From contig NZ_JACBZP010000001.1 in NCBI RefSeq assembly GCF_013409065.1, positions 1,426,001-1,490,000 of the forward strand: a stretch of 64,000 nucleotides of DNA, in the 5' to 3' direction. The DNA is from Spelaeicoccus albus (GTDB taxonomy: Bacteria; Actinomycetota; Actinomycetes; Actinomycetales; Brevibacteriaceae). Below are positions 1 to 64,000 of the stretch, one piece after another (the first letter of the stretch is position 1; each line of letters opens with the position of its first letter). The notes beneath the pieces are model-generated. The model had not been told where the DNA came from, did no database searches, and saw nothing but the letters and a program-made list of their open reading frames with translations. The position numbers were made by a program, and so were the translations under genes.

Positions 1-559
1 CAAACGTGATATGGAAGGAGGATTCAAGGATAGCCCACTGCGACTTAATAAGGGGCTAGGTCAATTAGAGACGTGGAACGTGGCGGCGATCGAGAAGCGT
101 GCCGCGCGCCTTGCTGATGACGCGGTCGCTATCTGGCAGCGGCCGGAATTGCCTGACGGTGTGATTTCTCAATTTGAGCAGAGACACTCCGATTCTGTCT
201 TTTCGATCGAAGATCACCCAAACCTATTGCCGCCTAAGCGTAGGGACCTATTCGAGAGGTTTAGTGCTGAAACACAAGCCCTCGATCCCGGCATCACTCG
301 CCGGTTCCTTAGACGCTACGTCGCATTCAAAACAGAGAATAGCGTCGTAGACGTTGTTCCCCAAAAGGCAAGGATGCTATTGAGTGTCAACATTCCTCTT
401 GAGGTTCTGAACGACGAACGTGGTCTGGCAGTAGATGTGAGCGACAAAGGACACTGGGGTAACGGACCTACCGAGGTGAGTCTGAACGAGGAGACGGACT
501 TTAAGTACGTAATGGGGTTAGTTCGGCAGGCGTTCGAGTTCCAAATGGGCGAATACTGA
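1..559 (+). CDS. C-terminus of a GmrSD-type DUF262/DUF1524 protein with a DUF5655 tail (5' end outside the window)
   Basis: The frame is open to the window edge (KRD precedes the first Met at 11), so only the last ~186 residues are visible. The opening part, with SPLRLNK, a Trp and IEKRAARLADDAVAIW, resembles the end of a DUF1524 His-Me finger nuclease domain. The last ~100 residues (VVPQKARMLLSVNIP, then GHWGNG and YVMGLVRQAFE) match my memory of DUF5655. In full-length relatives an N-terminal DUF262 NTPase-like domain precedes DUF1524, as in GmrSD type IV restriction enzymes that cut modified DNA. The catalytic residues lie off the window, so activity cannot be judged. An HNH nuclease gene 1.8 kb away fits a defence neighbourhood. 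Confidence 0.75.
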   Translation, partial: KRDMEGGFKDSPLRLNKGLGQLETWNVAAIEKRAARLADDAVAIWQRPELPDGVISQFEQRHSDSVFSIEDHPNLLPPKRRDLFERFSAETQALDPGITRRFLRRYVAFKTENSVVDVVPQKARMLLSVNIPLEVLNDERGLAVDVSDKGHWGNGPTEVSLNEETDFKYVMGLVRQAFEFQMGEY

Positions 560-781
560 CGTCGTTTCTGAGGGTGGTTTTTCCGAAATGTTGACTAATC
601 TACGGCCACGTCTGGAACGGCGGTAGGTACTGGGGTAAAACAATTATTCCGGACGCGACCTCCGAATCCGTGACGGCGGTAGTGGACCCGGGCGTGCGTG
701 GCTCTTCGCGGCTCGTGGTAGAAGCGTCTTGATGAGGCGATTTTTCACGCTGTTCTTGTGGTGCTGGTTTAGTTAGTTCGG

Positions 782-1336
782 CTATTGAGATTTTTCCGCG
801 GTAATGTCCATCAATTGGTGGACGCCGCTGAGTGCCCTGTCGCGTTCGCGCTTGTTGCATCGCCGATACACGTTCGGCTCAGAGAGCTTCGTCTTGAGAT
901 GTTGCTTCAAGTTGGCCGTGGCGTTGATGCATTCTTGTTTATTGATTTTGCTGGACGAGATTTTCTGATCGCCGAAAACGCCGCGCGACACCCAGTCCTG
1001 CATGAGCGCCAGAAAATCAGCGAAGTGTGGGTCGGTTCGACGAGCCCGAATGCTGAGAAAGCCAACGTCTTGGGACAGCTCCATGCATTTGGTCACGATT
1101 TCGACTTCCGAGGCTCCTCTGCCGGCCGCGGCGGGAAGTAGCATTCGGCCGAATTCATTGCTCTCGCCGAGTACCCGCTGAGTTTCATTCTGGACGTCGG
1201 TCTCTTCAATCCGTTTGCTCTGGACCCATAGCGTCGCTAGTAAGACTCCAACCGTCCCGAGAACGCCGACTATCGACCCGATGACACCCTGTAGGCCGGT
1301 TGTCAGCCACCAGTTATCGCTTGCCAAATAATCCAT
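782..1336 (-). CDS. hypothetical membrane-anchored protein
   Basis: I do not recognise this family. From the ATG at 1336 it is 184 aa. It opens MDYLASDNWW, then has one hydrophobic segment (about residues 10-33, rich in G, V and L), and the rest is a charged, probably cytoplasmic domain with a few Cys. An in-frame TTG at 1414 would add 26 polar residues; the ATG just before the membrane helix is the more natural start, although neither has a clear ribosome binding site. Single-helix proteins like this are common beside restriction and toxin-antitoxin genes, but nothing shows a function. Confidence 0.55.
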   Translation of the reverse strand: MDYLASDNWWLTTGLQGVIGSIVGVLGTVGVLLATLWVQSKRIEETDVQNETQRVLGESNEFGRMLLPAAAGRGASEVEIVTKCMELSQDVGFLSIRARRTDPHFADFLALMQDWVSRGVFGDQKISSSKINKQECINATANLKQHLKTKLSEPNVYRRCNKRERDRALSGVHQLMDITAEKSQ

Positions 1337-1414
1337 AAAATCAACAGTACGATTTATCGCCGACGATTCGGTCTCAGCTGCGTGAAGAGCGGCCCTTTGT
1401 ATTTGAGGGTGCAA

Positions 1415-1710
1415 TTCTGCACGACTGGGCGTTTGAGTTCAGCGGCGGCGTGTCGATGGCCAGTAATGCGGTGGCCGTCACCGAGATGCAGAGGATAACG
1501 CCGAAGATGCTTGGCCGTAGAGATCGACCTCGATCTCACGTCGGTACTGCGCGGCTACCACGACCACGACGAGCAGAATGGTTTGAACCGCGCTCGATTC
1601 GTCTTCGCCGATTTAGTGGCGCACTCCGGAGCAGAGTAGCCGACCAGCGGAACGACGAGCGATCAATATTCCAATCGGACCCGCTATTGTCGTTCGAACG
1701 GCCCTTCAAC
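1415..1710 (-). pseudogene. possible decayed small membrane protein gene
   Basis: No single frame is open, but reading the minus strand from ~1705 down and shifting frame gives hydrophobic stretches that could belong to one protein. These are TIAGPIGILIA (~1695-1660), a TAA stop near 1613, then VQTILLVVVVVAAQYRREIE (~1585-1530), and after a frameshift near 1515 SIFGVILCISVTATALLAI (~1515-1455) ending at a TGA near 1380. Alternating frames with membrane-like composition suggest a gene broken by a stop and a frameshift. Chance is a real alternative, because GC-rich antisense frames often look hydrophobic. Confidence 0.25.
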
Positions 1711-1774
1711 GACACGTTTCGGTGTTGTGGCCGGGGGTGTACAACGTCTGTATAGGGCGGTATATAGGCGATCC

Positions 1775-1852
1775 GTGAAGACCCGAATCTCGCTAGGAGT
1801 GCTGAGGGACCTCGAGAAGGTGATCGGGTTCGTCCCGTCCGAGTGGAAGTGA
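1775..1852 (+). CDS. possible 25-residue leader peptide upstream of the HicB-like gene
   Basis: A GTG-started frame reads VKTRISLGVLRDLEKVIG and ends in TGA 8 bases before the HicB-like ATG. It sits where a HicA toxin would normally be encoded, but it is too short and lacks the HicA double-stranded RNA-binding fold motif with its catalytic His. It could be a chance frame, a leader peptide or the stump of a lost partner. The only support is its position and the absence of other coding sequence here. Confidence 0.2.
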   Translation: MKTRISLGVLRDLEKVIGFVPSEWK

Positions 1853-1860
1853 GGAACGCT

Positions 1861-2262
1861 ATGAACTCGCCAACGTACCAACTCAATGTGAGCCGAGAGG
1901 GCAGATGGTGGATCATCGATGCGCCAGAAGTCGACTATCGGACGCAAGCTCGAACTCTTGCCGACGTTGAGGAAATGGGCCGGGATCTGATTGCTGGAGC
2001 TCTTGATGTCGATCCATCAACGTTCGACGTCTCCGTCAATATTGCTAAGCCGGCAGACGTCGAGGCTCGGCTCGCGGAAGTCGCTGAGCTAGATCGGGAG
2101 GCTCAAATCGTAGTCTCACGTGCTGCTCGTGGCCGCCGTGAAGCAGCACGAACTCTGCGCGACCAGTACGGCCTTAGCGTCGTCGACACTGCGCGCGTAC
2201 TTGGCGTGACGCGAGGTCGCGTTTATCAGTTGCTCGGCCGCGAAAAGGATACTGTTGCCTGA
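1861..2262 (+). CDS. HicB-like antitoxin/DNA-binding protein
   Basis: This 133-residue protein has a HicB-type N-terminus: a short strand (YQLNVSREGRWWIIDAP), a second strand (VDYRTQARTLADVEEMGRDLIAGAL) and then a Val/Asp-rich strand, the partial RNase H-like fold of HicB antitoxins. The C-terminus carries a helix-turn-helix (about residues 105-130, LSVVDTARVLGVTRGRVYQLL) that would bind the operator. The ATG at 1861 is chosen over an in-frame GTG-type start further up because GTGAGGA lies 5-6 bases before it. No HicA toxin gene is adjacent, so this is an orphan antitoxin or a stand-alone regulator. Confidence 0.75.
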   Translation: MNSPTYQLNVSREGRWWIIDAPEVDYRTQARTLADVEEMGRDLIAGALDVDPSTFDVSVNIAKPADVEARLAEVAELDREAQIVVSRAARGRREAARTLRDQYGLSVVDTARVLGVTRGRVYQLLGREKDTVA

Positions 2263-2330
2263 CAATCGATATGCTGGGGTTTACGCCGGGCAATCAACGA
2301 GCACGGTTGGGCTGCGATTGAGGAATGCAC

Positions 2331-3254
2331 ATGACGTTCGTGGGCGGACGCGACGGCGACTGGGAAGATCGTGCGCGTGAAGCTGCATTCCAATGGCTCG
2401 ACGAGCACAGCGACGATGAGCATCCGCTTTTCGAGCGTGCAGATCTTGCTTCCTGGACTTTTGAGGGCAAACGCATAGCGCTGATCGATCGCCAACGAGG
2501 AATTCGTAAGCCGGCGGAATTTCGCGCCGCCTTGTCGATCATGACGACTTTCACGCCCCCGGGTCAGACGCCGCCGTATGAAGATGCAGCCGGCGACGAC
2601 GGGTTGCTCCGCTACAAATACCGCGGCAAGGACGCCGCACACCCCGAAAACAGGGCGCTGAGAAACGCCATGGCCGAGCACGTTCCGCTTATCTGGTTCA
2701 CGGCGGTCGAGCCAGGACGATATCTGGCGGTACGTCCGGTGTGGATAGTGGACGATAATCCGCGTGAGCTTGAATTCTCCATCGCTGTCGACAGCGCCCA
2801 ATACGCGCTCGCGAGGGCGGGCACGCTCAGCGACGAGCGTAGCTACGCAGAGCGTTTGACGCAGCAACGGCTTCACCAGCCGCTATTTCGGGCACGTGTT
2901 TTGTCTGTATACCATTCGGAATGTGCGATCTGCCATCTCAACCATGCCGGTCTTCTCGATGCTGCGCACATTATCGAAGACGGAAAACCAAATGGGTTGC
3001 CAGTCGTTCCTAACGGACTGTCGATGTGCAAAATTCACCATGCCGCTTACGACCGCAACATTATTGGGGTTCGACCGGATGCGGTTGTCGAGGTGAGGAC
3101 GGACATTTTGCACGAGATAGACGGCCCGATGCTCAAGTACGGAATCCAGCAGATGCATGGTGCTCGGCTGACTTTGCCGGGCACGCGTGCCGCCCGCCCC
3201 GACCCGGAACGCCTTGAAGCGCGTTACGAGGAGTTCAGGTCAGCAGTGGCGTAA
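2331..3254 (+). CDS. HNH restriction endonuclease-like protein
   Basis: A 307-residue protein with a C-terminal HNH nuclease domain: a CxxC pair (about residues 198-201, CAIC), DAAHI with the catalytic His at about 213, and NGLSMCKIHHAAYDRNIIG carrying the last Cys/His ligands. The N-terminal ~180 residues (RYKYRGKD, PLIWFTAVEPGRY) look like the non-catalytic DNA-reading domain found ahead of HNH in stand-alone restriction enzymes. GAGGA at 2320-2324 touches the ATG at 2325 but is correctly spaced for the ATG at 2331. No methyltransferase gene is visible beside it, so a type IV (modified-DNA) role or a lost partner are both possible. Its 3' end overlaps the convergent Nudix gene by 15 bases. 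Confidence 0.85.
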   Translation: MTFVGGRDGDWEDRAREAAFQWLDEHSDDEHPLFERADLASWTFEGKRIALIDRQRGIRKPAEFRAALSIMTTFTPPGQTPPYEDAAGDDGLLRYKYRGKDAAHPENRALRNAMAEHVPLIWFTAVEPGRYLAVRPVWIVDDNPRELEFSIAVDSAQYALARAGTLSDERSYAERLTQQRLHQPLFRARVLSVYHSECAICHLNHAGLLDAAHIIEDGKPNGLPVVPNGLSMCKIHHAAYDRNIIGVRPDAVVEVRTDILHEIDGPMLKYGIQQMHGARLTLPGTRAARPDPERLEARYEEFRSAVA

Positions 3255-3674
3255 ATCTTGGCCGTGTACGCTGGCTGGTCGCGGAAAAGCGTCGCGAATG
3301 ATTGGCACGTCCGCTGGTGACCATTTGAGGCTATAAAGCTGCTCAGGAGTGAACCACCCCATCTCGTCGTGGTCTGTACTTGACTTGGGATCGTCACTGC
3401 CTAGCTGCGCCCAGTAGCAGGCAAGATCAATCAACGCCGTACCGACCGTTGTCGTATGGCGGGAGGCGAGTGCGCCCACTCGCACTCGGATGCCAAGTTC
3501 TTCATCGACCTCACGCCGGAGCGCTGCCTCGGGTTGTTCGGCACGTTCGATTTTTCCGCCCGGAAACTCCCACAGTCCGCCTGCGCTGCGATCAGGGTTG
3601 CGGCGCGCCGCGAAGATTTTGCCGTCGCGTGTCATGATTGCGCCCACGACTGTGATCGGCGATGACGACGGCAT
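3240..3674 (-). CDS. Nudix hydrolase, MutT-like (8-oxo-dGTP diphosphatase type)
   Basis: The 144-residue protein has a complete Nudix box, G40-x5-E46-x7-R54-E55-x-x-E58-E59-x-G61, which binds the Mg2+ used to split nucleoside diphosphate-X bonds. The WEFPGGK lead-in (residues 35-41) is typical of the MutT branch that removes 8-oxo-dGTP from the nucleotide pool. GGGAG precedes the ATG at 3674. The gene converges on the HNH gene and diverges from the LacI gene across 72 bases. Substrate range cannot be read from sequence; other NTP or sugar-nucleotide substrates are possible. Confidence 0.9.
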   Translation of the reverse strand: MPSSSPITVVGAIMTRDGKIFAARRNPDRSAGGLWEFPGGKIERAEQPEAALRREVDEELGIRVRVGALASRHTTTVGTALIDLACYWAQLGSDDPKSSTDHDEMGWFTPEQLYSLKWSPADVPIIRDAFPRPASVHGQDLRHC

Positions 3675-3746
3675 GAGTCTCCCTCAATTGAACTGACTCG
3701 CTATGGGTGACATCGTACGAGTGCTCGCCGTCGTTACAGTAGCTAC

Positions 3747-4766
3747 ATGCCCTCACTGCCGAAGCGGAACGTCACGATCAAGGATGTCGCCTGGGCAGCG
3801 GAGGTGTCCATGTCGACGGTCTCGCACGCGTTCTCCGGCGCACGGCCGATCTCGCAAGCGACTCGTAAGAGAATATTCGACGCGAGTAAGGCGCTTGGCT
3901 ATGTGCCTAACGCTCACGCTCGCAAGCTCCGCCTCGGCAAGTCTGGCATGCTCGGTCTCGCTCTGCGCCCGACGTTCGACTTCATCCGCACGCCGGACGA
4001 CGCGGAAACGTTCAATCGCCTGGCGGGCAGTATGGCGATCGCCTGCCTGCACCGCGGCCTCGGTCTCGTGCACGTACCCGACATCGTGGGCAATGGACAC
4101 GACATCGTCCCGATGGACGGCTGCATCATTGCGCACCCGAACCAAAACGACCCCGCCATCGACTTCCTCGACTCCGCCGGCATTCCCTACGTCCTCATCG
4201 ACCCCGACTTGGCGCGCGACGACATCCCGTGGATCGTGAGCATTGACTACGCCGGGGGAGTCCGGCGCATCCTCGATGCCGTCTCATACCACGGCCGGCG
4301 CCACGTCGTGCTCATCCGGCAGCGGGCAAAGAACGCCTGGAACATCACCTCGACCACCGCATACGGACAATGGTGCAACGAGATGCAGCATCCGCCCGTC
4401 GTACACGAGATCGACGAGCGGATCCGCGGCGCCGCGCTCGAAGCAGAGCTCGAAGCCATTTTCGCCACCGAGACCGGCGACCTGGGAATTGTGTATCTGG
4501 CAAGCGATACGACCGAATCGGTCCTGAGCATGATCGCCCGACGCGGCTGGACGGTCCCGGACGACGTGTCCGTTGCCGCGCTCACCGACACTGCCCACTC
4601 TCGGATGTCCAAACCGTCTATGACGGCGATGGACCTCGCCCACGAAGATGCATCCGAAGCCGCCATTGCCATGCTCATCGATCGGATCGCCGGCGTTGGG
4701 CCTCCTATTGCGCCAGTTGTCATCGAGCCGCGCGTCAGCGTTCGGGAATCCACGGCTGTGTTCTGA
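3747..4766 (+). CDS. LacI-family transcriptional regulator
   Basis: 339 residues, the usual LacI length. The N-terminal helix-turn-helix and hinge helix are clear (residues 9-60: VTIKDVAWAAEVSMSTVSHAF, then GYVPNAHARKLR). A periplasmic-binding-protein-like effector domain follows to the C-terminus (GIVYLASDTTESVLSMI, VPDDVSVAALTD). The neighbouring operon encodes a transporter and a hydantoinase/oxoprolinase, so it probably senses a cyclic amide or a breakdown product; this is inference. A palindrome of LacI-operator shape with central CG lies at 4950-4965 in front of that operon. No clear ribosome binding site precedes the ATG, so the message may be leaderless. Confidence 0.92.
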   Translation: MPSLPKRNVTIKDVAWAAEVSMSTVSHAFSGARPISQATRKRIFDASKALGYVPNAHARKLRLGKSGMLGLALRPTFDFIRTPDDAETFNRLAGSMAIACLHRGLGLVHVPDIVGNGHDIVPMDGCIIAHPNQNDPAIDFLDSAGIPYVLIDPDLARDDIPWIVSIDYAGGVRRILDAVSYHGRRHVVLIRQRAKNAWNITSTTAYGQWCNEMQHPPVVHEIDERIRGAALEAELEAIFATETGDLGIVYLASDTTESVLSMIARRGWTVPDDVSVAALTDTAHSRMSKPSMTAMDLAHEDASEAAIAMLIDRIAGVGPPIAPVVIEPRVSVRESTAVF

Positions 4767-4795
4767 TGGGGCTCCTTTCGACTCGTCGCAAGCTC

Positions 4796-4884
4796 CTCGC
4801 TCAAGGGGCGGTGTAGTGGGGCTCGCTCAAGGGGCGGTGTAGTGGGGCTCGCTCAAGGGGCGGTGTAGTGGGGCTCGCTCAAGG
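4796..4884. repeat. tandem repeat, 26-bp unit, 3.4 copies
   Basis: Three identical 26-base units lie head to tail at 4796-4821, 4822-4847 and 4848-4873. Each starts CTCGCTCAAGG and ends GTAGTGGGG. A fourth copy is cut off after 11 bases. The array sits between the LacI gene and the hydantoinase operon and its units carry no mismatches, so it is young or kept uniform. It could be a slippage-prone spacer that changes distance to the promoter, or part of the terminator region of the LacI gene. Confidence 0.9.
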
Positions 4885-4949
4885 AACGAAGTTCGCCGTC
4901 TCATTTTTCAGAATCCTCTTGACGTGATCCACATCATGCCCAATTATTG

Positions 4950-4965
4950 ATCAAAACGATTTGAT
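4950..4965. promoter_or_regulatory. LacI-type operator candidate before the hydantoinase operon
   Basis: ATCAAAACGATTTGAT is an inverted repeat with 6-base arms centred on CG, the usual geometry of LacI-family operators. It lies 41 bases before the transporter ATG and about 30 bases after a TTGACG that could be a -35 box (4919-4924). The divergence from the coding sequence and the nearby LacI gene suggest that regulator binds here and represses by occlusion. Confidence 0.55.
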
Positions 4966-5006
4966 GAATAGCCAATCCGCGACCACATGCTCAGTGAGGA
5001 GCCGGA

Positions 5007-6338
5007 ATGAGTCAGCAATCTTCCGTCGAAGGTATGCACACCGACGTGATCTCCGTCGGCGAGGCGTTCTCCGCGATGAAGCTCCAGAAGGCACACGTCA
5101 TTGCAGGTCTCGTATTGTTCATGACCTTTGTCGTTGAGTCCTGGGAACAGGTCGGGCTGGTCTACGTCAGCGGCCTCATCTCCAAAGACTTCGGCGTCGG
5201 CCTCGCCCAGGTCGGCACTGCTCTCGGCGCTGTCGCGCTCGGGATGGTGCCCGGCGCCTTGCTCTGGGCGGTCGTCGTGGAAAAACGCGGACGAAAATTC
5301 GTCTCGATTGCGAGCCTCCTGCTCTATTGCGTCCTCGCGCTCGCCGCCGCCTTCTCGACGTCGTTCCAACTCGTCGTTGCCCTGAGGTTCCTCTCCGGAG
5401 TCGCCTTCGGTGGCGTCTACGCCGTCACGTTCCCGTACTTCATGGAACTCCTGCCCACCAAATACCGCGGCCAAGGCGCCGTCGCCCTATCGATCGGGTT
5501 CCCTGTCGGCACGCTCTTGTGCATCGTCGTCAGCCAGGGCTTCGGCGGTTTCAGTTGGCGCGTCGTCGCCGCCGTTGCCGCGATCGCAGGATTGTGGGCG
5601 ATCGCAGTTTGGAAATGGGTGCCCGAGTCGCCGTATTGGCTCGTCAAGCGCGGCCGTGACCGCGAAGCGCGGACCATCCTCGGCCACTTCGGCGTCACTG
5701 TGCCCGACGGCACGAAACTCATCCTCGACCCTACTGCCGCCGAACGCGACGAGCCCGCAGCGACGAAAAAGAAGACCATCAAGCTACTTGTCTTGGTCGT
5801 CATCACCTCGTTCACGTTCAGCTGGGCTTACTGGGGTCTGCAGTCGTGGCTGCCGATCATGCTGCAGCACAAGGGGCTGAGCGTCTCCGGATCGCTCGGA
5901 TTCGTTGCACTTAGCCAGCTCGTCGCCATTCCCGGCTACCTGATCGCCGCCTGGGCTACCCGCCGCTACGGACGTCGGTGGGTCTTCTGGATATTCGCCG
6001 TCTTCTCCGGCGTCGGCGCGCTGATCTTTGGAGCGGCCGACGGAGTCGTGCAACTCTACATCGGCAATTTCGTTCTCGCCTTCTTCTCACTCGGCGCGTG
6101 GGGCGTGTGGAACACGTGGTCGGGCGAAGTGATGCCGACCCGCATTCGGGGAGCGGGCTACTCGGCCTCCACGTCGGCGATTCTCCTCGCCCAAGCGGTC
6201 TGCGTACCCGTCGTCGGCATGATGATGGACCACGGCTTCAGCTCGATGGTCACGATGGGCTCGCTCGTCGTCTTCATGCTCATCGCGATCGTCGCCACGT
6301 TCGGTCTGCGCGAAACGGAAGGCCGCGAACTCCGCTAA
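5007..6338 (+). CDS. MFS transporter, organic-acid or cyclic-amide porter
   Basis: A 443-residue membrane protein with about 12 hydrophobic segments in two halves split by a charged loop (about residues 205-250). The MFS motif A-like loop WAVVVEKRGRK follows helix 2, and the second half repeats it as WATRRYGRRW. PESPYWLVKRGR after helix 6 is the motif shared by sugar and aromatic-acid porters. GAGGA 6 bases upstream supports this start. It heads an operon with hyuA/hyuB-type genes, so it probably imports their hydantoin-, oxoproline- or N-methylhydantoin-like substrate by proton symport. Substrate is inferred from context only. Confidence 0.88.
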   Translation: MSQQSSVEGMHTDVISVGEAFSAMKLQKAHVIAGLVLFMTFVVESWEQVGLVYVSGLISKDFGVGLAQVGTALGAVALGMVPGALLWAVVVEKRGRKFVSIASLLLYCVLALAAAFSTSFQLVVALRFLSGVAFGGVYAVTFPYFMELLPTKYRGQGAVALSIGFPVGTLLCIVVSQGFGGFSWRVVAAVAAIAGLWAIAVWKWVPESPYWLVKRGRDREARTILGHFGVTVPDGTKLILDPTAAERDEPAATKKKTIKLLVLVVITSFTFSWAYWGLQSWLPIMLQHKGLSVSGSLGFVALSQLVAIPGYLIAAWATRRYGRRWVFWIFAVFSGVGALIFGAADGVVQLYIGNFVLAFFSLGAWGVWNTWSGEVMPTRIRGAGYSASTSAILLAQAVCVPVVGMMMDHGFSSMVTMGSLVVFMLIAIVATFGLRETEGRELR

Positions 6339-6393
6339 TGGCCGATGAACTCCTGTTCCCAAACTTCAACCGCTGTTTTTGAAAGGACATTTG

Positions 6394-8442
6394 ATGTACA
6401 GAGTCGCTATGGACATCGGCGGAACCTTCACCGATGTGATGACCTACGACGCTCAGACCAGGACGCTCGCCGCGGACAAGGTGCTGAGCACCCCCGGCGA
6501 CCTCTCCGAGGGAGTCTTCGCCGCGCTGGACGCCGTCGACGTGAAGGCCGCCGACATCGACTACTTCGTGCACGGCACGACCCAAGGCCTCAACGCGCTC
6601 CTCGAGCGGCGCGGCGCGAAGATCCTGCTCGTCACCACCGCCGGCATGGGCGACGTCTATCAGATCGCGCGCGGCAACCGCGACCGGCTCTTCGACCTGC
6701 ACTACAAGAAGCCCGTGCCGCTCGTCTCCAGGCAGGACACGGCCGAGGTGCGCGGCCGGTTCAGCGCCGCCGGGGACGAACTCGTTCCACTGAGCACGGA
6801 CGACGTCGACGCCGTCATCGATCGCGTGCGGGCCGGCGGCTACGACTCCGTCGTCGTCAGCCTGCTGTTCTCCTATCTCGACTCGGCGCACGAGGTTGCC
6901 ATCGGCGAGCGCCTGCGCGCGGCACTCGGCGACGACGTGCTAGTCGTCCTCTCCCACGACGTCGCCCCGGAATGGCGCGAATACGAACGCACGTCGTCCG
7001 CCGCGCTCGAGGGGTACACCGGGCCGTCCGTTCACCGGTACCTCGACCGCATTGAAACCGAATTCACTGCAAACGGTCTCGAAGTGCCGGTGCACGTCAT
7101 GCAGTCCTCCGGCGGACTCGTCCAAGCCGACTTCGCTCGTCGGCACCCGCTGCAGACCCTGCTGTCAGGCCCGGTCGGCGGCACGATGGGCGGTGTCGCC
7201 GTCAGCCGACTCCTCGACGAGCCGAACATCATTTGCGCGGACATGGGCGGCACCTCGTTCGACGTCTCGCTCGTCATCGACCACGCACCCGACGTCAGCC
7301 CCGACGGACATGTCGAAGGCTTCCCGCTGCTGATGCCAATGGTGAACCTGCACACCGTCGGCGCCGGCGGCGGCTCGATCGCCTATCGGGAAAGCTCCGC
7401 GCTGCGCGTCGGCCCGCAATCCGCGGGCGCCGTCCCCGGCCCGGCCTGCTATGGCAACGGGGGAGCGGACGCGACAGTCACCGACGCCAACTGCGTGCTC
7501 GGCCGGGTGAACCCCGCCGCGTTCGCCGGCGGCGGTATGTCGCTCGACGTCGACGCCTCGCACAAGGTCGTCTCCGCGCTCGCGGCCGACCTCGAACTGG
7601 ATGAGGCCGAACTGGCCGGCGGCATCTGCGACATCTCCAACGCCCACATGGCGCAGGCGATCCGCACACTGACCGTCGACCATGGACTCGAACCGAACGA
7701 CTTCGCCCTCCTGGCGTTCGGCGGAGCCGGCCCGATGCACGCGGCCTTCATCGCCGCCGAGATCGGAATCGGACGCGTCGTCGTCCCGAAATCCCCTGGA
7801 GCGTTTTCCGCCTGGGGCATGCTCGAGGCGGACATCCGGCGCGACTTCACCCGGCAGTTCTTCGCCACCCGTGAAACGCTCGACCAACAAAGCCTGTCGG
7901 ACGTCGTCACCGAACTCACGGGCCAGGCGAAGGAGGCCATCCTCATCCAGGGCATGGACGCCGACCGCATCACGATCGAACACTTCGTCGACATGCGCTA
8001 CGAGAGCCAGGACTCGACCCTGACGATCTCCCTCGACGGACTCGACATCCTGTCCGACGACTTCCAACAAAACGTCGAAGACCGATTCTCGACGGCGCAC
8101 GAACAGCGATACGGCCACTCGACGCCGGGAGCGCCCGTGCAATACGTCGCGATCCGGACAACCGGGCTCGGCAAGGTCACCCGCGCCGAAGCCGACGTTG
8201 AACGCGCGGCCGGGGACGTCGGCGACGTCACCATGCCGGTGTACTTCGGCGGCGAACAGCTCGACACGCACTTCATCAACCGTGACAATCTCAATCCCGG
8301 CGACACCTTCGCCGGACCCGCGATCGTGTACGAAGGCACCGCCACCACCGTGGTGCCGCCCGGTTGCGACTGCGTCGTCGACGAACACGACTTCATCCTC
8401 ATCACCGTTCCCGCAAAATCCACGAAGAAGGTGGGCGCATGA
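6394..8442 (+). CDS. hydantoinase/oxoprolinase, HyuA-like ATP-dependent subunit
   Basis: 682 residues with the HyuA layout: an actin/Hsp70-type ATPase start (DIGGTFTDV at residues 7-15), the HGTTQGLNALLER segment near residue 54, a second phosphate-binding loop ADMGGTSFDVSL near 281, and VNLHTVGAGGGSIA further on. These proteins pair with HyuB to open five-membered cyclic amides (5-oxoproline, N-methylhydantoin) at the cost of ATP; acetone and acetophenone carboxylases belong to the same superfamily. GAAAGGA six bases before the ATG at 6394 fixes the start over an in-frame TTG at 6379. The stop overlaps the HyuB start (ATGA), implying a stoichiometric complex. Confidence 0.9.
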   Translation: MYRVAMDIGGTFTDVMTYDAQTRTLAADKVLSTPGDLSEGVFAALDAVDVKAADIDYFVHGTTQGLNALLERRGAKILLVTTAGMGDVYQIARGNRDRLFDLHYKKPVPLVSRQDTAEVRGRFSAAGDELVPLSTDDVDAVIDRVRAGGYDSVVVSLLFSYLDSAHEVAIGERLRAALGDDVLVVLSHDVAPEWREYERTSSAALEGYTGPSVHRYLDRIETEFTANGLEVPVHVMQSSGGLVQADFARRHPLQTLLSGPVGGTMGGVAVSRLLDEPNIICADMGGTSFDVSLVIDHAPDVSPDGHVEGFPLLMPMVNLHTVGAGGGSIAYRESSALRVGPQSAGAVPGPACYGNGGADATVTDANCVLGRVNPAAFAGGGMSLDVDASHKVVSALAADLELDEAELAGGICDISNAHMAQAIRTLTVDHGLEPNDFALLAFGGAGPMHAAFIAAEIGIGRVVVPKSPGAFSAWGMLEADIRRDFTRQFFATRETLDQQSLSDVVTELTGQAKEAILIQGMDADRITIEHFVDMRYESQDSTLTISLDGLDILSDDFQQNVEDRFSTAHEQRYGHSTPGAPVQYVAIRTTGLGKVTRAEADVERAAGDVGDVTMPVYFGGEQLDTHFINRDNLNPGDTFAGPAIVYEGTATTVVPPGCDCVVDEHDFILITVPAKSTKKVGA

Positions 8443-10076
8443 CCACGATCAGCCCTGTGACCGTCGAGATCATCCGGTCCGCACTCATCCAAGCAGCCGA
8501 AGACATGAACCGCGCCCTGATCCGCTCGGCCTACACGCCGACGATCTACGAAGGGAAAGACTGCGCCGTCGCGTTGCTCGACCGCAACCATAACGTGCTC
8601 GGCCAATCATCGGGGTTGCCGATCTTCCTCGGCAACCTCGAAGAGTGCACCCGCTACACCGAGAACCTGCTCGGCGCGGACTGCTGGCAGCCCGGCGACG
8701 TGTGGGTGCTCAACGACTCGTACATCGGCGGCACACACCTCAACGACTGCACCGTGTTCGCGCCCATCTTCGTCGACGACGAACTCGTCGGATTCGCAGC
8801 CTCGCGCGCGCATTGGATCGACATGGGGTCCAAAGACCCCGGCGGGTCGATGGACTCGACAAACATCTACCAGGACGGGCTGCGATTCCCGCCAGTTCGC
8901 CTGATCGCCGGCGGCGTGGAAGTACCCGACATTATGCGACTTGTCTCGCTCAACGTCCGCTTCCCATACGAAACGCTCGGCGACATGCATGCACAGGTGG
9001 CGTGCGCGCGGATGGGGGCGAAACGCCTTGGCGAGATCTACGCCCGTTACGGCAGCGATACTCTTGCCGCTGCGAGGGAAGAGATCTTCAAGCAGACCGA
9101 CGCGCTCGAGCGAGAACGCATCCGCGAGATCCCGGACGGCGAGTACTACGCCGAAGGGTACCTCGACAATGACGGCGTGAACCTGGATACGCGGCTCAAG
9201 GTCAGCGTCCGCGTCATCGTCGACGGCGAGACAATGCGCATCGACCTGACCGACTCCGCCGACCAGGCGGAAGGTCCCGTCAACTGCGGGGCCGCCCAAG
9301 CGGTATCCGCCGCGCGGGTCGGCTACAAGCTGCTCATCTCGCCCGAGGTGTCGCTCAACGGCGGATCGTTCGGCCCGTTGGACGTCGACGTACGCGATGG
9401 AAGTCTGCTCGGCGCGCGGGAGCCCGCCGCCTGCCAGTACTACTATTCGTCGCTCGGCATGCTGATCGACCTCGTCGTCAAGGCGCTTTCGGACGTCGTC
9501 CCGGAGCGTATCGCGGCCGGCAGCTACGGCGACTCGATGATCATTCAATTCACCGGCGACGATCCACGGTCCGGCAAGCCCTTCGTCACCCTCGAGGCGA
9601 CCGTCGGCGGGTGGGGCGCCTGGGACGGCGAAGACGGGGAAACCGCGCTGATCAACAACGTGAACGGTTCGCTGCGTGACCTACCGGTTGAAGTGGTCGA
9701 GACTCTCTACCCGCTGCGCGTGCACGAGTATCGGATCCGCAAGGACTCCGGCGGCCGCGGCCAATACCGCGGCGGCAACGGTGTCGTGCGCAAATACGAG
9801 ATGCTCGCCGACCTCGATCTCTCCCTGTGGTGGGAACGCTCCGTCACGCCCGCATGGGGAGCCGCCGGAGGCGAATCCGGCACCCCGCCGCGCGTCACAA
9901 TCAACCCGGGTGAGCCAGACGAGGTGTCGATGTTGAAGGCCAACAGTAGGCGGGTCACGCGTGGAACGATTATCCGCTGCGAGTCCGGCGGTGGCGGCGG
10001 ATTCGGCGACCCCGCAAAACGCGACAGTGCCGCGATTGAACGTGATGTAGCAGTTGGGATGGTGACTGCCGGCTAG
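8439..10076 (+). CDS. hydantoinase B/oxoprolinase, HyuB-like subunit
   Basis: 545 residues. The N-terminus (VTVEIIRSALIQAAEDMNRALIRSAYTPTI) and the metal-binding core GDVWVLNDSYIGGTHLNDCTVFAPIF (about residues 86-111) are typical of HyuB. The C-terminal GGGGGFGDPAKRD ending is also diagnostic. Together with HyuA it should form the ring-opening amidohydrolase; which cyclic amide is used is unknown. The ATG overlaps the HyuA stop by the ATGA pattern. The last codons run into a GCCGGC hairpin that may end the transcript. Confidence 0.9.
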   Translation: MTTISPVTVEIIRSALIQAAEDMNRALIRSAYTPTIYEGKDCAVALLDRNHNVLGQSSGLPIFLGNLEECTRYTENLLGADCWQPGDVWVLNDSYIGGTHLNDCTVFAPIFVDDELVGFAASRAHWIDMGSKDPGGSMDSTNIYQDGLRFPPVRLIAGGVEVPDIMRLVSLNVRFPYETLGDMHAQVACARMGAKRLGEIYARYGSDTLAAAREEIFKQTDALERERIREIPDGEYYAEGYLDNDGVNLDTRLKVSVRVIVDGETMRIDLTDSADQAEGPVNCGAAQAVSAARVGYKLLISPEVSLNGGSFGPLDVDVRDGSLLGAREPAACQYYYSSLGMLIDLVVKALSDVVPERIAAGSYGDSMIIQFTGDDPRSGKPFVTLEATVGGWGAWDGEDGETALINNVNGSLRDLPVEVVETLYPLRVHEYRIRKDSGGRGQYRGGNGVVRKYEMLADLDLSLWWERSVTPAWGAAGGESGTPPRVTINPGEPDEVSMLKANSRRVTRGTIIRCESGGGGGFGDPAKRDSAAIERDVAVGMVTAG

Positions 10077-10086
10077 CCCCGCCGGC
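10068..10086. terminator. possible hairpin terminator after hyuB-like gene
   Basis: GCCGGC at 10068-10073 pairs with GCCGGC at 10081-10086 around a 7-base loop that contains the hyuB stop codon. A further GGCC-rich stretch follows, but there is no T-run. In high-GC actinobacteria such hairpins often mark operon ends, yet GC-only stems also arise by chance. Confidence 0.3.
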
Positions 10087-10188
10087 TCGGGCCGGCCGTC
10101 GCTGATTTGGCACTTGAGGCTGTTAGGATTGTGCGCCGGCCGCGGCCCTTCACTTGCGATACCTTGTCGTTCCCTGGATGCTTGCCAC

Positions 10189-11082
10189 GTGAGAAGTGAA
10201 CGAGCTCGTCAGGCCTCAAAGCATGACCCCGGAGACGGCACGCTTGCCGAATGGTTACACAGTCTGATGCCCGAGAACGGTCTCGGACGCCAAGGCAACG
10301 CGGTCATCAACACCATCCTGAATGAGCCCGAAAAGGCGAGCTACGAAGGCATCGCAGTTGTTGCCGAGCTCGCCGACGTCAACGTCAGCACCATCACGCG
10401 GACGGCCCAGAGCCTAGGGTTCGGCGGCTGGCCGGAGTTCCGGCTCGAGGTCCGCAAGCGCTTCCTCGCTCACCTCGGTACCAATGGCGCGTCGCGGAAA
10501 TCCGACGCCGCCGAGCCGGTCACGCGGGCGCTGGTGAAAGATCGGGACAATCTCACGGAAACGGTTCGCACCGTTGATCCCGCGGTGGTCGCTCACATTG
10601 CGAGGGCCATGGCCGATGCGCGCCGCACCTATGTCGTCGCCGAGAGCACGTACGGCGCCATCGCACGGACTGTCGCCCACACGGCCCGGCTAGCCGGGTA
10701 TAACGTCGAAGCAATTGCGACCGGAACGCTGGAAATCGCGAACCGGCTCGCGCACGTTGACGACGGCGACGTCGTCGTCCTTGTCGCGTATTGGCGCTAT
10801 TTTCGCAATGCGGAGCGCTCGGCGCGTGCGGCCCGCGACCGGGGCGCACGCACATTCCTAGTCGGTGACGATCGCAGTCCCGACGCAAGCGCGTGGAGTG
10901 AGGCAACGGTTCGGGTGCCCGCGGGCGGCCCGACGTTCTTCCCGTCCCTCGTGCCGTGTCTGTCGGTCTGCCAAGCCCTCGTTGCCGAACTTGCCGCACT
11001 TGATCCCGAGCGCTCGGCAAAGGCGATCGCGGACGCCGACGAGTACTGGCGGCGCTTCGGTCTCGTGCACTGGGAGAACTGA
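10189..11082 (+). CDS. MurR/RpiR-family transcriptional regulator
   Basis: About 297 residues from the GTG at 10189; the frame is open further up to 10114 and an ATG at 10267 is also possible, none with a strong ribosome site. The N-terminal RpiR helix-turn-helix is clear (EGIAVVAELADVNVSTITRTAQSLGFGGWPEFR). It is followed by a SIS sugar-isomerase fold (RRTYVVAESTYGAIARTVAHTARLAGYNVEAI, GDVVVLVAYWR, RGARTFLVGDD) that normally senses a phosphosugar. It precedes, in the same direction, a polyamine-type ABC importer operon, which it probably controls. The effector may not be a sugar given that context. Confidence 0.88.
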   Translation: MRSERARQASKHDPGDGTLAEWLHSLMPENGLGRQGNAVINTILNEPEKASYEGIAVVAELADVNVSTITRTAQSLGFGGWPEFRLEVRKRFLAHLGTNGASRKSDAAEPVTRALVKDRDNLTETVRTVDPAVVAHIARAMADARRTYVVAESTYGAIARTVAHTARLAGYNVEAIATGTLEIANRLAHVDDGDVVVLVAYWRYFRNAERSARAARDRGARTFLVGDDRSPDASAWSEATVRVPAGGPTFFPSLVPCLSVCQALVAELAALDPERSAKAIADADEYWRRFGLVHWEN

Positions 11083-11106
11083 AGCCGTACCGTAACAAAA
11101 TCGACC

Positions 11107-11124
11107 ATGCAAAGGTATTTGCAT
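11107..11124. promoter_or_regulatory. inverted repeat before the ABC importer operon (RpiR operator candidate)
   Basis: ATGCAAA-GGTA-TTTGCAT is an inverted repeat with perfect 7-base arms and a 4-base spacer, between the RpiR gene and the importer gene, about 83 bases before the latter's ATG. Its position suggests an operator for the adjacent regulator. Confidence 0.45.
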
Positions 11125-11207
11125 CCGACCTGGGGTGTGCAACAATCATTGGAACATCGTTGTGTGCTAATTCACATTGCGGCTTTGCGAAGCTCAGGGG
11201 GACGAGG

Positions 11208-12284
11208 ATGTCACATACGTGGAAAGCCGGTCTTGCCGGATTGACAGTGGTTGCACTTGCCGCACTTGCGGGATGCGGCTCCGGCAAATCTAACCCCGCC
11301 GGTCCGGCGGGCCAGGGCGGCGCGTCGAAGGTCGTCGTCGGCAGCTGGGGCGGCGACTATGAGAATTTCCAAAAGCAGTACGTCATCCCGGGCCTGGAGA
11401 AGGAATCGGGTGCCCCGCAGGTCGTGTTCGACACGGCCGATCAGGTGGCACGAAAGACGAAGCTTCGCGCCCAGAAGTCATCCAAGACAGGCACGATGGA
11501 CGTCGTCGAACTGTCCGATGCGGACATGCAGACGATGGTGCAGGCCGGCATCATGGAAAAGCTCGACACGTCGAAGATCCCCAATCTCAAAAACGTCAAG
11601 CCCAAGCTGAAGAACCCGTACTGGGTCCCGCACATCTACTCGCCGAGCGTCATCGTCTACAACAAAGACAAGGTCAAGCCCGCCCCGACTTCCTACAAGG
11701 ACCTCTGGAACAAGAAGTACAAGGGCAAGATCGGCGTGCAGACGATCCAGTGGATCGACTACTTCCACGCCGCCGCGACGCTGAAGCTAGGTCACACGCC
11801 GAAGGATAACTGGACCGCCGGCAACGACCTGCTCAAGAAGCTCGCGCCGGACACGCAGGCGTTCAGCTCTCAGGAACAGCTCGGTGACGGGCTCATGTCC
11901 GGTCAGGTGTGGATGGCGCTCGACTGGCGGGCACGCGCCTACCAATGGGAACAGGCGGACAAGGCGAACCTGGGCATCGCGGTGCCGAAGGAGGGAACCT
12001 TCGCCACCGCGTTCACGGTGGGCATCCCCAAGAACGCGCCCCACAAAAAGGCGGCGTACAAGTATCTGAACGCGATGTTGGCACCGAACGCGCAAAAGCA
12101 GTTCGCCAAGAACATGGGCTATCAGCCCACCGTCACGAACTCCGGACTGTCGAAGTCGATGCTCGCGAAACTTGGCATCCCGAAGGACAAGGAGAAGCTG
12201 GTCAAGCCGATCGACATCGACTACGTCGCGAAGAACACCGGCAACTGGCAGAAGTTCTGGCAGCAGAACGTCATCAACCACTGA
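11208..12284 (+). CDS. ABC transporter substrate-binding lipoprotein, polyamine (PotD)-like
   Basis: 358 residues. A lipoprotein signal ends at LAGC (lipid-anchored Cys23). The mature protein opens VVVGSWGGDYENFQKQYVIPGLEKESG, characteristic of the spermidine/putrescine-type family 1 binding proteins, and continues with WVPHIYSPSVIVYNKDKV and YKDLWNKKYKGKIG. It would capture the substrate outside the membrane and hand it to the two permeases that follow. The ATG at 11208 is chosen because GAGG precedes it and it places the signal peptide at the N-terminus. The downstream peptidase-like genes suggest a peptide or amide rather than a true polyamine. Confidence 0.88.
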   Translation: MSHTWKAGLAGLTVVALAALAGCGSGKSNPAGPAGQGGASKVVVGSWGGDYENFQKQYVIPGLEKESGAPQVVFDTADQVARKTKLRAQKSSKTGTMDVVELSDADMQTMVQAGIMEKLDTSKIPNLKNVKPKLKNPYWVPHIYSPSVIVYNKDKVKPAPTSYKDLWNKKYKGKIGVQTIQWIDYFHAAATLKLGHTPKDNWTAGNDLLKKLAPDTQAFSSQEQLGDGLMSGQVWMALDWRARAYQWEQADKANLGIAVPKEGTFATAFTVGIPKNAPHKKAAYKYLNAMLAPNAQKQFAKNMGYQPTVTNSGLSKSMLAKLGIPKDKEKLVKPIDIDYVAKNTGNWQKFWQQNVINH

Positions 12285-12336
12285 TCGCCTGATGCCACGT
12301 ACCAAGGGCCGGGCGACAGGCAGGACGGGAGGCAGG

Positions 12337-13215
12337 ATGGCCGCCGGCGATACGCTGACCCGCCGTTCGGGGTGGGCCGTGATCTCACCGGCGGCGATCA
12401 TCGTGCTGATCTTCTTCGTCATCCCGATCGTCTATTTCCTTCGCTTCAGCTTCGAGACGCCCTCGACGACCGAATTCGCCATCCCGACGTTCACCGTCAA
12501 GAACTTCGGCGACTTCTTCGCCAGTTCGTATTACGTCCACACGCTGATCCGCACACTCGTCATCGCCGTGGCCGCGACGGCGCTGACCCTGGTGCTGGCA
12601 ATCCCGGTCGCCCACCTGATCGTGCTGTGCGGACCGAAACTGAAATCGGCAATGATCATCGCAACCGTGTTCCCGCTGCTGGTGGGCAACGTGGTCCGTT
12701 CAATCGGGTGGGTCGCGATCCTCGGGTACAACGGCGTCGTCAACACCGTGCTGCTGAAACTGCACATCATCACGGCGCCTCTGAAGATGCTCCACTCACC
12801 GGTGACCGTCGGAATCGCGATCTCCTCGGTCGTCGTGCCGATCATGGTACTCACGCTCCAGGCGTCGATGGAGGCGCTCGACCCCGCGACCGAACGCGCA
12901 GCGCTTTCTCTCGGGTCCAGACCGTTCCGCACGTTCGTGACAGTGACGATGCCGCAGATCATCCCGGGCATCATCGCCGGCACGTCGCTCGTGTTCGTGC
13001 TGTGCCTGAATTCGTATTCGACGCCGTTGCTCGTCGGCGGCTCCCAGGTTCCCATGCTGGCCCCCGCGATCTACACCGCCATTACGACCAATAACAACTG
13101 GCCGTTCGGCGCGGCCATGGCGGCGATCCTCCTGGTGCTCTGCTTGATCGTCGTCGTGCTTTACGGGTGGCTCGTCCGCCGACTGTTCGAGGCCTGGCGG
13201 AAGGAGACTCGATGA
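12337..13215 (+). CDS. ABC transporter permease, PotB-like
   Basis: 292 residues with six hydrophobic segments and the EAA loop near the C-terminal half (ASMEALDPATERAALSLGSRPFRTFVTVTMPQIIPGI), where the ATPase docks. GGAGG four bases before the ATG at 12337 favours it over the ATG at 12292, which lacks a ribosome site. It forms the heterodimeric membrane channel with the next permease; their ATGA overlap supports co-assembly. Confidence 0.88.
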   Translation: MAAGDTLTRRSGWAVISPAAIIVLIFFVIPIVYFLRFSFETPSTTEFAIPTFTVKNFGDFFASSYYVHTLIRTLVIAVAATALTLVLAIPVAHLIVLCGPKLKSAMIIATVFPLLVGNVVRSIGWVAILGYNGVVNTVLLKLHIITAPLKMLHSPVTVGIAISSVVVPIMVLTLQASMEALDPATERAALSLGSRPFRTFVTVTMPQIIPGIIAGTSLVFVLCLNSYSTPLLVGGSQVPMLAPAIYTAITTNNNWPFGAAMAAILLVLCLIVVVLYGWLVRRLFEAWRKETR

Positions 13216-14027
13216 AGCGGCCGGCCTGGACGGTGATCGTCGGCGTCGTCGTGTACGCCTTCATGCTGGTGCCCGTCGCCGTCGTCGTCTGGATGTCGTT
13301 CTTCAAGCAGGCCTACCTGACCTTCCCGCCGGACGGTTATTCGCTGCGCTGGTACACGGGCCTGAAGGACCAGCCCGCGCTGTTCGACGGCCTGTTCTAC
13401 AGTCTCGAGATCGCCGTGATCACGACGATCATCTCGGTGGCACTCGGCGTCATTGCCGCGCTCGGCCTGAGCAGGGCGCGGCTGCGGGGGACGGCGTTGC
13501 TCGAGAACGGGTTCCTGCTACCCCTGGTGATCCCCGCGATCGTCACCGGCATGGCGATCTACATCTACCTCTACCAGCTGTCCGGCGCGATCCAGGTCGC
13601 GCTCGTGCCCTCGACGTGGTCGCTCGTCGTCGCCCACACCATGATCACGCTGCCGTGGACGTTCCGGCTGACCTACGCCGGTACGGCGAGCATCGGTAAG
13701 GACGTCGAACGCGCGTCCATGGACCTCGGTCGACGTCCGTTCGCCACACTCTGGCGAATCACGCTGCCGCTGCTCCGGCCGTCGGTGATCGGCGCCGCCA
13801 TCTTCGCGTTCATCTTCTCGTTCGGCGACCTTGAGATCAGCCTCTTCCTCGTCTCTCCGGGCAAGACGACGCTGCCGGTTGCCATGGTGCAATACGCCGA
13901 GTTCAAGGTCGATCCCACCATCGCCGCCATGTCGACGATCCAGATCGTGCTCATCGGCGTGCTCCTCGCCGTTGCGAACAAGTTCGTCAAATTTGGCGAG
14001 GCGTTCTCCGGCGGTACCAAACAATGA
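13212..14027 (+). CDS. ABC transporter permease, PotC-like
   Basis: 271 residues, six predicted membrane segments, with the EAA-type loop IGKDVERASMDLGRRPFATLWRITLPLLRPSV at about residues 157-188. AAGGAG six bases before the ATG supports the start, which overlaps the upstream permease stop. PotC-type proteins are the second half of the channel. It is followed after 10 bases by the ATPase gene. Confidence 0.9.
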   Translation: MKRPAWTVIVGVVVYAFMLVPVAVVVWMSFFKQAYLTFPPDGYSLRWYTGLKDQPALFDGLFYSLEIAVITTIISVALGVIAALGLSRARLRGTALLENGFLLPLVIPAIVTGMAIYIYLYQLSGAIQVALVPSTWSLVVAHTMITLPWTFRLTYAGTASIGKDVERASMDLGRRPFATLWRITLPLLRPSVIGAAIFAFIFSFGDLEISLFLVSPGKTTLPVAMVQYAEFKVDPTIAAMSTIQIVLIGVLLAVANKFVKFGEAFSGGTKQ

Positions 14028-14037
14028 ACGGAATGAC

Positions 14038-15117
14038 ATGACCAATCTGCTCATCGATCACGTCGCGAAGACGTACGGCGACAAGGCCGTCCTGCACGAC
14101 ATCCACATCGAGGTTCCCGAGGGGCAGTTCGTGAGCCTGCTCGGTCCGAGCGGTTGCGGCAAGACGACGACGCTGAACATCGTGGCCGGGTTCGTCGCCG
14201 CGGACAAGGGCAAGGTCCTCCTCGGCGGCACCGACATCACGTCGGCGGCGCCCTACTCGCGCGATACGGCGATCGTGTTCCAGAACTACGCGCTCTTCCC
14301 CCATATGAAGGTCGAAGACAACGTTGCGTACGGCCTGCGTGCGCGCAAGGTCGCGAAATCCGAGATTGCCGAACGGGTCCGGGAGATCCTCCGCGTGATG
14401 GGCATCAGCGAGCTCGCCGGACGCTATCCCGGCCAACTCTCCGGAGGACAACAGCAGCGGGTCGCGGTCGCCCGCGCCGTCGTCGTCCGGCCCGGCGCTC
14501 TGCTGATGGACGAACCGTTGTCGAACCTCGACGCCAAGCTGCGGGCGGAGATCCGCATCGAATTGCGCGCGCTGCAAAAGAACCTGAATCAGACGGTCCT
14601 GTTCGTCACCCACGACCAGGAAGAAGCGCTTTCGATGTCCGACCGGATTGTCGTGATGAACGGCGGGCGCGTCGAACAAATGGGCGCTCCGGACGACGTG
14701 TTCAAGCGTCCCGAGACAGTGTTCGTCGCCGACTTCATGGGCGTGGAGAACATCTTCAAGGGATCGTCCGGCGAGCGCGCCTGGACGTCCGACAGCGGAC
14801 TCGCGTTGCCGCTGGCCGACGCGCGCGACGTCGCATACGTCGGCGTGCGACCATCCGAGATCGACGTCATCGAGCCGGAATCCGCGCATACCGGGGACGA
14901 AAGCGCGTCGTTCCCCGCATCGATCACCGAGCGAACCTATCTCGGTAACTCGGTCCGCTACCAGATGCAGTCGGGCAGCCAGCGGATCGTTGCGCTCGTG
15001 CCCCAGACGCGTGCCCGCTTCGATGTCGGCGCGGAGGTCAGCGCGCGGATAGCAGCGGCGAGCGTCCTGCCGCTTGCCGCATCGAAAGGCGGCGCCGTCG
15101 AACTCGTACCCGCGTGA
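14038..15117 (+). CDS. ABC transporter ATPase, PotA/FbpC-like
   Basis: 359 residues. Walker A GPSGCGKTT (about residues 37-45), Q-loop VFQNYALFPHM, signature LSGGQQQRVAVARA, Walker B LLMDEPLSNLDAK and the switch His in VTHDQEEA are all intact. The last ~100 residues form a TOBE-type domain (YVGVRPSEIDVI) as in PotA and MalK. It drives the PotBC-like permeases. Gene order SBP-permease-permease-ATPase is unbroken, so a complete importer is present. Confidence 0.92.
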   Translation: MTNLLIDHVAKTYGDKAVLHDIHIEVPEGQFVSLLGPSGCGKTTTLNIVAGFVAADKGKVLLGGTDITSAAPYSRDTAIVFQNYALFPHMKVEDNVAYGLRARKVAKSEIAERVREILRVMGISELAGRYPGQLSGGQQQRVAVARAVVVRPGALLMDEPLSNLDAKLRAEIRIELRALQKNLNQTVLFVTHDQEEALSMSDRIVVMNGGRVEQMGAPDDVFKRPETVFVADFMGVENIFKGSSGERAWTSDSGLALPLADARDVAYVGVRPSEIDVIEPESAHTGDESASFPASITERTYLGNSVRYQMQSGSQRIVALVPQTRARFDVGAEVSARIAAASVLPLAASKGGAVELVPA

Positions 15118-15162
15118 GGAACGGACACAACCAGGACAACGCAATGAAATAGGAGAAGCGAG

Positions 15163-16353
15163 ATGGCATTCTTGACAGCGGACGTCGCACAGCGGCGATA
15201 TGAGGGACTTCGGACGGTTCTGCGAGAGAACAGCCTGGACGCGGTCGTCATCTCGGGCCCGGAATTCTTTTTCTTCTTCACGAACTACGTGCTCGACGTC
15301 AGGACGTGGGAGCGGCCGATCGCGTTGGTGATCCCCGCCGACGGACGGCCGTTCGCACTCATGCACGAGCTGTCGACCCACGGCGTTGGAATGGCGATCG
15401 ACTCCGGCCGGATCTGGATCGACGATGTACGGTTCTACGCCGAGCATCCCCGTCTCACCGCGCGCGTGCCGCAGCGTCCGCAATTCGCGCACGCGCTTCG
15501 AGACATGCTGGCCGAACACGGCCTGAGCAGGGCGACGCTCGGCTTCGACACTCCGCCGGCCGACCTGGCGGTCCTGCAACATATCGCGCCGTCGCTCGAG
15601 CTTCGCAGCGCCGCCGACCAGCTGATCCCGCTGCGGTGGGTCAAGAGCGACGAGGAACTCACGCTTGTGCGCCGCGCCGCGGAGATCGCCGACTTCGGCC
15701 AGGAATGCTACCGGCGCAATCTCGCCGCGGGCCGATTCATCCAAGAACTCGATGACCACGTCGTCGCCGAGATCAGCGCGGAGGCGTGCCTGCGCATACC
15801 GGGCGAAGACCTGTTCGTGCGCATCCACTCGGAGCGCGGACCGGAATCGGCTGCCCCGCACGGCGGACCGCGCACGGGCAACCGGATCCAGCCGGGGGAC
15901 GGCATCGTCAACATCCTCGTCGCGCAGCTCAACGGCGTCACCGTCGAGAACGAACGCACATGGTTCGTCGGCACGCCCACGCAGCAGCAAGAGCACTGTT
16001 ATCAGACGATCCTCGAAGCGCAAGAGGCCGCGATCGAGCAGATGGTGGCGGGCACCCCGATGTGCGACGTGGACGCGGCAGCCGCGGCCGTCGCCACGCG
16101 CGAAGGACTCGGCGAGCACTATCTCCACCGCGCCGGGCACGGCATGGGGATCGCCGGACACGAATGGCCGGAGGACATCGCGTTCTCGACCCGTGCGCTG
16201 CTCGCGGGCGAGGTGTACTCGGCCGAACCCGGACTCTACGTCCGCGGGGTCGGCGGATTCCGGCACGACGACACGGTCATCGTCGGCGATACGGCGCCCG
16301 AGGTCGTGACGCATTCGTCGAAGGACATTGGCGAACAGACGGTCACGGCCTGA
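15163..16353 (+). CDS. M24-family (pita-bread) hydrolase, creatinase-like, without the canonical metal ligands
   Basis: 396 residues with the two-domain layout of creatinase and prolidase: an N-terminal RNase H-like domain (to ~155) and a pita-bread catalytic domain. Metallopeptidases of this fold use Asp, Asp, His, Glu, Glu. Here the first Asp position falls in GDGIVNILV (about 244-252), the second reads VENERTW with Glu, His326 and the EPG Glu (about 354) are kept, and the last Glu reads FRHDDT with Asp. The ERT pattern and His233 in PHGGPRTGNR resemble creatinase, which works without metal and uses a His near that position. An amidinohydrolase or amide hydrolase is therefore at least as likely as a peptidase. 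It follows the importer genes by 45 bases. Confidence 0.82.
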   Translation: MAFLTADVAQRRYEGLRTVLRENSLDAVVISGPEFFFFFTNYVLDVRTWERPIALVIPADGRPFALMHELSTHGVGMAIDSGRIWIDDVRFYAEHPRLTARVPQRPQFAHALRDMLAEHGLSRATLGFDTPPADLAVLQHIAPSLELRSAADQLIPLRWVKSDEELTLVRRAAEIADFGQECYRRNLAAGRFIQELDDHVVAEISAEACLRIPGEDLFVRIHSERGPESAAPHGGPRTGNRIQPGDGIVNILVAQLNGVTVENERTWFVGTPTQQQEHCYQTILEAQEAAIEQMVAGTPMCDVDAAAAAVATREGLGEHYLHRAGHGMGIAGHEWPEDIAFSTRALLAGEVYSAEPGLYVRGVGGFRHDDTVIVGDTAPEVVTHSSKDIGEQTVTA

Positions 16354-16380
16354 ACGACGGACTACAAGGAGGATCAATCG

Positions 16381-17898
16381 ATGAGCGACGCGGCGGAGCA
16401 GGCCGGAATCGACACGAGCCGGAACGACAAGAACGGGAACGACGAGCCTGCGCCGGAGGCGACAAGCCCGACTGATGACGTGGTGACCACCCGACACGTC
16501 CTGACTGTCGACGGCGAAGAGCTCGCGTACACGGCGACGGCCGGCAGAATCGTGATCCGCGAAGAAGAGGTCGCCGATGGCGTTTTCCGCGGGGTGAAAC
16601 CGAAAGCCGAGCTCTTCGTCGTTTCGTACGTCGCCGACGACACCGACACCGCTACCCGCCCGGTCACGTTCATCTTCAACGGCGGGCCGGGCTCGCCGTC
16701 GCTGTGGTTGCATCTCGGATTGTTCGGGCCGCGCCGAATCGTGGCCGGCGACGTCGACGACCGCGTCGGCGCACCGTTCGAACTCGCCGACAACCCCGAG
16801 TCGCTCCTGGCGCAGTCGGACCTGGTTTTCATCGATCCGCTGACCACCGGTTACAGCCGCGCGGCCGACGGCGTCGACCAGTCGCGGTATCACGGGTACT
16901 CCAGCGACCGGGACCTCGTCGGCGAGGTGATCCGGCTGTGGACGTCGCGCAATGACCGCTGGCTCTCGCCGAAATTCCTCGCCGGCGAGTCATACGGAAC
17001 GTTGCGCGCCGCAGCGCTCGCCGGCCACCTGACCCGTCGGCACGGTATGACGTTCAACGGGGTCGTGCTCTTGTCCTCGATCCTGAACATGGGGACCGCG
17101 CATTTCACGGCGGGCAACGACGCCCCGTACGTCTTCTACCTTCCGACGTACGCCGCGATGGCGCACTACCACGGCAAACACCCCGGCAGGAGCCTCGCCG
17201 ACGTCGTCGCCGAGGCCCGGGAATTCGCCGAGCACGAGTACGCGTACGCGCTGCTGGCCGGCAATCGGCTGGATGATCAGTCGATGCACACCGTCGCCGG
17301 GCGGCTCGCGGCGTTGATCGGCGTCGACGTCGACTATGTCATTCGCGCCCGGCTGCGCGTCGAGCACACGCACTTCTTCGCCGAACTGTTGCGCGCCGAG
17401 CACAAGACGATCGGCCGGCTGGACGGACGATTCGTCGGCGACCCGGAGGACCTCAACGCAGCCCGGAGCACCGTCGACCCGTCGTACACGGCGATCCAGT
17501 ATCCGTACACGGCAGCGGCCAACCACTATTACGCCGCCGAACTCGGGTACCGCAGCGACCTGCCGTACGAAATCCTCACCGATCGCGTGCACCCGTGGTC
17601 GTACTCCGAGTTCGAGAACGCGTCCGCGACGGCGGCCGACGACCTCGCGTACGCCATGCGCACCAACCCGGATCTGCAGGTCTACGTCGCCTACGGCTAC
17701 TACGACGGCGCGACTCCGTTCGCCGCCGCCGAGCACGTCTTCGCCAACCTCGCGATCCCGGCGCGCCTGCAGGCGAACATCACCGGCCACTACTTCGAGT
17801 CGGGGCACATGATGTACATCCACGATCCGGCCCGCCGCGCGCAATCCAGGCAAATTGCGGATTTCGTGCGCGGTGCCGGACAGAAACGTGTTGTCTGA
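16381..17898 (+). CDS. S10-family serine carboxypeptidase
   Basis: 505 residues. The oxyanion-site motif FNGGPGSPS (about 99-107), nucleophile elbow GESYG with Ser204, Asp442 in YYDGATP and His476 in ESGHMMY give a complete S10 triad. These enzymes remove C-terminal residues at acidic pH. No signal peptide is visible; the N-terminal ~35 residues are polar and probably disordered, so it is likely cytoplasmic, unlike classical secreted S10 enzymes. AAGGAGG precedes the ATG. It lies between the M24-like and amidohydrolase genes and probably acts on the imported compound. Confidence 0.88.
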   Translation: MSDAAEQAGIDTSRNDKNGNDEPAPEATSPTDDVVTTRHVLTVDGEELAYTATAGRIVIREEEVADGVFRGVKPKAELFVVSYVADDTDTATRPVTFIFNGGPGSPSLWLHLGLFGPRRIVAGDVDDRVGAPFELADNPESLLAQSDLVFIDPLTTGYSRAADGVDQSRYHGYSSDRDLVGEVIRLWTSRNDRWLSPKFLAGESYGTLRAAALAGHLTRRHGMTFNGVVLLSSILNMGTAHFTAGNDAPYVFYLPTYAAMAHYHGKHPGRSLADVVAEAREFAEHEYAYALLAGNRLDDQSMHTVAGRLAALIGVDVDYVIRARLRVEHTHFFAELLRAEHKTIGRLDGRFVGDPEDLNAARSTVDPSYTAIQYPYTAAANHYYAAELGYRSDLPYEILTDRVHPWSYSEFENASATAADDLAYAMRTNPDLQVYVAYGYYDGATPFAAAEHVFANLAIPARLQANITGHYFESGHMMYIHDPARRAQSRQIADFVRGAGQKRVV

Positions 17899-17929
17899 AA
17901 TCGTTCATCCTTTTGAAAGGTCGAGATTC

Positions 17930-19288
17930 ATGTCGGAAGTTGTTGCATTAACGCACGCCACTCTCATCGACGGCACCGGCGAGCCGCCGGTGGCCGATGC
18001 GACGGTCGTCATGGCCGACGGCGTCATCAGCGCGACCGGGAGCGCTGATCGGGTGGCCATTCCGGCGGGCGCCGACGTTGTCGATTGCTCCGGGGCGTTC
18101 GTGATTCCCGGTTTGATGGACGCGAACATCCACCTTGTCTCGTCGCGTACGCCCGACACCCTGCTGGACTTCGAAGGCCGATACGAGGAACTCGCCTTTG
18201 AAGCAGCCGAGATGGCGCTCAAGTACGGTTTGACGACCGTTTTCGACACGTGGGGCCCGGCCGCTCCGCTCGTGAAAGCCCGGGACGCGATCAACGCGGG
18301 CGAGCGCACCGGGGCTCGCTTCTTCTGTGCCGGGAACATCTTCGGCCTGAACGGGCCGATGTCGGAAGATTTCTTCAAGACCGGCGACACGTTCGAGCCC
18401 GAGACGAAAAAGCGCATCAACGACGTGTGGGAAATCGGCTGTGGAACAAACCTGATCTCGCTGTCCGCCGACGACATCGCCGGGGCCCTGGACAAGTACA
18501 TCGACGCGACAGGTGTCGATTTCATCAAATACGCCGCATCAGACCATCGCACCGAAGGGTTTCTGCTCTTTTCCGAGACCGCGCAACGGAAGATCGTCGA
18601 CGTCTGCCACGCCAGAGGTCTGCTGGTTCAAGCGCACACGACGACCGTCGAGTCGCTGCGAATGGAAATCGAGGCCGGAAACGATCTGCTGCAACATCCC
18701 GACATCACGGCGACGACTCCGATACCCGGCGAGCTGATGGACCAAATCGTCGAACGGCAATTGCCGTGCATGGCGTTGTTCGTGACGGAACGCTATTTGG
18801 AGTGGTTGTCCACGGCGAAGCCGGAGGCAGCTGCCGCACGGCTGGTGAGCGACCAGAACAACCGCGCATTCATCGCCAACGGCGCACGCGTGCTGTTGAC
18901 GACGGACGCGTTCGCCTATGGCCAGCGCGTGAAGAATCACCGCGGCTTCCGGCCGGGCCTCCTCGAGGACTCCGTGCCCGATATGCCCACACAGATCGGG
19001 CGCGGGCATTTTCTGTGGATCCAGGCGGCGTGGGAGCGCGGCATGGAGCCGATGGAGGTCCTGCGGTCGGCCAGTTCCTACATCGCCGAGGCCTACGGCA
19101 AGGACGACGTGCTCGGCACCGTGACTCCGGGCAAGGCGGCGGACATGGTCATCTTGAACGCCGACCCGCTCGCGGCGCCCGAGAACTACGGCAATATCCG
19201 CGACGTCGTCAAAGGAGGCGTCGTCGTCGACCGAACGAAGCTTGGTGCTACGACGTTGCTGGCCGACGACCCCGGCGAATATCGGTAA
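17930..19288 (+). CDS. amidohydrolase-superfamily protein with altered HxH motif
   Basis: 452 residues: the small beta-sandwich ends (residues 1-60 and ~390-452, GTVTPGKAADMVILNADPL) enclose a TIM-barrel amidohydrolase. Metal-site residues seen are Lys200 (FIKYAASDH), His236 (VQAHTTT), His256 (LLQHPD) and Asp326 (LLTTDAF). The usual first-strand HxH reads Asn66-Ile-His68 (GLMDANIHL), so one ligand is replaced. Relatives include imidazolonepropionase- and prolidase-type enzymes that split C-N bonds. GAAAGG upstream of the ATG at 17930 sets the start. It closes the importer operon. Confidence 0.85.
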   Translation: MSEVVALTHATLIDGTGEPPVADATVVMADGVISATGSADRVAIPAGADVVDCSGAFVIPGLMDANIHLVSSRTPDTLLDFEGRYEELAFEAAEMALKYGLTTVFDTWGPAAPLVKARDAINAGERTGARFFCAGNIFGLNGPMSEDFFKTGDTFEPETKKRINDVWEIGCGTNLISLSADDIAGALDKYIDATGVDFIKYAASDHRTEGFLLFSETAQRKIVDVCHARGLLVQAHTTTVESLRMEIEAGNDLLQHPDITATTPIPGELMDQIVERQLPCMALFVTERYLEWLSTAKPEAAAARLVSDQNNRAFIANGARVLLTTDAFAYGQRVKNHRGFRPGLLEDSVPDMPTQIGRGHFLWIQAAWERGMEPMEVLRSASSYIAEAYGKDDVLGTVTPGKAADMVILNADPLAAPENYGNIRDVVKGGVVVDRTKLGATTLLADDPGEYR

Positions 19289-19350
19289 CGCATAGCGCCG
19301 GCCGGTTAGCCGGGATGCGGCGCCTGGCATGGTCTCGGGCGGATGACTCC

Positions 19351-19830
19351 TTATCCGCGATATCCCGGGTGGACGTCGGCGTCGAGGCCCTGCAGGTGGC
19401 TCATGGTCGCAAGGAGGTCGTGGAGCTGCGTCCGCTGCTCATCGGTGAGGCCGTTGGTGACCTCACGCTCCTGGGCCATCGCCGCTTTACGCAACTCGGC
19501 GAGTAGCTTCCGGCCGTCGTCGGTAAGGTTCAATTCCTGCGCGCGCCGGTCGGTCGTGCTCCGCGTGCGTTCGGCGAGGCCGGCCCGTTCGAGCTTGTCG
19601 ATGAGCGCGACAACTCGGCTCGGTAGCGCGCCGAGTTTATCGGCCAGCTGACGCTGCGCGATGCCGGGCGAGCGGCCGATAATACGCAGGACACCGGCGT
19701 CGGACGGCGTGATTCCGAGCGGTTGGATCTGCTCGGCAAAGACGTCGGCTGCGTGCGTTCCGAGCTGAGCGAGCAAAAACCCAATGCGGGCTGGGCGCGT
19801 CGAATCGTTCACCTCATCAGAATACAGCAT
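19351..19830 (-). CDS. MarR-family transcriptional regulator
   Basis: 159 residues with a winged helix-turn-helix in the middle (LGITPSDAGVLRIIGRSPGIAQRQLADKLGALPSRVVALIDKLERAGLAER, then the DRRAQELNLTDDGR wing), the MarR hallmark. It is divergent from a membrane protein gene, and the short gap holds a perfect palindrome at 19838-19858, which fits autorepression and control of that gene. No ligand can be inferred. Confidence 0.92.
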   Translation of the reverse strand: MLYSDEVNDSTRPARIGFLLAQLGTHAADVFAEQIQPLGITPSDAGVLRIIGRSPGIAQRQLADKLGALPSRVVALIDKLERAGLAERTRSTTDRRAQELNLTDDGRKLLAELRKAAMAQEREVTNGLTDEQRTQLHDLLATMSHLQGLDADVHPGYRG

Positions 19831-19837
19831 TGACAGA

Positions 19838-19858
19838 ATGATTCATTAGATGAATCAT
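19838..19858. promoter_or_regulatory. MarR operator candidate
   Basis: ATGATTCAT-TAG-ATGAATCAT: perfect 9-base arms around a 3-base centre, in the 26-base gap between the MarR start (19830) and the divergent gene, overlapping that gene's first ATG. The arm spacing places the half-sites one helical turn apart, as a MarR dimer needs. Confidence 0.7.
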
Positions 19859-20495
19859 GTTGTTCATGACTAATATTGCTTCGGGTGCTCGGACGCGCCA
19901 CCGACCGGACGGGCCGCCCGCGGGTGTGCTCGCCACGGTTGTGCTCGCCCTGACGGTCGCCTCGGCCATCGCGTACATTCTTGACTCCGCGTTCTGGAAC
20001 GGCGTCTTCGTCTTTGCGTCGGCGACGCCGCTGGGGATCTACGCCGCCACCGTCTATGCGCGACTGCTCCGGCTCGGTATCCGCGTGCCCGGACCGGGCA
20101 TCAGCTTTTTCGGCGGCATCTCGGCGTCGGTACTGCTCGCGCTCACGGGACTTCTCGGATTCGCCGTTACTCGGGTGACCGGCATGCCGGAACCGTTGAC
20201 GGATTTCGTGACCGAACTCGACTTCTTGCTTGGCGGTGTCGGCTTCGCCACCGCGGTGGGACTACTCATCGCCGGCATCGCCGTGCCATCCGTTATTCTG
20301 CGTCTCGTGCCGCGAGGGCTCGGCTGGACCGGCCTCGTCCTCGGCGCACTCGGCGAGATCTCAATCCTCGCCATGCTCTGGAGCGGCTTCGAGGTACTGT
20401 TGCCGATCGTCCGATTCCTCGGGCTGGCGTGGCTCGCCGTCGTCGGATTCCTACTACCGCACAACCGTCACGAGCTGGGCACGCGTCGCGGGTAG
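19857..20495 (+). CDS. hypothetical integral membrane protein
   Basis: 212 residues with about six hydrophobic segments spaced evenly, resembling small unnamed actinobacterial membrane proteins (DUF4386-like at best). No catalytic motif is visible. The ATG at 19857 lies inside the palindrome; the in-frame ATG at 19866 is an alternative start just outside it. Divergent pairing with a MarR regulator suggests expression is induced by a stress or a lipophilic compound. Confidence 0.7.
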   Translation: MLFMTNIASGARTRHRPDGPPAGVLATVVLALTVASAIAYILDSAFWNGVFVFASATPLGIYAATVYARLLRLGIRVPGPGISFFGGISASVLLALTGLLGFAVTRVTGMPEPLTDFVTELDFLLGGVGFATAVGLLIAGIAVPSVILRLVPRGLGWTGLVLGALGEISILAMLWSGFEVLLPIVRFLGLAWLAVVGFLLPHNRHELGTRRG

Positions 20496-20524
20496 AAAAC
20501 GCATTGCTGTCGCCGGCGAGCCGG

Positions 20525-21547
20525 CTACTTGGCCGTTTTCGCCTTCTTTGCGAAGTCGGTGTCAACGTATTTGCTCTGCGGAATCGGGTCCGAGTATTTG
20601 ATCGCGCCGACGTCCATCCAAGCCTTTTCCATCTCCGACAACTGCTTGGGCAGCGGGTGCAGGTCGGGCAGCCACGTGTAGAGCGGTACCGATTTGACCT
20701 GCTTCGGCGTCTGATCGGTCGCGTCGGCAATGATCTTCACGTTCTCTTTGGAATAACGCTTCTTGCCCTGCAGGTCCTTTGCCCCGCGGGCGAGTGCATT
20801 GAAGAAGTGCTGCGCGGTATCCGTCGAAGCGAATTTGCCGCCGTAGATCACGCCGGTTCCGGAGGTGCCCTTTGGCGTCGTCCACACCTTTTTCGCGGCC
20901 TTGTCGTTCACAACCTGCTCATAGAACGGCGACGAGGCGAAAGCAGCGTCCACGCTGCCGTTCTTGACGGCGGTGGGGATGTCCGGGTTACCCAAGTTGA
21001 CCAGTTTCACGTCGTTCAGCGAAAGACCGGCCTTCTTCAGCGCCATGCTGATGTAATACGCGCCGGTGCCGCCGATGCCGCCGGCAGCAGCAATCTTTTT
21101 GCCCTTCAAGTCTTTCAGGCTCTTGTAATCGCCGCTCTTGACCAGCTTGTTCGACACTACGAGCGCGGACGGCGACGGCTCGTCGTGCGCAGGTTGGACA
21201 CCCATCGACCCGACGACCTTGACGTCAAGCCCCGAATCGATGGCGCTGAACATTCCGGCAGAGAACCCGGCCACGAGCGCGTCGAGCTTTCCGCTGGAAG
21301 CCAGCGGGACGCCGTCCTGCCCCGACTTGATGTTCTTCAAGCTCAACTTGATGCCTTCGTCCTTGAAATACCCCTTCTTTTGGGCAACATACATGGGAGC
21401 GAAGATGGAGAGCTGGACCTGACCGACGCTCACTGTCGTGAGCCCGCCACCGCTATCGTCATCGCCGGAGGATGCCTGCCCGCCGCAGCCTGTCAGCGCG
21501 AGGGCGAATACCGACAGGGCCGCGATGTATCGGAACTTCTTTCTCAT
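20525..21547 (-). CDS. NitT/TauT-type ABC substrate-binding lipoprotein
   Basis: 340 residues. Basic N-terminus MRKKFR, hydrophobic stretch and lipobox LTGC (Cys21). The mature part follows the SsuA/TauA pattern: APMYVAQKKGYFKDEGIKLSL, GFSAGMFSAIDSGLDVKVV, then LKGKKIAAAGGIGGTGAYYISMALKKAG. Such proteins bind sulfonates, nitrate or pyrimidine precursors. The ATG at 21547 places the signal peptide correctly and is preceded by a purine-rich AAAGAAGG. It ends the three-gene minus-strand operon and converges on the gene ending at 20495. Confidence 0.88.
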   Translation of the reverse strand: MRKKFRYIAALSVFALALTGCGGQASSGDDDSGGGLTTVSVGQVQLSIFAPMYVAQKKGYFKDEGIKLSLKNIKSGQDGVPLASSGKLDALVAGFSAGMFSAIDSGLDVKVVGSMGVQPAHDEPSPSALVVSNKLVKSGDYKSLKDLKGKKIAAAGGIGGTGAYYISMALKKAGLSLNDVKLVNLGNPDIPTAVKNGSVDAAFASSPFYEQVVNDKAAKKVWTTPKGTSGTGVIYGGKFASTDTAQHFFNALARGAKDLQGKKRYSKENVKIIADATDQTPKQVKSVPLYTWLPDLHPLPKQLSEMEKAWMDVGAIKYSDPIPQSKYVDTDFAKKAKTAK

Positions 21548-22410
21548 TTCCCATCCTTCTTTTTTGCTTTTCCGGCGTATTGTCCGCGTAGTAGGAGCCG
21601 CTCCAAGCCGATTACGAGACCGGTGATCAGGGCGCCGATGACTGAAACGACTATCAGGCCGACGTACATGGTTTCCGGCTGGAAGAGCTGCCATGAATTC
21701 CAGATCAGATACCCGAGACCATTATTCGAGGCGACAAACTCGACGGCGGTCACGACAATGACGGACATCCCAGCGGACACGCGCAGGCCCGTCATGATGG
21801 TCGGCGTGGCGGCCGGCAGCAGGACATAGCGGAAGAGCTTCCAGCCGGTAGCCCGGTAGGCGTGTGCGGCTTCGAGAATGCGTTTGTCGATTTGCACGAT
21901 CCCGGCAACGGTATTGATCTGCATGACGAAGAAGACCGAAATGGCTACCGAAAGGACCTTGGGCGTTTCTCCCAAGCCAAAAATGAGCAGAAGCAACGGC
22001 AAAATCGCGATTTTCGGCAGGGCGTAGAGGGCCGTGAACGTTGGCCCGAATGCTGCGCGAAGCGGCCGCCAGACTCCCATGAGCAGGCCGGCGAGTATGC
22101 CGACGATCGACCCCAAGATGAACCCGGCCAGCAGCCGAGCGACAGTGCTTCCGAGGTGCGGCCATAGCGTCCCGTCGACAATCATTTCCCAGCCATGGGC
22201 CAAAATCTGCGTCGGCGGCGTGAAGAGCCGCGGATCGAGAACACCGATGGAAGCAGCAAGCTCCCACAGCGCTAGCAGAATCAGCGGCGTCAGGATGGAA
22301 AGCAGGACGTCGCGCGTTCGCAATCGCTGCTCGCGCTTGTAGTCGCGACTAATTGCCGCGTGCAACTCGGCGACCGCCGGCTTATTGGAGTTCGTTGTGC
22401 TGTCGATCAT
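21544..22410 (-). CDS. NitT/TauT-type ABC permease
   Basis: 288 residues with six hydrophobic segments and the coupling loop IVQIDKRILEAAHAYRATGWKLFRYVLLPAATPTIMTGL of SsuC/TauC-type permeases. A ~35-residue basic N-terminal tail precedes the first helix. The start overlaps the ATPase stop (ATGA) and its 3' end overlaps the binding-protein start by 4 bases, so all three genes are translationally coupled. Confidence 0.9.
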   Translation of the reverse strand: MIDSTTNSNKPAVAELHAAISRDYKREQRLRTRDVLLSILTPLILLALWELAASIGVLDPRLFTPPTQILAHGWEMIVDGTLWPHLGSTVARLLAGFILGSIVGILAGLLMGVWRPLRAAFGPTFTALYALPKIAILPLLLLIFGLGETPKVLSVAISVFFVMQINTVAGIVQIDKRILEAAHAYRATGWKLFRYVLLPAATPTIMTGLRVSAGMSVIVVTAVEFVASNNGLGYLIWNSWQLFQPETMYVGLIVVSVIGALITGLVIGLERLLLRGQYAGKAKKKDGK

Positions 22411-23228
22411 GCGAACCCCAAGGAAGTTTGCACTTCGTCGCGCAAGGACTCCCAGATGCTCTGTTTCATCTGCGCGAACTCGGGGGACGCCTCGATCTCG
22501 ATCTTGCGCGGCCGTGCGAATGGAACGGGCAGGATTTCCTTGACGCGTCCCGGCCGGGCCGACATGATGACGATTTGATCGCCAAGCAGCATGGCCTCCT
22601 CGATGGCGTGGGTGACAAGAATGACGGTTTTCCGCTCGGCTTCCCACAACTGCACGAGTTGTTCCTGCATGAGCGTGCGCGTTTGTGCATCGAGCGCGCC
22701 AAGCGGTTCATCCATGAGAAGTGATGGCGAGCCGGTTGCGAAGGCGCGGGCAATCGAAATGCGTTGGCGCATGCCGCCGGAGAGTTGATGCGGATAAGCA
22801 TTCTCGAAGCCGGAAAGGCCAACCTCATTGATCCAACGCTGTGCATGCTCGTGGCGTTGCTTGCGGGGCACGTCGGCCATCTGCTCACCGAACGCGACGT
22901 TGTCCAACACGTTGAACCACGGAAAGACACCATGCTCCTGGAAGACGAATGCGGAGCGGGGGATCTTCTTGGCGGCCAGGTTGATCTCTACTTCACCTGC
23001 GGTGGCTGTTTCGAGTTCCCCGATGATGCGCAGGAGGGTCGACTTGCCGCATCCCGACGGACCCAGGATGCATGTGAACGACCCTTCTTGGAAGTCGAGG
23101 TTCACGTCGTCAAGCGCATGCACTTGGGTCTTCCCGGTGAAGACCTTGGACAAATTGCGCACGACGAACGCATTCGGTGGTGAGTCGTGCGCCGACGTGG
23201 TCAAACGCGCATTTGTCGATTCGGACAT
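22407..23228 (-). CDS. NitT/TauT-type ABC ATPase
   Basis: 273 residues. Walker [11 protein letters not shown]-loop VFQEHGVFPWFNV, signature [14 protein letters not shown], Walker B LLMDEPLGALDA and VTHAIEEA are intact, matching SsuB/TauB. The C-terminal SARPGRVKEILPVPFARPR is also typical. The ATG at 23228 is preferred over a start at 23306 because the added residues do not fit the family. An inverted repeat lies 46 bases upstream, at 23274-23298. It leads the operon. Confidence 0.9.
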   Translation of the reverse strand: MSESTNARLTTSAHDSPPNAFVVRNLSKVFTGKTQVHALDDVNLDFQEGSFTCILGPSGCGKSTLLRIIGELETATAGEVEINLAAKKIPRSAFVFQEHGVFPWFNVLDNVAFGEQMADVPRKQRHEHAQRWINEVGLSGFENAYPHQLSGGMRQRISIARAFATGSPSLLMDEPLGALDAQTRTLMQEQLVQLWEAERKTVILVTHAIEEAMLLGDQIVIMSARPGRVKEILPVPFARPRKIEIEASPEFAQMKQSIWESLRDEVQTSLGFA

Positions 23229-23273
23229 GACGGTTCTCTTTTTAGGTCGTTTCCGGAACGCTGTTGAGTTTTG

Positions 23274-23298
23274 TCGAGATTCAAAAAGACAATCTCGA
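23274..23298. promoter_or_regulatory. inverted repeat before the NitT/TauT operon
   Basis: TCGAGATT-9 bases-AATCTCGA, perfect 8-base arms, 46 bases before the ATPase start on the minus strand. This is the size and spacing of a dimeric regulator site. No regulator gene is adjacent in the operon; the MarR or IclR proteins nearby, or a distant regulator, could bind. The rest of the 23229-23415 gap shows nothing clear. Confidence 0.45.
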
Positions 23299-23415
23299 TA
23301 ACCCATTGCAGACGCTAGCAGGAAAACGATATTCCACGCGCCATGCTCTTGAACTATGAGACCTGTCGGGGGCCCTCGAACTCTACCGAGAACGCGGTAC
23401 CGGCCTGCCGGAAAG

Positions 23416-24483
23416 CTAGGCGAACTCCGAGACAGCCAAGTTGTGAAAACGCCGGCGGAGCGGTGCGATGCTGGGGCCGTTCCGCGACGGATGAACTCGG
23501 TTCGTCAGCAAGACGAAGTACATGCCCGCCGTCGGGTCAATCCACAGACTCGTACCCGTGAATCCCGTGTGTCCGAAGGCGCGGATGCTCAACAAGTCTC
23601 CGGACGTTGAACCGGAGGGCTCACGCGGCCAAAAGCCGAGCGGCCTACTTTCCGGCACTGCCTCGCCATTCGCGAGCGCGGCCATCGCAGGCGGCGAAAG
23701 CAACTTACCGCCAGCCGGTGCCGCCAAAAGCGCCTTCCCAAGACGGCTTAAATCGCCCGCAGTGCTGAACAGTCCTGCGTGTCCAGCGACTCCGCCCAGG
23801 ACGACGGCATTCTCATCATGCACTTCGCCTCGTACGATGCGCCCACGCCATGGGCAGTCTTCAGTGGCGACCGTGCGCGACGTCTCGGCAGCTGGCGGAT
23901 TGAACATCGTCGACGTCATGCCGGCCGGCTCGCACACGAGTTCGTCGATGAGGCGGGGGAGGCGCCGTCCGCTCGCCGCTTCGAGGATCAATCCGAGGAG
24001 CATGAACCCTTGTGACGAATACTCGATTGCCGGTTTCGGGCGGACCGGCAGAGCACGCAGCGCGGCCAGCATGTCATCCCTGCTCCGGCAATACCGAAAC
24101 ATTTGCACTTGCCCCGGCAATCCCGAAGTATGCGTCAGCAATTGGCGAACCGTGATATCCGCTTTGTCGGAGCCTACATAGTCGTCCAGAAAGTCCCCGA
24201 CCGAGTCGTCGAGAGCCACATAACCGCGTTCCACCAGCGCCATCGTCGCGATGGCGGCAATCGGCTTCGTCAACGAGGCAAGATCGAATAGCGCATTGGC
24301 ATCGATTGGCGCAGCGTCCCAGGCATAGGAACCGAGATAGCCGGAATCACGTACGGCGTCCCTTGTGCCGACGGTCCACGCCGCGGCCGAATATGCCTTC
24401 CGACGCAAGCCTTCGCCCAGAAATGCGCGCAGCGACAATTCGGACTCACCCATGTCGGACTCAGTCATGTCGGACTCACCCAT
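23416..24483 (-). CDS. beta-lactamase-fold serine hydrolase (class C/esterase type)
   Basis: 355 residues from the first ATG. S70-LT-K73 is the SxxK nucleophile pair, YSS near 151 fills the YxN position with Ser in place of Asn, and FGHTGFTG near the C-terminus is the KTG-equivalent HTG. These features suit EstB-like esterases or D-aminopeptidases more than true beta-lactamases. No signal peptide, so cytoplasmic. The start region is built of three 15-base repeats, each with an in-frame ATG (24483, 24468, 24453). GGTGAG in the first unit is spaced best for the ATG at 24468. The first ATG overlaps the IclR stop by 8 bases. Confidence 0.85.
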   Translation of the reverse strand: MGESDMTESDMGESELSLRAFLGEGLRRKAYSAAAWTVGTRDAVRDSGYLGSYAWDAAPIDANALFDLASLTKPIAAIATMALVERGYVALDDSVGDFLDDYVGSDKADITVRQLLTHTSGLPGQVQMFRYCRSRDDMLAALRALPVRPKPAIEYSSQGFMLLGLILEAASGRRLPRLIDELVCEPAGMTSTMFNPPAAETSRTVATEDCPWRGRIVRGEVHDENAVVLGGVAGHAGLFSTAGDLSRLGKALLAAPAGGKLLSPPAMAALANGEAVPESRPLGFWPREPSGSTSGDLLSIRAFGHTGFTGTSLWIDPTAGMYFVLLTNRVHPSRNGPSIAPLRRRFHNLAVSEFA

Positions 24484-24484
24484 G
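24440..24484. repeat. three 15-bp tandem repeats at a start codon
   Basis: Units 24440-24454, 24455-24469 and 24470-24484 each read TCGGACTCA followed by CCCATG or GTCATG on the plus strand. On the minus strand they encode MGESD-MTESD-MGESE, so every unit supplies an in-frame Met. The unit length is a multiple of three, so copy number can change without breaking the hydrolase frame. The third unit also contains the IclR stop codon. Confidence 0.85.
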
Positions 24485-25267
24485 CGCGGCTGCCGACCCG
24501 CTGCCGAGCATGGCCTCCGATACACGAGCCGCGGCATTGATCGTCAGCGGGCCGAAGACGTCCAGCGTCTCCTCGCTCAAGGTAAACGTCAGACCGGCGA
24601 GTCCGATCGCGCCAATGATGTCACCCGAATAGCCGTACACCGGAGCGGCAACTGCCCGAATGTTTGTCTCGTAGTCTTCGTCTTCGATGGCAAAACCGCG
24701 CACCCGACTCCGTCTGAGTTCCTCTTCCGCGTCGTCGAGGTCGTCGTAGTAGTCCTTCAGCATGCTTGCGGCTTCCTGATGTGGAACGCCGATGAGCATT
24801 GCACGACCAATCGCCGTCAGCGCAAGCGGCACCTCGTGGCCGACCTCGATCGCAATCCGGTACGCCTGAGCCGCTTCGACCTTGTCGATATAGACAGCCT
24901 GCTTGGCATGCCGCACCGCGAAGAACGCGGCGTGCCCGGTTTCTCGCTGCAATTCGAGAAGACTCTCGTGCACGAAAGTTCGTTCCGGCCGACGCGACAA
25001 CGCCGACGCGGCAATGCCAAGCAACTTCGGCCCGGCGTAATATCGGCCGCCCGGCGATGACGCCGCGAAGCCCGATCGGCACAGTGTCGCAAGCATCCGA
25101 TAGGCCGTCGGCTTCGGCAGCGACGTTTGCTGGGCCAAATCGGCAAGGCGCAGAGGCTCGTCGGCGCGCGCGAGCTCGGTCAAGAGGTCGAGCGCCTTCT
25201 GTGCTACCCCTCTGCCTTCGTGACCGGATTCGCCCAGGGGCTGCAAACCGTTGACAACATGGCTCAT
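24476..25267 (-). CDS. IclR-family transcriptional regulator
   Basis: 263 residues. N-terminal winged helix (residues 20-80: VAQKALDLLTELARADEPLRLADLAQQTSLPKPTAYRMLATL) and the C-terminal GAF-like effector domain with AVAAPVYGYSGDIIGAIGLAG. IclR proteins usually sense a small carboxylate and control a divergent catabolic operon. Here the divergent operon is the Opp-type importer starting at 25363, and a palindrome at 25290-25308 lies between. The serine hydrolase gene follows with an 8-base overlap, so regulator and hydrolase are co-transcribed. Confidence 0.92.
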   Translation of the reverse strand: MSHVVNGLQPLGESGHEGRGVAQKALDLLTELARADEPLRLADLAQQTSLPKPTAYRMLATLCRSGFAASSPGGRYYAGPKLLGIAASALSRRPERTFVHESLLELQRETGHAAFFAVRHAKQAVYIDKVEAAQAYRIAIEVGHEVPLALTAIGRAMLIGVPHQEAASMLKDYYDDLDDAEEELRRSRVRGFAIEDEDYETNIRAVAAPVYGYSGDIIGAIGLAGLTFTLSEETLDVFGPLTINAAARVSEAMLGSGSAAAHG

Positions 25268-25289
25268 GTCACATACTTTAGCTCACATG

Positions 25290-25308
25290 CGTTTCAGTCA
25301 ATGAAACG
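25290..25308. promoter_or_regulatory. IclR operator candidate
   Basis: CGTTTCA-GTCAA-TGAAACG, perfect 7-base arms with a 5-base centre, lies in the 95-base divergent gap between the IclR and binding-protein starts. TTTCA/TGAAA half-sites of this size are typical of IclR operators. A further TGAAATTATCTCA follows at ~25322. Confidence 0.6.
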
Positions 25309-25362
25309 GTATCTGACAATAATGAAATTATCTCACTTCACAGTCGAAGCAGAGGCGGTTAC

Positions 25363-26919
25363 GTGCCAAGCGAAAAAGTTCGCCCGACCCGACGGGCCGT
25401 GTTGCAGACTGCCGGTCTCTCCATCGCAGCCCTCTCCGCCGCCGGACTACTCAACGGATGCGGTCAGGCCGACTCAACTGAATCGAAGGCACGCAAGCTA
25501 CGCGTCGCCCAATCGGCCGACCCGTTGACCTTGGATCCGCAACTGCAAGGCGATCTGGTCTCCATGAACGTGTTGATCAATATCTTCGACACGTTGACGA
25601 CCCGCGACGTGCACGGCAAGCTTCGTCCGCGGCTGGCACTCGAGTGGGGAGCCCCGGATCGGCTCACCTGGAGATTCAAACTTCGCAAGGGAGTGAAGTT
25701 TCATAACGGCGAAAAGCTTGACGCACACGCCGTGAAATTCAGTATCGAGCGGCTCCTCGACCCGAAGACCAAATCGCCGATCGTCGAACTGATCTATGTC
25801 AAAGGCGTCACCGTTGTCGACGACTACACGGTCGATTTCAACATGTCGAGACCCGACCCGATCATCCCTGAAAAGGTTTCGCTGTTCGGGGGAGTCATCG
25901 TTCCGCCACAGTACATTTCGCGCGTCGGCTCCAAACAATTCGCCACCCATCCGGTTGGAAGTGGACCGTATAAATTCGTGAGCTGGAAACGAGACGACCA
26001 TCTCAAGCTGGTCGCCGCCGACGACCATTGGGATGGTACGCCGGCATTCAAAAGGCTCGAGTTTTTGCCGATGCCAAACCCGGCCTCGGAACTAGCCGCC
26101 TTGCAAAGCGACGGTGTCGATCTCGTTTCCGGACTGACTCCGGAAGCCGCTCTCCAGCTCAAGGGGTACAAGGGCGTCAAACTTCAAACGTTCCCCGGAA
26201 TCCGCACGTCGTTCATTTCGCTCGACACCGAAGACAAGATCCTGAAAGACCCAGCAGTGCGGCGTGCGTTGAACCACGCCGTCAACGTGCCAATGCTCAT
26301 TCGCGAAGTACTCGACGGCAAAGCCAGGGTGGCTCCGACAATGATCCCGCGAGAGTCATTTGGCTTCGACCCACGCGTCAAACCATTTGCCCGCAGCGTG
26401 AGCAAAGCGAAACGGATGCTAGCCGAAGCGGGCTATCCCAACGGATTCACCACGACCTTCACCGCGTCGAACGCCGACACCCTTGTCGCGCAGGCGATCA
26501 AGGGGCTACTCGCGAAAGCAGGGGTGCACGTTGAATTGAAGCTTCTCGACCCGGGAACTTTCTCCGAACGCTTGACGTCGACCAACTCGCGCGCTCTCGG
26601 ACCGATGTATTTAACAGCAAGCACGGGATGGACGCTCGATGGGGAGGCCACCATGCAGTCGTATGTCCGCAGTGATCGACGCCAAAGTCGGCTGAAGTCG
26701 AAAAAGGCCGACAGCCTCATCGACAGGATCGAAAACCAAATCGACCCCGACAAGCGGTTAACCGCGTTCAAGGAAATCCAGCGATTCCTCCATGACGAGG
26801 CGCCGTTCATCTACCTCTACCAAATTGATCTGCTCTACGCGACGGACGAAGTCGCCACGTGGACCCCAAACGTCATCGGAACGCTCTCCATGGATTCCGC
26901 GGAGGTGAATCATGGCTGA
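25363..26919 (+). CDS. ABC substrate-binding lipoprotein, family 5 (Opp/Dpp type)
   Basis: 518 residues. The N-terminus has both twin Arg (TRRAVL) and a lipobox NGC (Cys33), so it is probably a Tat-exported lipoprotein. The mature part shows family 5 landmarks: ADPLTLDPQLQGD, then WRFKLRKGVKFHNGEKLDAHAVKFSIERLLDP, and near the end FKEIQRFLHDEAPFIYLYQ. It would bind a peptide-like solute. The GTG at 25363 has GAGGCGG upstream and fits the signal. The stop lies 8 bases inside the next permease gene. Confidence 0.9.
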   Translation: MPSEKVRPTRRAVLQTAGLSIAALSAAGLLNGCGQADSTESKARKLRVAQSADPLTLDPQLQGDLVSMNVLINIFDTLTTRDVHGKLRPRLALEWGAPDRLTWRFKLRKGVKFHNGEKLDAHAVKFSIERLLDPKTKSPIVELIYVKGVTVVDDYTVDFNMSRPDPIIPEKVSLFGGVIVPPQYISRVGSKQFATHPVGSGPYKFVSWKRDDHLKLVAADDHWDGTPAFKRLEFLPMPNPASELAALQSDGVDLVSGLTPEAALQLKGYKGVKLQTFPGIRTSFISLDTEDKILKDPAVRRALNHAVNVPMLIREVLDGKARVAPTMIPRESFGFDPRVKPFARSVSKAKRMLAEAGYPNGFTTTFTASNADTLVAQAIKGLLAKAGVHVELKLLDPGTFSERLTSTNSRALGPMYLTASTGWTLDGEATMQSYVRSDRRQSRLKSKKADSLIDRIENQIDPDKRLTAFKEIQRFLHDEAPFIYLYQIDLLYATDEVATWTPNVIGTLSMDSAEVNHG

Positions 26920-27883
26920 CACTCTCGTGCGGACCGGAACGACCAAACGGCAGATGCCCGCGTGGCTCAGAATAGTGATCAGTAAAGTGGTCTCGGCAGT
27001 CATCGTGCTGTGGGCCGTGGCAACTGTCGTATTCTTTCTCGCTCGACTATCCGGCGATCCCGTCTCCCTGCTGTTGCCGCCCAATGCGACAGCGGATCAA
27101 GCCGCTGCGCTCAAGGAGACACTCGGGCTCAATCAGCCGCTAGTCGTCCAGTACTTCGACTATCTTGGCGGCTTGATCCATCTCGACCTGGGCGACTCGT
27201 TGTTCTTTCACGAACCGGTGGCCCAGCTGATAGGCGCGCGGCTACCGGCCACGCTGCTTCTGGCCGCGGCAGCCCTCGTGATCTCTCTCGTCATCGCAAT
27301 ACCCGCCGGCTGTATCGCCGCGGTCCGGAGGGGAAAGTCGACAGACACGTCGATCATGTCCGCCATCCTCGTCGGCCAGTCGACTCCTGCCTTCTGGGTG
27401 GGCATCATCCTCATCTTGGTTTTTGCCGTCCGACTGAAGGCGCTGCCGGCGTCCGGATATGGATCGTTCAGCCATTTGATCCTTCCGGCTGTCACGCTGG
27501 CGATATATTCGGTCGCGGTCATCGCCAGGCTTCTACGTTCGTCACTCATCGACGTGCTGAGCGTCGATTATATCCGCACCGCACGTGCTAAAGGTCTCGG
27601 CGAAGGGGCGGTCGTCCTTTCACACGGACTGCGCAATGCGTCGCTGCCGATCGTCACGGTGATCGGACTCGAGATCGGCTCGCTGCTGGGTGGTGCGATC
27701 CTGACCGAACAGATTTTCGCCTGGCCCGGCATTGGCAGGCTCACGGTCGAGGCGATCTCCAACAGAGACTTCCCACTCGTCCAAGGCACCGTCCTCTTCT
27801 TCGCTGCCACTTTCGTCATCGTCAACCTCATCGTCGACCTGTCCTACACATTGCTCGACCCGAGAGTGAGGATCGAAGCCTGA
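26912..27883 (+). CDS. ABC permease, DppB-like
   Basis: 323 residues, six hydrophobic segments. The N-terminal helix ends in FFLARLSGDPVSLLLPPNATADQ, the DppB/OppB signature, and the coupling loop DVLSVDYIRTARAKGLGEGAVVLSHGLRNASLPIVT is intact. The start overlaps the binding-protein gene by 8 bases and the stop shares a base with the next ATG (TGATG). Confidence 0.92.
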   Translation: MADTLVRTGTTKRQMPAWLRIVISKVVSAVIVLWAVATVVFFLARLSGDPVSLLLPPNATADQAAALKETLGLNQPLVVQYFDYLGGLIHLDLGDSLFFHEPVAQLIGARLPATLLLAAAALVISLVIAIPAGCIAAVRRGKSTDTSIMSAILVGQSTPAFWVGIILILVFAVRLKALPASGYGSFSHLILPAVTLAIYSVAVIARLLRSSLIDVLSVDYIRTARAKGLGEGAVVLSHGLRNASLPIVTVIGLEIGSLLGGAILTEQIFAWPGIGRLTVEAISNRDFPLVQGTVLFFAATFVIVNLIVDLSYTLLDPRVRIEA

Positions 27884-28794
27884 TGACAAACACGCTGCAG
27901 ACCGACACGCCGCGGCAACAGCAAGCGGCGCCGAAGAAGCGTGGACACAGCGCTCTACGGAATTGGGTGCGTAACCGACTGGCGATCCCTGCCTTCGGAA
28001 TACTGGCGGTGATCGTCATCGTCGCAATCTTCGCCCCGGTGATCGCCCCACACGATCCAAATGCTCAGGATCTCCTCCAACGGCTCAAACCTCCGGCATG
28101 GCTGGCAACCGGATCGTCGTCACACATCCTTGGAACCGACGAACTCGGCCGCGACCTCTTCAGCCGATTGATCTATGGAAGCCGCGTCTCCCTGATCGTG
28201 GGGGCGCTCGCCGCCCTCATCTCCGGGGTGATCGGGGCGACCGTCGGAATCGTTTCCGGCTACCGTGGTGGGTGGCTCGATCGCATTCTCATGCGCATTG
28301 CCGATGTCCAGCTCGCGTTTCCGTCGATTTTGTTGGCCCTGGCCATCGTCGGGTTCCTCGGCTCAAGCCTTTGGAACGTCATCATCATTCTCGGAGTTAC
28401 CGGTTGGGTGGCATATGCGCGCGTCTTGCGATCCGAAGTGCTCTCACTTCGCGAACGGGACTACGTCATCGAAGCGAAGGCGATAGGAGTGCCGGAAAGC
28501 ACAATCATGCGCCGACACCTATTGCCGAACGTGATGGCGCCGATCGCCACGATCGGGACACTGCAGGTCGGCACGGCGATTCTGGCAGAAGCGGCTTTGA
28601 GCTTCCTCGGCCTCGGCGTGCCGCCGGAAACCGTGACATGGGGCGCGATGCTGAGCGAGGGACAGCTTTATTTGGGCACGTCGTGGTGGCTTGCCGTGTT
28701 CCCCGGAATCGCCCTCATGTTGACCGTCCTCGCTATCAATATCGCCGGCGACGTGCTGCGCGATGTTGCCGATCCGAAGGTTTATCGTCGATGA
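27883..28794 (+). CDS. ABC permease, DppC-like
   Basis: 303 residues. APHDPNAQDLLQRLKPP and LGTDELGRDLFSRLIYGSRVSL are the conserved DppC segments before helix 2; the coupling loop reads SLRERDYVIEAKAIGVPESTIMRRHLLPNV. It pairs with the preceding permease. The gene is wedged between overlaps on both sides, giving a tight five-gene importer. Confidence 0.92.
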   Translation: MTNTLQTDTPRQQQAAPKKRGHSALRNWVRNRLAIPAFGILAVIVIVAIFAPVIAPHDPNAQDLLQRLKPPAWLATGSSSHILGTDELGRDLFSRLIYGSRVSLIVGALAALISGVIGATVGIVSGYRGGWLDRILMRIADVQLAFPSILLALAIVGFLGSSLWNVIIILGVTGWVAYARVLRSEVLSLRERDYVIEAKAIGVPESTIMRRHLLPNVMAPIATIGTLQVGTAILAEAALSFLGLGVPPETVTWGAMLSEGQLYLGTSWWLAVFPGIALMLTVLAINIAGDVLRDVADPKVYRR

Positions 28795-29636
28795 AGCAGA
28801 TACTCCGCGTGGAAGATCTCCACATTGATTTCGAGCTCCCGGACGAGACGGTCCACGCAGTCCGCGGCATCGACTTCGCCATCAACGAAGGCGAAACTCT
28901 CGCTATCGTCGGCGAATCCGGCAGCGGCAAAAGCGCCACGGCTCTCGCCACCTTGCAGCTGAATCCGGCACCGCCCGTGACGTACCCGCGCGGTCGCATC
29001 TTATTGGACGGCCGCGACTTGCTGCGTCAAGATCGGCGCACTCTGCGTAAGATTCGCGGAAACGACATCGCCATGATCTTTCAAGACCCAATGGCGAGTT
29101 TGAATCCGCTTAAACGAGTGGGCACTCAAATTCTCGAGGTCTTACGTCTCCACCGATCCGAATCGCGCGGTTCGCACCGGAAGCTCATGTTGGCGGCGCT
29201 GGACGACGCCGGCATACCCGACGTCGAAAAACGTGCGAGGCAATTTCCGCATCAGCTGTCCGGCGGGCTGCGACAGCGCGTCATGATCGCGATGGCCATC
29301 GTCGCTCAACCGCGCATTCTGATCGCCGACGAGCCGACGACGGCGCTCGACGTGACGGTGCAGTCGCAAATACTCGACGTCCTCGTCTCGCTTCAGGCCG
29401 AATACGGCATGGCCATGATCTTGATCAGCCACGATCTTGGGGTAGTCGCTGAAACCGCAGACAACGTCGCCGTCATGAACAAGGGCGCGATAGTTGAACG
29501 CGGCAACGTCGTCGACGTCTTCGCGCGGCCGGATCAGCAATACACGCGCAACCTATTAGCCGCTACACCTCGGCTCGACACCTCCGCCACGCAGCGCGGA
29601 GGCCGCACCAACGTCACCGGACGGAGCGCTTCATGA
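28791..29636 (+). CDS. ABC ATPase, DppD-like
   Basis: 281 residues. Walker [11 protein letters not shown], signature [14 protein letters not shown], Walker [14 protein letters not shown] and switch ISHDLGVV are intact. It is somewhat shorter than DppD proteins, which end in a Cys-rich iron-sulfur-like tail; here that tail is missing and the protein ends in a polar stretch (about 255-281). ATGA overlaps with both neighbours. Confidence 0.92.
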
Positions 29637-30475
29637 ACCCTGACTCAACGCTGACCCCGCCGTTACTGGAAGTCCGAGGGTTGCGTAAGGAATTTCCCGT
29701 CCGCGGCCGCGCACCATTCGTCGCGGTCAATGACTTGAGCTTCGACGTCCGGGCCGGGGAGACGCTGTCGATAGTCGGCGAGTCGGGGTCGGGCAAGACG
29801 ACGCTGACCCGGTTGATCCTTCGCCTCATGGAGCCGACCGCCGGATCCGTCGCATTCGACGGCAACGTCCTCGGGGACTTGCCCGCCAATCAACTGCGAA
29901 AGATCCGGCGACAAATGCAAGTCGTGTTCCAAGACCCCTACTCGAGCATGAATCCACGTATGCGGGTGCACGACATCGTCGCCGAACCCCTTGTCACACA
30001 CGAAGCATCGACCTACGGAACCAAATCGGCCGCTCGCGGTCGGGTCACCGAATTGCTCGAATCCGTCGGGTTGGACGCCGATGCCGCGCGTCGCTATCCG
30101 CATGAATTTTCCGGTGGACAACGTCAGCGAATCTCCATCGCTCGCGCAATTGCGCTGAAACCGCGGCTCGTCGTCCTGGACGAGCCGACAAGCGCCCTCG
30201 ACGTGTCGGTGCAAGCTCAAGTGCTAAAGCTGCTGAGCGATCTTCAACACGAGCTCGGACTCACATATATATTCGTCTCGCACAATCTGGCCGTCGTCGG
30301 GCAAATTTCCGATCGCGTTGCCGTCATGCAGCACGGCACGATCGTCGAACTGGGGGAGGCCGCGCAAGTGCTCTATTCTCCCGCGGACTCGTACACGCGA
30401 ACCTTGCTGGACGCCGTGCCGATTCCCGATCCTCGGTCGGCGCACCGACGCCGCGCCGTCGCCGGGGCAACCTGA
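29633..30475 (+). CDS. ABC ATPase, DppF-like
   Basis: 280 residues with Walker [10 protein letters not shown], signature [14 protein letters not shown], Walker [14 protein letters not shown] and [20 protein letters not shown]. It is the second ATPase that, with DppD, powers the importer. It ends 5 bases before the convergent ROK gene, leaving no room for a separate terminator. Confidence 0.92.
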
Positions 30476-30480
30476 TGCCG

Positions 30481-31464
30481 CTATTGCTGAAGGCCCTCCG
30501 AGAGCACGAGCGCCGCTCCGCCGAGAAGCGCGACGTCGTCGTCCGCGATATGCGCGATCTGTACTCGGGGAGGCTGCGGGGAACTCGTCCACGAATCTAC
30601 TGCGCGCAAACGATCCTCGATCGTAGTGCGGAAGACGCCCCCGCCGTCCTTGGCCTCGCCGTGCAAGATGAAAAGGCCCGGAGCGCACAACTGCTGGATA
30701 TTCACCAAGCCAAGTGCCACGTTCTCGGCGTATTGCCGGATCAATCCGGCCGCGGCCGCGTCACTCGACTCGGCAGCGGACGCCACGTCGGCAAGGGTGA
30801 CGCCGCGACCGAATCCGAATTCGGCGGCTCGTCGCCTGAACCACTGGGCGGTCGCAAGTGTCTTCCAGCAGCCGCGCTCGCCGCACGTGCACGTTTCGCC
30901 GTTGACCGCCACCGTCATGTGCGCGCCACTGCGCCCGCCGTTCGGGGCGAGCACGTTGCCTTGATACAAAATGCCGACGCCGAGTGTCTCCCCGGTAGAG
31001 ACGGAAGCAAAACTCGATTCGCCGCGGCCCCACCCGAACCAACGGTCGCCCAACACTTGCAGCCGGGCTCGATGTTCAACGAACGTGTCGACCGCGAACT
31101 TCGACGAGAGGAATTCGGCGATGGGGAAACCGTGCAGGGCAGGCACGTCATTAATTTCCGAAATAATCCCGGCGTGAGCGTCGATCAGCCCACCTGCCGC
31201 AACGCCGATGCCTGTCGGCTTCGTCTGCCCGAAGCAGCGGGACGCCGCAGCGAAAATTGCCGCCGTCACGTCCGACAGTGCGGCGTCGGCCGGGTACGAG
31301 CCGGATTCGCGAGCAACCACGCGGCCGCTCGAATCGATCAGAGCAGCCTCGACGCTGCCCGGGAGTATTTCCACGGCACCGAGCAACGGATACCGCGCTC
31401 CGGGGCCTACTCCGGTCCGGCCGGGCTCCACCACCTTCAAATGCGTCGGTCTGGCCATGCACAA
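30481..31464 (-). CDS. ROK-family protein lacking kinase catalytic residues
   Basis: 327 residues (or 325 from the second Met). ROK landmarks are visible: GIGVAAGGLID (about 85-95), TGETLGVGILYQG (157-169), and the zinc motif CTCGERGCW (192-200) with His182. But the first phosphate loop (normally DxGxT) reads VEILPGS, and the ENDA motif holding the catalytic Asp reads VEHRAR (129-134) with Arg at the Asp position. The Glu after the zinc Cys is Lys201. It therefore probably cannot phosphorylate a sugar and may be a sensor or scaffold; no DNA-binding domain is attached. It is divergent from the creatininase gene across only 35 bases. Confidence 0.8.
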   Translation of the reverse strand: MCMARPTHLKVVEPGRTGVGPGARYPLLGAVEILPGSVEAALIDSSGRVVARESGSYPADAALSDVTAAIFAAASRCFGQTKPTGIGVAAGGLIDAHAGIISEINDVPALHGFPIAEFLSSKFAVDTFVEHRARLQVLGDRWFGWGRGESSFASVSTGETLGVGILYQGNVLAPNGGRSGAHMTVAVNGETCTCGERGCWKTLATAQWFRRRAAEFGFGRGVTLADVASAAESSDAAAAGLIRQYAENVALGLVNIQQLCAPGLFILHGEAKDGGGVFRTTIEDRLRAVDSWTSSPQPPRVQIAHIADDDVALLGGAALVLSEGLQQ

Positions 31465-31499
31465 ATCATGTCACGACTTACCACGGACGAAAGGCTGCG

Positions 31500-32312
31500 A
31501 TGACGACACGCCAACTGACGGAAATGACCCGCGCCGAGGTGCGAGCGGCGGCACCGAGTGCGATTGCCGTGCTGCCGATCGGTTCACAAGAGCAGCACCG
31601 CGAGCACCTGCCCATGGGAACCGACACGTTCCTCGTCGAAGCCGTGCTTGCCGAGGCCACCGCGGGGCACTCGTCGAACCTCGTCCTGCTCCCGTCACTG
31701 CCGTACGGGTACAGCGATCACCATTTGTTTTCAGCCGCCGTGTCGCTCTCGCCGCGCACGCACTTGGCCGTGTTGTCTGACGTCCTGGCTTCGCTGTCAG
31801 AATCGGGGTTTCGCCGAATCATGGTCGTCAACGGTCATGGCGGCAATCAAGAAACCATGAGTCTGGCGATCAAGCACCATGCGTTGACACATAAAGACGT
31901 CACGATCGGCGCGTGTTCGTATTGGCTCGTCGCTCCCGATGACGCCGGAGACCCCGCGGCGAAGGTCGAAGAACCGAGCCTGACGCCGGGGCACGCCGGC
32001 TGGTTCGAGACCTCGCTCATGCTCGTCGCCAAGCCGGAGCTCGTACGCCGGAACCTTATGCACTATGAATCCGTCGAGCCTGCTCCGGTTTTCGATAAGC
32101 CGCTCTACCCGGGGCTGCAGACCGAAAGGAGCGGCGAATGGGGCCGCGTCGACGGCGGCACCGACACGGCCAAGTCGGCAACCGCTGAAGCCGGCCACGC
32201 ATTGCTTGCGCGACGTGCTTGCGGTCTCGCGAACGCGATCAGCGCGTTTGACAAGGCGACGAGCTCCGGAAATTCCATTGCGTACGACGAAAAGGACGAC
32301 ACAACGGCATGA
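31500..32312 (+). CDS. creatininase-family amidohydrolase
   Basis: 270 residues. PIGSQEQHREHLPMGTDT (about 26-43) carries the Glu/His/Asp metal ligands of creatininase, and VNGHGGN (about 117-123) and HAGWFETSL (about 166-174) complete the site. The family opens cyclic amides (creatinine) or cleaves formamides in riboflavin/F420 and mycofactocin (MftE) pathways. CGAAAGG precedes the ATG. It overlaps the following enolase gene by ATGA. A ring amide derived from the peptide-like import substrate is a reasonable guess. Confidence 0.88.
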   Translation: MTTRQLTEMTRAEVRAAAPSAIAVLPIGSQEQHREHLPMGTDTFLVEAVLAEATAGHSSNLVLLPSLPYGYSDHHLFSAAVSLSPRTHLAVLSDVLASLSESGFRRIMVVNGHGGNQETMSLAIKHHALTHKDVTIGACSYWLVAPDDAGDPAAKVEEPSLTPGHAGWFETSLMLVAKPELVRRNLMHYESVEPAPVFDKPLYPGLQTERSGEWGRVDGGTDTAKSATAEAGHALLARRACGLANAISAFDKATSSGNSIAYDEKDDTTA

Positions 32313-33436
32313 AAATCACAGCAGTCGACGTGTGGGTAGTTAACCTTCCCCTCACCAATCCGTTCACCAGTTCATTTGAAACCAAGACCGGCGAAACGCG
32401 CACCATCGTGCGAATCCGCACCGATGCAGGCGTCGAGGGGTGGGGAGAAACGATGTGGGGCCGGCCGGTTGCCGCCATCGTGCGCGAACTCGCAGACGGA
32501 CTCATCGGCAGTAGCCCGTTTGATTTGTCCGCTTTTCACCAGCGCGTTCACATGACGCCGTTCTTTCACGGGTATCTCGGGTACGCAGCGATTGCCGCGA
32601 TCGACGTCGCGTGCTGGGACACGATTGGCAAAGCCACAACCACGCCAGTGACCGATTTGCTTGGCGGACGAGTTCGGGACGAAGTGCCGATCACCGCGCT
32701 CATCACGCGCGCCGATGCCACATCGGCAACTGACAGCGACCGACCCGCGGCCCTGGCGGAATATGCAGCCGAGGTCGTCGACAAGGGCGGATTCCAAGCG
32801 GTCAAGTTAAAGGGAACAGCCGACACGTGGGGCGATGTCGCGATTTTGCAGGCCATCCGCTCACGCCTTCCGAACATCGACCTTCGCGTCGACCCCAATG
32901 CAGCGTGGACGGTGCCCGAATCCGTGCGAGCCGGCATCGTGCTCGAAGAACTAAACCTGGAATATCTGGAAGATCCATGCATCGGTATCGACGGGATGAG
33001 GCAGGTTCATGAAAAGGTGCGAATTCCGCTCTGCACCAACATGTGTGTCGTCCGGTTCGAGGAATTTGCTCCGGCCGTACGGCTCGGCGCCGTCGACATC
33101 ATCCACGGGGACGTTTATAAGTGGGGAGGCGTTTCGGCGACCAAGGCGCTCGCAGCGCATTGCGATACGTTCGGGCTCGGGATGAACCTGCACAGTGGAG
33201 GCGAACTTGGAATCGCCACCGCCGCTCATCTCGCCGTTGTTGCCAGCACCCCCATCCTCGACCGCGCAATCGACAGCATGTATTACCTGCACGACGGCGA
33301 TATAGTCGACCCGCTCACGCTGACGGACGGCAAGCTTCAAGTGCCCGACGGTCCCGGCCTGGGAGTCACGATAGACGAAGACAAGTTGGCATACTACGCA
33401 CACTTGAACGACGAGCAAGGCGACCTGACGAAATAG
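32309..33436 (+). CDS. enolase-superfamily (mandelate racemase/glucarate dehydratase-like) enzyme
   Basis: 375 residues. N-terminal capping domain to ~125, then a TIM barrel. The KxK pair is Lys166/Lys168 (AVKLKG). Metal ligands are the Asp in RVDPNAAW (~195), the Glu in YLEDP (~220) and probably the Asn in CTNMC (~243), a glucarate-dehydratase-like trait. The general acid/base pair would be Asp in HGDVYKW (~267) and His in NLHSGGELG (~294). It probably abstracts a proton alpha to a carboxylate and eliminates water or racemises. Coupled with the creatininase gene, it may act on the acid released. Confidence 0.88.
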   Translation: MKITAVDVWVVNLPLTNPFTSSFETKTGETRTIVRIRTDAGVEGWGETMWGRPVAAIVRELADGLIGSSPFDLSAFHQRVHMTPFFHGYLGYAAIAAIDVACWDTIGKATTTPVTDLLGGRVRDEVPITALITRADATSATDSDRPAALAEYAAEVVDKGGFQAVKLKGTADTWGDVAILQAIRSRLPNIDLRVDPNAAWTVPESVRAGIVLEELNLEYLEDPCIGIDGMRQVHEKVRIPLCTNMCVVRFEEFAPAVRLGAVDIIHGDVYKWGGVSATKALAAHCDTFGLGMNLHSGGELGIATAAHLAVVASTPILDRAIDSMYYLHDGDIVDPLTLTDGKLQVPDGPGLGVTIDEDKLAYYAHLNDEQGDLTK

Positions 33437-33438
33437 GC

Positions 33439-33454
33439 ATCGAAAAATTTCGAT
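33439..33454. terminator. AT-rich hairpin after the enolase gene
   Basis: ATCGAAA-AA-TTTCGAT begins three bases after the stop codon, flanked by GC and GC on the outside. It may be a weak terminator or an operator. The remaining 33455-33646 gap before the PucR gene shows no recognisable element. Confidence 0.3.
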
Positions 33455-33646
33455 TGCCCTCCTGCGGAAAACGCACCGTCGGCGGAGACTTCATAGCGTG
33501 CTGTGCGTCGGAGCTAGTCTTCCTCGACCAAATCGGCAAAAATAGGATAGAGGTGAACAACGTACGATCTATTCGGCACGCCGCCGTGTTCCTTTCCGGG
33601 CACGCAATCATTCAATTGGCTTTTGGCCGCGATCAGCGTTTTTGTA

Positions 33647-34888
33647 ATGGAAAATCCGTCCGTCGACAATGTCAGCGACATGCACGAGCTCGTGGAAACC
33701 TTGAGCCGTACACTCGAGGTTCCCGTCGAGTTGACGACTCAGTCGTTGCTCGGACTTGCTCGTAGCGCATACTTTGACACGAGCTTCGATGACCCCGACT
33801 CGGCGATCATGAATCCACAACGTCGAGTGGGCGCTACAAGTGAAAATCCGGCGTCGTTGGAACCGATTCGTATTCCTCAGGTCAAAGAAATTGGGTTACC
33901 GACAGCATGGGTCGTACCTCTGGTCGCTTACGACGACTCGATCAGATACTTGTGGTTGCTAGACGTCAATGAACGGCTGAAGCAAGGCGACATCGATTAC
34001 GCCAAGACCGTTGGAACCGCAATCGTACGGACCTTAGGGGCGGTCCCCGACGCGAATGAAACTTTTCTATTGGGGCAATCCGACAACTTCCCGATGCTGG
34101 TCACGGGATCAATGCAAAATAGACAGAACCTACTTGAGGAGCTTGTTGCCGATCAGAGCTTACGCCACGATGACGCCTTTTTTGCGCTCGCCGTCGCAGT
34201 TCACGGCGAGGACAACCGGGCGAGCCCTCAACAGCGTGACTGGGAATTGAATGCCTTAATACGACGAGTTCGGGATCAATACCCGGCTGAGCGGACCATC
34301 GTCGGTAAATCCGAAGGAAGCTATGTCATTCTTCACGCGCCCTTTGCGAATGAAGACAAGACAGCGCGCGCCGAAGAGCTTTCCGTCGTCCTTCGAGACG
34401 GCTTGTACAGAGCCTTTGAATCCTCGGGAACTGTGAGATGGATCGTCGGAGTGAGCGGAACCATCTGCTCTTTCAGGTCAGCCGGTGACGCTATCCGCCA
34501 GGCTCTGGGCGCCACGCACATCGGTAGCAGACTTGGCTGGGCATCCCGCACCGTCTACTGGGATCGTCTCGGGCACTTCCGCACGTTATCGGCGCTCCCG
34601 GAGAACGTACTTGAGTCCGATCTTGTATCGGAACCATTGCGGCGGTTTCTCACCGACGACGTCCATCGTGAACTTGTCGATACATTGACTAGCTTTCTGG
34701 ACAACAACGGTAGCGTCAAGGCAGTCGCGGCTGAACTGTACCTCCACCGTGCCAGCGTCTATCACCGCGTCCGTCGAATCGAGCAGTTGTTGCACGTCGA
34801 CCTCGCCAATGGCACAGATCGTCTCGAACTTCACCTCTCGGTGATGGCCTGGCGACTGCTTCAAAGCGCCAACGAAGGATCCGGCTAG
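33647..34888 (+). CDS. PucR/CdaR-family transcriptional regulator
   Basis: 413 residues. The C-terminal PucR helix-turn-helix is clear (about 345-405: LVDTLTSFLDNNGSVKAVAAELYLHRASVYHRVRRIEQLL). A GGDEF-like central region (VRWIVGVSGTICSFRSAGDAIRQAL) precedes it and an N-terminal ligand domain precedes that. PucR regulators activate purine, polyamine or sugar-acid catabolism. The ATG at 33647 is used; an in-frame TTG at 33623 would add 8 residues and neither has a clear ribosome site. It heads the cluster running to 44940, and a perfect palindrome follows it at 34889-34906. Confidence 0.88.
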   Translation: MENPSVDNVSDMHELVETLSRTLEVPVELTTQSLLGLARSAYFDTSFDDPDSAIMNPQRRVGATSENPASLEPIRIPQVKEIGLPTAWVVPLVAYDDSIRYLWLLDVNERLKQGDIDYAKTVGTAIVRTLGAVPDANETFLLGQSDNFPMLVTGSMQNRQNLLEELVADQSLRHDDAFFALAVAVHGEDNRASPQQRDWELNALIRRVRDQYPAERTIVGKSEGSYVILHAPFANEDKTARAEELSVVLRDGLYRAFESSGTVRWIVGVSGTICSFRSAGDAIRQALGATHIGSRLGWASRTVYWDRLGHFRTLSALPENVLESDLVSEPLRRFLTDDVHRELVDTLTSFLDNNGSVKAVAAELYLHRASVYHRVRRIEQLLHVDLANGTDRLELHLSVMAWRLLQSANEGSG

Positions 34889-34906
34889 ATTCGACACTTG
34901 TCGAAT
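34889..34906. promoter_or_regulatory. perfect palindrome, PucR operator candidate
   Basis: ATTCGACA-CT-TGTCGAAT has perfect 8-base arms. It begins directly after the PucR stop and lies 71 bases before the kinase-like gene, where an activator site for the catabolic genes would sit. It resembles a dimer site; no second copy was found in the window. Confidence 0.55.
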
Positions 34907-34976
34907 GCATTTCGTGAACGCGCCCAATAGCGTCAAAGCAACAACGTGAGCAAACTGACAAAATTGGGGACGTTTC

Positions 34977-36167
34977 GTGGTGAGCGACATCGGCGAGCAC
35001 GAGCTCAGCCCGCCTCAGATCGGTATTCTTACCGAGGATATGTACGGCGCGCTCGCGGTCGCGGGACGGCTGCAGCAGCGCGGGCTGACGGTGCAAATTG
35101 CCCGCACCGACAACTCGCCGGCCGCCCGCGCTCAAGCAGTGGTGGTCGACGCTGATCTGCGATCGCACGCCGAAGACCCCGTCGGGCACAGTTCTCGATG
35201 GGCTCAGTGGCTTCGAGAACAAGGCTGCCGCCGGATAGAGCAACGTATTGAGCCGACGTTGCGTGGAAATCCTTCCGCCCTTCTTCACGGAATGGTTGCG
35301 GGAAGCGGAATGAAACGACCGATCACAATAGCGTCCACTGCGTACCCTTCCGCGGGAAATGTATGTATCGACGGACGGCAGCGCTCGCCGGTGGCAGCCA
35401 ACCAGCGCGGAAGCTTGGTAAGCCAAGCACTCTTCAACAACTCCGAGAGCCACGTTGTTGATCTCGACACCATTAATCAGGGCGCAGAATACGTTCGGTC
35501 AGTTATCGACGAACGAATAAGCTCCGGGATCAGAAACTTTGTGCTGGACGCCGCAAACGAAGCGCAGGTGCGAACGGGAGCCGTCGTCGCAGAGCACTTG
35601 CTCGCCGATGGGTACGAGATGCTAACTACCACGAGCGGCTCGTGGCTCAGATACTACCCAGACGTTGGAGCGGACGGGTTTGTAATCGTCGCAGTGTCGA
35701 GCCGCAATGATTTTGGTGACCGCCAGCTGAAGCAGGTCTCTGCGAGTTTTGGTGATGAAGGCGTTGTGCTGTCCTCCGACGAAATTATCGACAGTACCGA
35801 CGAGCACCTAATAAATCTCTTGTCCAAATTCCGCGTGATAGCGCTCGAATCGGCGTGGAAAGTCACTGAGGAACTAAGCACGACGTCGGCCACGACTGGC
35901 CGAGCGGTTCGAGCTCTGCTTGACGCATCTCTTCACGCCCGCAATCCATGCCTCGGGGTCGTCGTCAGTGGCGGCTACACCGCTGCGGAAGTCATTGATC
36001 GGCTAAGCGTAGAAACTCTTCGGCCGGGAAATGAGTTGGAGCCTCTTTGTCCGGTCGTACGAATTAGCGGCGGACCGTTCGACGGGATGGCAGTTATTTC
36101 AAAAGGTAGCTTCGTGGGTTCGGACAATACGCTCGTCAGACTTGTTCGGCGGCTAATTGGGAGTTAA
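34977..36167 (+). CDS. four-carbon acid sugar kinase-like protein (DUF1537), divergent
   Basis: 396 residues, slightly short for the family. The C-terminal nucleotide-binding domain is recognisable: VVVSGGYTAAEVI (about 328-340), then GNELEPLCPVVRISGGPFDGMAVISKGSFVGSDNTLVRLV. The N-terminal substrate domain should start with DDLTGA; here it reads EDMYGALAVAG (20-30), and the ATP-loop Asp in GGDTA is Tyr. Family members phosphorylate erythronate, threonate and similar acids. With both motifs altered, substrate or activity may differ. GTG 34977 is taken as start; GTG 34980 is equally possible. Confidence 0.72.
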   Translation: MVSDIGEHELSPPQIGILTEDMYGALAVAGRLQQRGLTVQIARTDNSPAARAQAVVVDADLRSHAEDPVGHSSRWAQWLREQGCRRIEQRIEPTLRGNPSALLHGMVAGSGMKRPITIASTAYPSAGNVCIDGRQRSPVAANQRGSLVSQALFNNSESHVVDLDTINQGAEYVRSVIDERISSGIRNFVLDAANEAQVRTGAVVAEHLLADGYEMLTTTSGSWLRYYPDVGADGFVIVAVSSRNDFGDRQLKQVSASFGDEGVVLSSDEIIDSTDEHLINLLSKFRVIALESAWKVTEELSTTSATTGRAVRALLDASLHARNPCLGVVVSGGYTAAEVIDRLSVETLRPGNELEPLCPVVRISGGPFDGMAVISKGSFVGSDNTLVRLVRRLIGS

Positions 36168-36234
36168 TTAAGGTATCAAATGCTGTGATCAAGAAAAATT
36201 GAATACGATATTCCAAAAATCAAGGAGTAGAAAA

Positions 36235-36816
36235 ATTAACACGGTTAAAATAGTGCCAGGTAAAACTGCTCTCGTGCTTATCGATATGCAAAATGCTGTT
36301 AATAGACACGCGGCCGAGCCACATTCAGCCGTCGACGTAATAGCGCGAGTCGGCACATTGGTTGATCAAGCACGGATCGTTGGTATTCTGCCCATATTCG
36401 TCCGTACAAGTTTCCTAAATGACGAATCGGATGCGCTCCGGCAAACCATCGATCAGGAACGTCCCAGGAAGCCGGAGCGCCCTGCGGGATGGGACCAGAT
36501 TGTCGACGAACTCCGTCCTAAACCGACCGAGCCCGTCGTGATCAAGCGTAGCTGGAACGCGTTTTTCGGCTCCGATCTCGACCTTCAACTACGGCGGCAC
36601 GGTGTAACGACGATCATATTCGCGGGGATTTCCACTAACTTCGGAGTTGAGGGAACTGCGCGATCTGCGTACGACCGAGGCTTTGAGATTGTTTTTGTTG
36701 AAGATGCGATGGCGTCCAATACCAAGGAAAACCACGAATTCGCTGTTAGGAAGATATTTCCAATGCTGGGCCGGGTGCGTTCACTCGAAACCGTACTCGC
36801 GTCGATTCGCAACTAA
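36235..36816 (+). CDS. isochorismatase-like hydrolase with Gly in place of the catalytic Cys
   Basis: 193 residues if started at the ATT at 36235, which is the only codon well spaced (7 bases) from AAGGAG at 36222-36227. An upstream TTG at 36199 has only a weak site and adds 12 basic residues; GTG 36253 is too far. Asp17 (LVLIDMQNAV) and Lys104 (VVIKRSWNAFFGSDL) of the usual Asp-Lys-Cys triad are present, but the Cys position in GISTNFGVEGTA is Gly137. EntB and PhzD, which hydrolyse the enol ether of isochorismate, also lack the Cys, so a Cys-based amidase (nicotinamidase, N-carbamoylsarcosine type) is unlikely. A few close relatives also have ATNFGVE. Confidence 0.82.
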   Translation: MNTVKIVPGKTALVLIDMQNAVNRHAAEPHSAVDVIARVGTLVDQARIVGILPIFVRTSFLNDESDALRQTIDQERPRKPERPAGWDQIVDELRPKPTEPVVIKRSWNAFFGSDLDLQLRRHGVTTIIFAGISTNFGVEGTARSAYDRGFEIVFVEDAMASNTKENHEFAVRKIFPMLGRVRSLETVLASIRN

Positions 36817-36860
36817 TTTTACAATAACGACAAATCTCTAATCGCTGATGAGGATAAGGT

Positions 36861-37973
36861 ATGAATACTGTTGATGAACACGCTGCATCATCGTCGATAG
36901 CCGACGATAGGTATCGGACATCCGAGAAATACACGACCCTGGTCGGTGTTACTAACGCAGCCGAAAAACAGCTTTCCCCCATGCTGTGGAATTACCTATG
37001 GTGCGGGACGGGTGACGAAAACACTCGAGTCCGCAACACCGCCATGTTTGATGAGTATCAATATGAAGCTCCGTTGTTCGCCGGAATCACCAATCCGCGA
37101 ACCAATACGAAGTTTCTGGACATCGAACTGAGCTTTCCGCTGTTCACGGCTCCTTTCGGCCAAGAAGCGGTCTTTCACCCGGAAGGGCACCGTGCAGTTG
37201 GGCGCGCCGCCGAGAAAGTCGGCGTCAGCCAGATGGTCCCGGTGGCTGCCTCTCACACATTGGAAGATGTCGCATCCAGCTCGTCGTGCGCAAGCATCTA
37301 CCAGATGACCTTCGTCGGTGAAGAATCCGATGTGCTGGACATGATCGATCGTGCCAAAGCCGCCGGCTACAGGTATATCTGCGCCACTTACTCGCCCATT
37401 CGGCAGTGGCGCGAGCGGCTACGGGAAGATCGATTTGTTGCTCGCGGTGTTCCTGACCACGCCAATTTCGGGCCGGGGCTTTCCAACCCTGCGGCGATTA
37501 AAGAGTTGATCGACTTCACCGAGCCGCGGTGGACGTGGGAACAGGCCGCGAACGTCATCAAGAAGTCGAGCCTGCCGGTCATCGTCAAGGGCGTACACAG
37601 CGTCAAGGACGCCAAGAGATCGCTGGACGCGGGTGCGGCCGGCCTCTACGTCTCAAACTACGGTGGCCGCACTTTGGACCGGACGGCGTCAACGATCGAG
37701 GTTCTTCCAGAAATTCGGAAGGCGGTCGGCCCCGACATTCCGATTGTCCTTGACTCGGGTGTTCGTCGAGGCAGCGACATTGCCACGGCTGTAGCGCTTG
37801 GGGCCAATGCGGTCGCCATCGGCCGGTTGACGGCCCTCGGACTCGCTGCAGACGGCGAATACGGGGTTCAAAGGGTACTCGAAATTCTCAAAGAGGAGTT
37901 CTGGACGACACTCGGCCACCTTGGGTGCTCGACAGTCGATGAACTCTCATCGGACATTTTTCGACAGCAGTGA
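36861..37973 (+). CDS. alpha-hydroxy-acid oxidase-like FMN protein with His-to-Tyr change at the active site
   Basis: 370 residues in the glycolate oxidase/lactate monooxygenase family. The FMN barrel is visible: PLFTAPFGQEAVFHPEG, IVKGVHSVKDAKRSLDAGAAG with Lys243, and LDSGVRRGSDIATAVALGANAVAIGR near the end. The catalytic base normally sits in SNHGGRQLD; here it reads SNYGGRTLD, so the His is Tyr267 while the substrate Arg is kept. Without the His, normal hydride or carbanion chemistry on 2-hydroxy acids is doubtful. AGGATAAGG precedes the ATG. It lies 44 bases after the isochorismatase-like gene. Confidence 0.85.
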   Translation: MNTVDEHAASSSIADDRYRTSEKYTTLVGVTNAAEKQLSPMLWNYLWCGTGDENTRVRNTAMFDEYQYEAPLFAGITNPRTNTKFLDIELSFPLFTAPFGQEAVFHPEGHRAVGRAAEKVGVSQMVPVAASHTLEDVASSSSCASIYQMTFVGEESDVLDMIDRAKAAGYRYICATYSPIRQWRERLREDRFVARGVPDHANFGPGLSNPAAIKELIDFTEPRWTWEQAANVIKKSSLPVIVKGVHSVKDAKRSLDAGAAGLYVSNYGGRTLDRTASTIEVLPEIRKAVGPDIPIVLDSGVRRGSDIATAVALGANAVAIGRLTALGLAADGEYGVQRVLEILKEEFWTTLGHLGCSTVDELSSDIFRQQ

Positions 37974-38003
37974 TCATCTCAACGTAGAGAAGGCAGGCAA
38001 ACC

Positions 38004-39725
38004 GTGAACCACCAAAAAACAGGGCGAGCAGTGGCCGTTGTAGCGGCACTAGGGCTGATGTTGAGCGGGTGTCAGGGCGGAACGAACAAAGCAGCGGAGT
38101 CCGACGGCAACCGCGTCACCGGCAAGAATCTCAATACAATCAACTCGGCGGCCGTGAAGTCCGGTACGGGCGAAGTCACAATGGCGATCGGCAAAACGAT
38201 CCCGAACTGGAACACTCTGACGATCGCGGGAGATGTCTCCGAGACGGTCTGGGTGACTTCCGCACTGTACCCATCGGTCTTCAACACTGAGCCGGACGCC
38301 AAAACGATCAAGTTGAACAAAGACCTGATCAAGAGTGCAAAGGTGATCAAGCAAGACCCGACCACCATTCGCTATCAGATCCAGAAGGACGCCGTGTGGT
38401 CCGACGGTGTGCCGATCAACGCCGATGACTTTATCTATCAATGGAAGGTGCTCAACAAGAAAGATTGTCCGAATTGTCAGATTCGCGATGCGGGCGGGTT
38501 CGACAAGGTGGCAAAAATTGAGTCCACCGACAACAAGAAGACCGTCACTGTCACCATGAAGGAAAACTATTCCGAATGGCAGCAGTTGTTTCAGCGACTG
38601 TTGCCAGCCCATATCGCCAAGAAGGCCGGAAGCTTGGCCCAGAGTTTCAATGAATATTTCGTGAAAAACACTCCCAAATTCTCGGGAGGTCCATTTATTA
38701 TTTCGGACGCGGTGAAGAACCAGTCGGTAACTCTCACTCCGAACCCGAAATGGTACGGTAAGAAACCGAATCTAAAAAAGGTTACGTTTCGGATGATTAC
38801 GGATGCTCAACAAGTTCCGACCGCATTGCGTAATGACGAAGTTCAAGTGATATATCCACAGCCCCAGGTCGACCTGCTTCAGTCGGTGAAGGAGATGCAA
38901 GGCCAGGGCATCAAATACCAAATGAACAAGTCCCTCGTATTCGAAACTTTCACGTTAAACCTTTCGAACTCACTTCTGAAAAATCGAGTAGTACGTCGAG
39001 CCTTGTACACTGCGCTCGACACGAAGCAGATGGTGGCTAAAACTGCCGGCCAGTTGGACCCTTCCCTCAAACCACTGCAGTCGTTGATGATCTTGGCAAA
39101 TCAAGATGGCTACGAGCCGAAGGCCGGCAAGCTCGGATTCGGCGAAGGCGCGGTCAAGCGAGCCACGAGCATGCTGAAAGACGCGGGTTACAAGATCGTC
39201 GATGGGAAGCTCATGGAGCCCAATGGATCAAAGGCTCCGGCGCTACGGCTCGTCTACACGGCCGGTAACCCCACGAGGCAAGCCGAGTGCGAAATTTTGG
39301 CCGCTGTCGGCAAAAAGCTGGGCTTGAAATTGAATATCGAAACCACCGATTCTCTCGGTGACACCATTGCGGAAAACGGAAAGTATGGTTATGACATCGT
39401 CGTAGCGGGATATACGGGTGCACCGTTTTACGCTTCGAATGCGTCGAAACGCTGGACAACTGGAACTGGATATAACGAGCACTATTCCAATTCGAAAGTT
39501 GACAAACTGGTGAACCAGGCGCTCCAGGCAAAAAGCCGAGACGAAGCGATTAAGCTGATCAATGAAGCCGACCAGCAGGTCATGAGCGATGTGTACATGA
39601 TCCCGCTCTATCAAATGCCCTCTCTAATCGCGTATGCGGGCAAATACGGAAACATCCGGGACAACCCGAGCATTACGGGACCGACGTACAACATCCAAGA
39701 CTGGGGAATTCGGAAGGACCAGTAA
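38004..39725 (+). CDS. ABC substrate-binding lipoprotein, family 5 (Opp type)
   Basis: 573 residues. Signal with lipobox LSGC (Cys23). Family 5 features include YQIQKDAVWSDGVPINADDFIYQWKV and, near the C-terminus, KLINEADQQVMSDVYMIPLYQMP. These proteins usually carry peptides but also opines, nickel chelates and plant-derived solutes. The GTG at 38004 is preceded by AGAAGG. The gene opens the transport half of the PucR cluster. Confidence 0.9.
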   Translation: MNHQKTGRAVAVVAALGLMLSGCQGGTNKAAESDGNRVTGKNLNTINSAAVKSGTGEVTMAIGKTIPNWNTLTIAGDVSETVWVTSALYPSVFNTEPDAKTIKLNKDLIKSAKVIKQDPTTIRYQIQKDAVWSDGVPINADDFIYQWKVLNKKDCPNCQIRDAGGFDKVAKIESTDNKKTVTVTMKENYSEWQQLFQRLLPAHIAKKAGSLAQSFNEYFVKNTPKFSGGPFIISDAVKNQSVTLTPNPKWYGKKPNLKKVTFRMITDAQQVPTALRNDEVQVIYPQPQVDLLQSVKEMQGQGIKYQMNKSLVFETFTLNLSNSLLKNRVVRRALYTALDTKQMVAKTAGQLDPSLKPLQSLMILANQDGYEPKAGKLGFGEGAVKRATSMLKDAGYKIVDGKLMEPNGSKAPALRLVYTAGNPTRQAECEILAAVGKKLGLKLNIETTDSLGDTIAENGKYGYDIVVAGYTGAPFYASNASKRWTTGTGYNEHYSNSKVDKLVNQALQAKSRDEAIKLINEADQQVMSDVYMIPLYQMPSLIAYAGKYGNIRDNPSITGPTYNIQDWGIRKDQ

Positions 39726-39798
39726 ACATCGAGCCCGGAGCCGTGGCGGGCCAACCGCCCGGCTCCGGGATCTCGCTCGAGATCAAAGGTTAAAGCAC

Positions 39799-40761
39799 AT
39801 GTTGCGCTACATCGCCCGCCGAGTCGCGATCGCCATTCCCATGCTTCTCGTCGCGTCATTCGCCATGTTCTCTCTCATCGCATTGTCGGGTGATCCGCTG
39901 GCGCAAATTAAGGCGACCGACCCGCCGCCTCCACCGTCCTCCATCAAGTCGCTCGAACACCAGCTCGGCTTGGATAAGCCGTTCTTAATCCGTTACGTCC
40001 TGTGGTTGATCGGATTCGTCCACGGCGATTTCGGGCAGTCGATCCAAAATATCGACATCTCGAGTCAACTGGCATCCAGGCTGGGTACGAGCATGCGGCT
40101 GATCATCGGAGCAATCGTGCTTGCCGCCGTGTTGGCCATTCTGGTCGGTGTAGTCAGTGCCCTTCGGCAATACGGCAGCCTGGACAACGTTTTGAGCATA
40201 ATCGTATTCGTGGCGCTGGCTGTTCCCGTGTTCTGGTTGGGAGCTCTGTTGAAGAACTGGGCAGTTTCTTTGAACGAATCAGTCGGCGCGACGATTTTTT
40301 ATACGGTTGGCGACGGAGCTCATTCGGGAGTGACGGGTATCGCCATCCTGGGGTTCATGATATTGCCGGTTATTGCCTTGACCGCGAACATCTTTGCGTC
40401 CTGGAGCCGCTACGTGCGCGCGTCGATGATTGAAGTTCTCGATGCCGACTACATGAAACTCGCCAGGGCCAAAGGGCTGCGCAAATACCAAGCAGTGTGG
40501 CGGCACGGCCTTCGTAACGCATTAGTGCCGTTCGTGACCATCGTTGCACTGGACTTCAGCTCTTTAGTTGGCGGCGCGGTCGTCACGGAGACGGTATTTC
40601 AGTGGCGCGGGATGGGCGATTTCCTATTGTCTGCAATTCGCAATCTCGATGTGAACATCATCATGGCCTGGTTGATGATATTCGCCAGTGCGACGATTCT
40701 ATTGAATCTCCTTGCGGACATCGTTTACGGCTTCCTCGATCCTCGAATCTCCCATTCGTAA
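39799..40761 (+). CDS. ABC permease, DppB-like
   Basis: 320 residues, six hydrophobic segments, LSGDPLAQIKATDPPPPPSSIKSLEHQLGLDKP near the start and the coupling loop EVLDADYMKLARAKGLRKYQAVWRHGLRNALVPFVT. AAAGG lies about 10 bases before the ATG at 39799. First channel subunit of the importer; 73 bases separate it from the binding-protein gene. Confidence 0.9.
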   Translation: MLRYIARRVAIAIPMLLVASFAMFSLIALSGDPLAQIKATDPPPPPSSIKSLEHQLGLDKPFLIRYVLWLIGFVHGDFGQSIQNIDISSQLASRLGTSMRLIIGAIVLAAVLAILVGVVSALRQYGSLDNVLSIIVFVALAVPVFWLGALLKNWAVSLNESVGATIFYTVGDGAHSGVTGIAILGFMILPVIALTANIFASWSRYVRASMIEVLDADYMKLARAKGLRKYQAVWRHGLRNALVPFVTIVALDFSSLVGGAVVTETVFQWRGMGDFLLSAIRNLDVNIIMAWLMIFASATILLNLLADIVYGFLDPRISHS

Positions 40762-40784
40762 CTGCCGGTAAGGAAGATGACCTG

Positions 40785-41702
40785 ATGAGTTTTACAAAGC
40801 CACCTGTCGACGGAGGCCCCGCGACGGAACCGATTGCCGCGCCCGTATCGCGTGTGCCGGCGGTGGTACGTCGGTTCCTCGGCCGGAAAATATCCGTTAT
40901 TTCGCTGGCGGTATTCGTCGCCATATTGCTGTTCGCGTTCGTCGGCCCACACTTCTGGAAATACTCGTTCGACGTCTATACTCCGGACAACTCGCAGCCG
41001 CCATCCTTGAACCATCCGTTCGGCACCGACAGCACCGGCTACGACACACTTGCACAGGTGATGCGCGGAACTCAACGGTCAGTTCAAATTGCGCTGTTCG
41101 TCGCCCTCGTGGCGACTGCAGTTGGATCTGTGATCGGAGCGGTTTCCGGCTATTACGGCAAGATCGTCGACGCCGTCACCATGCGGTTCGTCGATCTCGT
41201 CCTGATGTTTCCGTCCATCGCTGTGGCCGCAGTTCTGGCACATCAATCTCTGGGAAGCAAGACAACGTGGCTCACTATCGGCTTGGTGCTCGCACTGCTG
41301 GCATGGCCAATTGTCGCGAGGCTGGTCCGATCGACGGCTCTACAGCTAGCCAAACAAGAATTTGTGCTTGCAGCACGCGGAGCCGGAGCAAGTGATCTGT
41401 CAATTATCGTGCGGCATATTATTCCGAACTCGATGGGCACGATCACCGTTGCCGTCACGGTGTTGACGGCAACCGCGATCCTGTCAGAGACGTCCCTTTC
41501 TTACCTAGGGTTCGGTGTGCAGCCGCCGGACACCTCGCTTGGCCTCTTGGTCGCCGGAGCACAGTCGGCCGTGGTCACTCGGCCTTGGATCTTCTATTTC
41601 CCTGGAATATTCATCATCTTGGTGGCGCTCACCGCCAGTTTTATCGGCGACGGACTGCGCGCGGCTCTCGATCCGCGTCAAGGCTCAGGAGGTCAGAATT
41701 GA
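40785..41702 (+). CDS. ABC permease, DppC-like
   Basis: 305 residues. NHPFGTDSTGYDTLAQVMRGTQRSVQIAL and the loop QEFVLAARGAGASDLSIIVRHIIPNSMGTI identify DppC. AGGAAG is 8 bases before the ATG at 40785. The C-terminus (DGLRAALDPRQG) is typical. The TGA stop overlaps the TTG start of the fused ATPase gene. Confidence 0.9.
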   Translation: MSFTKPPVDGGPATEPIAAPVSRVPAVVRRFLGRKISVISLAVFVAILLFAFVGPHFWKYSFDVYTPDNSQPPSLNHPFGTDSTGYDTLAQVMRGTQRSVQIALFVALVATAVGSVIGAVSGYYGKIVDAVTMRFVDLVLMFPSIAVAAVLAHQSLGSKTTWLTIGLVLALLAWPIVARLVRSTALQLAKQEFVLAARGAGASDLSIIVRHIIPNSMGTITVAVTVLTATAILSETSLSYLGFGVQPPDTSLGLLVAGAQSAVVTRPWIFYFPGIFIILVALTASFIGDGLRAALDPRQGSGGQN

Positions 41703-43813
41703 CAGAAGCAATCGACTCTCACGACTCCGACGCTCGGGTAGCCCACGGCGAAGCGATGCTCACCGTGCGGGATCTCGAGGTGAAGTTTGGCGGTACGCAC
41801 CGCGAAGTTTCGGTCGTCCGGGGGGTGAGTTTCGAGATAGACCGGGGCGAGACGCTTGGAATTGTCGGTGAGTCCGGTTCAGGCAAGTCGGTCACCGCCA
41901 CCGCGATCATGGGACTTCACGGGGCGAATGCCTCGATCAGCGGTTCGGTGAAGTTGGATGGTAAAGAACTGCTGGGACTCTCCGACGCCGGGATGAGCAG
42001 ACTGCGTGGGTCGAAGATTGCAATGATCTTCCAAGACCCCATGACTTCGCTAGATCCCGTGCAAAAGATCGGTGTGCAAGTTGTCGAAGCAGTGATGTTG
42101 CACCGCCAACTCAACCGGAAAGAAGCAGAGGCGGAGACACTGAGGCTTCTTGAGCTTGTCGGAATACCCGATGCCTCTCGTCGAATCTCCGACTATCCAC
42201 ACCAGTTTTCTGGTGGAATGCGTCAGCGCGTGGTGATTGCGATCGCGATGGCAAACAACCCCGATTTGATCATCGCAGACGAACCAACAACCGCTCTTGA
42301 CGTAACTGTCCAAGCCCAGGTGCTCGACGCGTTGAAGCGGGCGCAAGAACATACGAACGCAGCACTGATCTTGGTGACTCACGATCTCGGTGTCGTAGCT
42401 GGGCGCGCCGATCGGATCATGGTGATGTACGCCGGCAAGGCCGTCGAAACAGGCGAAGTCGATGAGATTTTTTACCGCTCACGGATGCCCTACACGCGCG
42501 GTCTGCTGGCTGCCTTGCCGCGAATAGACGTCCGTGATCGACGATTGACGCCCATACCGGGATCACCGCCTCAGCCGGCGACACTCACGGGTAGTGCTTG
42601 CCCTTTTGCAACGCGGTGCGACTTCGCTGCAAACCTGTGTCTCGAGAGCGAGCCGGAGCTGATTGACGTCAACGATGCACAGCACAAGGCTGCCTGTCAC
42701 TTCGCACTCGACCAAGACGTCCTTCCAGCATATGAGTCACGGCCCCGCGAAGAACCGCCTCAGGCTCGAGATGCGACGCGACCCGAGGAGGCCGACGAAT
42801 CCGAGCCCATCTTCCGTGTTTCGAACTTGACCAAGGATTTCCGAGTCAGGCGCGATTCGGCTGTGGTGCGGGCCGTCAACGATGTGTCGTTTGCAATTCG
42901 CGCCGGCGAGACTCTAGGACTGGTTGGCGAATCGGGATGCGGAAAATCGACGATAAGCCGTGCTGTTGTCCGCTTGGACGATCCGACCTCGGGGACTGTG
43001 CATCTGGGCGGTCAAGAATTAACAGCGATGTCTCGATCAGTGCTCAGGCCACACCGTCGACGAGTGCAAATGGTGTTTCAAGACCCACACTCATCGTTGG
43101 ACCCGCGAATGAGCATCGAACAAGTATTGGCCGAACCGCTACGACTCGCAGGGTATTCACGTAGCGAAAGACGCGCACGAATCATCGCCCTGCTCGAAGA
43201 TGTGGGCTTGCCGGCGGAGTCGGCATCAAGGTATCCACACGAATTTTCCGGTGGACAACGGCAGCGAATCGGTATTGCGCGTGCGCTGGCAACAGACCCC
43301 GAGCTTCTAGTCCTGGACGAACCGGTATCCGCACTAGACGTGTCCGTCCAGGCCGGTGTCATCAATCTGCTGAGCGATCTGGTTGACGCGAAGCAGCTCG
43401 GATACTTGTTCATCGCGCACGATTTGTCGGTCGTTGCGCATATCTCGACGAATATCGCTGTCATGTACCTCGGTCGTATTGTCGAATACGGTGCGAGCGG
43501 CGACATTTTCGACTCGCCGCGGCACCCGTATACGAAAGCGCTAATATCTGCGATTCCCATACCCGATCCGGTCAGGGAACGTGCGCGGGAGAAAGTCGTT
43601 CTGCGTGGCGAAGTTCCATCGCCGCTCGATCCACCATCGGGATGCCCATTCCGAACGCGATGCCTGATCTATAACCAAGTACTCACAGCCGACCAACAGA
43701 CGCACTGTGCCACCGAGGTCCCCAAGCTTGAACCCGACGTCGGCTCCCACGAAGTCGCCTGTCACTACCCAGATTTGTATAGCCAAACCACGACAGAAGA
43801 GGTTGAAGGATGA
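41699..43813 (+). CDS. fused double ABC ATPase (DppD-DppF type, GsiA-like)
   Basis: 704 residues, two complete ATPase cassettes in one chain. The first has [24 protein letters not shown] and [13 protein letters not shown] and ends with the Cys-rich DppD tail (CPFATRCDFAANLC). After a ~60-residue acidic linker the second has [25 protein letters not shown] and VLDEPVSALDVS, ending with a second CPFRTRC tail. The TTG at 41699 is the start: AGGAGG lies exactly 6 bases before it and no ATG is better placed. Both ATPases of the other Opp-type importer here are separate genes, so the two importers have different origins. Confidence 0.92.
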   Translation: MTEAIDSHDSDARVAHGEAMLTVRDLEVKFGGTHREVSVVRGVSFEIDRGETLGIVGESGSGKSVTATAIMGLHGANASISGSVKLDGKELLGLSDAGMSRLRGSKIAMIFQDPMTSLDPVQKIGVQVVEAVMLHRQLNRKEAEAETLRLLELVGIPDASRRISDYPHQFSGGMRQRVVIAIAMANNPDLIIADEPTTALDVTVQAQVLDALKRAQEHTNAALILVTHDLGVVAGRADRIMVMYAGKAVETGEVDEIFYRSRMPYTRGLLAALPRIDVRDRRLTPIPGSPPQPATLTGSACPFATRCDFAANLCLESEPELIDVNDAQHKAACHFALDQDVLPAYESRPREEPPQARDATRPEEADESEPIFRVSNLTKDFRVRRDSAVVRAVNDVSFAIRAGETLGLVGESGCGKSTISRAVVRLDDPTSGTVHLGGQELTAMSRSVLRPHRRRVQMVFQDPHSSLDPRMSIEQVLAEPLRLAGYSRSERRARIIALLEDVGLPAESASRYPHEFSGGQRQRIGIARALATDPELLVLDEPVSALDVSVQAGVINLLSDLVDAKQLGYLFIAHDLSVVAHISTNIAVMYLGRIVEYGASGDIFDSPRHPYTKALISAIPIPDPVRERAREKVVLRGEVPSPLDPPSGCPFRTRCLIYNQVLTADQQTHCATEVPKLEPDVGSHEVACHYPDLYSQTTTEEVEG

Positions 43814-44940
43814 AGATTGTTGTTATTGGTGCTGGATCCGTCGGCGCACACGTCGCGTTCCGGCTTTCGAAGGAAGGAGCGGATGTCGTTCTCGTCGACT
43901 CTGTGGTCCCCGGCCAGGGCACGACTGCTTCCTCGATAGCTTGGCTCTCGCAGTTTCCGCAGACGTCATGGGAAGAGGAACCCGGTAAGGCGAAGTTGCG
44001 CCTTGAAGTCGATGAATTGTTCCGTCAGGTGGAAAGCGAAGTCCCGGGTAAATATGTGGAATGGCCGGGAACACTGCTTTGGGGCCATGCTCACGAACGG
44101 GCCGACCTCAAACAAGCCGCCTCAGTGTCGAAGGGCAAGGGCGTCGACGTACGCCTGCTCGATGCACAGGCTGCTCGAGACGTTGACGCCAATGTAGCCT
44201 TGGCCGACGACGAACTCGTGTTTTGGGAACCAGGCTCGGGATGGGTTGACGGGCCGGAGGTGGTACGAGTACTTGTCTCGGCCGCTGTCGATCTGGGAGC
44301 CGTGCTCAAGACCCAGACGACTGTCGTCGGCATTCGCACTGCAGGAGGAGCTGTTCAGGGCGTTGACACCAGCAAGGGTGAGTACATCGAATGCGATGGT
44401 GTGGTCAACGCCGCCGGTAGCTGGGGATCGCACATTGCGGCTCTCGCCGACCTGGCCATTCCTTTAGACCTCATTCCGGGACGTATCGTGTACACGGCCG
44501 CTGTTGAGAACTTGCCGAAAGTCATTGTCAACGGACCGGAATGGTGTGCTCGTCCGGATCCGTCCGGCGGCCTCGCGGTTCATTGGCGAGGTGGGCCCCA
44601 AGAACCGGGACACGGAAGCAACGTCCGGACGGCGGATGAGGTCATCCGAGAGATTTCGTATGTAATCCCTGCTCTCGAAGGAACCTCCGCGGCTCGAACG
44701 AGCATCGGGATTCGCCCTATTCCGCCGGGTGGGCCGATAGTGGGTGCATTGCCGTGGCTCGAAAATTTTTACTTCACGCTGTCCCATGGCGGTATCGGCT
44801 GGGGGCCGATGTGGGGCAAAATGGCTGCTCTCGAACTCCTCCACGGAGGCACGAACGACAACTTGGCGGCCATGCGCCCCGAACGGTTCTACCTTGACCC
44901 GGTACCAATTGGCCGGTATGCAGACGACGCCGAGCAGTAA
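43810..44940 (+). CDS. FAD-dependent amine/amino-acid oxidoreductase (DAO family)
   Basis: 376 residues. GAGSVGAHVAFRLSKEGADVVLVD (7-30) is the dinucleotide-binding fold with the adenosine-binding Asp. Later motifs include DGVVNAAGSWG (~198-208) and the C-terminal IGIRPIPPGGPIVGALPWLENFYFTLSHGGIGWGP that binds the flavin in glycine/sarcosine and D-amino-acid oxidases. It probably oxidises a secondary amine or D-amino acid derived from the imported solute. The start overlaps the ATPase stop (ATGA); it closes the PucR cluster. Confidence 0.88.
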   Translation: MKIVVIGAGSVGAHVAFRLSKEGADVVLVDSVVPGQGTTASSIAWLSQFPQTSWEEEPGKAKLRLEVDELFRQVESEVPGKYVEWPGTLLWGHAHERADLKQAASVSKGKGVDVRLLDAQAARDVDANVALADDELVFWEPGSGWVDGPEVVRVLVSAAVDLGAVLKTQTTVVGIRTAGGAVQGVDTSKGEYIECDGVVNAAGSWGSHIAALADLAIPLDLIPGRIVYTAAVENLPKVIVNGPEWCARPDPSGGLAVHWRGGPQEPGHGSNVRTADEVIREISYVIPALEGTSAARTSIGIRPIPPGGPIVGALPWLENFYFTLSHGGIGWGPMWGKMAALELLHGGTNDNLAAMRPERFYLDPVPIGRYADDAEQ

Positions 44941-45012
44941 ACCCGACGAACTCGCCGCGTCGTAAGTTCCGGCCGAGACTGTGTTGTGTTTGCGGTTCCA
45001 TATAAGCGCGTT

Positions 45013-45040
45013 CTTGACACGATTCACCATGGGTGTGAAG
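45013..45040. promoter_or_regulatory. possible promoter/operator before the permease operon
   Basis: CTTGACAC and GTGTGAAG form an imperfect inverted repeat (one mismatch) around TTCACCATGGGTGTGAA. TTGACA looks like a -35 box, with TATAAG 21 bases on, a longer spacer than usual. It is the only structured stretch in the 44941-45154 gap. Confidence 0.3.
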
Positions 45041-45154
45041 TATAAGACAGTACGCATTTCTATTCATCCCCATGAGACGTCACGCGGCTGAGCAATCGCT
45101 TCCTGACGACAGTTCGCTTCCGGACTGATTGCCCGCCCCGTACCCAGGAGAACC

Positions 45155-46579
45155 ATGAGCGCCACCCAGCTCACGTCGTCCGAAATCACCACGCACCCCA
45201 GGCAAAAGACCGCGAGCCTCATCGTGTTCGCCGTCGGCATTGTCATCGCCATCGTTTCGGCACTGACCTTGCCGCACGCCGGCCTGCTCGGCCTCGTACC
45301 GATTGTCATGTATTCGGTCCTCACGCTCATGAACACGGACGTCGTGCTGGCAACCGTCGCGTCGTTGCTGGTCGCCGTGATCATGACGCGTACCGGGCCG
45401 ATCGCGCTCGGTACTCAAATGGCCACGTCGCTCGGCTCTTTCGTCGCGGTGATCGGCATGATCATCATGCTAGGGGCCGGGCTTGGCCGGGTCGCCCAAG
45501 ACACCGGCGCGGCTGAACGGCTCGTGCGTTTCGTGATGGACAAGGTGGGCCTGAAGACGCCCACTCGTGTTCAAACCGGCCTCATGATCGCCTCGCTCAT
45601 CCTCGTCGCCTCGCTCGGCACTCTCGCCGGAGCAAACGCCGTGTTAGCGCCGATCGTGATCCCCATCGCAGGACGCGCCAAGTGGAAACCGCCCGCCGTG
45701 GCTGCCATGTTCCACTCGGCCGGGGCCGCCGGGCTCATGGTCGGGCCGTTCACTCCGCCTGTTGTCGCAATTATGGGCGTCACGCACCTGACGTACGGCA
45801 CTTACCTCCTCCATGCCGGACTGCCGATCGCTGCGCTGACCTTCGTGACGGGATTCATCATGTCCCGCATCATCCAGCGCCTGGCTACCCAGCAGTACAC
45901 CGAGGCCGACCTCAACCTCGGCGACCAGGACAAACCCACCAACAAGCACGCCGGATTCGCCGCCTGCGCCATGTTCGTGGTGCTCTTCGGCCTGACGATC
46001 TTCGGCGTCTTCGTGCACGCCGACTACACGTTCGCGCTCATCGTGATGATCTGCACCGCCGCAGCCGTCGGCCTGGCCGGCCGGATGGCGCCCAAGGACG
46101 TCGTCGGCGCCGTCTATCAGGGCGCCAGCAAACTGATCTGGCTGTTCTTCCTCTTTTGGCTCCTCGACCCGATGCTGACCCTCATAGGCAAAACGGGTGC
46201 GTACGACGCCGCATTCCACGGCCTCAAACCGTTCTTGTCCACCGCCGGTCCGTTCGTCTTCCTGCTGCTCCTCATGCTCCTCGGGTTCCTGCACACGATT
46301 CCCGGAGCCGCAGCAGCTCAAGTCGTACTGGTCAACAAAATCTTCGGCGGCCTCGCCGTCACTTTGGGAATCCCGATGGGCAGCTGGGCACTTTTGATGC
46401 TGGCCATCGCCCAGGTCGACCAGCTCGGACCGACACCCGGCGCCGATATGATCGGACAAATGGGTCTCGCTCGCTCCGACAGCGTGAAGTACATGCTCTA
46501 CAACGGCTGGGGCATCATGGCTACCAACTCGATATTGATCATCGTCATCTTCTTCTTCACGACACTGCACATCCATTGA
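45155..46579 (+). CDS. ion-transporter-superfamily permease (GntP/CitMHS-like)
   Basis: 474 residues with about 11-12 hydrophobic segments in two similar halves. Short Gly/Pro loops (GTLAGANAVLAPIVIPIAGRAKW; HTIPGAAAAQVVLVNKIFGG) resemble the substrate-binding hairpins of the ion transporter superfamily, which moves gluconate, citrate, C4-dicarboxylates or sodium. It precedes two hydrolase genes that handle peptides or acylated amino acids, so an amino-acid derivative or organic acid is plausible. Substrate is not readable. Confidence 0.75.
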   Translation: MSATQLTSSEITTHPRQKTASLIVFAVGIVIAIVSALTLPHAGLLGLVPIVMYSVLTLMNTDVVLATVASLLVAVIMTRTGPIALGTQMATSLGSFVAVIGMIIMLGAGLGRVAQDTGAAERLVRFVMDKVGLKTPTRVQTGLMIASLILVASLGTLAGANAVLAPIVIPIAGRAKWKPPAVAAMFHSAGAAGLMVGPFTPPVVAIMGVTHLTYGTYLLHAGLPIAALTFVTGFIMSRIIQRLATQQYTEADLNLGDQDKPTNKHAGFAACAMFVVLFGLTIFGVFVHADYTFALIVMICTAAAVGLAGRMAPKDVVGAVYQGASKLIWLFFLFWLLDPMLTLIGKTGAYDAAFHGLKPFLSTAGPFVFLLLLMLLGFLHTIPGAAAAQVVLVNKIFGGLAVTLGIPMGSWALLMLAIAQVDQLGPTPGADMIGQMGLARSDSVKYMLYNGWGIMATNSILIIVIFFFTTLHIH

Positions 46580-46584
46580 GGCCA

Positions 46585-47385
46585 ATGACTCCCGACACGC
46601 TTGCACACATCATTCGCGACCACGCGCGCGACGGGGAGTCCGTCTCCGTCGCCATCCAGGTCGAACCAGAGACGTGGATCGATTATCGAGCCGACGAACG
46701 CCTCCGCTCGGCCTCGCTGATCAAGGTGCCAATCATGATGACGATTCTGGACGCCGTCCGGCGCGGCGCCATCGCACCGGACCAACAGGTACCGACTCCG
46801 GAACCGGCCGGCGGCAGCGGCGTATTGCAAAACCTGCAGCAGCGACCCTATTCGGCCCATGACCTGCTCACGTTGATGATCGTCGTCAGCGACAACATGG
46901 CCACCAACGCGCTGATCGACTTCGTCGGTATGCCCGCCGTCAACGAATGGTCGAAGCGTCTTGGTCTCGTCGACACGACTTTGTCACGGCACATGATGGA
47001 CGGCAAAGCCGTGGCAACCGGGCACGAGAACTTCACATCGGCCCGCGACATGGCGATGGTTCTAGGCGCCGTGTCGACCGGCCGGGTTCCGGGCTCGGAC
47101 GACGCGATGCGCATCCTGTTGGGCCAGCAGTCAACGGGCGGCCTGCCCGAGTACCTGCCGGACGGCTGGTTGCTCGCGCACAAAACAGGGGAGTTGGACG
47201 GCTTGCGCCACGACGCGGGGATCGTGACGACCGACTTGCAGCACAGCGCCACGGTCGTGGTGATGTGTGACGGCTTTCGCGGCACCGATGGGCCGGCGCG
47301 CGCCTCTTCGATTATCCGTGCGATTGGGCGTGGGGTCTATGAGCATCTCGCGGCGGGCAGCGGTCTGGCGGACGGGCGGGCCTGA
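46585..47385 (+). CDS. class A beta-lactamase-like serine hydrolase
   Basis: 266 residues with the class A triad of motifs: S44-LI-K47, S102-D103-N104 and K200-T201-G202. The Glu166 loop reads RHMMDGKA, with Asp where beta-lactamases need Glu, so efficient beta-lactam hydrolysis is doubtful. No signal peptide, again unlike a secreted beta-lactamase. Cytoplasmic members of this branch may be peptidases or amidases. It lies 5 bases after the permease and shares a base with the D-aminoacylase start (TGATG). Confidence 0.88.
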   Translation: MTPDTLAHIIRDHARDGESVSVAIQVEPETWIDYRADERLRSASLIKVPIMMTILDAVRRGAIAPDQQVPTPEPAGGSGVLQNLQQRPYSAHDLLTLMIVVSDNMATNALIDFVGMPAVNEWSKRLGLVDTTLSRHMMDGKAVATGHENFTSARDMAMVLGAVSTGRVPGSDDAMRILLGQQSTGGLPEYLPDGWLLAHKTGELDGLRHDAGIVTTDLQHSATVVVMCDGFRGTDGPARASSIIRAIGRGVYEHLAAGSGLADGRA

Positions 47386-48977
47386 TGTCGCAACTCGACA
47401 CGGTGATCCGAGGTGGCACCATCATCGATGGAACCGGCGGCGACCCGGTTGTGGCGGACGTCGGACTGGCCGGTGGCCGGATTGCGGTGATCGGCTCGGT
47501 GCCCGCTGCCGATGCGCGCGAGGTCGTCGACGCTGCCCGGTTGTGCGTGGCGCCCGGATTCATCGATTTGCATTCGCACGCGGATCTGACGATTCACGGC
47601 GCCCCGGCCGCCGAGACGTATTTGCGGCAGGGCGTGACGCTGCTGCAAATGGGCAATTGCGGGTTTTCGCCGTTCCCGATGGGCGCCACGGCCGGCGCAG
47701 TGGACGCCTTGCGGAGCAACGTGTCGGTTCTGGCGACGGGGCTGCCGTGGGATTGGACGGATTTGGAGACGTTCGCCGAGTCGGTGACGTCGCGGCGTCC
47801 CGGGATCAATTTTGCGGTGCAGGCCGGCCATCATGCGATCCGGCTGGCGGTGATGGGTGCCGAGGACCGGCGCGCAAGCGAGGCCGAGCTCGCCTTGATG
47901 GGCTCGGAGGTGCGCCGCGCGGCGGACGCCGGCGCGACCGGCGTATCGTTCGGGCTGATTTATGCGCCCGGAAGCTTTGCCGACAAACGAGAGCTCGAGG
48001 CGGTCGCGCGGGCTGCTGCCGATTGTGGGCTGCTGGTGTCGTGCCATATTCGCAATGAGACCGATCACGTGCTCGACGCGGTCGATGAGATCCTGGACGT
48101 CGCGTCCAATTCGGGTGCTCGCTTGCAGATTTCCCACGTGAAGGCGATGGCGGAGCCCAATCACGGCAAGGTGGCCCGCGCCATCGAGCACATAGAATCC
48201 GCGCGCCGCGAGGGCGTCGATGTGGCCACGGACGTGTATCCGTACACCGCGTCGTCGACGACGTTGACGTCGCGGCTGTCGAACTGGGCGATGAGCGGGG
48301 GAGTCGCGGAGCTGCTGCGCAAGCTTGGCGACGATTCCGCCCGAGCACGCGTCGTCCGGGAACTGGGTACGCGGATGCGTGAGGACGTGAATCCGGACGG
48401 CGTCGTCATCGCCGACATCGGCAACGGGCCGGATCGGTGGGTGATCGGTAGATCGCTGACCGAGATCGGCAGGGAATGGCGGATATCGCCGGAGGAAGCC
48501 GCGATTCGCGTCATTGCCGATCATGAGGGATCGGTGCAGATCATCAACCACAGCATGAGCGAGACGGACATCGAGTCGGCTCTTGCGTATGAGCACTGTG
48601 CGGTCGCCAGTGACGGGTCGCAGCTGGGCGCGGACGGAACCGGGGTGACGCATCCGCGGAGTTTCGGCACTTTCCCGCGAGTATTGTCGCGGTACGTGCG
48701 CGAGCGGGGCGTGTTGAACCTGCCCGAAGCCGTCCGTCGGATGACGTCGTTGCCGGCGTCGCGCATGCGCCTGGCCGGCAGGGGAACTCTCGGTGTCGGT
48801 GCCCACGCCGACGTCGTCGTCTTCGATGCCGGCACCGTCGCCGACCGGTCCACCTATGTCGATCCGTGGCAGCTCTCGGTCGGCGTGCGCGACGTGTTCA
48901 TTGGTGGCCGGAAGGCCGTCGTCGGCGGCGAAGTGACATCGCTACGGGCCGGACGATTCGTGCGCGGCGGTTCGTAA
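47385..48977 (+). CDS. N-acyl-D-amino-acid deacylase/D-aminoacylase
   Basis: 530 residues. IDLHSHADL (about 64-72) gives the HxH pair, NCGFSP (~89-94) the bridging Cys, HIRNE and QISHVKAM (~217 and ~246) further ligands, and VASDG the catalytic Asp region. The family deacylates N-acyl-D-amino acids. With the class-A-like hydrolase it would process D-amino-acid-containing peptides or acylated amino acids. The last ~15 codons are followed by a 65-base palindrome. Confidence 0.9.
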   Translation: MSQLDTVIRGGTIIDGTGGDPVVADVGLAGGRIAVIGSVPAADAREVVDAARLCVAPGFIDLHSHADLTIHGAPAAETYLRQGVTLLQMGNCGFSPFPMGATAGAVDALRSNVSVLATGLPWDWTDLETFAESVTSRRPGINFAVQAGHHAIRLAVMGAEDRRASEAELALMGSEVRRAADAGATGVSFGLIYAPGSFADKRELEAVARAAADCGLLVSCHIRNETDHVLDAVDEILDVASNSGARLQISHVKAMAEPNHGKVARAIEHIESARREGVDVATDVYPYTASSTTLTSRLSNWAMSGGVAELLRKLGDDSARARVVRELGTRMREDVNPDGVVIADIGNGPDRWVIGRSLTEIGREWRISPEEAAIRVIADHEGSVQIINHSMSETDIESALAYEHCAVASDGSQLGADGTGVTHPRSFGTFPRVLSRYVRERGVLNLPEAVRRMTSLPASRMRLAGRGTLGVGAHADVVVFDAGTVADRSTYVDPWQLSVGVRDVFIGGRKAVVGGEVTSLRAGRFVRGGS

Positions 48978-49019
48978 AGGGCTTCTGCAAACTCGTGTGC
49001 GATCAATGCGTCCCGCACC

Positions 49020-49084
49020 CCCTCGAGTGGTGGCGAGTGGCTGCGAAATCGCCGATTTCGCAGCCGCTCACCACCACTCGAGGG
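49020..49084. repeat. long palindromic repeat, copy 1
   Basis: Two 32-base arms with two mismatches flank one central base. Outer arms read CCCTCGAGTGGTGG; the centre is GCGAAATCGCCGATTTCGC. The core is shared with the copy at 54679-54737, so this is a dispersed element (REP- or MITE-like). It may also act as a bidirectional terminator after 48977. The rest of 48978-49254 holds nothing else recognisable. Confidence 0.85.
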
Positions 49085-49254
49085 CCGCTGCGTGGGTTTC
49101 TGTTCACAGAGTGGGACATGGCCTAACACGTGTTGCACGCCATACGCGGCCTCGGTAACGTAAAAAAGCGCCGAGCGTGTTTGATATTTGCCATATCCGC
49201 TCGTCTATAGGCTATTTGCCATCAGTTCAACCCGCGAAGGAGATGCACGGATTC

Positions 49255-51249
49255 GTGTCAAAAACACCGTCCCCCGTCAAAACACTGCGTGACGTTTGGA
49301 TCCCGATGGAGGACGGATGCCGGCTGACGGCACGGATCTGGCTTCCCGACGACGCCGAGACCAACCCTGTTCCGGCCGTACTGGAATACATCCCGTACCG
49401 GCGCGGCGACGGCACGGCGGCCCGCGACGCCTCGATGCATCCGCACTTTGCCGCCGCCGGCTATGCAGCGGTACGAGTCGACATGCGCGGCTCCGGTGAC
49501 TCGGACGGCGTCATGCTCGACGAATACGCCGCCATCGAACAGTCCGACGCGCTCGAAGTGCTCCGCTGGCTCGCGGCCCAGCCCTGGTGCACCGGCCGCG
49601 TCGGCATGCTCGGCAAATCCTGGGGCGGATTCAACGGACTGCAAGTCGCCGCCCTCGCGCCGCCCGAGCTGCAAGCGGTCGTGACGGTCTGCTCTACCGA
49701 CGACAGGTACGCGGACGACGTCCACTACACCGGCGGCTCACTGCTCGCCTCCGAAATGCTTCCCTGGGCGTCCACGATGCTGGCGTGGAACGGCCGTCCG
49801 CACGACCCGGCCACGGTTGGTGACGACTGGGAAGAACGCTGGGTCGCCCGGCTTGACCAGACGCCACCGTACGACGAGATCTGGCTTCGTCATCAGCTGC
49901 GCGACGACTATTGGAAGCACGGCTCTACCGGTGAGGACCCTGCCTCGCTCACCGCGCCCGTGCTCGCCGTCGGCGGACTCGGTGACCCGTACCGCGGTGC
50001 CGTGTTCCGTCTGCTCGAAACGCTCGACGCGCCCGTGAAAGGTCTCATCGGCCCGTGGGCCCATAATTACCCGCATCAGGCGAGTCCCGGCCCGGGCGTC
50101 GACTTCGTCGGGGAGGCCCTGCGCTGGTTCGACAAGTATCTGAAGGACATCGACACCGGCGTGGCTGACGACCCCGACCTGCGCATCTTCGTGCCCGACG
50201 GCAATCATGCCGCAGGCAGCGACGTCGACCGCGCCGGACGTTGGGTCGGCGTCCCTGAATGGCCCGGCCCGGCTGTCGAGATGCAGAGCCTTCCGCTGGA
50301 CGGCGGGGCGCCCGACAGCGACGGTATCGAAGCCGTGATGAGAAGCGACGCGCCGATCGGCAGCGCCGGCGGCTCGTGGCTGCGCTTCGGCGATCCGACC
50401 GGCGACCCGGTCGACCAGCGCGGCGACGACGCGCACTCGTACTCCACGACGTTTGCGCCGCTGGGCGCCGACCTCGACGTCCTCGGGGTGCCGGCCGTGC
50501 GTCTCCGCGTCTCCGCGGACAAGCCGGTCGCTCAGCTCGCCGTCCGGCTGTGCGACGTGCACGAGGACGGAACCTCCGAACTCGTCACCGCGGGCCTGCT
50601 GAATCTCACCCACGACGCCGCGCACGAGACTGCCACCGACCTCGAACCCGGTCAGCAGTACACCGTCGAGGTCCCGCTCGTCGCGACGGCGCACCGGTTC
50701 CTCGCCGGACACCGCGTTCGCGTCGCCGTGTCCGCCGCCTACTGGCCGTGGGCGTGGCCGTCGCCGGAGATCGTGCAGATCACTGTGCACTCGTCCGGCG
50801 ACAATGCGCTTCAGCTGCCCACGCTCGACGGGGGACAGGTCACCACCCCGACGTTCGGGCCGATCCGCGAGGACCCGCAGACGAGCTACACCGTCGAATC
50901 CGACCGGTTCGAGCGCGACGTCACCCATGACCACGCGACAGGGCACGTCACGACCCGGATCCGCACCGACTCCGGACGGTTCACCGACCACGCCGACGGG
51001 CGCTACCTCGAAGGCTGGTCCGAGGACGTGTTCACCGCCGACCCTGCCGACCCGCTCAGCGCAGCCGTCGAATGCCGGCGCGAGGAAACCGTCGGCCGTG
51101 GGAACTGGGAGACCGTCGTGCGCACGCGCAGCCGCATGTCGGCCGATGCGCACGAATTCTTGCTCACCGACCACCTCGTCGCCGAGAAGAACGGCACCGA
51201 AGTATTCCAACGAACCTGGGAGCACCGCATCCCGCGCAATCATGTCTGA
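49255..51249 (+). CDS. CocE/NonD-family serine hydrolase
   Basis: 664 residues. Alpha/beta-hydrolase core with GKSWGG (Ser122), GGLGDPY (Asp244) and GPWAHNY (His270), followed by a jelly-roll C-terminal domain (about 370-560) as in cocaine esterase and X-Pro dipeptidyl-peptidase. AAGGAG (49237-49242) touches the ATG at 49243 but sits 12 bases before GTG 49255, so the GTG is preferred though the gap is a little long; an ATG at 49177 is unlikely. Substrates range from choline and aryl esters to peptides. The stop overlaps the next start by 8 bases. Confidence 0.88.
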   Translation: MSKTPSPVKTLRDVWIPMEDGCRLTARIWLPDDAETNPVPAVLEYIPYRRGDGTAARDASMHPHFAAAGYAAVRVDMRGSGDSDGVMLDEYAAIEQSDALEVLRWLAAQPWCTGRVGMLGKSWGGFNGLQVAALAPPELQAVVTVCSTDDRYADDVHYTGGSLLASEMLPWASTMLAWNGRPHDPATVGDDWEERWVARLDQTPPYDEIWLRHQLRDDYWKHGSTGEDPASLTAPVLAVGGLGDPYRGAVFRLLETLDAPVKGLIGPWAHNYPHQASPGPGVDFVGEALRWFDKYLKDIDTGVADDPDLRIFVPDGNHAAGSDVDRAGRWVGVPEWPGPAVEMQSLPLDGGAPDSDGIEAVMRSDAPIGSAGGSWLRFGDPTGDPVDQRGDDAHSYSTTFAPLGADLDVLGVPAVRLRVSADKPVAQLAVRLCDVHEDGTSELVTAGLLNLTHDAAHETATDLEPGQQYTVEVPLVATAHRFLAGHRVRVAVSAAYWPWAWPSPEIVQITVHSSGDNALQLPTLDGGQVTTPTFGPIREDPQTSYTVESDRFERDVTHDHATGHVTTRIRTDSGRFTDHADGRYLEGWSEDVFTADPADPLSAAVECRREETVGRGNWETVVRTRSRMSADAHEFLLTDHLVAEKNGTEVFQRTWEHRIPRNHV

Positions 51250-52210
51250 GGAACGGGACAAAGCGACTCGACTTCAGAAACCACCGGGCACGCCGGTGCT
51301 CTCTCGGCGCCAACTCGTGCGCGCCGCCGCTATCGGTGTGGCCGGGGCGGTGCCGCTGGCCGTCTCCGGCTGCGCGGGCGCGACAAGCACGAGCAAGCGC
51401 GGCGGGATGATCACGATCGGCACGAAAGAGTTCACCGAGGAATGGGTGCTCGGGGAGCTCTACGCGCAAGCGCTGGAAGCACGCGGATACCAAGTGCAGG
51501 TGAAGAACAACATCGGGTCGACCGAGATCATCGACCGGGCACTCAAGGCCGGCCGCATCGACGTCTATCCCGAGTACACCGGCGTCGTACTCCAGGTGCT
51601 CGCAAAACGCAGCAAGCTGCCCAAGACCGCGCACGAGACGTATCGGCAAGCCAAGGCGTTCGAAGAACGGCGCGGCATGACAATGCTGCAGCCGACCCCG
51701 TTCCAGAACAAGGACGCCGTCGCCGTCACCAAGGACTACGCAGAGAAGCACCACTTGAAAACGGTGGCGGACCTGCGCAAGCTCGGCACGATCTACTTCG
51801 GCGAGTACCCGGACAATATCGAGAGCAGTACCGGCTACTCGGGCCTCGTGAAGACGTACCACCTGCCGAACGTCAAAGTGAAGTCGCTGAACATCGGACT
51901 GCAGTACAAGGCGCTCGAGAAGGGCGCGATCCAGGCGGCCGACGTGTTCACCACGGATCCGCAGCTGGCCAGGTCGAACCTCGTTCTACTGACGGAGCCA
52001 AAGAACTTGTTCGGCTTCCAAAACGTGGCCCCCGTCGTGCGCAAGGACGTCTACCACCGGCATCCCGCCGAAGTCTGGCACACTCTGAACGCCATCGATG
52101 CGCTGCTCACGGTGAAGGCCGCGCGAGCGATGAACCGGGCGGTCGCCGTCAACAGACTCTCGCCATCGCAGGTGGCAAAGAAGTTTCTCCAGGTCAATCA
52201 ACTCCTCTAG
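51242..52210 (+). CDS. quaternary-amine ABC substrate-binding lipoprotein (OpuCC/OsmF-like)
   Basis: 322 residues. The signal combines twin Arg (SRRQLVRAA) with lipobox SGC (Cys44), so it may leave by Tat. IGTKEFTEEWVLGELYAQALEARGYQV, then GSTEIIDRALKAGRIDVYPEYTGVV, are hallmarks of OpuC/OsmF-type proteins that bind glycine betaine, choline or related amines. The ATG sits 8 bases inside the CocE gene, so the hydrolase and the binding protein are made together. Confidence 0.9.
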   Translation: MSEERDKATRLQKPPGTPVLSRRQLVRAAAIGVAGAVPLAVSGCAGATSTSKRGGMITIGTKEFTEEWVLGELYAQALEARGYQVQVKNNIGSTEIIDRALKAGRIDVYPEYTGVVLQVLAKRSKLPKTAHETYRQAKAFEERRGMTMLQPTPFQNKDAVAVTKDYAEKHHLKTVADLRKLGTIYFGEYPDNIESSTGYSGLVKTYHLPNVKVKSLNIGLQYKALEKGAIQAADVFTTDPQLARSNLVLLTEPKNLFGFQNVAPVVRKDVYHRHPAEVWHTLNAIDALLTVKAARAMNRAVAVNRLSPSQVAKKFLQVNQLL

Positions 52211-52275
52211 CTCATCTCCTTTAGCTGCCGGGACCCGATGGGGCGCCGCGCAGGATTCGGAAGGGAACAGAATCC

Positions 52276-53270
<995 letters not shown>

Positions 53271-53274
<4 letters not shown>

Positions 53275-54011
53275 CCTACCTGCTCGCCTCCGGCGTGCTC
53301 GCCGCCGCGAAGCCGGTGATCCCCGACTACGGGACGGCGACGCCGTGCGTGACGCACAACGGCATGTTCTGCACGTCCTGGTTCCTCCACCAGTGGCCCG
53401 ACGTGTTCGGCCCCGCTCTCGTGCAGCACATCATGCTGACGGTGATCGCCGTCGTGATCGGGTTCATCCTCGCATTTGCCGCCGCAATCTACGCCTACCG
53501 GCACAACTGGGCCGGGCCGCCGTTTGCGGGTATCGCCGCCTTTCTCTACACGATTCCGCCGCTGGCGTTGTTCGAACTGCTCGTGCCGCTGACCGGCCTC
53601 AGTACGCTCACCGTCGAGATCGCTCTCGTCGCCTACACGCTGCTTGTCCTTTACCGGAACGTCCTCACCGGACTGCAGGAAGTGCCTCCCGACATCAAAC
53701 GCGCCGCAATCGGGATGGGGCTCACACGCACACAGATCCTCTGGCGGGTCGAACTGCCCATGGCGGTGCCGGCAATCGTCGGCGGCCTGCGGATCGTGAC
53801 GGTACTGACGATCAGCCTTGCCACCATCGCGGCGTTCGTCGTGGACGCCGGCCTCGGCGCGCCGATCCTCAAGGCGCTTCAGTCCCCGTTCAACACGCAG
53901 TTCATCGGTGCCGGCGCGCTCGCCGTCCTCCTGGCGCTCGCCGCGGACGGACTGCTTCTCCTGCTCGGGCGAGCACTCACGCCGTGGGCCCGATCCAGAA
54001 AGGCATTTTGA
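53271..54011 (+). CDS. quaternary-amine ABC permease (OpuCB-like)
   Basis: 246 residues. Opens with a GTG in the ATPase's last codons. A ~45-residue non-helical lead (with two Cys) precedes the first membrane segment. Coupling loop: LQEVPPDIKRAAIGMGLTRTQILWRVELPMAVPAIVGG. It pairs with the second permease to form the channel. Confidence 0.88.
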
Positions 54012-54012
54012 G

Positions 54013-54666
54013 ATGGACGTCCTGACCTTCATGTCCAGCCACTTCTCGCTGCTCGTGTCCAAGACGGGCGAGCATCTGGAGTTGTCGATCGCGGCATCGA
54101 TCATCTCAATCGTCATCGGCGTACCGATCGGCGTGTGGCTCGGACACATGCACCGTGGCGAGTTCATCGCCGTCACCGTGTCGAACATTGGACGCGCATT
54201 GCCGAGCCTCGCCTTGATTGCCGTGTTCATCGGCGTCGTCGGTCTCGGGTTCAAGAACGTGCTCATCGCGCTCGTGATTCTGGCAGTGCCGCCGATCCTG
54301 ACCAATGCGTACCTCAGCGTCGAACAAGTCGTTCCGGACATCGTGCGCGCCGGTAAGGGGATGGGGCTGACCGGCAGACAAGTGCTGTTCAAGGTCGAGC
54401 TGCCGCTCGCTCTGCCGCTGCTGTTCGCCGGCGTGCGGACGGCCGTCGTGCTCGTCGTGGGAAGCGCAACCCTGGGTGCCGTTGCCGGCGGCGGCGGTCT
54501 CGGCGACATCATTCTGCGCCAGGCCGCCTACGGGCTCAGCGGCGTGATCGCCGGCGCCATCTGGGTTGCCGCTCTCGCCATTCTCGCCGACGTGCTGCTG
54601 TGGGGCGTGCAGAAGCTCATCACCCCGCGCGGGCTGCGTTCCCAGCAGGTCACCGCCATCGTGTGA
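54013..54666 (+). CDS. quaternary-amine ABC permease (OpuCD-like)
   Basis: 217 residues, five to six hydrophobic segments, loop VEQVVPDIVRAGKGMGLTGRQVLFKVELPLALPLLFAG. Starts one base after the previous stop. Last gene of the operon; the palindromic repeat at 54679 begins 13 bases later. Confidence 0.88.
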   Translation: MDVLTFMSSHFSLLVSKTGEHLELSIAASIISIVIGVPIGVWLGHMHRGEFIAVTVSNIGRALPSLALIAVFIGVVGLGFKNVLIALVILAVPPILTNAYLSVEQVVPDIVRAGKGMGLTGRQVLFKVELPLALPLLFAGVRTAVVLVVGSATLGAVAGGGGLGDIILRQAAYGLSGVIAGAIWVAALAILADVLLWGVQKLITPRGLRSQQVTAIV

Positions 54667-54678
54667 GCGCTCACTTCA

Positions 54679-54737
54679 CCGAGTGGTGGCGAACGGCTGC
54701 GAAATCGCCGATTTCGCAGCCACTCGCCACCACTCGG
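54679..54737. repeat. long palindromic repeat, copy 2
   Basis: Two 29-base arms with two mismatches around one base; the outer arms read CCGAGTGGTGGCGA and the centre matches copy 1. A lone right arm, CAGCCGCTCGCCACCACTCGG, follows at 54748-54767 (half copy). The pair of copies brackets the CocE-OpuC operon. The rest of 54768-54969 is otherwise featureless apart from an AT-rich 12-base palindrome at 54947-54958 (TGATTTAAATCA). Confidence 0.85.
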
Positions 54738-54747
54738 CGAAGCGCTG

Positions 54748-54767
54748 CAGCCGCTCGCCACCACTCG
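54748..54767. repeat. half copy of the palindromic repeat
   Basis: The right arm of the element occurs alone, 11 bases after the intact copy. It cannot fold by itself. It looks like a truncated duplicate and suggests the element spreads or rearranges. Confidence 0.7.
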
Positions 54768-54969
54768 GATGCGCAACCACCACACCGGCGCCCAGGACAA
54801 TCGCGCCGGCCACGTAGAACTTTTTTCACTATGCCCAAGCGGCCTTAGGTCGGATGTGTGATCTCGGGATTTCGAACTAGTACCGAGTAATTGTTCTGCT
54901 CCAATACAGCTGAATTGCGGATATTTTTCCGCAGTCTATTGACGAGTGATTTAAATCATGATTGAGTCA

Positions 54970-54991
54970 GCTATACCCAATCGGCTATAGC
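54970..54991. promoter_or_regulatory. inverted repeat before the PadR gene
   Basis: GCTATA-10 bases-TATAGC, 14 bases before the PadR ATG and ending just before its AAAGGAG ribosome site. The place and spacing suit autorepression by a PadR dimer. Confidence 0.45.
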
Positions 54992-55005
54992 AAAGGAGCT
55001 CAGGC

Positions 55006-55650
55006 ATGAAGAACGACTTCACGATCCTGGGCCTGTTGGCTCGTCAACCCGCCACCGGATATGACCTCGGAAAATGGTTGAAGGACGAGGGAATCTTTCT
55101 CGGTCGCAAACCGAGCATGTCGCCCATTTACCGATCGCTGAACGAGCTTCTAAACCGGGGATGGATCGCCAGCACAACCCAGCATCGCGACAACGCGCCC
55201 GACGGCAAGGTCTACAGCTTGACCGATGCCGGGCGGGACGCTCTCGTTGCGTGGGCCAAAGAACCCTATGAACCCGCGCCACGCCCGATGGACCCGCAAT
55301 TCATCGTGAAGCTCAACTTCGCAGGCCAGCTGGGAATCGAATACGCGCTGCCCATCGTCAAGACCGAACTCGAATACCGGAAGCGTCAACGTGTCGCCGA
55401 AGGAGGTCCGTTTCATGGAAGCCGCTCGTCCAGCCCCATCCCGGAGATCGACAAGACGTGGCTGGCATTCATCGAATGGCTCACACACGAGCGCGGCTAC
55501 GCGTCGACGTCCCTCTATATTTCATGGCTCGAGACGGTCGAGCGTGAACTCACCCTGATTCGCCGCAATGGCGGCGTCGTTTCCCGACTGTTCGACCCCG
55601 ACTGGTCACGGGAACCCGAGCAACAGGCATCAGACACGGTCGAAGACTGA
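55006..55650 (+). CDS. PadR-family transcriptional regulator
   Basis: 214 residues. The N-terminal PadR winged helix (FTILGLLARQPATGYDLGKWLKDEG, then MSPIYRSLNELLNRGWI, then KVYSLTDAGRDAL) is clear, and a longer C-terminal helical domain for dimerisation follows. AAAGGAG precedes the ATG. It is the first gene of an apparently single operon to 61956 (gap to next gene 18 bases) and probably senses its substrate. Confidence 0.9.
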   Translation: MKNDFTILGLLARQPATGYDLGKWLKDEGIFLGRKPSMSPIYRSLNELLNRGWIASTTQHRDNAPDGKVYSLTDAGRDALVAWAKEPYEPAPRPMDPQFIVKLNFAGQLGIEYALPIVKTELEYRKRQRVAEGGPFHGSRSSSPIPEIDKTWLAFIEWLTHERGYASTSLYISWLETVERELTLIRRNGGVVSRLFDPDWSREPEQQASDTVED

Positions 55651-55668
55651 CGATTGTAGGTATCATCC

Positions 55669-56469
55669 ATGACCGCAACCATCGCGCCCACCGACGAGTC
55701 GTCGGCAAAGACGAGGCGACCGAGATCGAACAAGTTCTCCACCATCAGCGTCGTGTCGGTATTCGTCGGACTGGGCCTCTGGTGGCTCGCATCGATCCTC
55801 AACCCGACGACGCTTTCCAGTCCGCTCGACGTTGCCAAACGCCTTGTTGAGCTGGCCGGTGACGGAACGCTGTTCACGAATATCGCCGCAAGCCTCGGCA
55901 GGGTCTTTGCCGGCTTCGCCATCGGCACCGTGCTTGCGATCATTGTCGGTTTCGGCATGGGCTGGTATCTCGGCGTCCGCGCCGCTATTCAGCCGTGGAT
56001 CCAGTTCTTCCGCGTCATCCCGCCGCTTGCCATCATCCCGCTCGCGATCGTGCTCATGGGCATCGGCGAGACGCCGAAGATCTTCGTCATCACGCTCGCC
56101 AGCTTCTTGGTGTCGGTCATCGCCACCTACCAGGGGGTCATCAGCGTCGACAAGACCTTGATCAACGCCGGACGCGTTCTTGGCACCAACGACTTGACGA
56201 TCTTCCTCAAGATCGTGGTGCCGGCGTCCGTGCCGTTCATACTTGTCGGTATGCGCCAGGGCCTCGGCGCCGCGTGGGCCACCCTGGTGGCCGCCGAACT
56301 GATCGCCGCGCAAGACGGTCTCGGACACATGATGCAAAAGGCGCAAACCTACTACGACCTGGACACCATCTTCGTCGGCCTCATTGTGATCGGAATCCTC
56401 GGCCTGCTCATGGACCGGATCCTCTTGTGGGCCGAAAAGCGACTCACCCAATGGCAGGAGCGCCGATGA
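55669..56469 (+). CDS. NitT/TauT-type ABC permease
   Basis: 266 residues, six hydrophobic segments. [32 protein letters not shown] and the loop [36 protein letters not shown] match SsuC/TauC. It overlaps the ATPase start by ATGA. Permease-ATPase-SBP order differs from the minus-strand importer at 20525. Confidence 0.9.
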
Positions 56470-57245
56470 ATCACAAGATCGCTTTTCAGAACGTCAGCTG
56501 CATCTACGAACTGAACGGCTCGTCATTCACGGCCGTGCACGATGTCAGCCTGGATATCGCCGACAACGAATTCATCACGGTCGTCGGGCCGTCCGGCTGC
56601 GGCAAGTCAACGCTGATGAACATGGCTGCCGGGCTACTCGAACCGAGCGATGGCCGGGTGGCCGTCGACGGGAAGACCCTGACCGGACCCGGACCGGATC
56701 GCGGAGTCATCTTTCAGCAGTACGCCCTCTTTCCCTGGCTGACGGTGCGCAAGAACGTCGAATTCGGCCTCAAAGTGAAGAAGCTGCCGAAAGACGAACG
56801 AGACCGCCGCGTCAACGACGTGCTCGAACTCGTGGGACTCACCAAGTTCGCCGATGCCTGGCCCAAGACACTCTCCGGAGGTATGAAACAGCGCTGTGCC
56901 ATTGCCCGCGCTTATGCGGCCGACCCATCGGTGCTGTTGATGGACGAACCGTTCGGCGCCCTCGATGCCCTCACGAGGGTGAAGATGCAAGAGCAGCTGC
57001 TCGACACGTGGACCAAGGACAAGCGCACCGTCATGTTCATCACGCACGACGTGGAAGAAGCCGTGTATCTGGCGAACCGGGTGATCGTGATGGCGGCGAA
57101 CCCCGGCCGCATCCAAGAGATCATTACCGTCGACCTGCCCTATCCACGCACTGAAGAAATCCGGCTCTCGCGAGAATTCGCCGACCTGCGCAACCAAGTA
57201 TGGAACGCCGTGTATCACCACGATTCAAAGGAGAACGCATCATGA
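56466..57245 (+). CDS. NitT/TauT-type ABC ATPase
   Basis: 259 residues. [51 protein letters not shown] and [11 protein letters not shown] are intact, as is the C-terminal [17 protein letters not shown]. It overlaps both neighbours. Confidence 0.92.
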
Positions 57246-58243
57246 ACACGAAACCCTCTCGCCGATCCATCCTCATCGGTGGCGCCGCGGCCGCGGTAGC
57301 GCCGCTGTTGGCGTCGTGCGGCGGCGACTCGTCGTCCGGAAACAGCAGTAAGAAATCGATCAAGGCAACTGTCGGCTATATCGCTGACGGCAACGGGACG
57401 TCCACGGTGGCCGTGGCCGACAAACTGAAGCTTTGGGACAAGCACGGCATCGACGTCACGATCAAGGAATTCACCGACGGGCCCACCCAGATCCAGGCAC
57501 TGGGCACGGGCGACCTGCAATTCGCCTACACCGGGCCCGGGGCGTTGTGGCTGCCGATGCAGGGCAAGGCCAAAATTGCCGCCATCGTCAGCCTCGGCGA
57601 GGCCGACCGAATCATCGGCCAAAAAGGCATCACCAGCATCAAAGACCTCAAGGGCAAGACGGTTGGCGTGCCCGAGGGGACCTCCGGCGACATGCTGCTG
57701 AGCTTGGCCCTGAAGAACGCCGGCCTGTCCGATGACGACATCAAGAAAGTCACGATGGACCCGCCGACGGTGATTTCGGCTTTCCAATCCGGAAAGATCG
57801 ACGGTGCCGCCATTTGGTATCCGCATGTCGCCACCATCAAAAAGCACACCCCGGGCACGGTGGAAATAGCCAAGAGCGCCGATTTCCCGGATTTGAACTT
57901 CCTGTCGACCTATATGACGGGCACGGACATGGCGGACGAGAATCCGGAGCTGTTGAAGCGCTTCGACGCGTTGGCCAAGGAAGCCAACACGTGGAAGCGC
58001 AAGAACAGCGACAAGATGGTGTCGGTGCTGAAGAAGAAGCTCGACGCCCCGGAAACGGCGTTGCGTGAAGAGCACAAATACATCAACGTGCTGCCGACCG
58101 ACGAAATCGTCCAAAAAACCAAGGACGGCACGATCGACACTTGGCTGAAGACGTTGAACAAGCAATTCAAAGCTATGGGCAAAGTGCAAGACATCGCCGA
58201 TCCCAAGGACTATTACCTTGGCGACGAATACGTGAAGGCCTGA
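57242..58243 (+). CDS. NitT/TauT-type ABC substrate-binding lipoprotein
   Basis: 333 residues. Twin-Arg (SRRSIL) and lipobox LASC (Cys26) suggest Tat export. Mature part: NGTSTVAVADKLKLWDKHGIDVTIKEF, DLKGKTVGVPEGTSGDMLLSLALKNAGL, and QSGKIDGAAIWYPHV, typical of SsuA/TauA-like proteins that bind sulfonates or sulfate esters. The sulfatase next door supports a sulfate ester. Confidence 0.9.
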   Translation: MNTKPSRRSILIGGAAAAVAPLLASCGGDSSSGNSSKKSIKATVGYIADGNGTSTVAVADKLKLWDKHGIDVTIKEFTDGPTQIQALGTGDLQFAYTGPGALWLPMQGKAKIAAIVSLGEADRIIGQKGITSIKDLKGKTVGVPEGTSGDMLLSLALKNAGLSDDDIKKVTMDPPTVISAFQSGKIDGAAIWYPHVATIKKHTPGTVEIAKSADFPDLNFLSTYMTGTDMADENPELLKRFDALAKEANTWKRKNSDKMVSVLKKKLDAPETALREEHKYINVLPTDEIVQKTKDGTIDTWLKTLNKQFKAMGKVQDIADPKDYYLGDEYVKA

Positions 58244-58281
58244 TCCAAACCGACTCGCGCCCGAAAAGGAAGTAGCAAGAA

Positions 58282-59718
58282 GTGACAACAGCGTCGGCCG
58301 ATCGGCCCAACATCGTCTTCATCATGTCCGATGATCATGCGGCGCATGCGATCTCGGCATACGGCAGCAAGGTGAACGAGACGCCGCAGATCGACCGGCT
58401 CGCCACCGAAGGCGCCCGCATGGATGCCGTGTATTGCACGAACGCGATCTGCTCGCCATCGCGCGCATCGATCTTGACGGGCACGTACAGCCACGTCAAT
58501 AACGTGCCGTCGATCTATTCGGAATTCGACCACCGGACGCCGACGTACGCCCGTGTGTTGCGCGAAAACGGGTACGCGACTGCGCTATTCGGTAAGTGGC
58601 ATCTCGGGCACACTCAGGAAAGCTTGCCGCGCGACTTCGACGAATGGAAGATCTTTCCGGGGCAGGGCGAGTACCACGATCCGGTGATGATTTCGGACGC
58701 CGGCGAAGAGACGGTGCCCGGATACGCCACGGACATCGTCACGGACCTGAGCCTGGCTTGGCTTGGCGAACGGGCCCCGGACGAGCCGTTTTGCTTGATG
58801 ATTCACCACAAGGCGCCGCACCGGCCCTGGGTACCGGACGAGAAACACAAACATTTGTACCCGGTCGGCAGCATCCCGGAGCCCGACACGTTGTTCGACG
58901 ACTACGCGACGAAGAGCCGCGCCGTCCATGAAGCGAAGATGACGATCGCCAACGATTTGAAGGCCGACGACGTCAAAGAAGAGCTGCCGGAGCATTTGCG
59001 TGGTGCCGAGTCGACGGTGGAGCGCACGCGCTGGAACTACCAGCGGTACATGCGCGATTATCTGCAATGCATTCAATCCATCGACGATAACGTCGGCCGT
59101 GTGCTCGACTACTTGGACGAGCACGGGCTCGGCGAGAACACCATCGTCGTTTACACATCGGATCAGGGATTCTTCCTAGGCGACCACGGCTGGTACGACA
59201 AGCGGTTCATTTACGACGAGTCGCTGCAGATGCCCTTCCTGATCCGGTGGCCGCGTGAGATTTCGGCAGGAACCCGGGTCGACGACATCGTCACGAATGT
59301 CGACTTCGCCGCCGCTTTTCTCGATATGTGCGGGCTGGACGACTCGGACGTGCTGCCGACCTCGCAAGGGCGAAGCTTCCGATCGGTGTTGCAGGGTCGG
59401 ACGCCGGATGATTGGCCGGAGTCGATGTACTACAGGTATTGGGAGCACGACGACCCGGAACATCACGCCTGGGCGCACTACGGCGTCCGGACCAAAACGC
59501 ACAAGCTCGTGTACTTCTACGCCGACGGCCTCGGCACGGTCGGGGCGGCCGACACGTCGTACGAGCCCGAATGGGAAATGTACGATCTCGTTGCCGATCC
59601 GCAAGAGCTCAACAACGTTGCCGATGACCCGCAGTATGCCGAAATCCGCGCCGATTTAGAAGCCGAACTCGCCCGGCTGCAAAAGTATTACCGGGACGAA
59701 CCGTACGAAGGTAGGTAA
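58282..59718 (+). CDS. type I arylsulfatase-family sulfatase
   Basis: 478 residues. C57-S-P-S-R61 with ILTG is the site at which the Cys is turned into formylglycine, and Asp17/Asp18 (MSDDH) bind calcium. GKWHLGHTQ and FFLGDHGWYDK complete the sulfatase fold. No signal peptide, so it acts in the cytoplasm on imported sulfate esters. Activity needs formylglycine-generating enzyme, not encoded here. GTG start with AAAGGAAG upstream; GC and codon use match neighbours. Confidence 0.92.
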   Translation: MTTASADRPNIVFIMSDDHAAHAISAYGSKVNETPQIDRLATEGARMDAVYCTNAICSPSRASILTGTYSHVNNVPSIYSEFDHRTPTYARVLRENGYATALFGKWHLGHTQESLPRDFDEWKIFPGQGEYHDPVMISDAGEETVPGYATDIVTDLSLAWLGERAPDEPFCLMIHHKAPHRPWVPDEKHKHLYPVGSIPEPDTLFDDYATKSRAVHEAKMTIANDLKADDVKEELPEHLRGAESTVERTRWNYQRYMRDYLQCIQSIDDNVGRVLDYLDEHGLGENTIVVYTSDQGFFLGDHGWYDKRFIYDESLQMPFLIRWPREISAGTRVDDIVTNVDFAAAFLDMCGLDDSDVLPTSQGRSFRSVLQGRTPDDWPESMYYRYWEHDDPEHHAWAHYGVRTKTHKLVYFYADGLGTVGAADTSYEPEWEMYDLVADPQELNNVADDPQYAEIRADLEAELARLQKYYRDEPYEGR

Positions 59719-59727
59719 TTCATCACA

Positions 59728-61956
59728 ATGACCGTAGCTCGTCGCACTTTCCTAGCAGCCGCCGGCACAGTCTCAGCGGTTGCCACCCTTGAGTCCCCAC
59801 TTGGAAACCCCGCGCACGCTAGCCCCGGAGTATCCGGCCGCCACCACCACGATGGATTCGACCTGATGCACGGTCGCGGTCGTGTTGAATTGCAGTGGTG
59901 GGGATCGGACATCGGCCAATTCGCCGCTTCCGAGCTTGCCGATTACGTCAAATCGATGACCGGGACGAGAATCCATACCTCCCGTGTGCCGGCTCCGTCC
60001 GACAAACCCGGCACCGCGCATTCCGGAATTTTCTTGGCCCGCGGGCACGTCGACAGGACGAAACGCGCACGCTGGATATCGACCGCGAACGAAAAACTGG
60101 ATTCTAAACCGGACGACACCTACATCATTCAGTCCGCCGCCGGCCACGTCGTGCTCACCGGAGCCGGTGAGCGCGGCACGTTGAACGCGGTGTATTCGTT
60201 GCTCGAACAACTCGGCGTGCACTTTTTCGCCCCGGAATTCGCCTTCTACCAGGGCAACTCCGAACGCGTGCCGAGAAAGTCGCGCTGCGTCGTCCGCGCT
60301 CAGTCAACTCTCGTCGAACCGAAATGGCCGATCCGACGCAAAGACGTCGAAGAGGGATTCAGTTTGAGCAAGGGCCACATCGTGGCCCTCGTCGACTGGA
60401 TGGCCAAGCACAAACTCAACTATCTCGTGTTTCCGTACGACTACTACGCGATCGGCGTCACGCGCTACGACGACTTCCGTGAAGTTCTGGCGCCCGAACT
60501 CGCCAAGCGCGGGATCAAGATGGAAGTGGGCGGACACGGCTACGACTCGTTCTTGCCGCCGGAGAAGTACCCCCAGTTCTATACGAGCGATGCGTCGGTG
60601 TTCGACGTGCAGAACCAGGACGCCGTCGACACCTATGTGAGCAATGTGGTCGATTACCTGGCGGACCGGCCGGAGATTGCCACGTTTGATTGCTGGCCGC
60701 CGGACGGCGGTACGTGGCCGAAGGCGGCGTTGTCCAAATACGGCACCGCAACGAATGCGGAAACCGTGGTGGTGAACGCCCTGGTCGCGGCGCTGAAGAA
60801 GGCCGGGATCAGCACGCGCGTCGAACGCATCGCGTACGCTGCGGCGCTGGAACCGCCGACGGGCTCGTATGAATTCGATCCGGACGTGCTGATCGACTTC
60901 GCCGCGATCGGCCGCACCTACACCGTGCCTTTCGGCGATCCCTCGAATGAGACGAACGCGAAGTTCGCCAAGTTGCTCAAAAAGTGGATATTCCTCCATC
61001 AGGGCGATGTGGCGATTTACGATTATTCGCGTCGCTATCGCTGGCGCGGCTTGGGCAACCCGATCGACGTGATTGCCGCCGATGCGGCGTACTACCACAA
61101 GGTCGGAGCGCAGGGCACCGAAAGTTACGCCGAGGCGGGGAACTGGCTGCAATTCGAGGCCGAACACCTGTTTACCGCGCAGAGCGCCTGGAATCCCACG
61201 CTGAGCGCGGACGAGTTCCGCAGCGACTATCTGCCGGCGCGGTTCGGGCGCGGCGCACATGACGTGGCACGCTACCTCGGGCACACGTCTGCCGATCCGG
61301 ACCAGCTCGGGGCCGATGGCGGTGGGACCAAATTCCGTCGCCAATATCGCGCCGCCTTGTCCGACATTGTGGCGGCGCAGCACGCGGTCGGGCGCAATCG
61401 TTCGGCGCAAAACATCCTCGGCCTGTTGAAGTCCGGCGTCCACCTATCGCTGGCCGATATCGACATCACATACGAGGCTGACAATCCGAAGCGACTCGAA
61501 CGAGCACAGCGCAGATATCGTGTGTTGACGGAAAAATACCGGTTTAGCGGCATTCAGCTGGAGTGCACTTACCAAACGAAACGGTATGGATTCACGCTTG
61601 GCCGGGAAGAGACCGCGCAGCGGTATCGATCACCGGCGTGGGGTTACTTGCGTGAGTGGTCGCTGACCTGCAGGGCCGGCGAATCGACGCCCCTGGTGGT
61701 CGTGGCGCAGCCCGTGGACTTCGACCGCCATCGCATCCGGTGGGAGCTGGATCTGCCCGACGCCATCACGTCGTCACGGGCCTCCGGCCGCTTGGACATC
61801 ATTGGTTCCCGGGCCGAACACGCGCCGTGCCGAATCACGGTCGGTCCGAACGTTCCTGCCGGCACGTACACGATCGGCGTGACCTTTTACGAAGTCGGCG
61901 ACCGAAACGGAGGAACGAAGCTCGGTACCGACGAGGCGACCTTGACCGTGGTCTGA
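59728..61956 (+). CDS. Tat-exported DUF4838-type protein (putative glycan-acting)
   Basis: 742 residues. Tat-like signal ARRTFLAAA (twin Arg at 5-6) with possible cleavage after AHA (~32). Residues ~40-180 form an alpha/beta domain like the N-terminal domain of alpha-glucuronidases and related glycosidases (AASELADYVKSMTGTRI, GTLNAVYSLLEQLGVHFFAPE). Residues ~200-560 carry DUF4838-like barrel features (MAKHKLNYLVFPYDYYAIG, FDCWPPDGGTWP). A beta-sandwich (~640-742, NVPAGTYTIGVTFYEVG) ends it. No proven catalytic residue can be named. Co-expressed with the sulfatase, so it probably trims or binds a sulfated glycan outside the cell. Confidence 0.75.
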   Translation: MTVARRTFLAAAGTVSAVATLESPLGNPAHASPGVSGRHHHDGFDLMHGRGRVELQWWGSDIGQFAASELADYVKSMTGTRIHTSRVPAPSDKPGTAHSGIFLARGHVDRTKRARWISTANEKLDSKPDDTYIIQSAAGHVVLTGAGERGTLNAVYSLLEQLGVHFFAPEFAFYQGNSERVPRKSRCVVRAQSTLVEPKWPIRRKDVEEGFSLSKGHIVALVDWMAKHKLNYLVFPYDYYAIGVTRYDDFREVLAPELAKRGIKMEVGGHGYDSFLPPEKYPQFYTSDASVFDVQNQDAVDTYVSNVVDYLADRPEIATFDCWPPDGGTWPKAALSKYGTATNAETVVVNALVAALKKAGISTRVERIAYAAALEPPTGSYEFDPDVLIDFAAIGRTYTVPFGDPSNETNAKFAKLLKKWIFLHQGDVAIYDYSRRYRWRGLGNPIDVIAADAAYYHKVGAQGTESYAEAGNWLQFEAEHLFTAQSAWNPTLSADEFRSDYLPARFGRGAHDVARYLGHTSADPDQLGADGGGTKFRRQYRAALSDIVAAQHAVGRNRSAQNILGLLKSGVHLSLADIDITYEADNPKRLERAQRRYRVLTEKYRFSGIQLECTYQTKRYGFTLGREETAQRYRSPAWGYLREWSLTCRAGESTPLVVVAQPVDFDRHRIRWELDLPDAITSSRASGRLDIIGSRAEHAPCRITVGPNVPAGTYTIGVTFYEVGDRNGGTKLGTDEATLTVV

Positions 61957-62050
61957 TCCGTCGCCGTATTAGCAGTGCTGATCATATGCGGTTCTATCCT
62001 CGAATGCGCTCCTCGTTATGACCGCTGCTCGGGTTTAACGCGGGCAAGTG

Positions 62051-62089
62051 ATGAGCCCCGCCCGAGACGATCCATGGGGCGGGGCTCAT
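62051..62089. terminator. strong hairpin between convergent genes
   Basis: ATGAGCCCCGCCC at 62051-62063 pairs perfectly with GGGCGGGGCTCAT at 62077-62089, loop 13 bases. No T-run, but a 13-pair GC-rich stem between genes ending at 61956 and 62115 is a good bidirectional terminator. It is the only clear element in that gap. Confidence 0.75.
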
Positions 62090-62114
62090 TGCTGCGATGT
62101 TGATCGGTCGATCG

Positions 62115-62870
62115 TCAGGTCAGCCTGACTTTGACCGGGTCGCCAAACATGGAGCCGCTGAACAAAATAAACTTCGGGGTAACGCTTTTCGGAACGTCGA
62201 ATATGAGCTTTCCCTTAGTCGTGTTACCAGGGTTGATTTCCTCCAGAAGGCCATTGGAGTCTTCAAGTGCGATAGCCGCGTCGTCGTCGGCACTGTATTT
62301 CTTACCGTCAGCATCGACAAGCTTCTGGTCGTCACCCCAAAAAGTTTCAGATTCGTCGCCGATATTCTTCACGTCTACAGATACGACAATGTACTGCCCA
62401 TCGGCAGTTTCCTGCCATCCGGAAGATCCAACTTTATGGACACCGTCTTTGACCTCAGTAACCGTGAATTTGAAATGACCGCTTTTGACGGAGTCGCCCT
62501 GTTTCACGACTGCGACATGTTCGATTTCATGAGACACGTCACTGCTCGACGAAGCGGAATCTCCGCCGAAAGCGTCGTAAATCGAAATTGTAAAAGTTAG
62601 CGCGATGATGAAGCCGATAGCCCCCATAGCCGTTCCCGCAATCGCGAGGCCACGTGGGCGGTATTTAATAATTAAGCCGATGACGCCAAAGATTATTGCC
62701 AAAGGGCCTAACCCGAACGAAACAACGCCGACAAATGGTATGAATCCAAAAAGTAGTGCAAGTAAGCCAACGACGAATGCGGTGACGCCCCACGGATTTC
62801 CCCGTTTGACCGGTGCAGGTGCTGGTGGCGGAGCAGGAGCGTAGGAAGGTGCGGACACGGGGGTTTCCAA
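62115..62870 (-). CDS. DUF4190/DUF4352-like membrane-anchored protein
   Basis: 251 residues. Pro/Ala-rich start (residues 8-22), then two hydrophobic segments around a Gly-rich turn (~28-90), resembling DUF4190, and a soluble DUF4352-like beta-sandwich from ~120 on (ADGQYIVVSVDVKNIGDESETF, NPGNTTKGKLIFDVPKSV). Such proteins face outward and may bind ligands or other cell-surface proteins, but no function is known. Base composition is visibly more AT-rich than in its neighbours, a hint of recent arrival. Confidence 0.75.
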   Translation of the reverse strand: METPVSAPSYAPAPPPAPAPVKRGNPWGVTAFVVGLLALLFGFIPFVGVVSFGLGPLAIIFGVIGLIIKYRPRGLAIAGTAMGAIGFIIALTFTISIYDAFGGDSASSSSDVSHEIEHVAVVKQGDSVKSGHFKFTVTEVKDGVHKVGSSGWQETADGQYIVVSVDVKNIGDESETFWGDDQKLVDADGKKYSADDDAAIALEDSNGLLEEINPGNTTKGKLIFDVPKSVTPKFILFSGSMFGDPVKVRLT

Positions 62871-63045
62871 TCGTTTTCAGATGCGGTAGTTGTCGCTTCA
62901 ACTATACGAGGGAGTGTATGACGTGAACATAACGGAAGCGAGAAGAAGCGATAACGTATCGAGTTTTCAGCGTGATGTGCATGACTTTGTGGCATGTGGG
63001 TGTGACTGATGACGGTGGTAAGCACCGCTATTTGAGAGAACGAGA

Positions 63046-63783
63046 CTAGCGAGTGACGTTCTCAAGGGCCGCGCGGGCCGACCGGACCGTTGCGGCGTCC
63101 GTGACGAAATAGGAATCGCCCGAGTCGGCGGCGCCGAGGCTGACGTTCGTCCGCCGCACTCGCTCCGTGCGCAGCTTTGCGGACATGTGTACGGCGTCCG
63201 CGCCGGCGCCGATCACGGGCTCGAGCGTCGACGGCGTCAAGCCGCCGCCGGCCATGATCCCGACACCGCGCGCCTCCTCCGACATGCGCGCGATCGCCGC
63301 GGCTCCGTCGACGGCGGTGTCCGCGCCGCCGGACGTGAGCACCTGGTCGACTCCGAGATCCGCCAGACCGCCCACGACCTCAATCGGGTCGGCCGCGTGA
63401 TCGATCGCCCGGTGGAAGGTGATGCGAACAGTCGGTGCGACATCGCGGGCGGCAGCGACGAGCCGCCGAGTACCCGCGGCGTCAAGCGACCCGTCCGCCT
63501 GCAACGCGCCCAACACGACACCGGCGACCCCTGCGGCTGCCAGGCACCGTGCCTCCCGCTCCATCGTGCGAAGCTCCGATTCGTCGTAGACGAAGTCTCC
63601 GGGCCGGCAGCGCAGCAAGGCGAATGTCGGGATCCCGGTCTCCACGGTGAGCGCCACCGCTCCCTCGGATGGGGTGAGCCCGCCGAGTTCGAGCCCGGTA
63701 CACAATTCGACCCGGTCCGCGCCGTTGTCCCGTGCCGTGCACGCCCCTTCCGGCGACGTGACGGCGATCTCCAAGTCGACCAT
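63046..63783 (-). CDS. cutC: CutC-family protein
   Basis: 245 residues. LEIAVTSPEGACTARDNGADRVELCTGLELGGLTPS (4-39) is the CutC hallmark, followed by RCRPGDFVYDESEL, ITFHRAID, VLTSGGADTAVDG and GIMAGGGLTPSTL. CutC was linked to copper tolerance in E. coli, but its true reaction is unknown; it has a TIM-barrel with conserved Asp/Glu/Arg residues. It follows an incomplete gene by 5 bases on the same strand and is probably co-transcribed with it. Confidence 0.92.
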   Translation of the reverse strand: MVDLEIAVTSPEGACTARDNGADRVELCTGLELGGLTPSEGAVALTVETGIPTFALLRCRPGDFVYDESELRTMEREARCLAAAGVAGVVLGALQADGSLDAAGTRRLVAAARDVAPTVRITFHRAIDHAADPIEVVGGLADLGVDQVLTSGGADTAVDGAAAIARMSEEARGVGIMAGGGLTPSTLEPVIGAGADAVHMSAKLRTERVRRTNVSLGAADSGDSYFVTDAATVRSARAALENVTR

Positions 63784-63788
63784 GACGA

Positions 63789-64000
63789 TCAGGCGCCGAA
63801 TTCGGCGGCATCGAATGGCTCGTTCGATGCCGGGATGATCCGAGCCGACAGGTCGGGATCGGGCATGTCCGGGTCGAACGGGAACATGGGCCGCTTGATC
63901 CGCCGGTGCCCCAACCGGACGAGATCCTGGTCGACGCCGCCCGGGGTGAGAGCGAGCATCCAGTCTTCCGCCATGTCGAACAGTTCCGGCTCGAGATAGC
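63789..64000 (-). CDS. C-terminus of an unidentified protein (5' end outside the window)
   Basis: The frame runs in from the window edge (YLEPELFDMAEDWMLALTPGG) and ends FDAAEFGA; about 70 residues are visible. The composition (PMFPFDPDMPDPDLSARIIPASNEPF) is that of an exposed tail. I do not recognise it. CutC genes often sit beside glycan-processing genes, but that is only context. Confidence 0.6.
   Translation of the reverse strand, partial: YLEPELFDMAEDWMLALTPGGVDQDLVRLGHRRIKRPMFPFDPDMPDPDLSARIIPASNEPFDAAEFGA

Follow-up and report, generated by a model that had tools for sequence, protein, structure and literature searches.

A six-gene operon of Spelaeicoccus albus combines the genes of a taurine- or sulfonate-like importer with those of a sulfatase and an exported DUF4838 protein, which raises the question of what compound these proteins could handle together. 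The operon lies in a 64,000-nt stretch of the genome, hereafter the window. All six reading frames were confirmed on a single strand (+), with gaps not exceeding 38 nt, and the close packing described in the original prediction is borne out by the coordinates (gaps of 18, 38 and 9 nt and two 4-nt overlaps). The Pfam matches of all six proteins are above the curated cut-offs. The features are as follows.

54970..54991, no strand: operator-like inverted repeat directly upstream of PadR, with 9-nt arms (89% complementary) and a 4-nt spacer.
55006..55650, + strand: PadR-family transcriptional regulator (PF03551, 45 bits against a cut-off of 27 bits).
55669..56469, + strand: TauC-like NitT/TauT-type permease of the sulfatase-linked clade (PF00528), 18 nt after PadR.
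56466..57245, + strand: TauB-like ABC ATPase (PF00005, 113 bits), overlapping the permease gene by 4 nt.
57242..58243, + strand: SsuA/TauA-like substrate-binding lipoprotein (TIGR01728), overlapping the ATPase gene by 4 nt.
58282..59718, + strand: type-I sulfatase without signal peptide (PF00884, motif CSPSR, PDB match 5g2v with E 9.1e-122), 38 nt after the binding protein.
59728..61956, + strand: DUF4838 protein, predicted glycoside hydrolase (PF16126, AF2 model), 9 nt after the sulfatase.

PadR is a local regulator, the loci of other organisms carrying ROK, LacI or two-component regulators. The repeat upstream of it is a weak operator candidate, since it is one of nine short inverted repeats within 181 bases. 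The promoter scan revealed no sigma-70-like promoter, and found fewer sites than in shuffled sequences.

The binding protein, permease and ATPase all assign the transporter to the NitT/TauT-type ABC importers. The binding protein matches NMT1 (76 bits) and passes the cut-off of the NCBIfam SsuA-family model TIGR01728 (190 against 163.5 bits); the structure nearest to its AF2 model is E. coli TauA (6ssy, Z 28.9, rmsd 2.8, 286 residues aligned). Three residues, G80, G98 and W192, do not vary across 13 binding proteins including E. coli TauA and SsuA, and S148 hardly does; by our reading of the alignment these four are probably the counterparts of the SsuA ligand residues given in the available part of PMC3839906. 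The permease (BPD_transp_1, 89 bits) reaches 169 bits with the NCBIfam TauC model, below its cut-off of 342, while the best NCBIfam matches of the ATPase, SaoA, NtrCD and TauB, are likewise each below cut-off (254 against 292 bits for NtrCD).

Phylogenetic analysis placed the permease in a well-supported clade (100/97 in the first tree and 100/96 in the second, which omits 14 rows of the first, six long-branch paralogues and eight near-copies) with members in Actinomycetota, Bacillota and Alphaproteobacteria. A sulfatase gene is located within 3 kb of the importer, the span of which was taken as TauC plus 2.2 kb, at 44 of the 44 clade loci examined, and at 38 of these it lies within 500 nt on the same strand. 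At locus L101 it is encoded on the opposite strand, as is the sole sulfatase found at L098, which belongs to a second kind and lies 2.4 kb away. These 44 loci do not represent 44 independent events, because loci of the same genus can be near-copies; without the four sources of the HMM seeds and one near-copy the count is 39 of 39. Twenty matches in plasmid records provided 13 further loci, two (Embleya and Streptomyces clavuligerus) having been counted before and the remaining five being left out as near-copies, judged by organism and score. The plasmid locus of Martelella was first reached via its sulfatase. An FGE gene is present in 10 of the 44 importer regions.

A sulfatase HMM made from four seeds, none of them from the counted Paenibacillus loci, matched 26 of 26 Paenibacillaceae importer regions versus none of 20 regions around paralogous permeases. 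These controls, covering 20 of 23 paralogous matches, comprised 17 regions from Paenibacillus and three from Embleya and S. inusitatus; three were shorter (9.0, 10.8 and 12.5 kb), at contig ends or starts. Because of near-copies within genera, the Fisher value obtained for this comparison is overstated. Chance neighbourhood was rejected in view of the linkage at 44 of 44 loci and of the comparison with the controls. The conserved core is the importer together with a sulfatase lacking a signal peptide. The partner sulfatases are of several kinds, and no signal peptide was seen in the starts inspected by eye; the cargo is therefore most likely an organic sulfate ester, although substrates may vary among loci with the kind of sulfatase. 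That the importer delivers such an ester to its partner sulfatase is in our judgement highly probable.

The sulfatase of the window (PF00884, 184 bits; SGSH_C, 162 bits) has the FGE-type active-site motif characteristic of type-I (FGly) enzymes, and its own genome contains one FGE match (276 bits). The best PDB match, 5g2v, which we take to be BT4656, makes the S1_11 GlcNAc-6-sulfatases its nearest solved relatives. BT4656 is classed as S1_11 in the available text of PMC10154612, and through this match the enzyme of the window appears close to S1_11. The region of H399 and R403 is kept in importer-linked relatives and largely in the solved ones, and may hold the His and Asp/Arg triad recognising O3 and O4, for which the available text gives no residue numbers. 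All five importer-linked S1_11-like enzymes aligned share an insertion, LGxxGA...EWE, that none of the five aligned solved relatives has; the exact substrate may thus differ from GlcNAc-6-sulfate. The sulfatase (VTTASADRPNIVFIMSDDH) contains no signal peptide, which implies that its substrate should reach the cytoplasm still sulfated. The binding protein has a Tat-type signal with a lipobox (SRRSIL...LASC), and the DUF4838 protein a Tat-type signal with twin arginine and an SPase-I-like site (ARRTFLA...AHA-S). This layout agrees with the one originally proposed; the signals were assessed by eye rather than with a predictor, and longer starts are possible for some reading frames.

The DUF4838 protein matches PF16126 with 53.5 bits (gathering cut-off 26.6). 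Its AF2 model (pLDDT 86) consists of a TIM barrel, a helical part and a C-terminal beta part. The best structural matches listed are GH115 alpha-glucuronidases rather than hexosaminidases, and GH115 is also first in the Foldseek ranking; the comparison with GH115 (Z 21.6, rmsd 4.2, 511 residues aligned, 14% identity) indicates a shared fold without proof of function. GH84 follows with Z about 20 and GH20 with Z about 18–20. Five acidic residues, E209, E266, D321, D326 and E469, are invariant in an alignment of 25 DUF4838 sequences, including that of the window, and in the model are situated in barrel strands or at most five residues after them. Neither the single-protein query nor a profile of the 25 proteins had a solved DUF4838/GH163 chain among the matches listed; the profile did match GH67, GH20 and GH115 chains. 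The 50 structural matches listed name no GH163 chain, an absence that excludes nothing. On the basis of the model, the protein is a predicted glycosidase resembling GH115, GH84 and GH20.

The gene set, the conservation of which the original prediction had made a test of itself, recurs elsewhere: importer, sulfatase and DUF4838 occur together in Embleya (two loci), S. clavuligerus and S. inusitatus, and in Paenibacillus phytorum within about 15 kb, the DUF4838 gene being about 7 kb from TauA. DUF4838 is nevertheless accessory, lying inside five of the 44 importer regions, or six counting the nearby gene of P. phytorum. Its placement in the conserved core was rejected, as, of the 104 genomes in the P. 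phytorum family sample, 21 contain the permease orthologue and one contains DUF4838 (5 and 1, respectively, of 30 in the genus sample). A search for the permease in 12 genomes drawn from 23 DUF4838 loci found an orthologue (49–53% identity) in all six Paenibacillus genomes reached through DUF4838, and no match in four others (two Armatimonadota and two Bacteroidota). In four of those six, DUF4838 and the importer are on different contigs or megabases apart; in P. nanensis about 15 kb separate DUF4838 from the sulfatase. Importer genes are present within three of the 23 DUF4838 loci (L023, L024 and L028); six loci of other phyla contain sulfatase-like genes and no clade importer in the stretch, and the stretch surrounding the Gemmatirosa gene has neither importer nor sulfatase.

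The idea that the set is common among kin of the organism was likewise rejected, since DUF4838 was matched in only two of 99 genomes, its own and one other (31% identity). Clade-level permease identity was confined to its own genome among 59 kin genomes, other matches having at most 42% identity, and 24 of these fell outside the clade in the first tree. A contig scan with the single DUF4838 protein found no relative. Across the class, the first DUF4838 alignment retrieved one of 394 genomes, that of the window, and PF16126 retrieved eight of 394, its own genome missing there though matched by a separate search.

Taken as a whole, the operon more probably than otherwise serves the use of a sulfated sugar by hydrolysis outside the cell, intact import and desulfation in the cytoplasm; the substrate, direction and regulation of this route are those that we infer. 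The most likely substrate would be an N-acetylglucosamine-type residue with a 6-O-sulfate, derived from a sulfated glycan of animal or other type. Exported through Tat, the DUF4838 protein would act outside as a glycoside hydrolase and release a small sulfated saccharide, which the TauA/SsuA-like lipoprotein could capture with the sulfate in the oxyanion site used by its relatives for sulfonates. TauB and TauC would carry the saccharide in intact, and the S1_11-like sulfatase, activated by FGE in the cytoplasm, would cleave it to free sugar and inorganic sulfate, with PadR presumably governing the operon. As a counterpoint, SsuA of X. citri, which has the same fold, takes alkanesulfonates but not sulfate esters according to the available portion of PMC3839906. 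A bolder version, which we consider less likely than not, is that the clade is an undescribed importer family of at least three phyla for intact (amino-)sugar sulfates, and that DUF4838 is a non-GH20 sulfoglycosidase freeing 6-sulfo-GlcNAc directly. On that same reading, many Gram-positive and rhizobial bacteria would desulfate sugars of host or plant glycans in the cytoplasm and not outside.

Scavenging of sulfur from aryl or alkyl (non-sugar) sulfate esters, with DUF4838 as an incidental neighbour, would also employ such an importer. The pairing with a cytoplasmic sulfatase may be likened to the AtsRBC/AtsA principle, 39 of the 44 importer regions lack DUF4838, and no glycosidase is annotated in the rhizobial stretches. 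However, the apparent S1_11 closeness of the sulfatase, and the adjacency of DUF4838 to the importer in the window and four other actinomycete loci, speak against it, as does the genomic context. Sugar-type regulators of the ROK and LacI families are found at several clade loci, the best matches of the Embleya ROK protein being NagC and Mlc, below cut-off, and the Arthrobacter operon extends into SIS deaminase-like, ROK kinase, PfkB and class II aldolase genes, an extension that resembles hexosamine-phosphate-type catabolism. The neighbours of DUF4838 in Paenibacillus include GH20, GH31, fucosidase, sialidase, GH2 and NAGidase genes, among them galactosidase or hexosaminidase kinds. Against a sugar route, no sugar kinase or deaminase gene was detected by Pfam in the operon of the window. 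The evidence points to sugar sulfates more than to aryl sulfates taken up simply for their sulfur, and we regard the scavenging explanation as unlikely. The context also lends support to the originally envisaged sequence of outside glycan processing, sulfate-ester import and inside desulfation, a scheme to be amended in that the conserved core holds neither DUF4838 nor PadR.

It is rather improbable that an endo-acting DUF4838 protein releases a sulfated di- or oligosaccharide that is imported, then trimmed and desulfated inside. One DUF4838 protein is labelled GH163 in a table of PMC9870897, and the accessible text of PMC10154615 describes a GH163 that removes LacNAc antennae in endo fashion; the SsuA pocket is also large, its ligand filling 14% of it in the part of PMC3839906 at hand. 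On the other side, the S1_11 enzymes described in the available sections of PMC10154612 are exo-acting, and there is no signal-less glycosidase gene among the six.

An ordinary taurine or alkanesulfonate importer of a sulfur-starvation regulon, placed beside the sulfatase by chance, would fit the binding protein in both fold and family, but is very unlikely in view of the sulfatase linkage (44 of 44 loci against 0 of 20 controls) and of a clade separate from E. coli TauC and SsuC, both of which lie outside it in the second tree (100/96). The operon conforms neither to TauABCD, as no TauD-like gene is found among the six and the binding protein fails the taurine equivalog TIGR01729 (79 against 304 bits), nor to SsuABCDE, as SsuD and SsuE are missing from the six and the permease is outside the E. 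coli SsuC branch. Import of inorganic sulfate or of a desulfated product, the sulfatase and DUF4838 serving another purpose, has in its favour that the ATPase also matches, more weakly, sulfate-type ATPases in NCBIfam, yet is highly improbable given the SsuA/TauA-like binding protein and a signal-less sulfatase, the substrate of which should arrive sulfated.

Binding proteins of the clade carry an aliphatic sulfonate importer label in the annotated plasmid records examined. If the clade imports sulfate esters, as we favour, the meaning of a recognisable class of annotations shifts, its signature being a permease of this clade and a nearby signal-less sulfatase. The sulfated-sugar route, if true, would mean that soil actinomycetes, paenibacilli and rhizobia have a pathway for such sugars in the cytoplasm, and the functions of DUF4838 and the several sulfatase kinds would become directly testable. 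Searches of the open-access literature for GlcNAc-6-sulfate with ABC transporter, and for aliphatic sulfonate importer with FGE and glycan, found nothing, a result that argues only weakly against earlier publication.

Among known systems, TauABC and SsuABC of E. coli are alike in their protein families and binding-protein fold (Z 28.9 and 28.5), and the glycines, serine and tryptophan of the oxyanion site are common to them and the binding protein of the window. They differ in that the permease of the window belongs to a separate clade and a sulfatase takes the place of TauD or SsuD as its partner. By our reading of the alignment, the Gln loop of SsuA appears to give way in the clade to a loop with three extra residues, and all 11 clade members aligned have an acidic residue after GTSG, unlike TauA and SsuA. 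In Pseudomonas, AtsRBC performs ABC uptake of a sulfate ester, an aryl or alkyl sulfate, which is then hydrolysed by the cytoplasmic sulfatase AtsA. The working principle would be like that proposed for the window; AtsRBC is not known to have a glycosidase partner. The Ats gene names appear in the available text of PMC4079955 and PMC12581299.

The S1_11 GlcNAc-6-O-sulfatases (5g2v and the mucin-desulfating 7p24) are the closest solved relatives of the sulfatase, with the H-x-G-x-R region largely kept; the available text of PMC10154612 places the mucin and GAG enzymes in the periplasm or on the surface, whereas the sulfatase of the window has no signal peptide. With DUF4838/GH163, GH115, GH84 and GH20 the exported protein shares the PF16126 match and a predicted GH115/GH84/GH20-like fold. 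The mucin and GAG loci of Bacteroidota likewise combine glycosidases and carbohydrate sulfatases for host-type glycans; however, they desulfate in the periplasm or at the surface according to the same part of PMC10154612, while the operon of S. albus would import the sulfated compound first.

As originally predicted, the operon at 55006-61956 comprises six genes on the same strand; no gap exceeds 38 nt, and two neighbouring pairs overlap by 4 nt. Pfam and NCBIfam profiles assign them to the PadR, ABC permease, ABC ATPase, SsuA/TauA-type binding protein, type I sulfatase and DUF4838 (PF16126) families. The signals read by eye also agree with the prediction: a Tat-type signal on the DUF4838 protein, a Tat-type lipoprotein signal on the binding protein and none on the sulfatase. 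The genome contains a single match (276 bits) to FGE, which is required for activation of the CxPxR sulfatase, five PF00884 matches and one DUF4838 match. An HMM scan of the window found no sulfatase besides that of the operon. The operon and some other genes of the window are:

21544-23306, minus strand, paralogous NitT-type transporter genes: permease (29% identity) and ATPase (44% identity)
52276-54666, plus strand, just upstream of the operon but distinct from it, betaine/choline-type ABC importer genes (profile search for the ATPase and one permease, second permease by eye)
55006-61956, plus strand, PadR regulator, TauC-like permease, TauB-like ATPase, TauA-like binding protein, sulfatase, DUF4838 protein
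62115-62870, minus strand, past the operon, small membrane protein (by eye)
63046-63783, minus strand, past the operon, CutC-looking protein (by eye)

The gene set is conserved, though not among close relatives. In a set of 99 genomes that includes the window's own, DUF4838 was found only in that one and, as a distant match, in one other, and the permease matches in 58 relatives did not exceed 42% identity. A tblastn search detected DUF4838 homologues in five plasmid records, including megaplasmids of Embleya (48.5% identity) and Streptomyces clavuligerus (39.7%), where the gene adjoins importer genes of the window's kind in the following orders:

S. clavuligerus: ROK, TauC, TauB, TauA, sulfatase, DUF4838
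Embleya: ROK, sulfatase, TauC, TauB, TauA, FGE, DUF4838

The S. clavuligerus order is identical to that of the window, except that ROK replaces PadR and the sulfatase is of another kind. Matching sets occur in Embleya scabrispora and S. inusitatus, so that the association of DUF4838 with a sulfatase and TauABC recurs in four organisms. In Gemmatirosa, the third organism with a plasmid-borne DUF4838 gene, both importer and sulfatase are missing from the stretch read. A search with a DUF4838 alignment yielded 23 loci, six of them from Paenibacillus. All six genomes carry a permease orthologue (49-53% identity; next paralogues at most 39%) near a sulfatase gene. In P. phytorum the genes for the sulfatase, TauC, TauB, TauA, a GH20 protein, two regulators and then DUF4838 lie within about 15 kb; in P. 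nanensis about 15 kb separate DUF4838 from the sulfatase-importer cluster, and in the other four the two are on separate contigs or megabases apart.

The conserved core is the importer together with the sulfatase. Of 104 genomes sampled from the family around P. phytorum, 21 have the permease orthologue and one has DUF4838. An HMM built from actinomycete sulfatases only detected a sulfatase gene in all 26 importer regions (these 21 and the five other DUF4838-bearing Paenibacillus), as against none of 20 regions at paralogous permeases of the DUF4838-bearing genomes (Fisher p 1.8e-13 assuming independent loci, an assumption broken by near-copies). Searching plasmids with the permease (tblastn) returned 20 records; a further 13 loci were read from these, each with a sulfatase beside the importer. 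Altogether, the sulfatase lies within 3 kb of the importer in 44/44 loci; in 38 of them it is on the importer's strand and no more than 500 nt away. The six genes had been proposed to form a unit; the importer-sulfatase pairing stands, but DUF4838 is found in just 5/44 regions. FGE genes occur in 10/44. Some importer operons have an FGE gene of their own near the importer and sulfatase genes, at 10522-11577, 8749-9813 and 12145-13092 of loci L019, L023 and L169, respectively (coordinates internal to each locus). The core permeases all fall on one side of a branch in a first tree (support 100/97, 98% of bootstrap trees) and in a second (100/96, 200/200 bootstrap trees), where Escherichia coli TauC and SsuC are opposite.

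The sulfatases paired with the importer differ in kind. The window, Martelella, Sinorhizobium and two Paenibacillus have S1_11-like enzymes (48-53% identity). Embleya, Streptomyces, Nonomuraea and Arthrobacter have another kind, most Paenibacillus loci a third, and Rhizobium and Neorhizobium still others, which share about 30% identity with those named before. Wherever the start was read, no signal peptide was seen by eye. In Sinorhizobium sp. K101 (locus L178, 7905-12197), the importer and S1_11-like sulfatase lie directly upstream of rpsB- and tsf-looking genes (by eye), and the stretch read contains no DUF4838. Near each of five Paenibacillus importer clusters there is a second kind of sulfatase, with CTPSR or CTPTR:

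L068, 2590-4101
L069, 15235-16746
L078, 14011-15567
L098, 12994-14508
L113, 4209-5867

A histidine-kinase-like gene occurs in 19/26 and a response-regulator gene in 16/26 importer regions (L067-L069, L078 and others from Paenibacillus; Pfam was run on one pair), and regulation there therefore differs from that by PadR in the window.

A cytoplasmic sulfatase is restricted to imported substrates. Since the importer clade is tied to different cytoplasmic sulfatases in every locus examined, sulfate esters are its most likely cargo. The binding protein model is close to TauA and SsuA. Relative to the sulfonate-holding residues of SsuA, as given in PMC3839906, our reading is that it largely keeps the two glycines, the GTSG serine and the tryptophan. 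The glutamine is not kept, and its loop has three more residues. All 11 clade binding proteins aligned have an acidic residue after GTSG. In PMC3839906, Xanthomonas citri SsuA is reported not to bind sulfate esters, and the ligand is therefore not predictable from the family alone.

The genomic context suggests that the ester is a sugar sulfate. Embleya, Streptomyces, Nonomuraea and Arthrobacter have ROK regulator genes in their importer loci; the best models for that of Embleya are NagC and Mlc, with scores below their cut-offs. Plasmid p232 of Arthrobacter sp. Rue61a, typed as conjugative, carries:

L170, 5206-16199: FGE, ROK, TauC, TauB, TauA, sulfatase, SIS, ROK kinase, PfkB, class II aldolase

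The SIS protein resembles glucosamine-6-phosphate deaminases, and it, both kinases and the aldolase score below equivalog cut-offs; the downstream genes may plausibly form a path for a desulfated hexosamine. Of the loci seen, this one has the pathway in its fullest form and is a good experimental model. In Nonomuraea a GH35 gene lies about 2.5 kb from the importer. Among the Paenibacillus neighbours scanned, several are glycosidases (GH31, GH20, GH2, fucosidase, sialidase and NAGidase proteins), and cohesin or dockerin domains occur in some of them; the set fits sialylated, fucosylated host-type glycans. Such glycans can contain 6-sulfo-GlcNAc.

The window's sulfatase is closest in sequence to S1_11 GlcNAc-6-sulfatases, a subfamily described in PMC10154612 as recognising 6-sulfated GlcNAc, or L-galactose in aquatic members. 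The DUF4838 structure model, of good confidence (pLDDT 86), matches GH115 first, then GH84 and GH20 enzymes, the 6-sulfo-GlcNAcase BT4394 among them (Z 18.4). All 25 aligned sequences have the same five acidic residues within or immediately after barrel strands. As a cargo, 6-sulfo-GlcNAc is a weaker proposal than a sugar sulfate in general, because the importer-linked S1_11-like enzymes share an insertion missing from the five solved relatives, and DUF4838, as modelled, is no closer to hexosaminidases than to alpha-glucuronidases.

The likeliest scheme has four steps: DUF4838 would cleave a glycan outside the cell, the lipoprotein would capture the released compound, TauB/TauC would import it and the sulfatase would desulfate it inside. 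A DUF4838 6-sulfo-GlcNAcase, if confirmed, would be new, since the 6-sulfo-GlcNAcases known at the time of PMC11659886 are, according to that paper, GH20 enzymes. The principle of import followed by hydrolysis would not itself be novel: in the AtsRBC/AtsA system, a sulfate ester is reportedly imported and then hydrolysed inside the cell.
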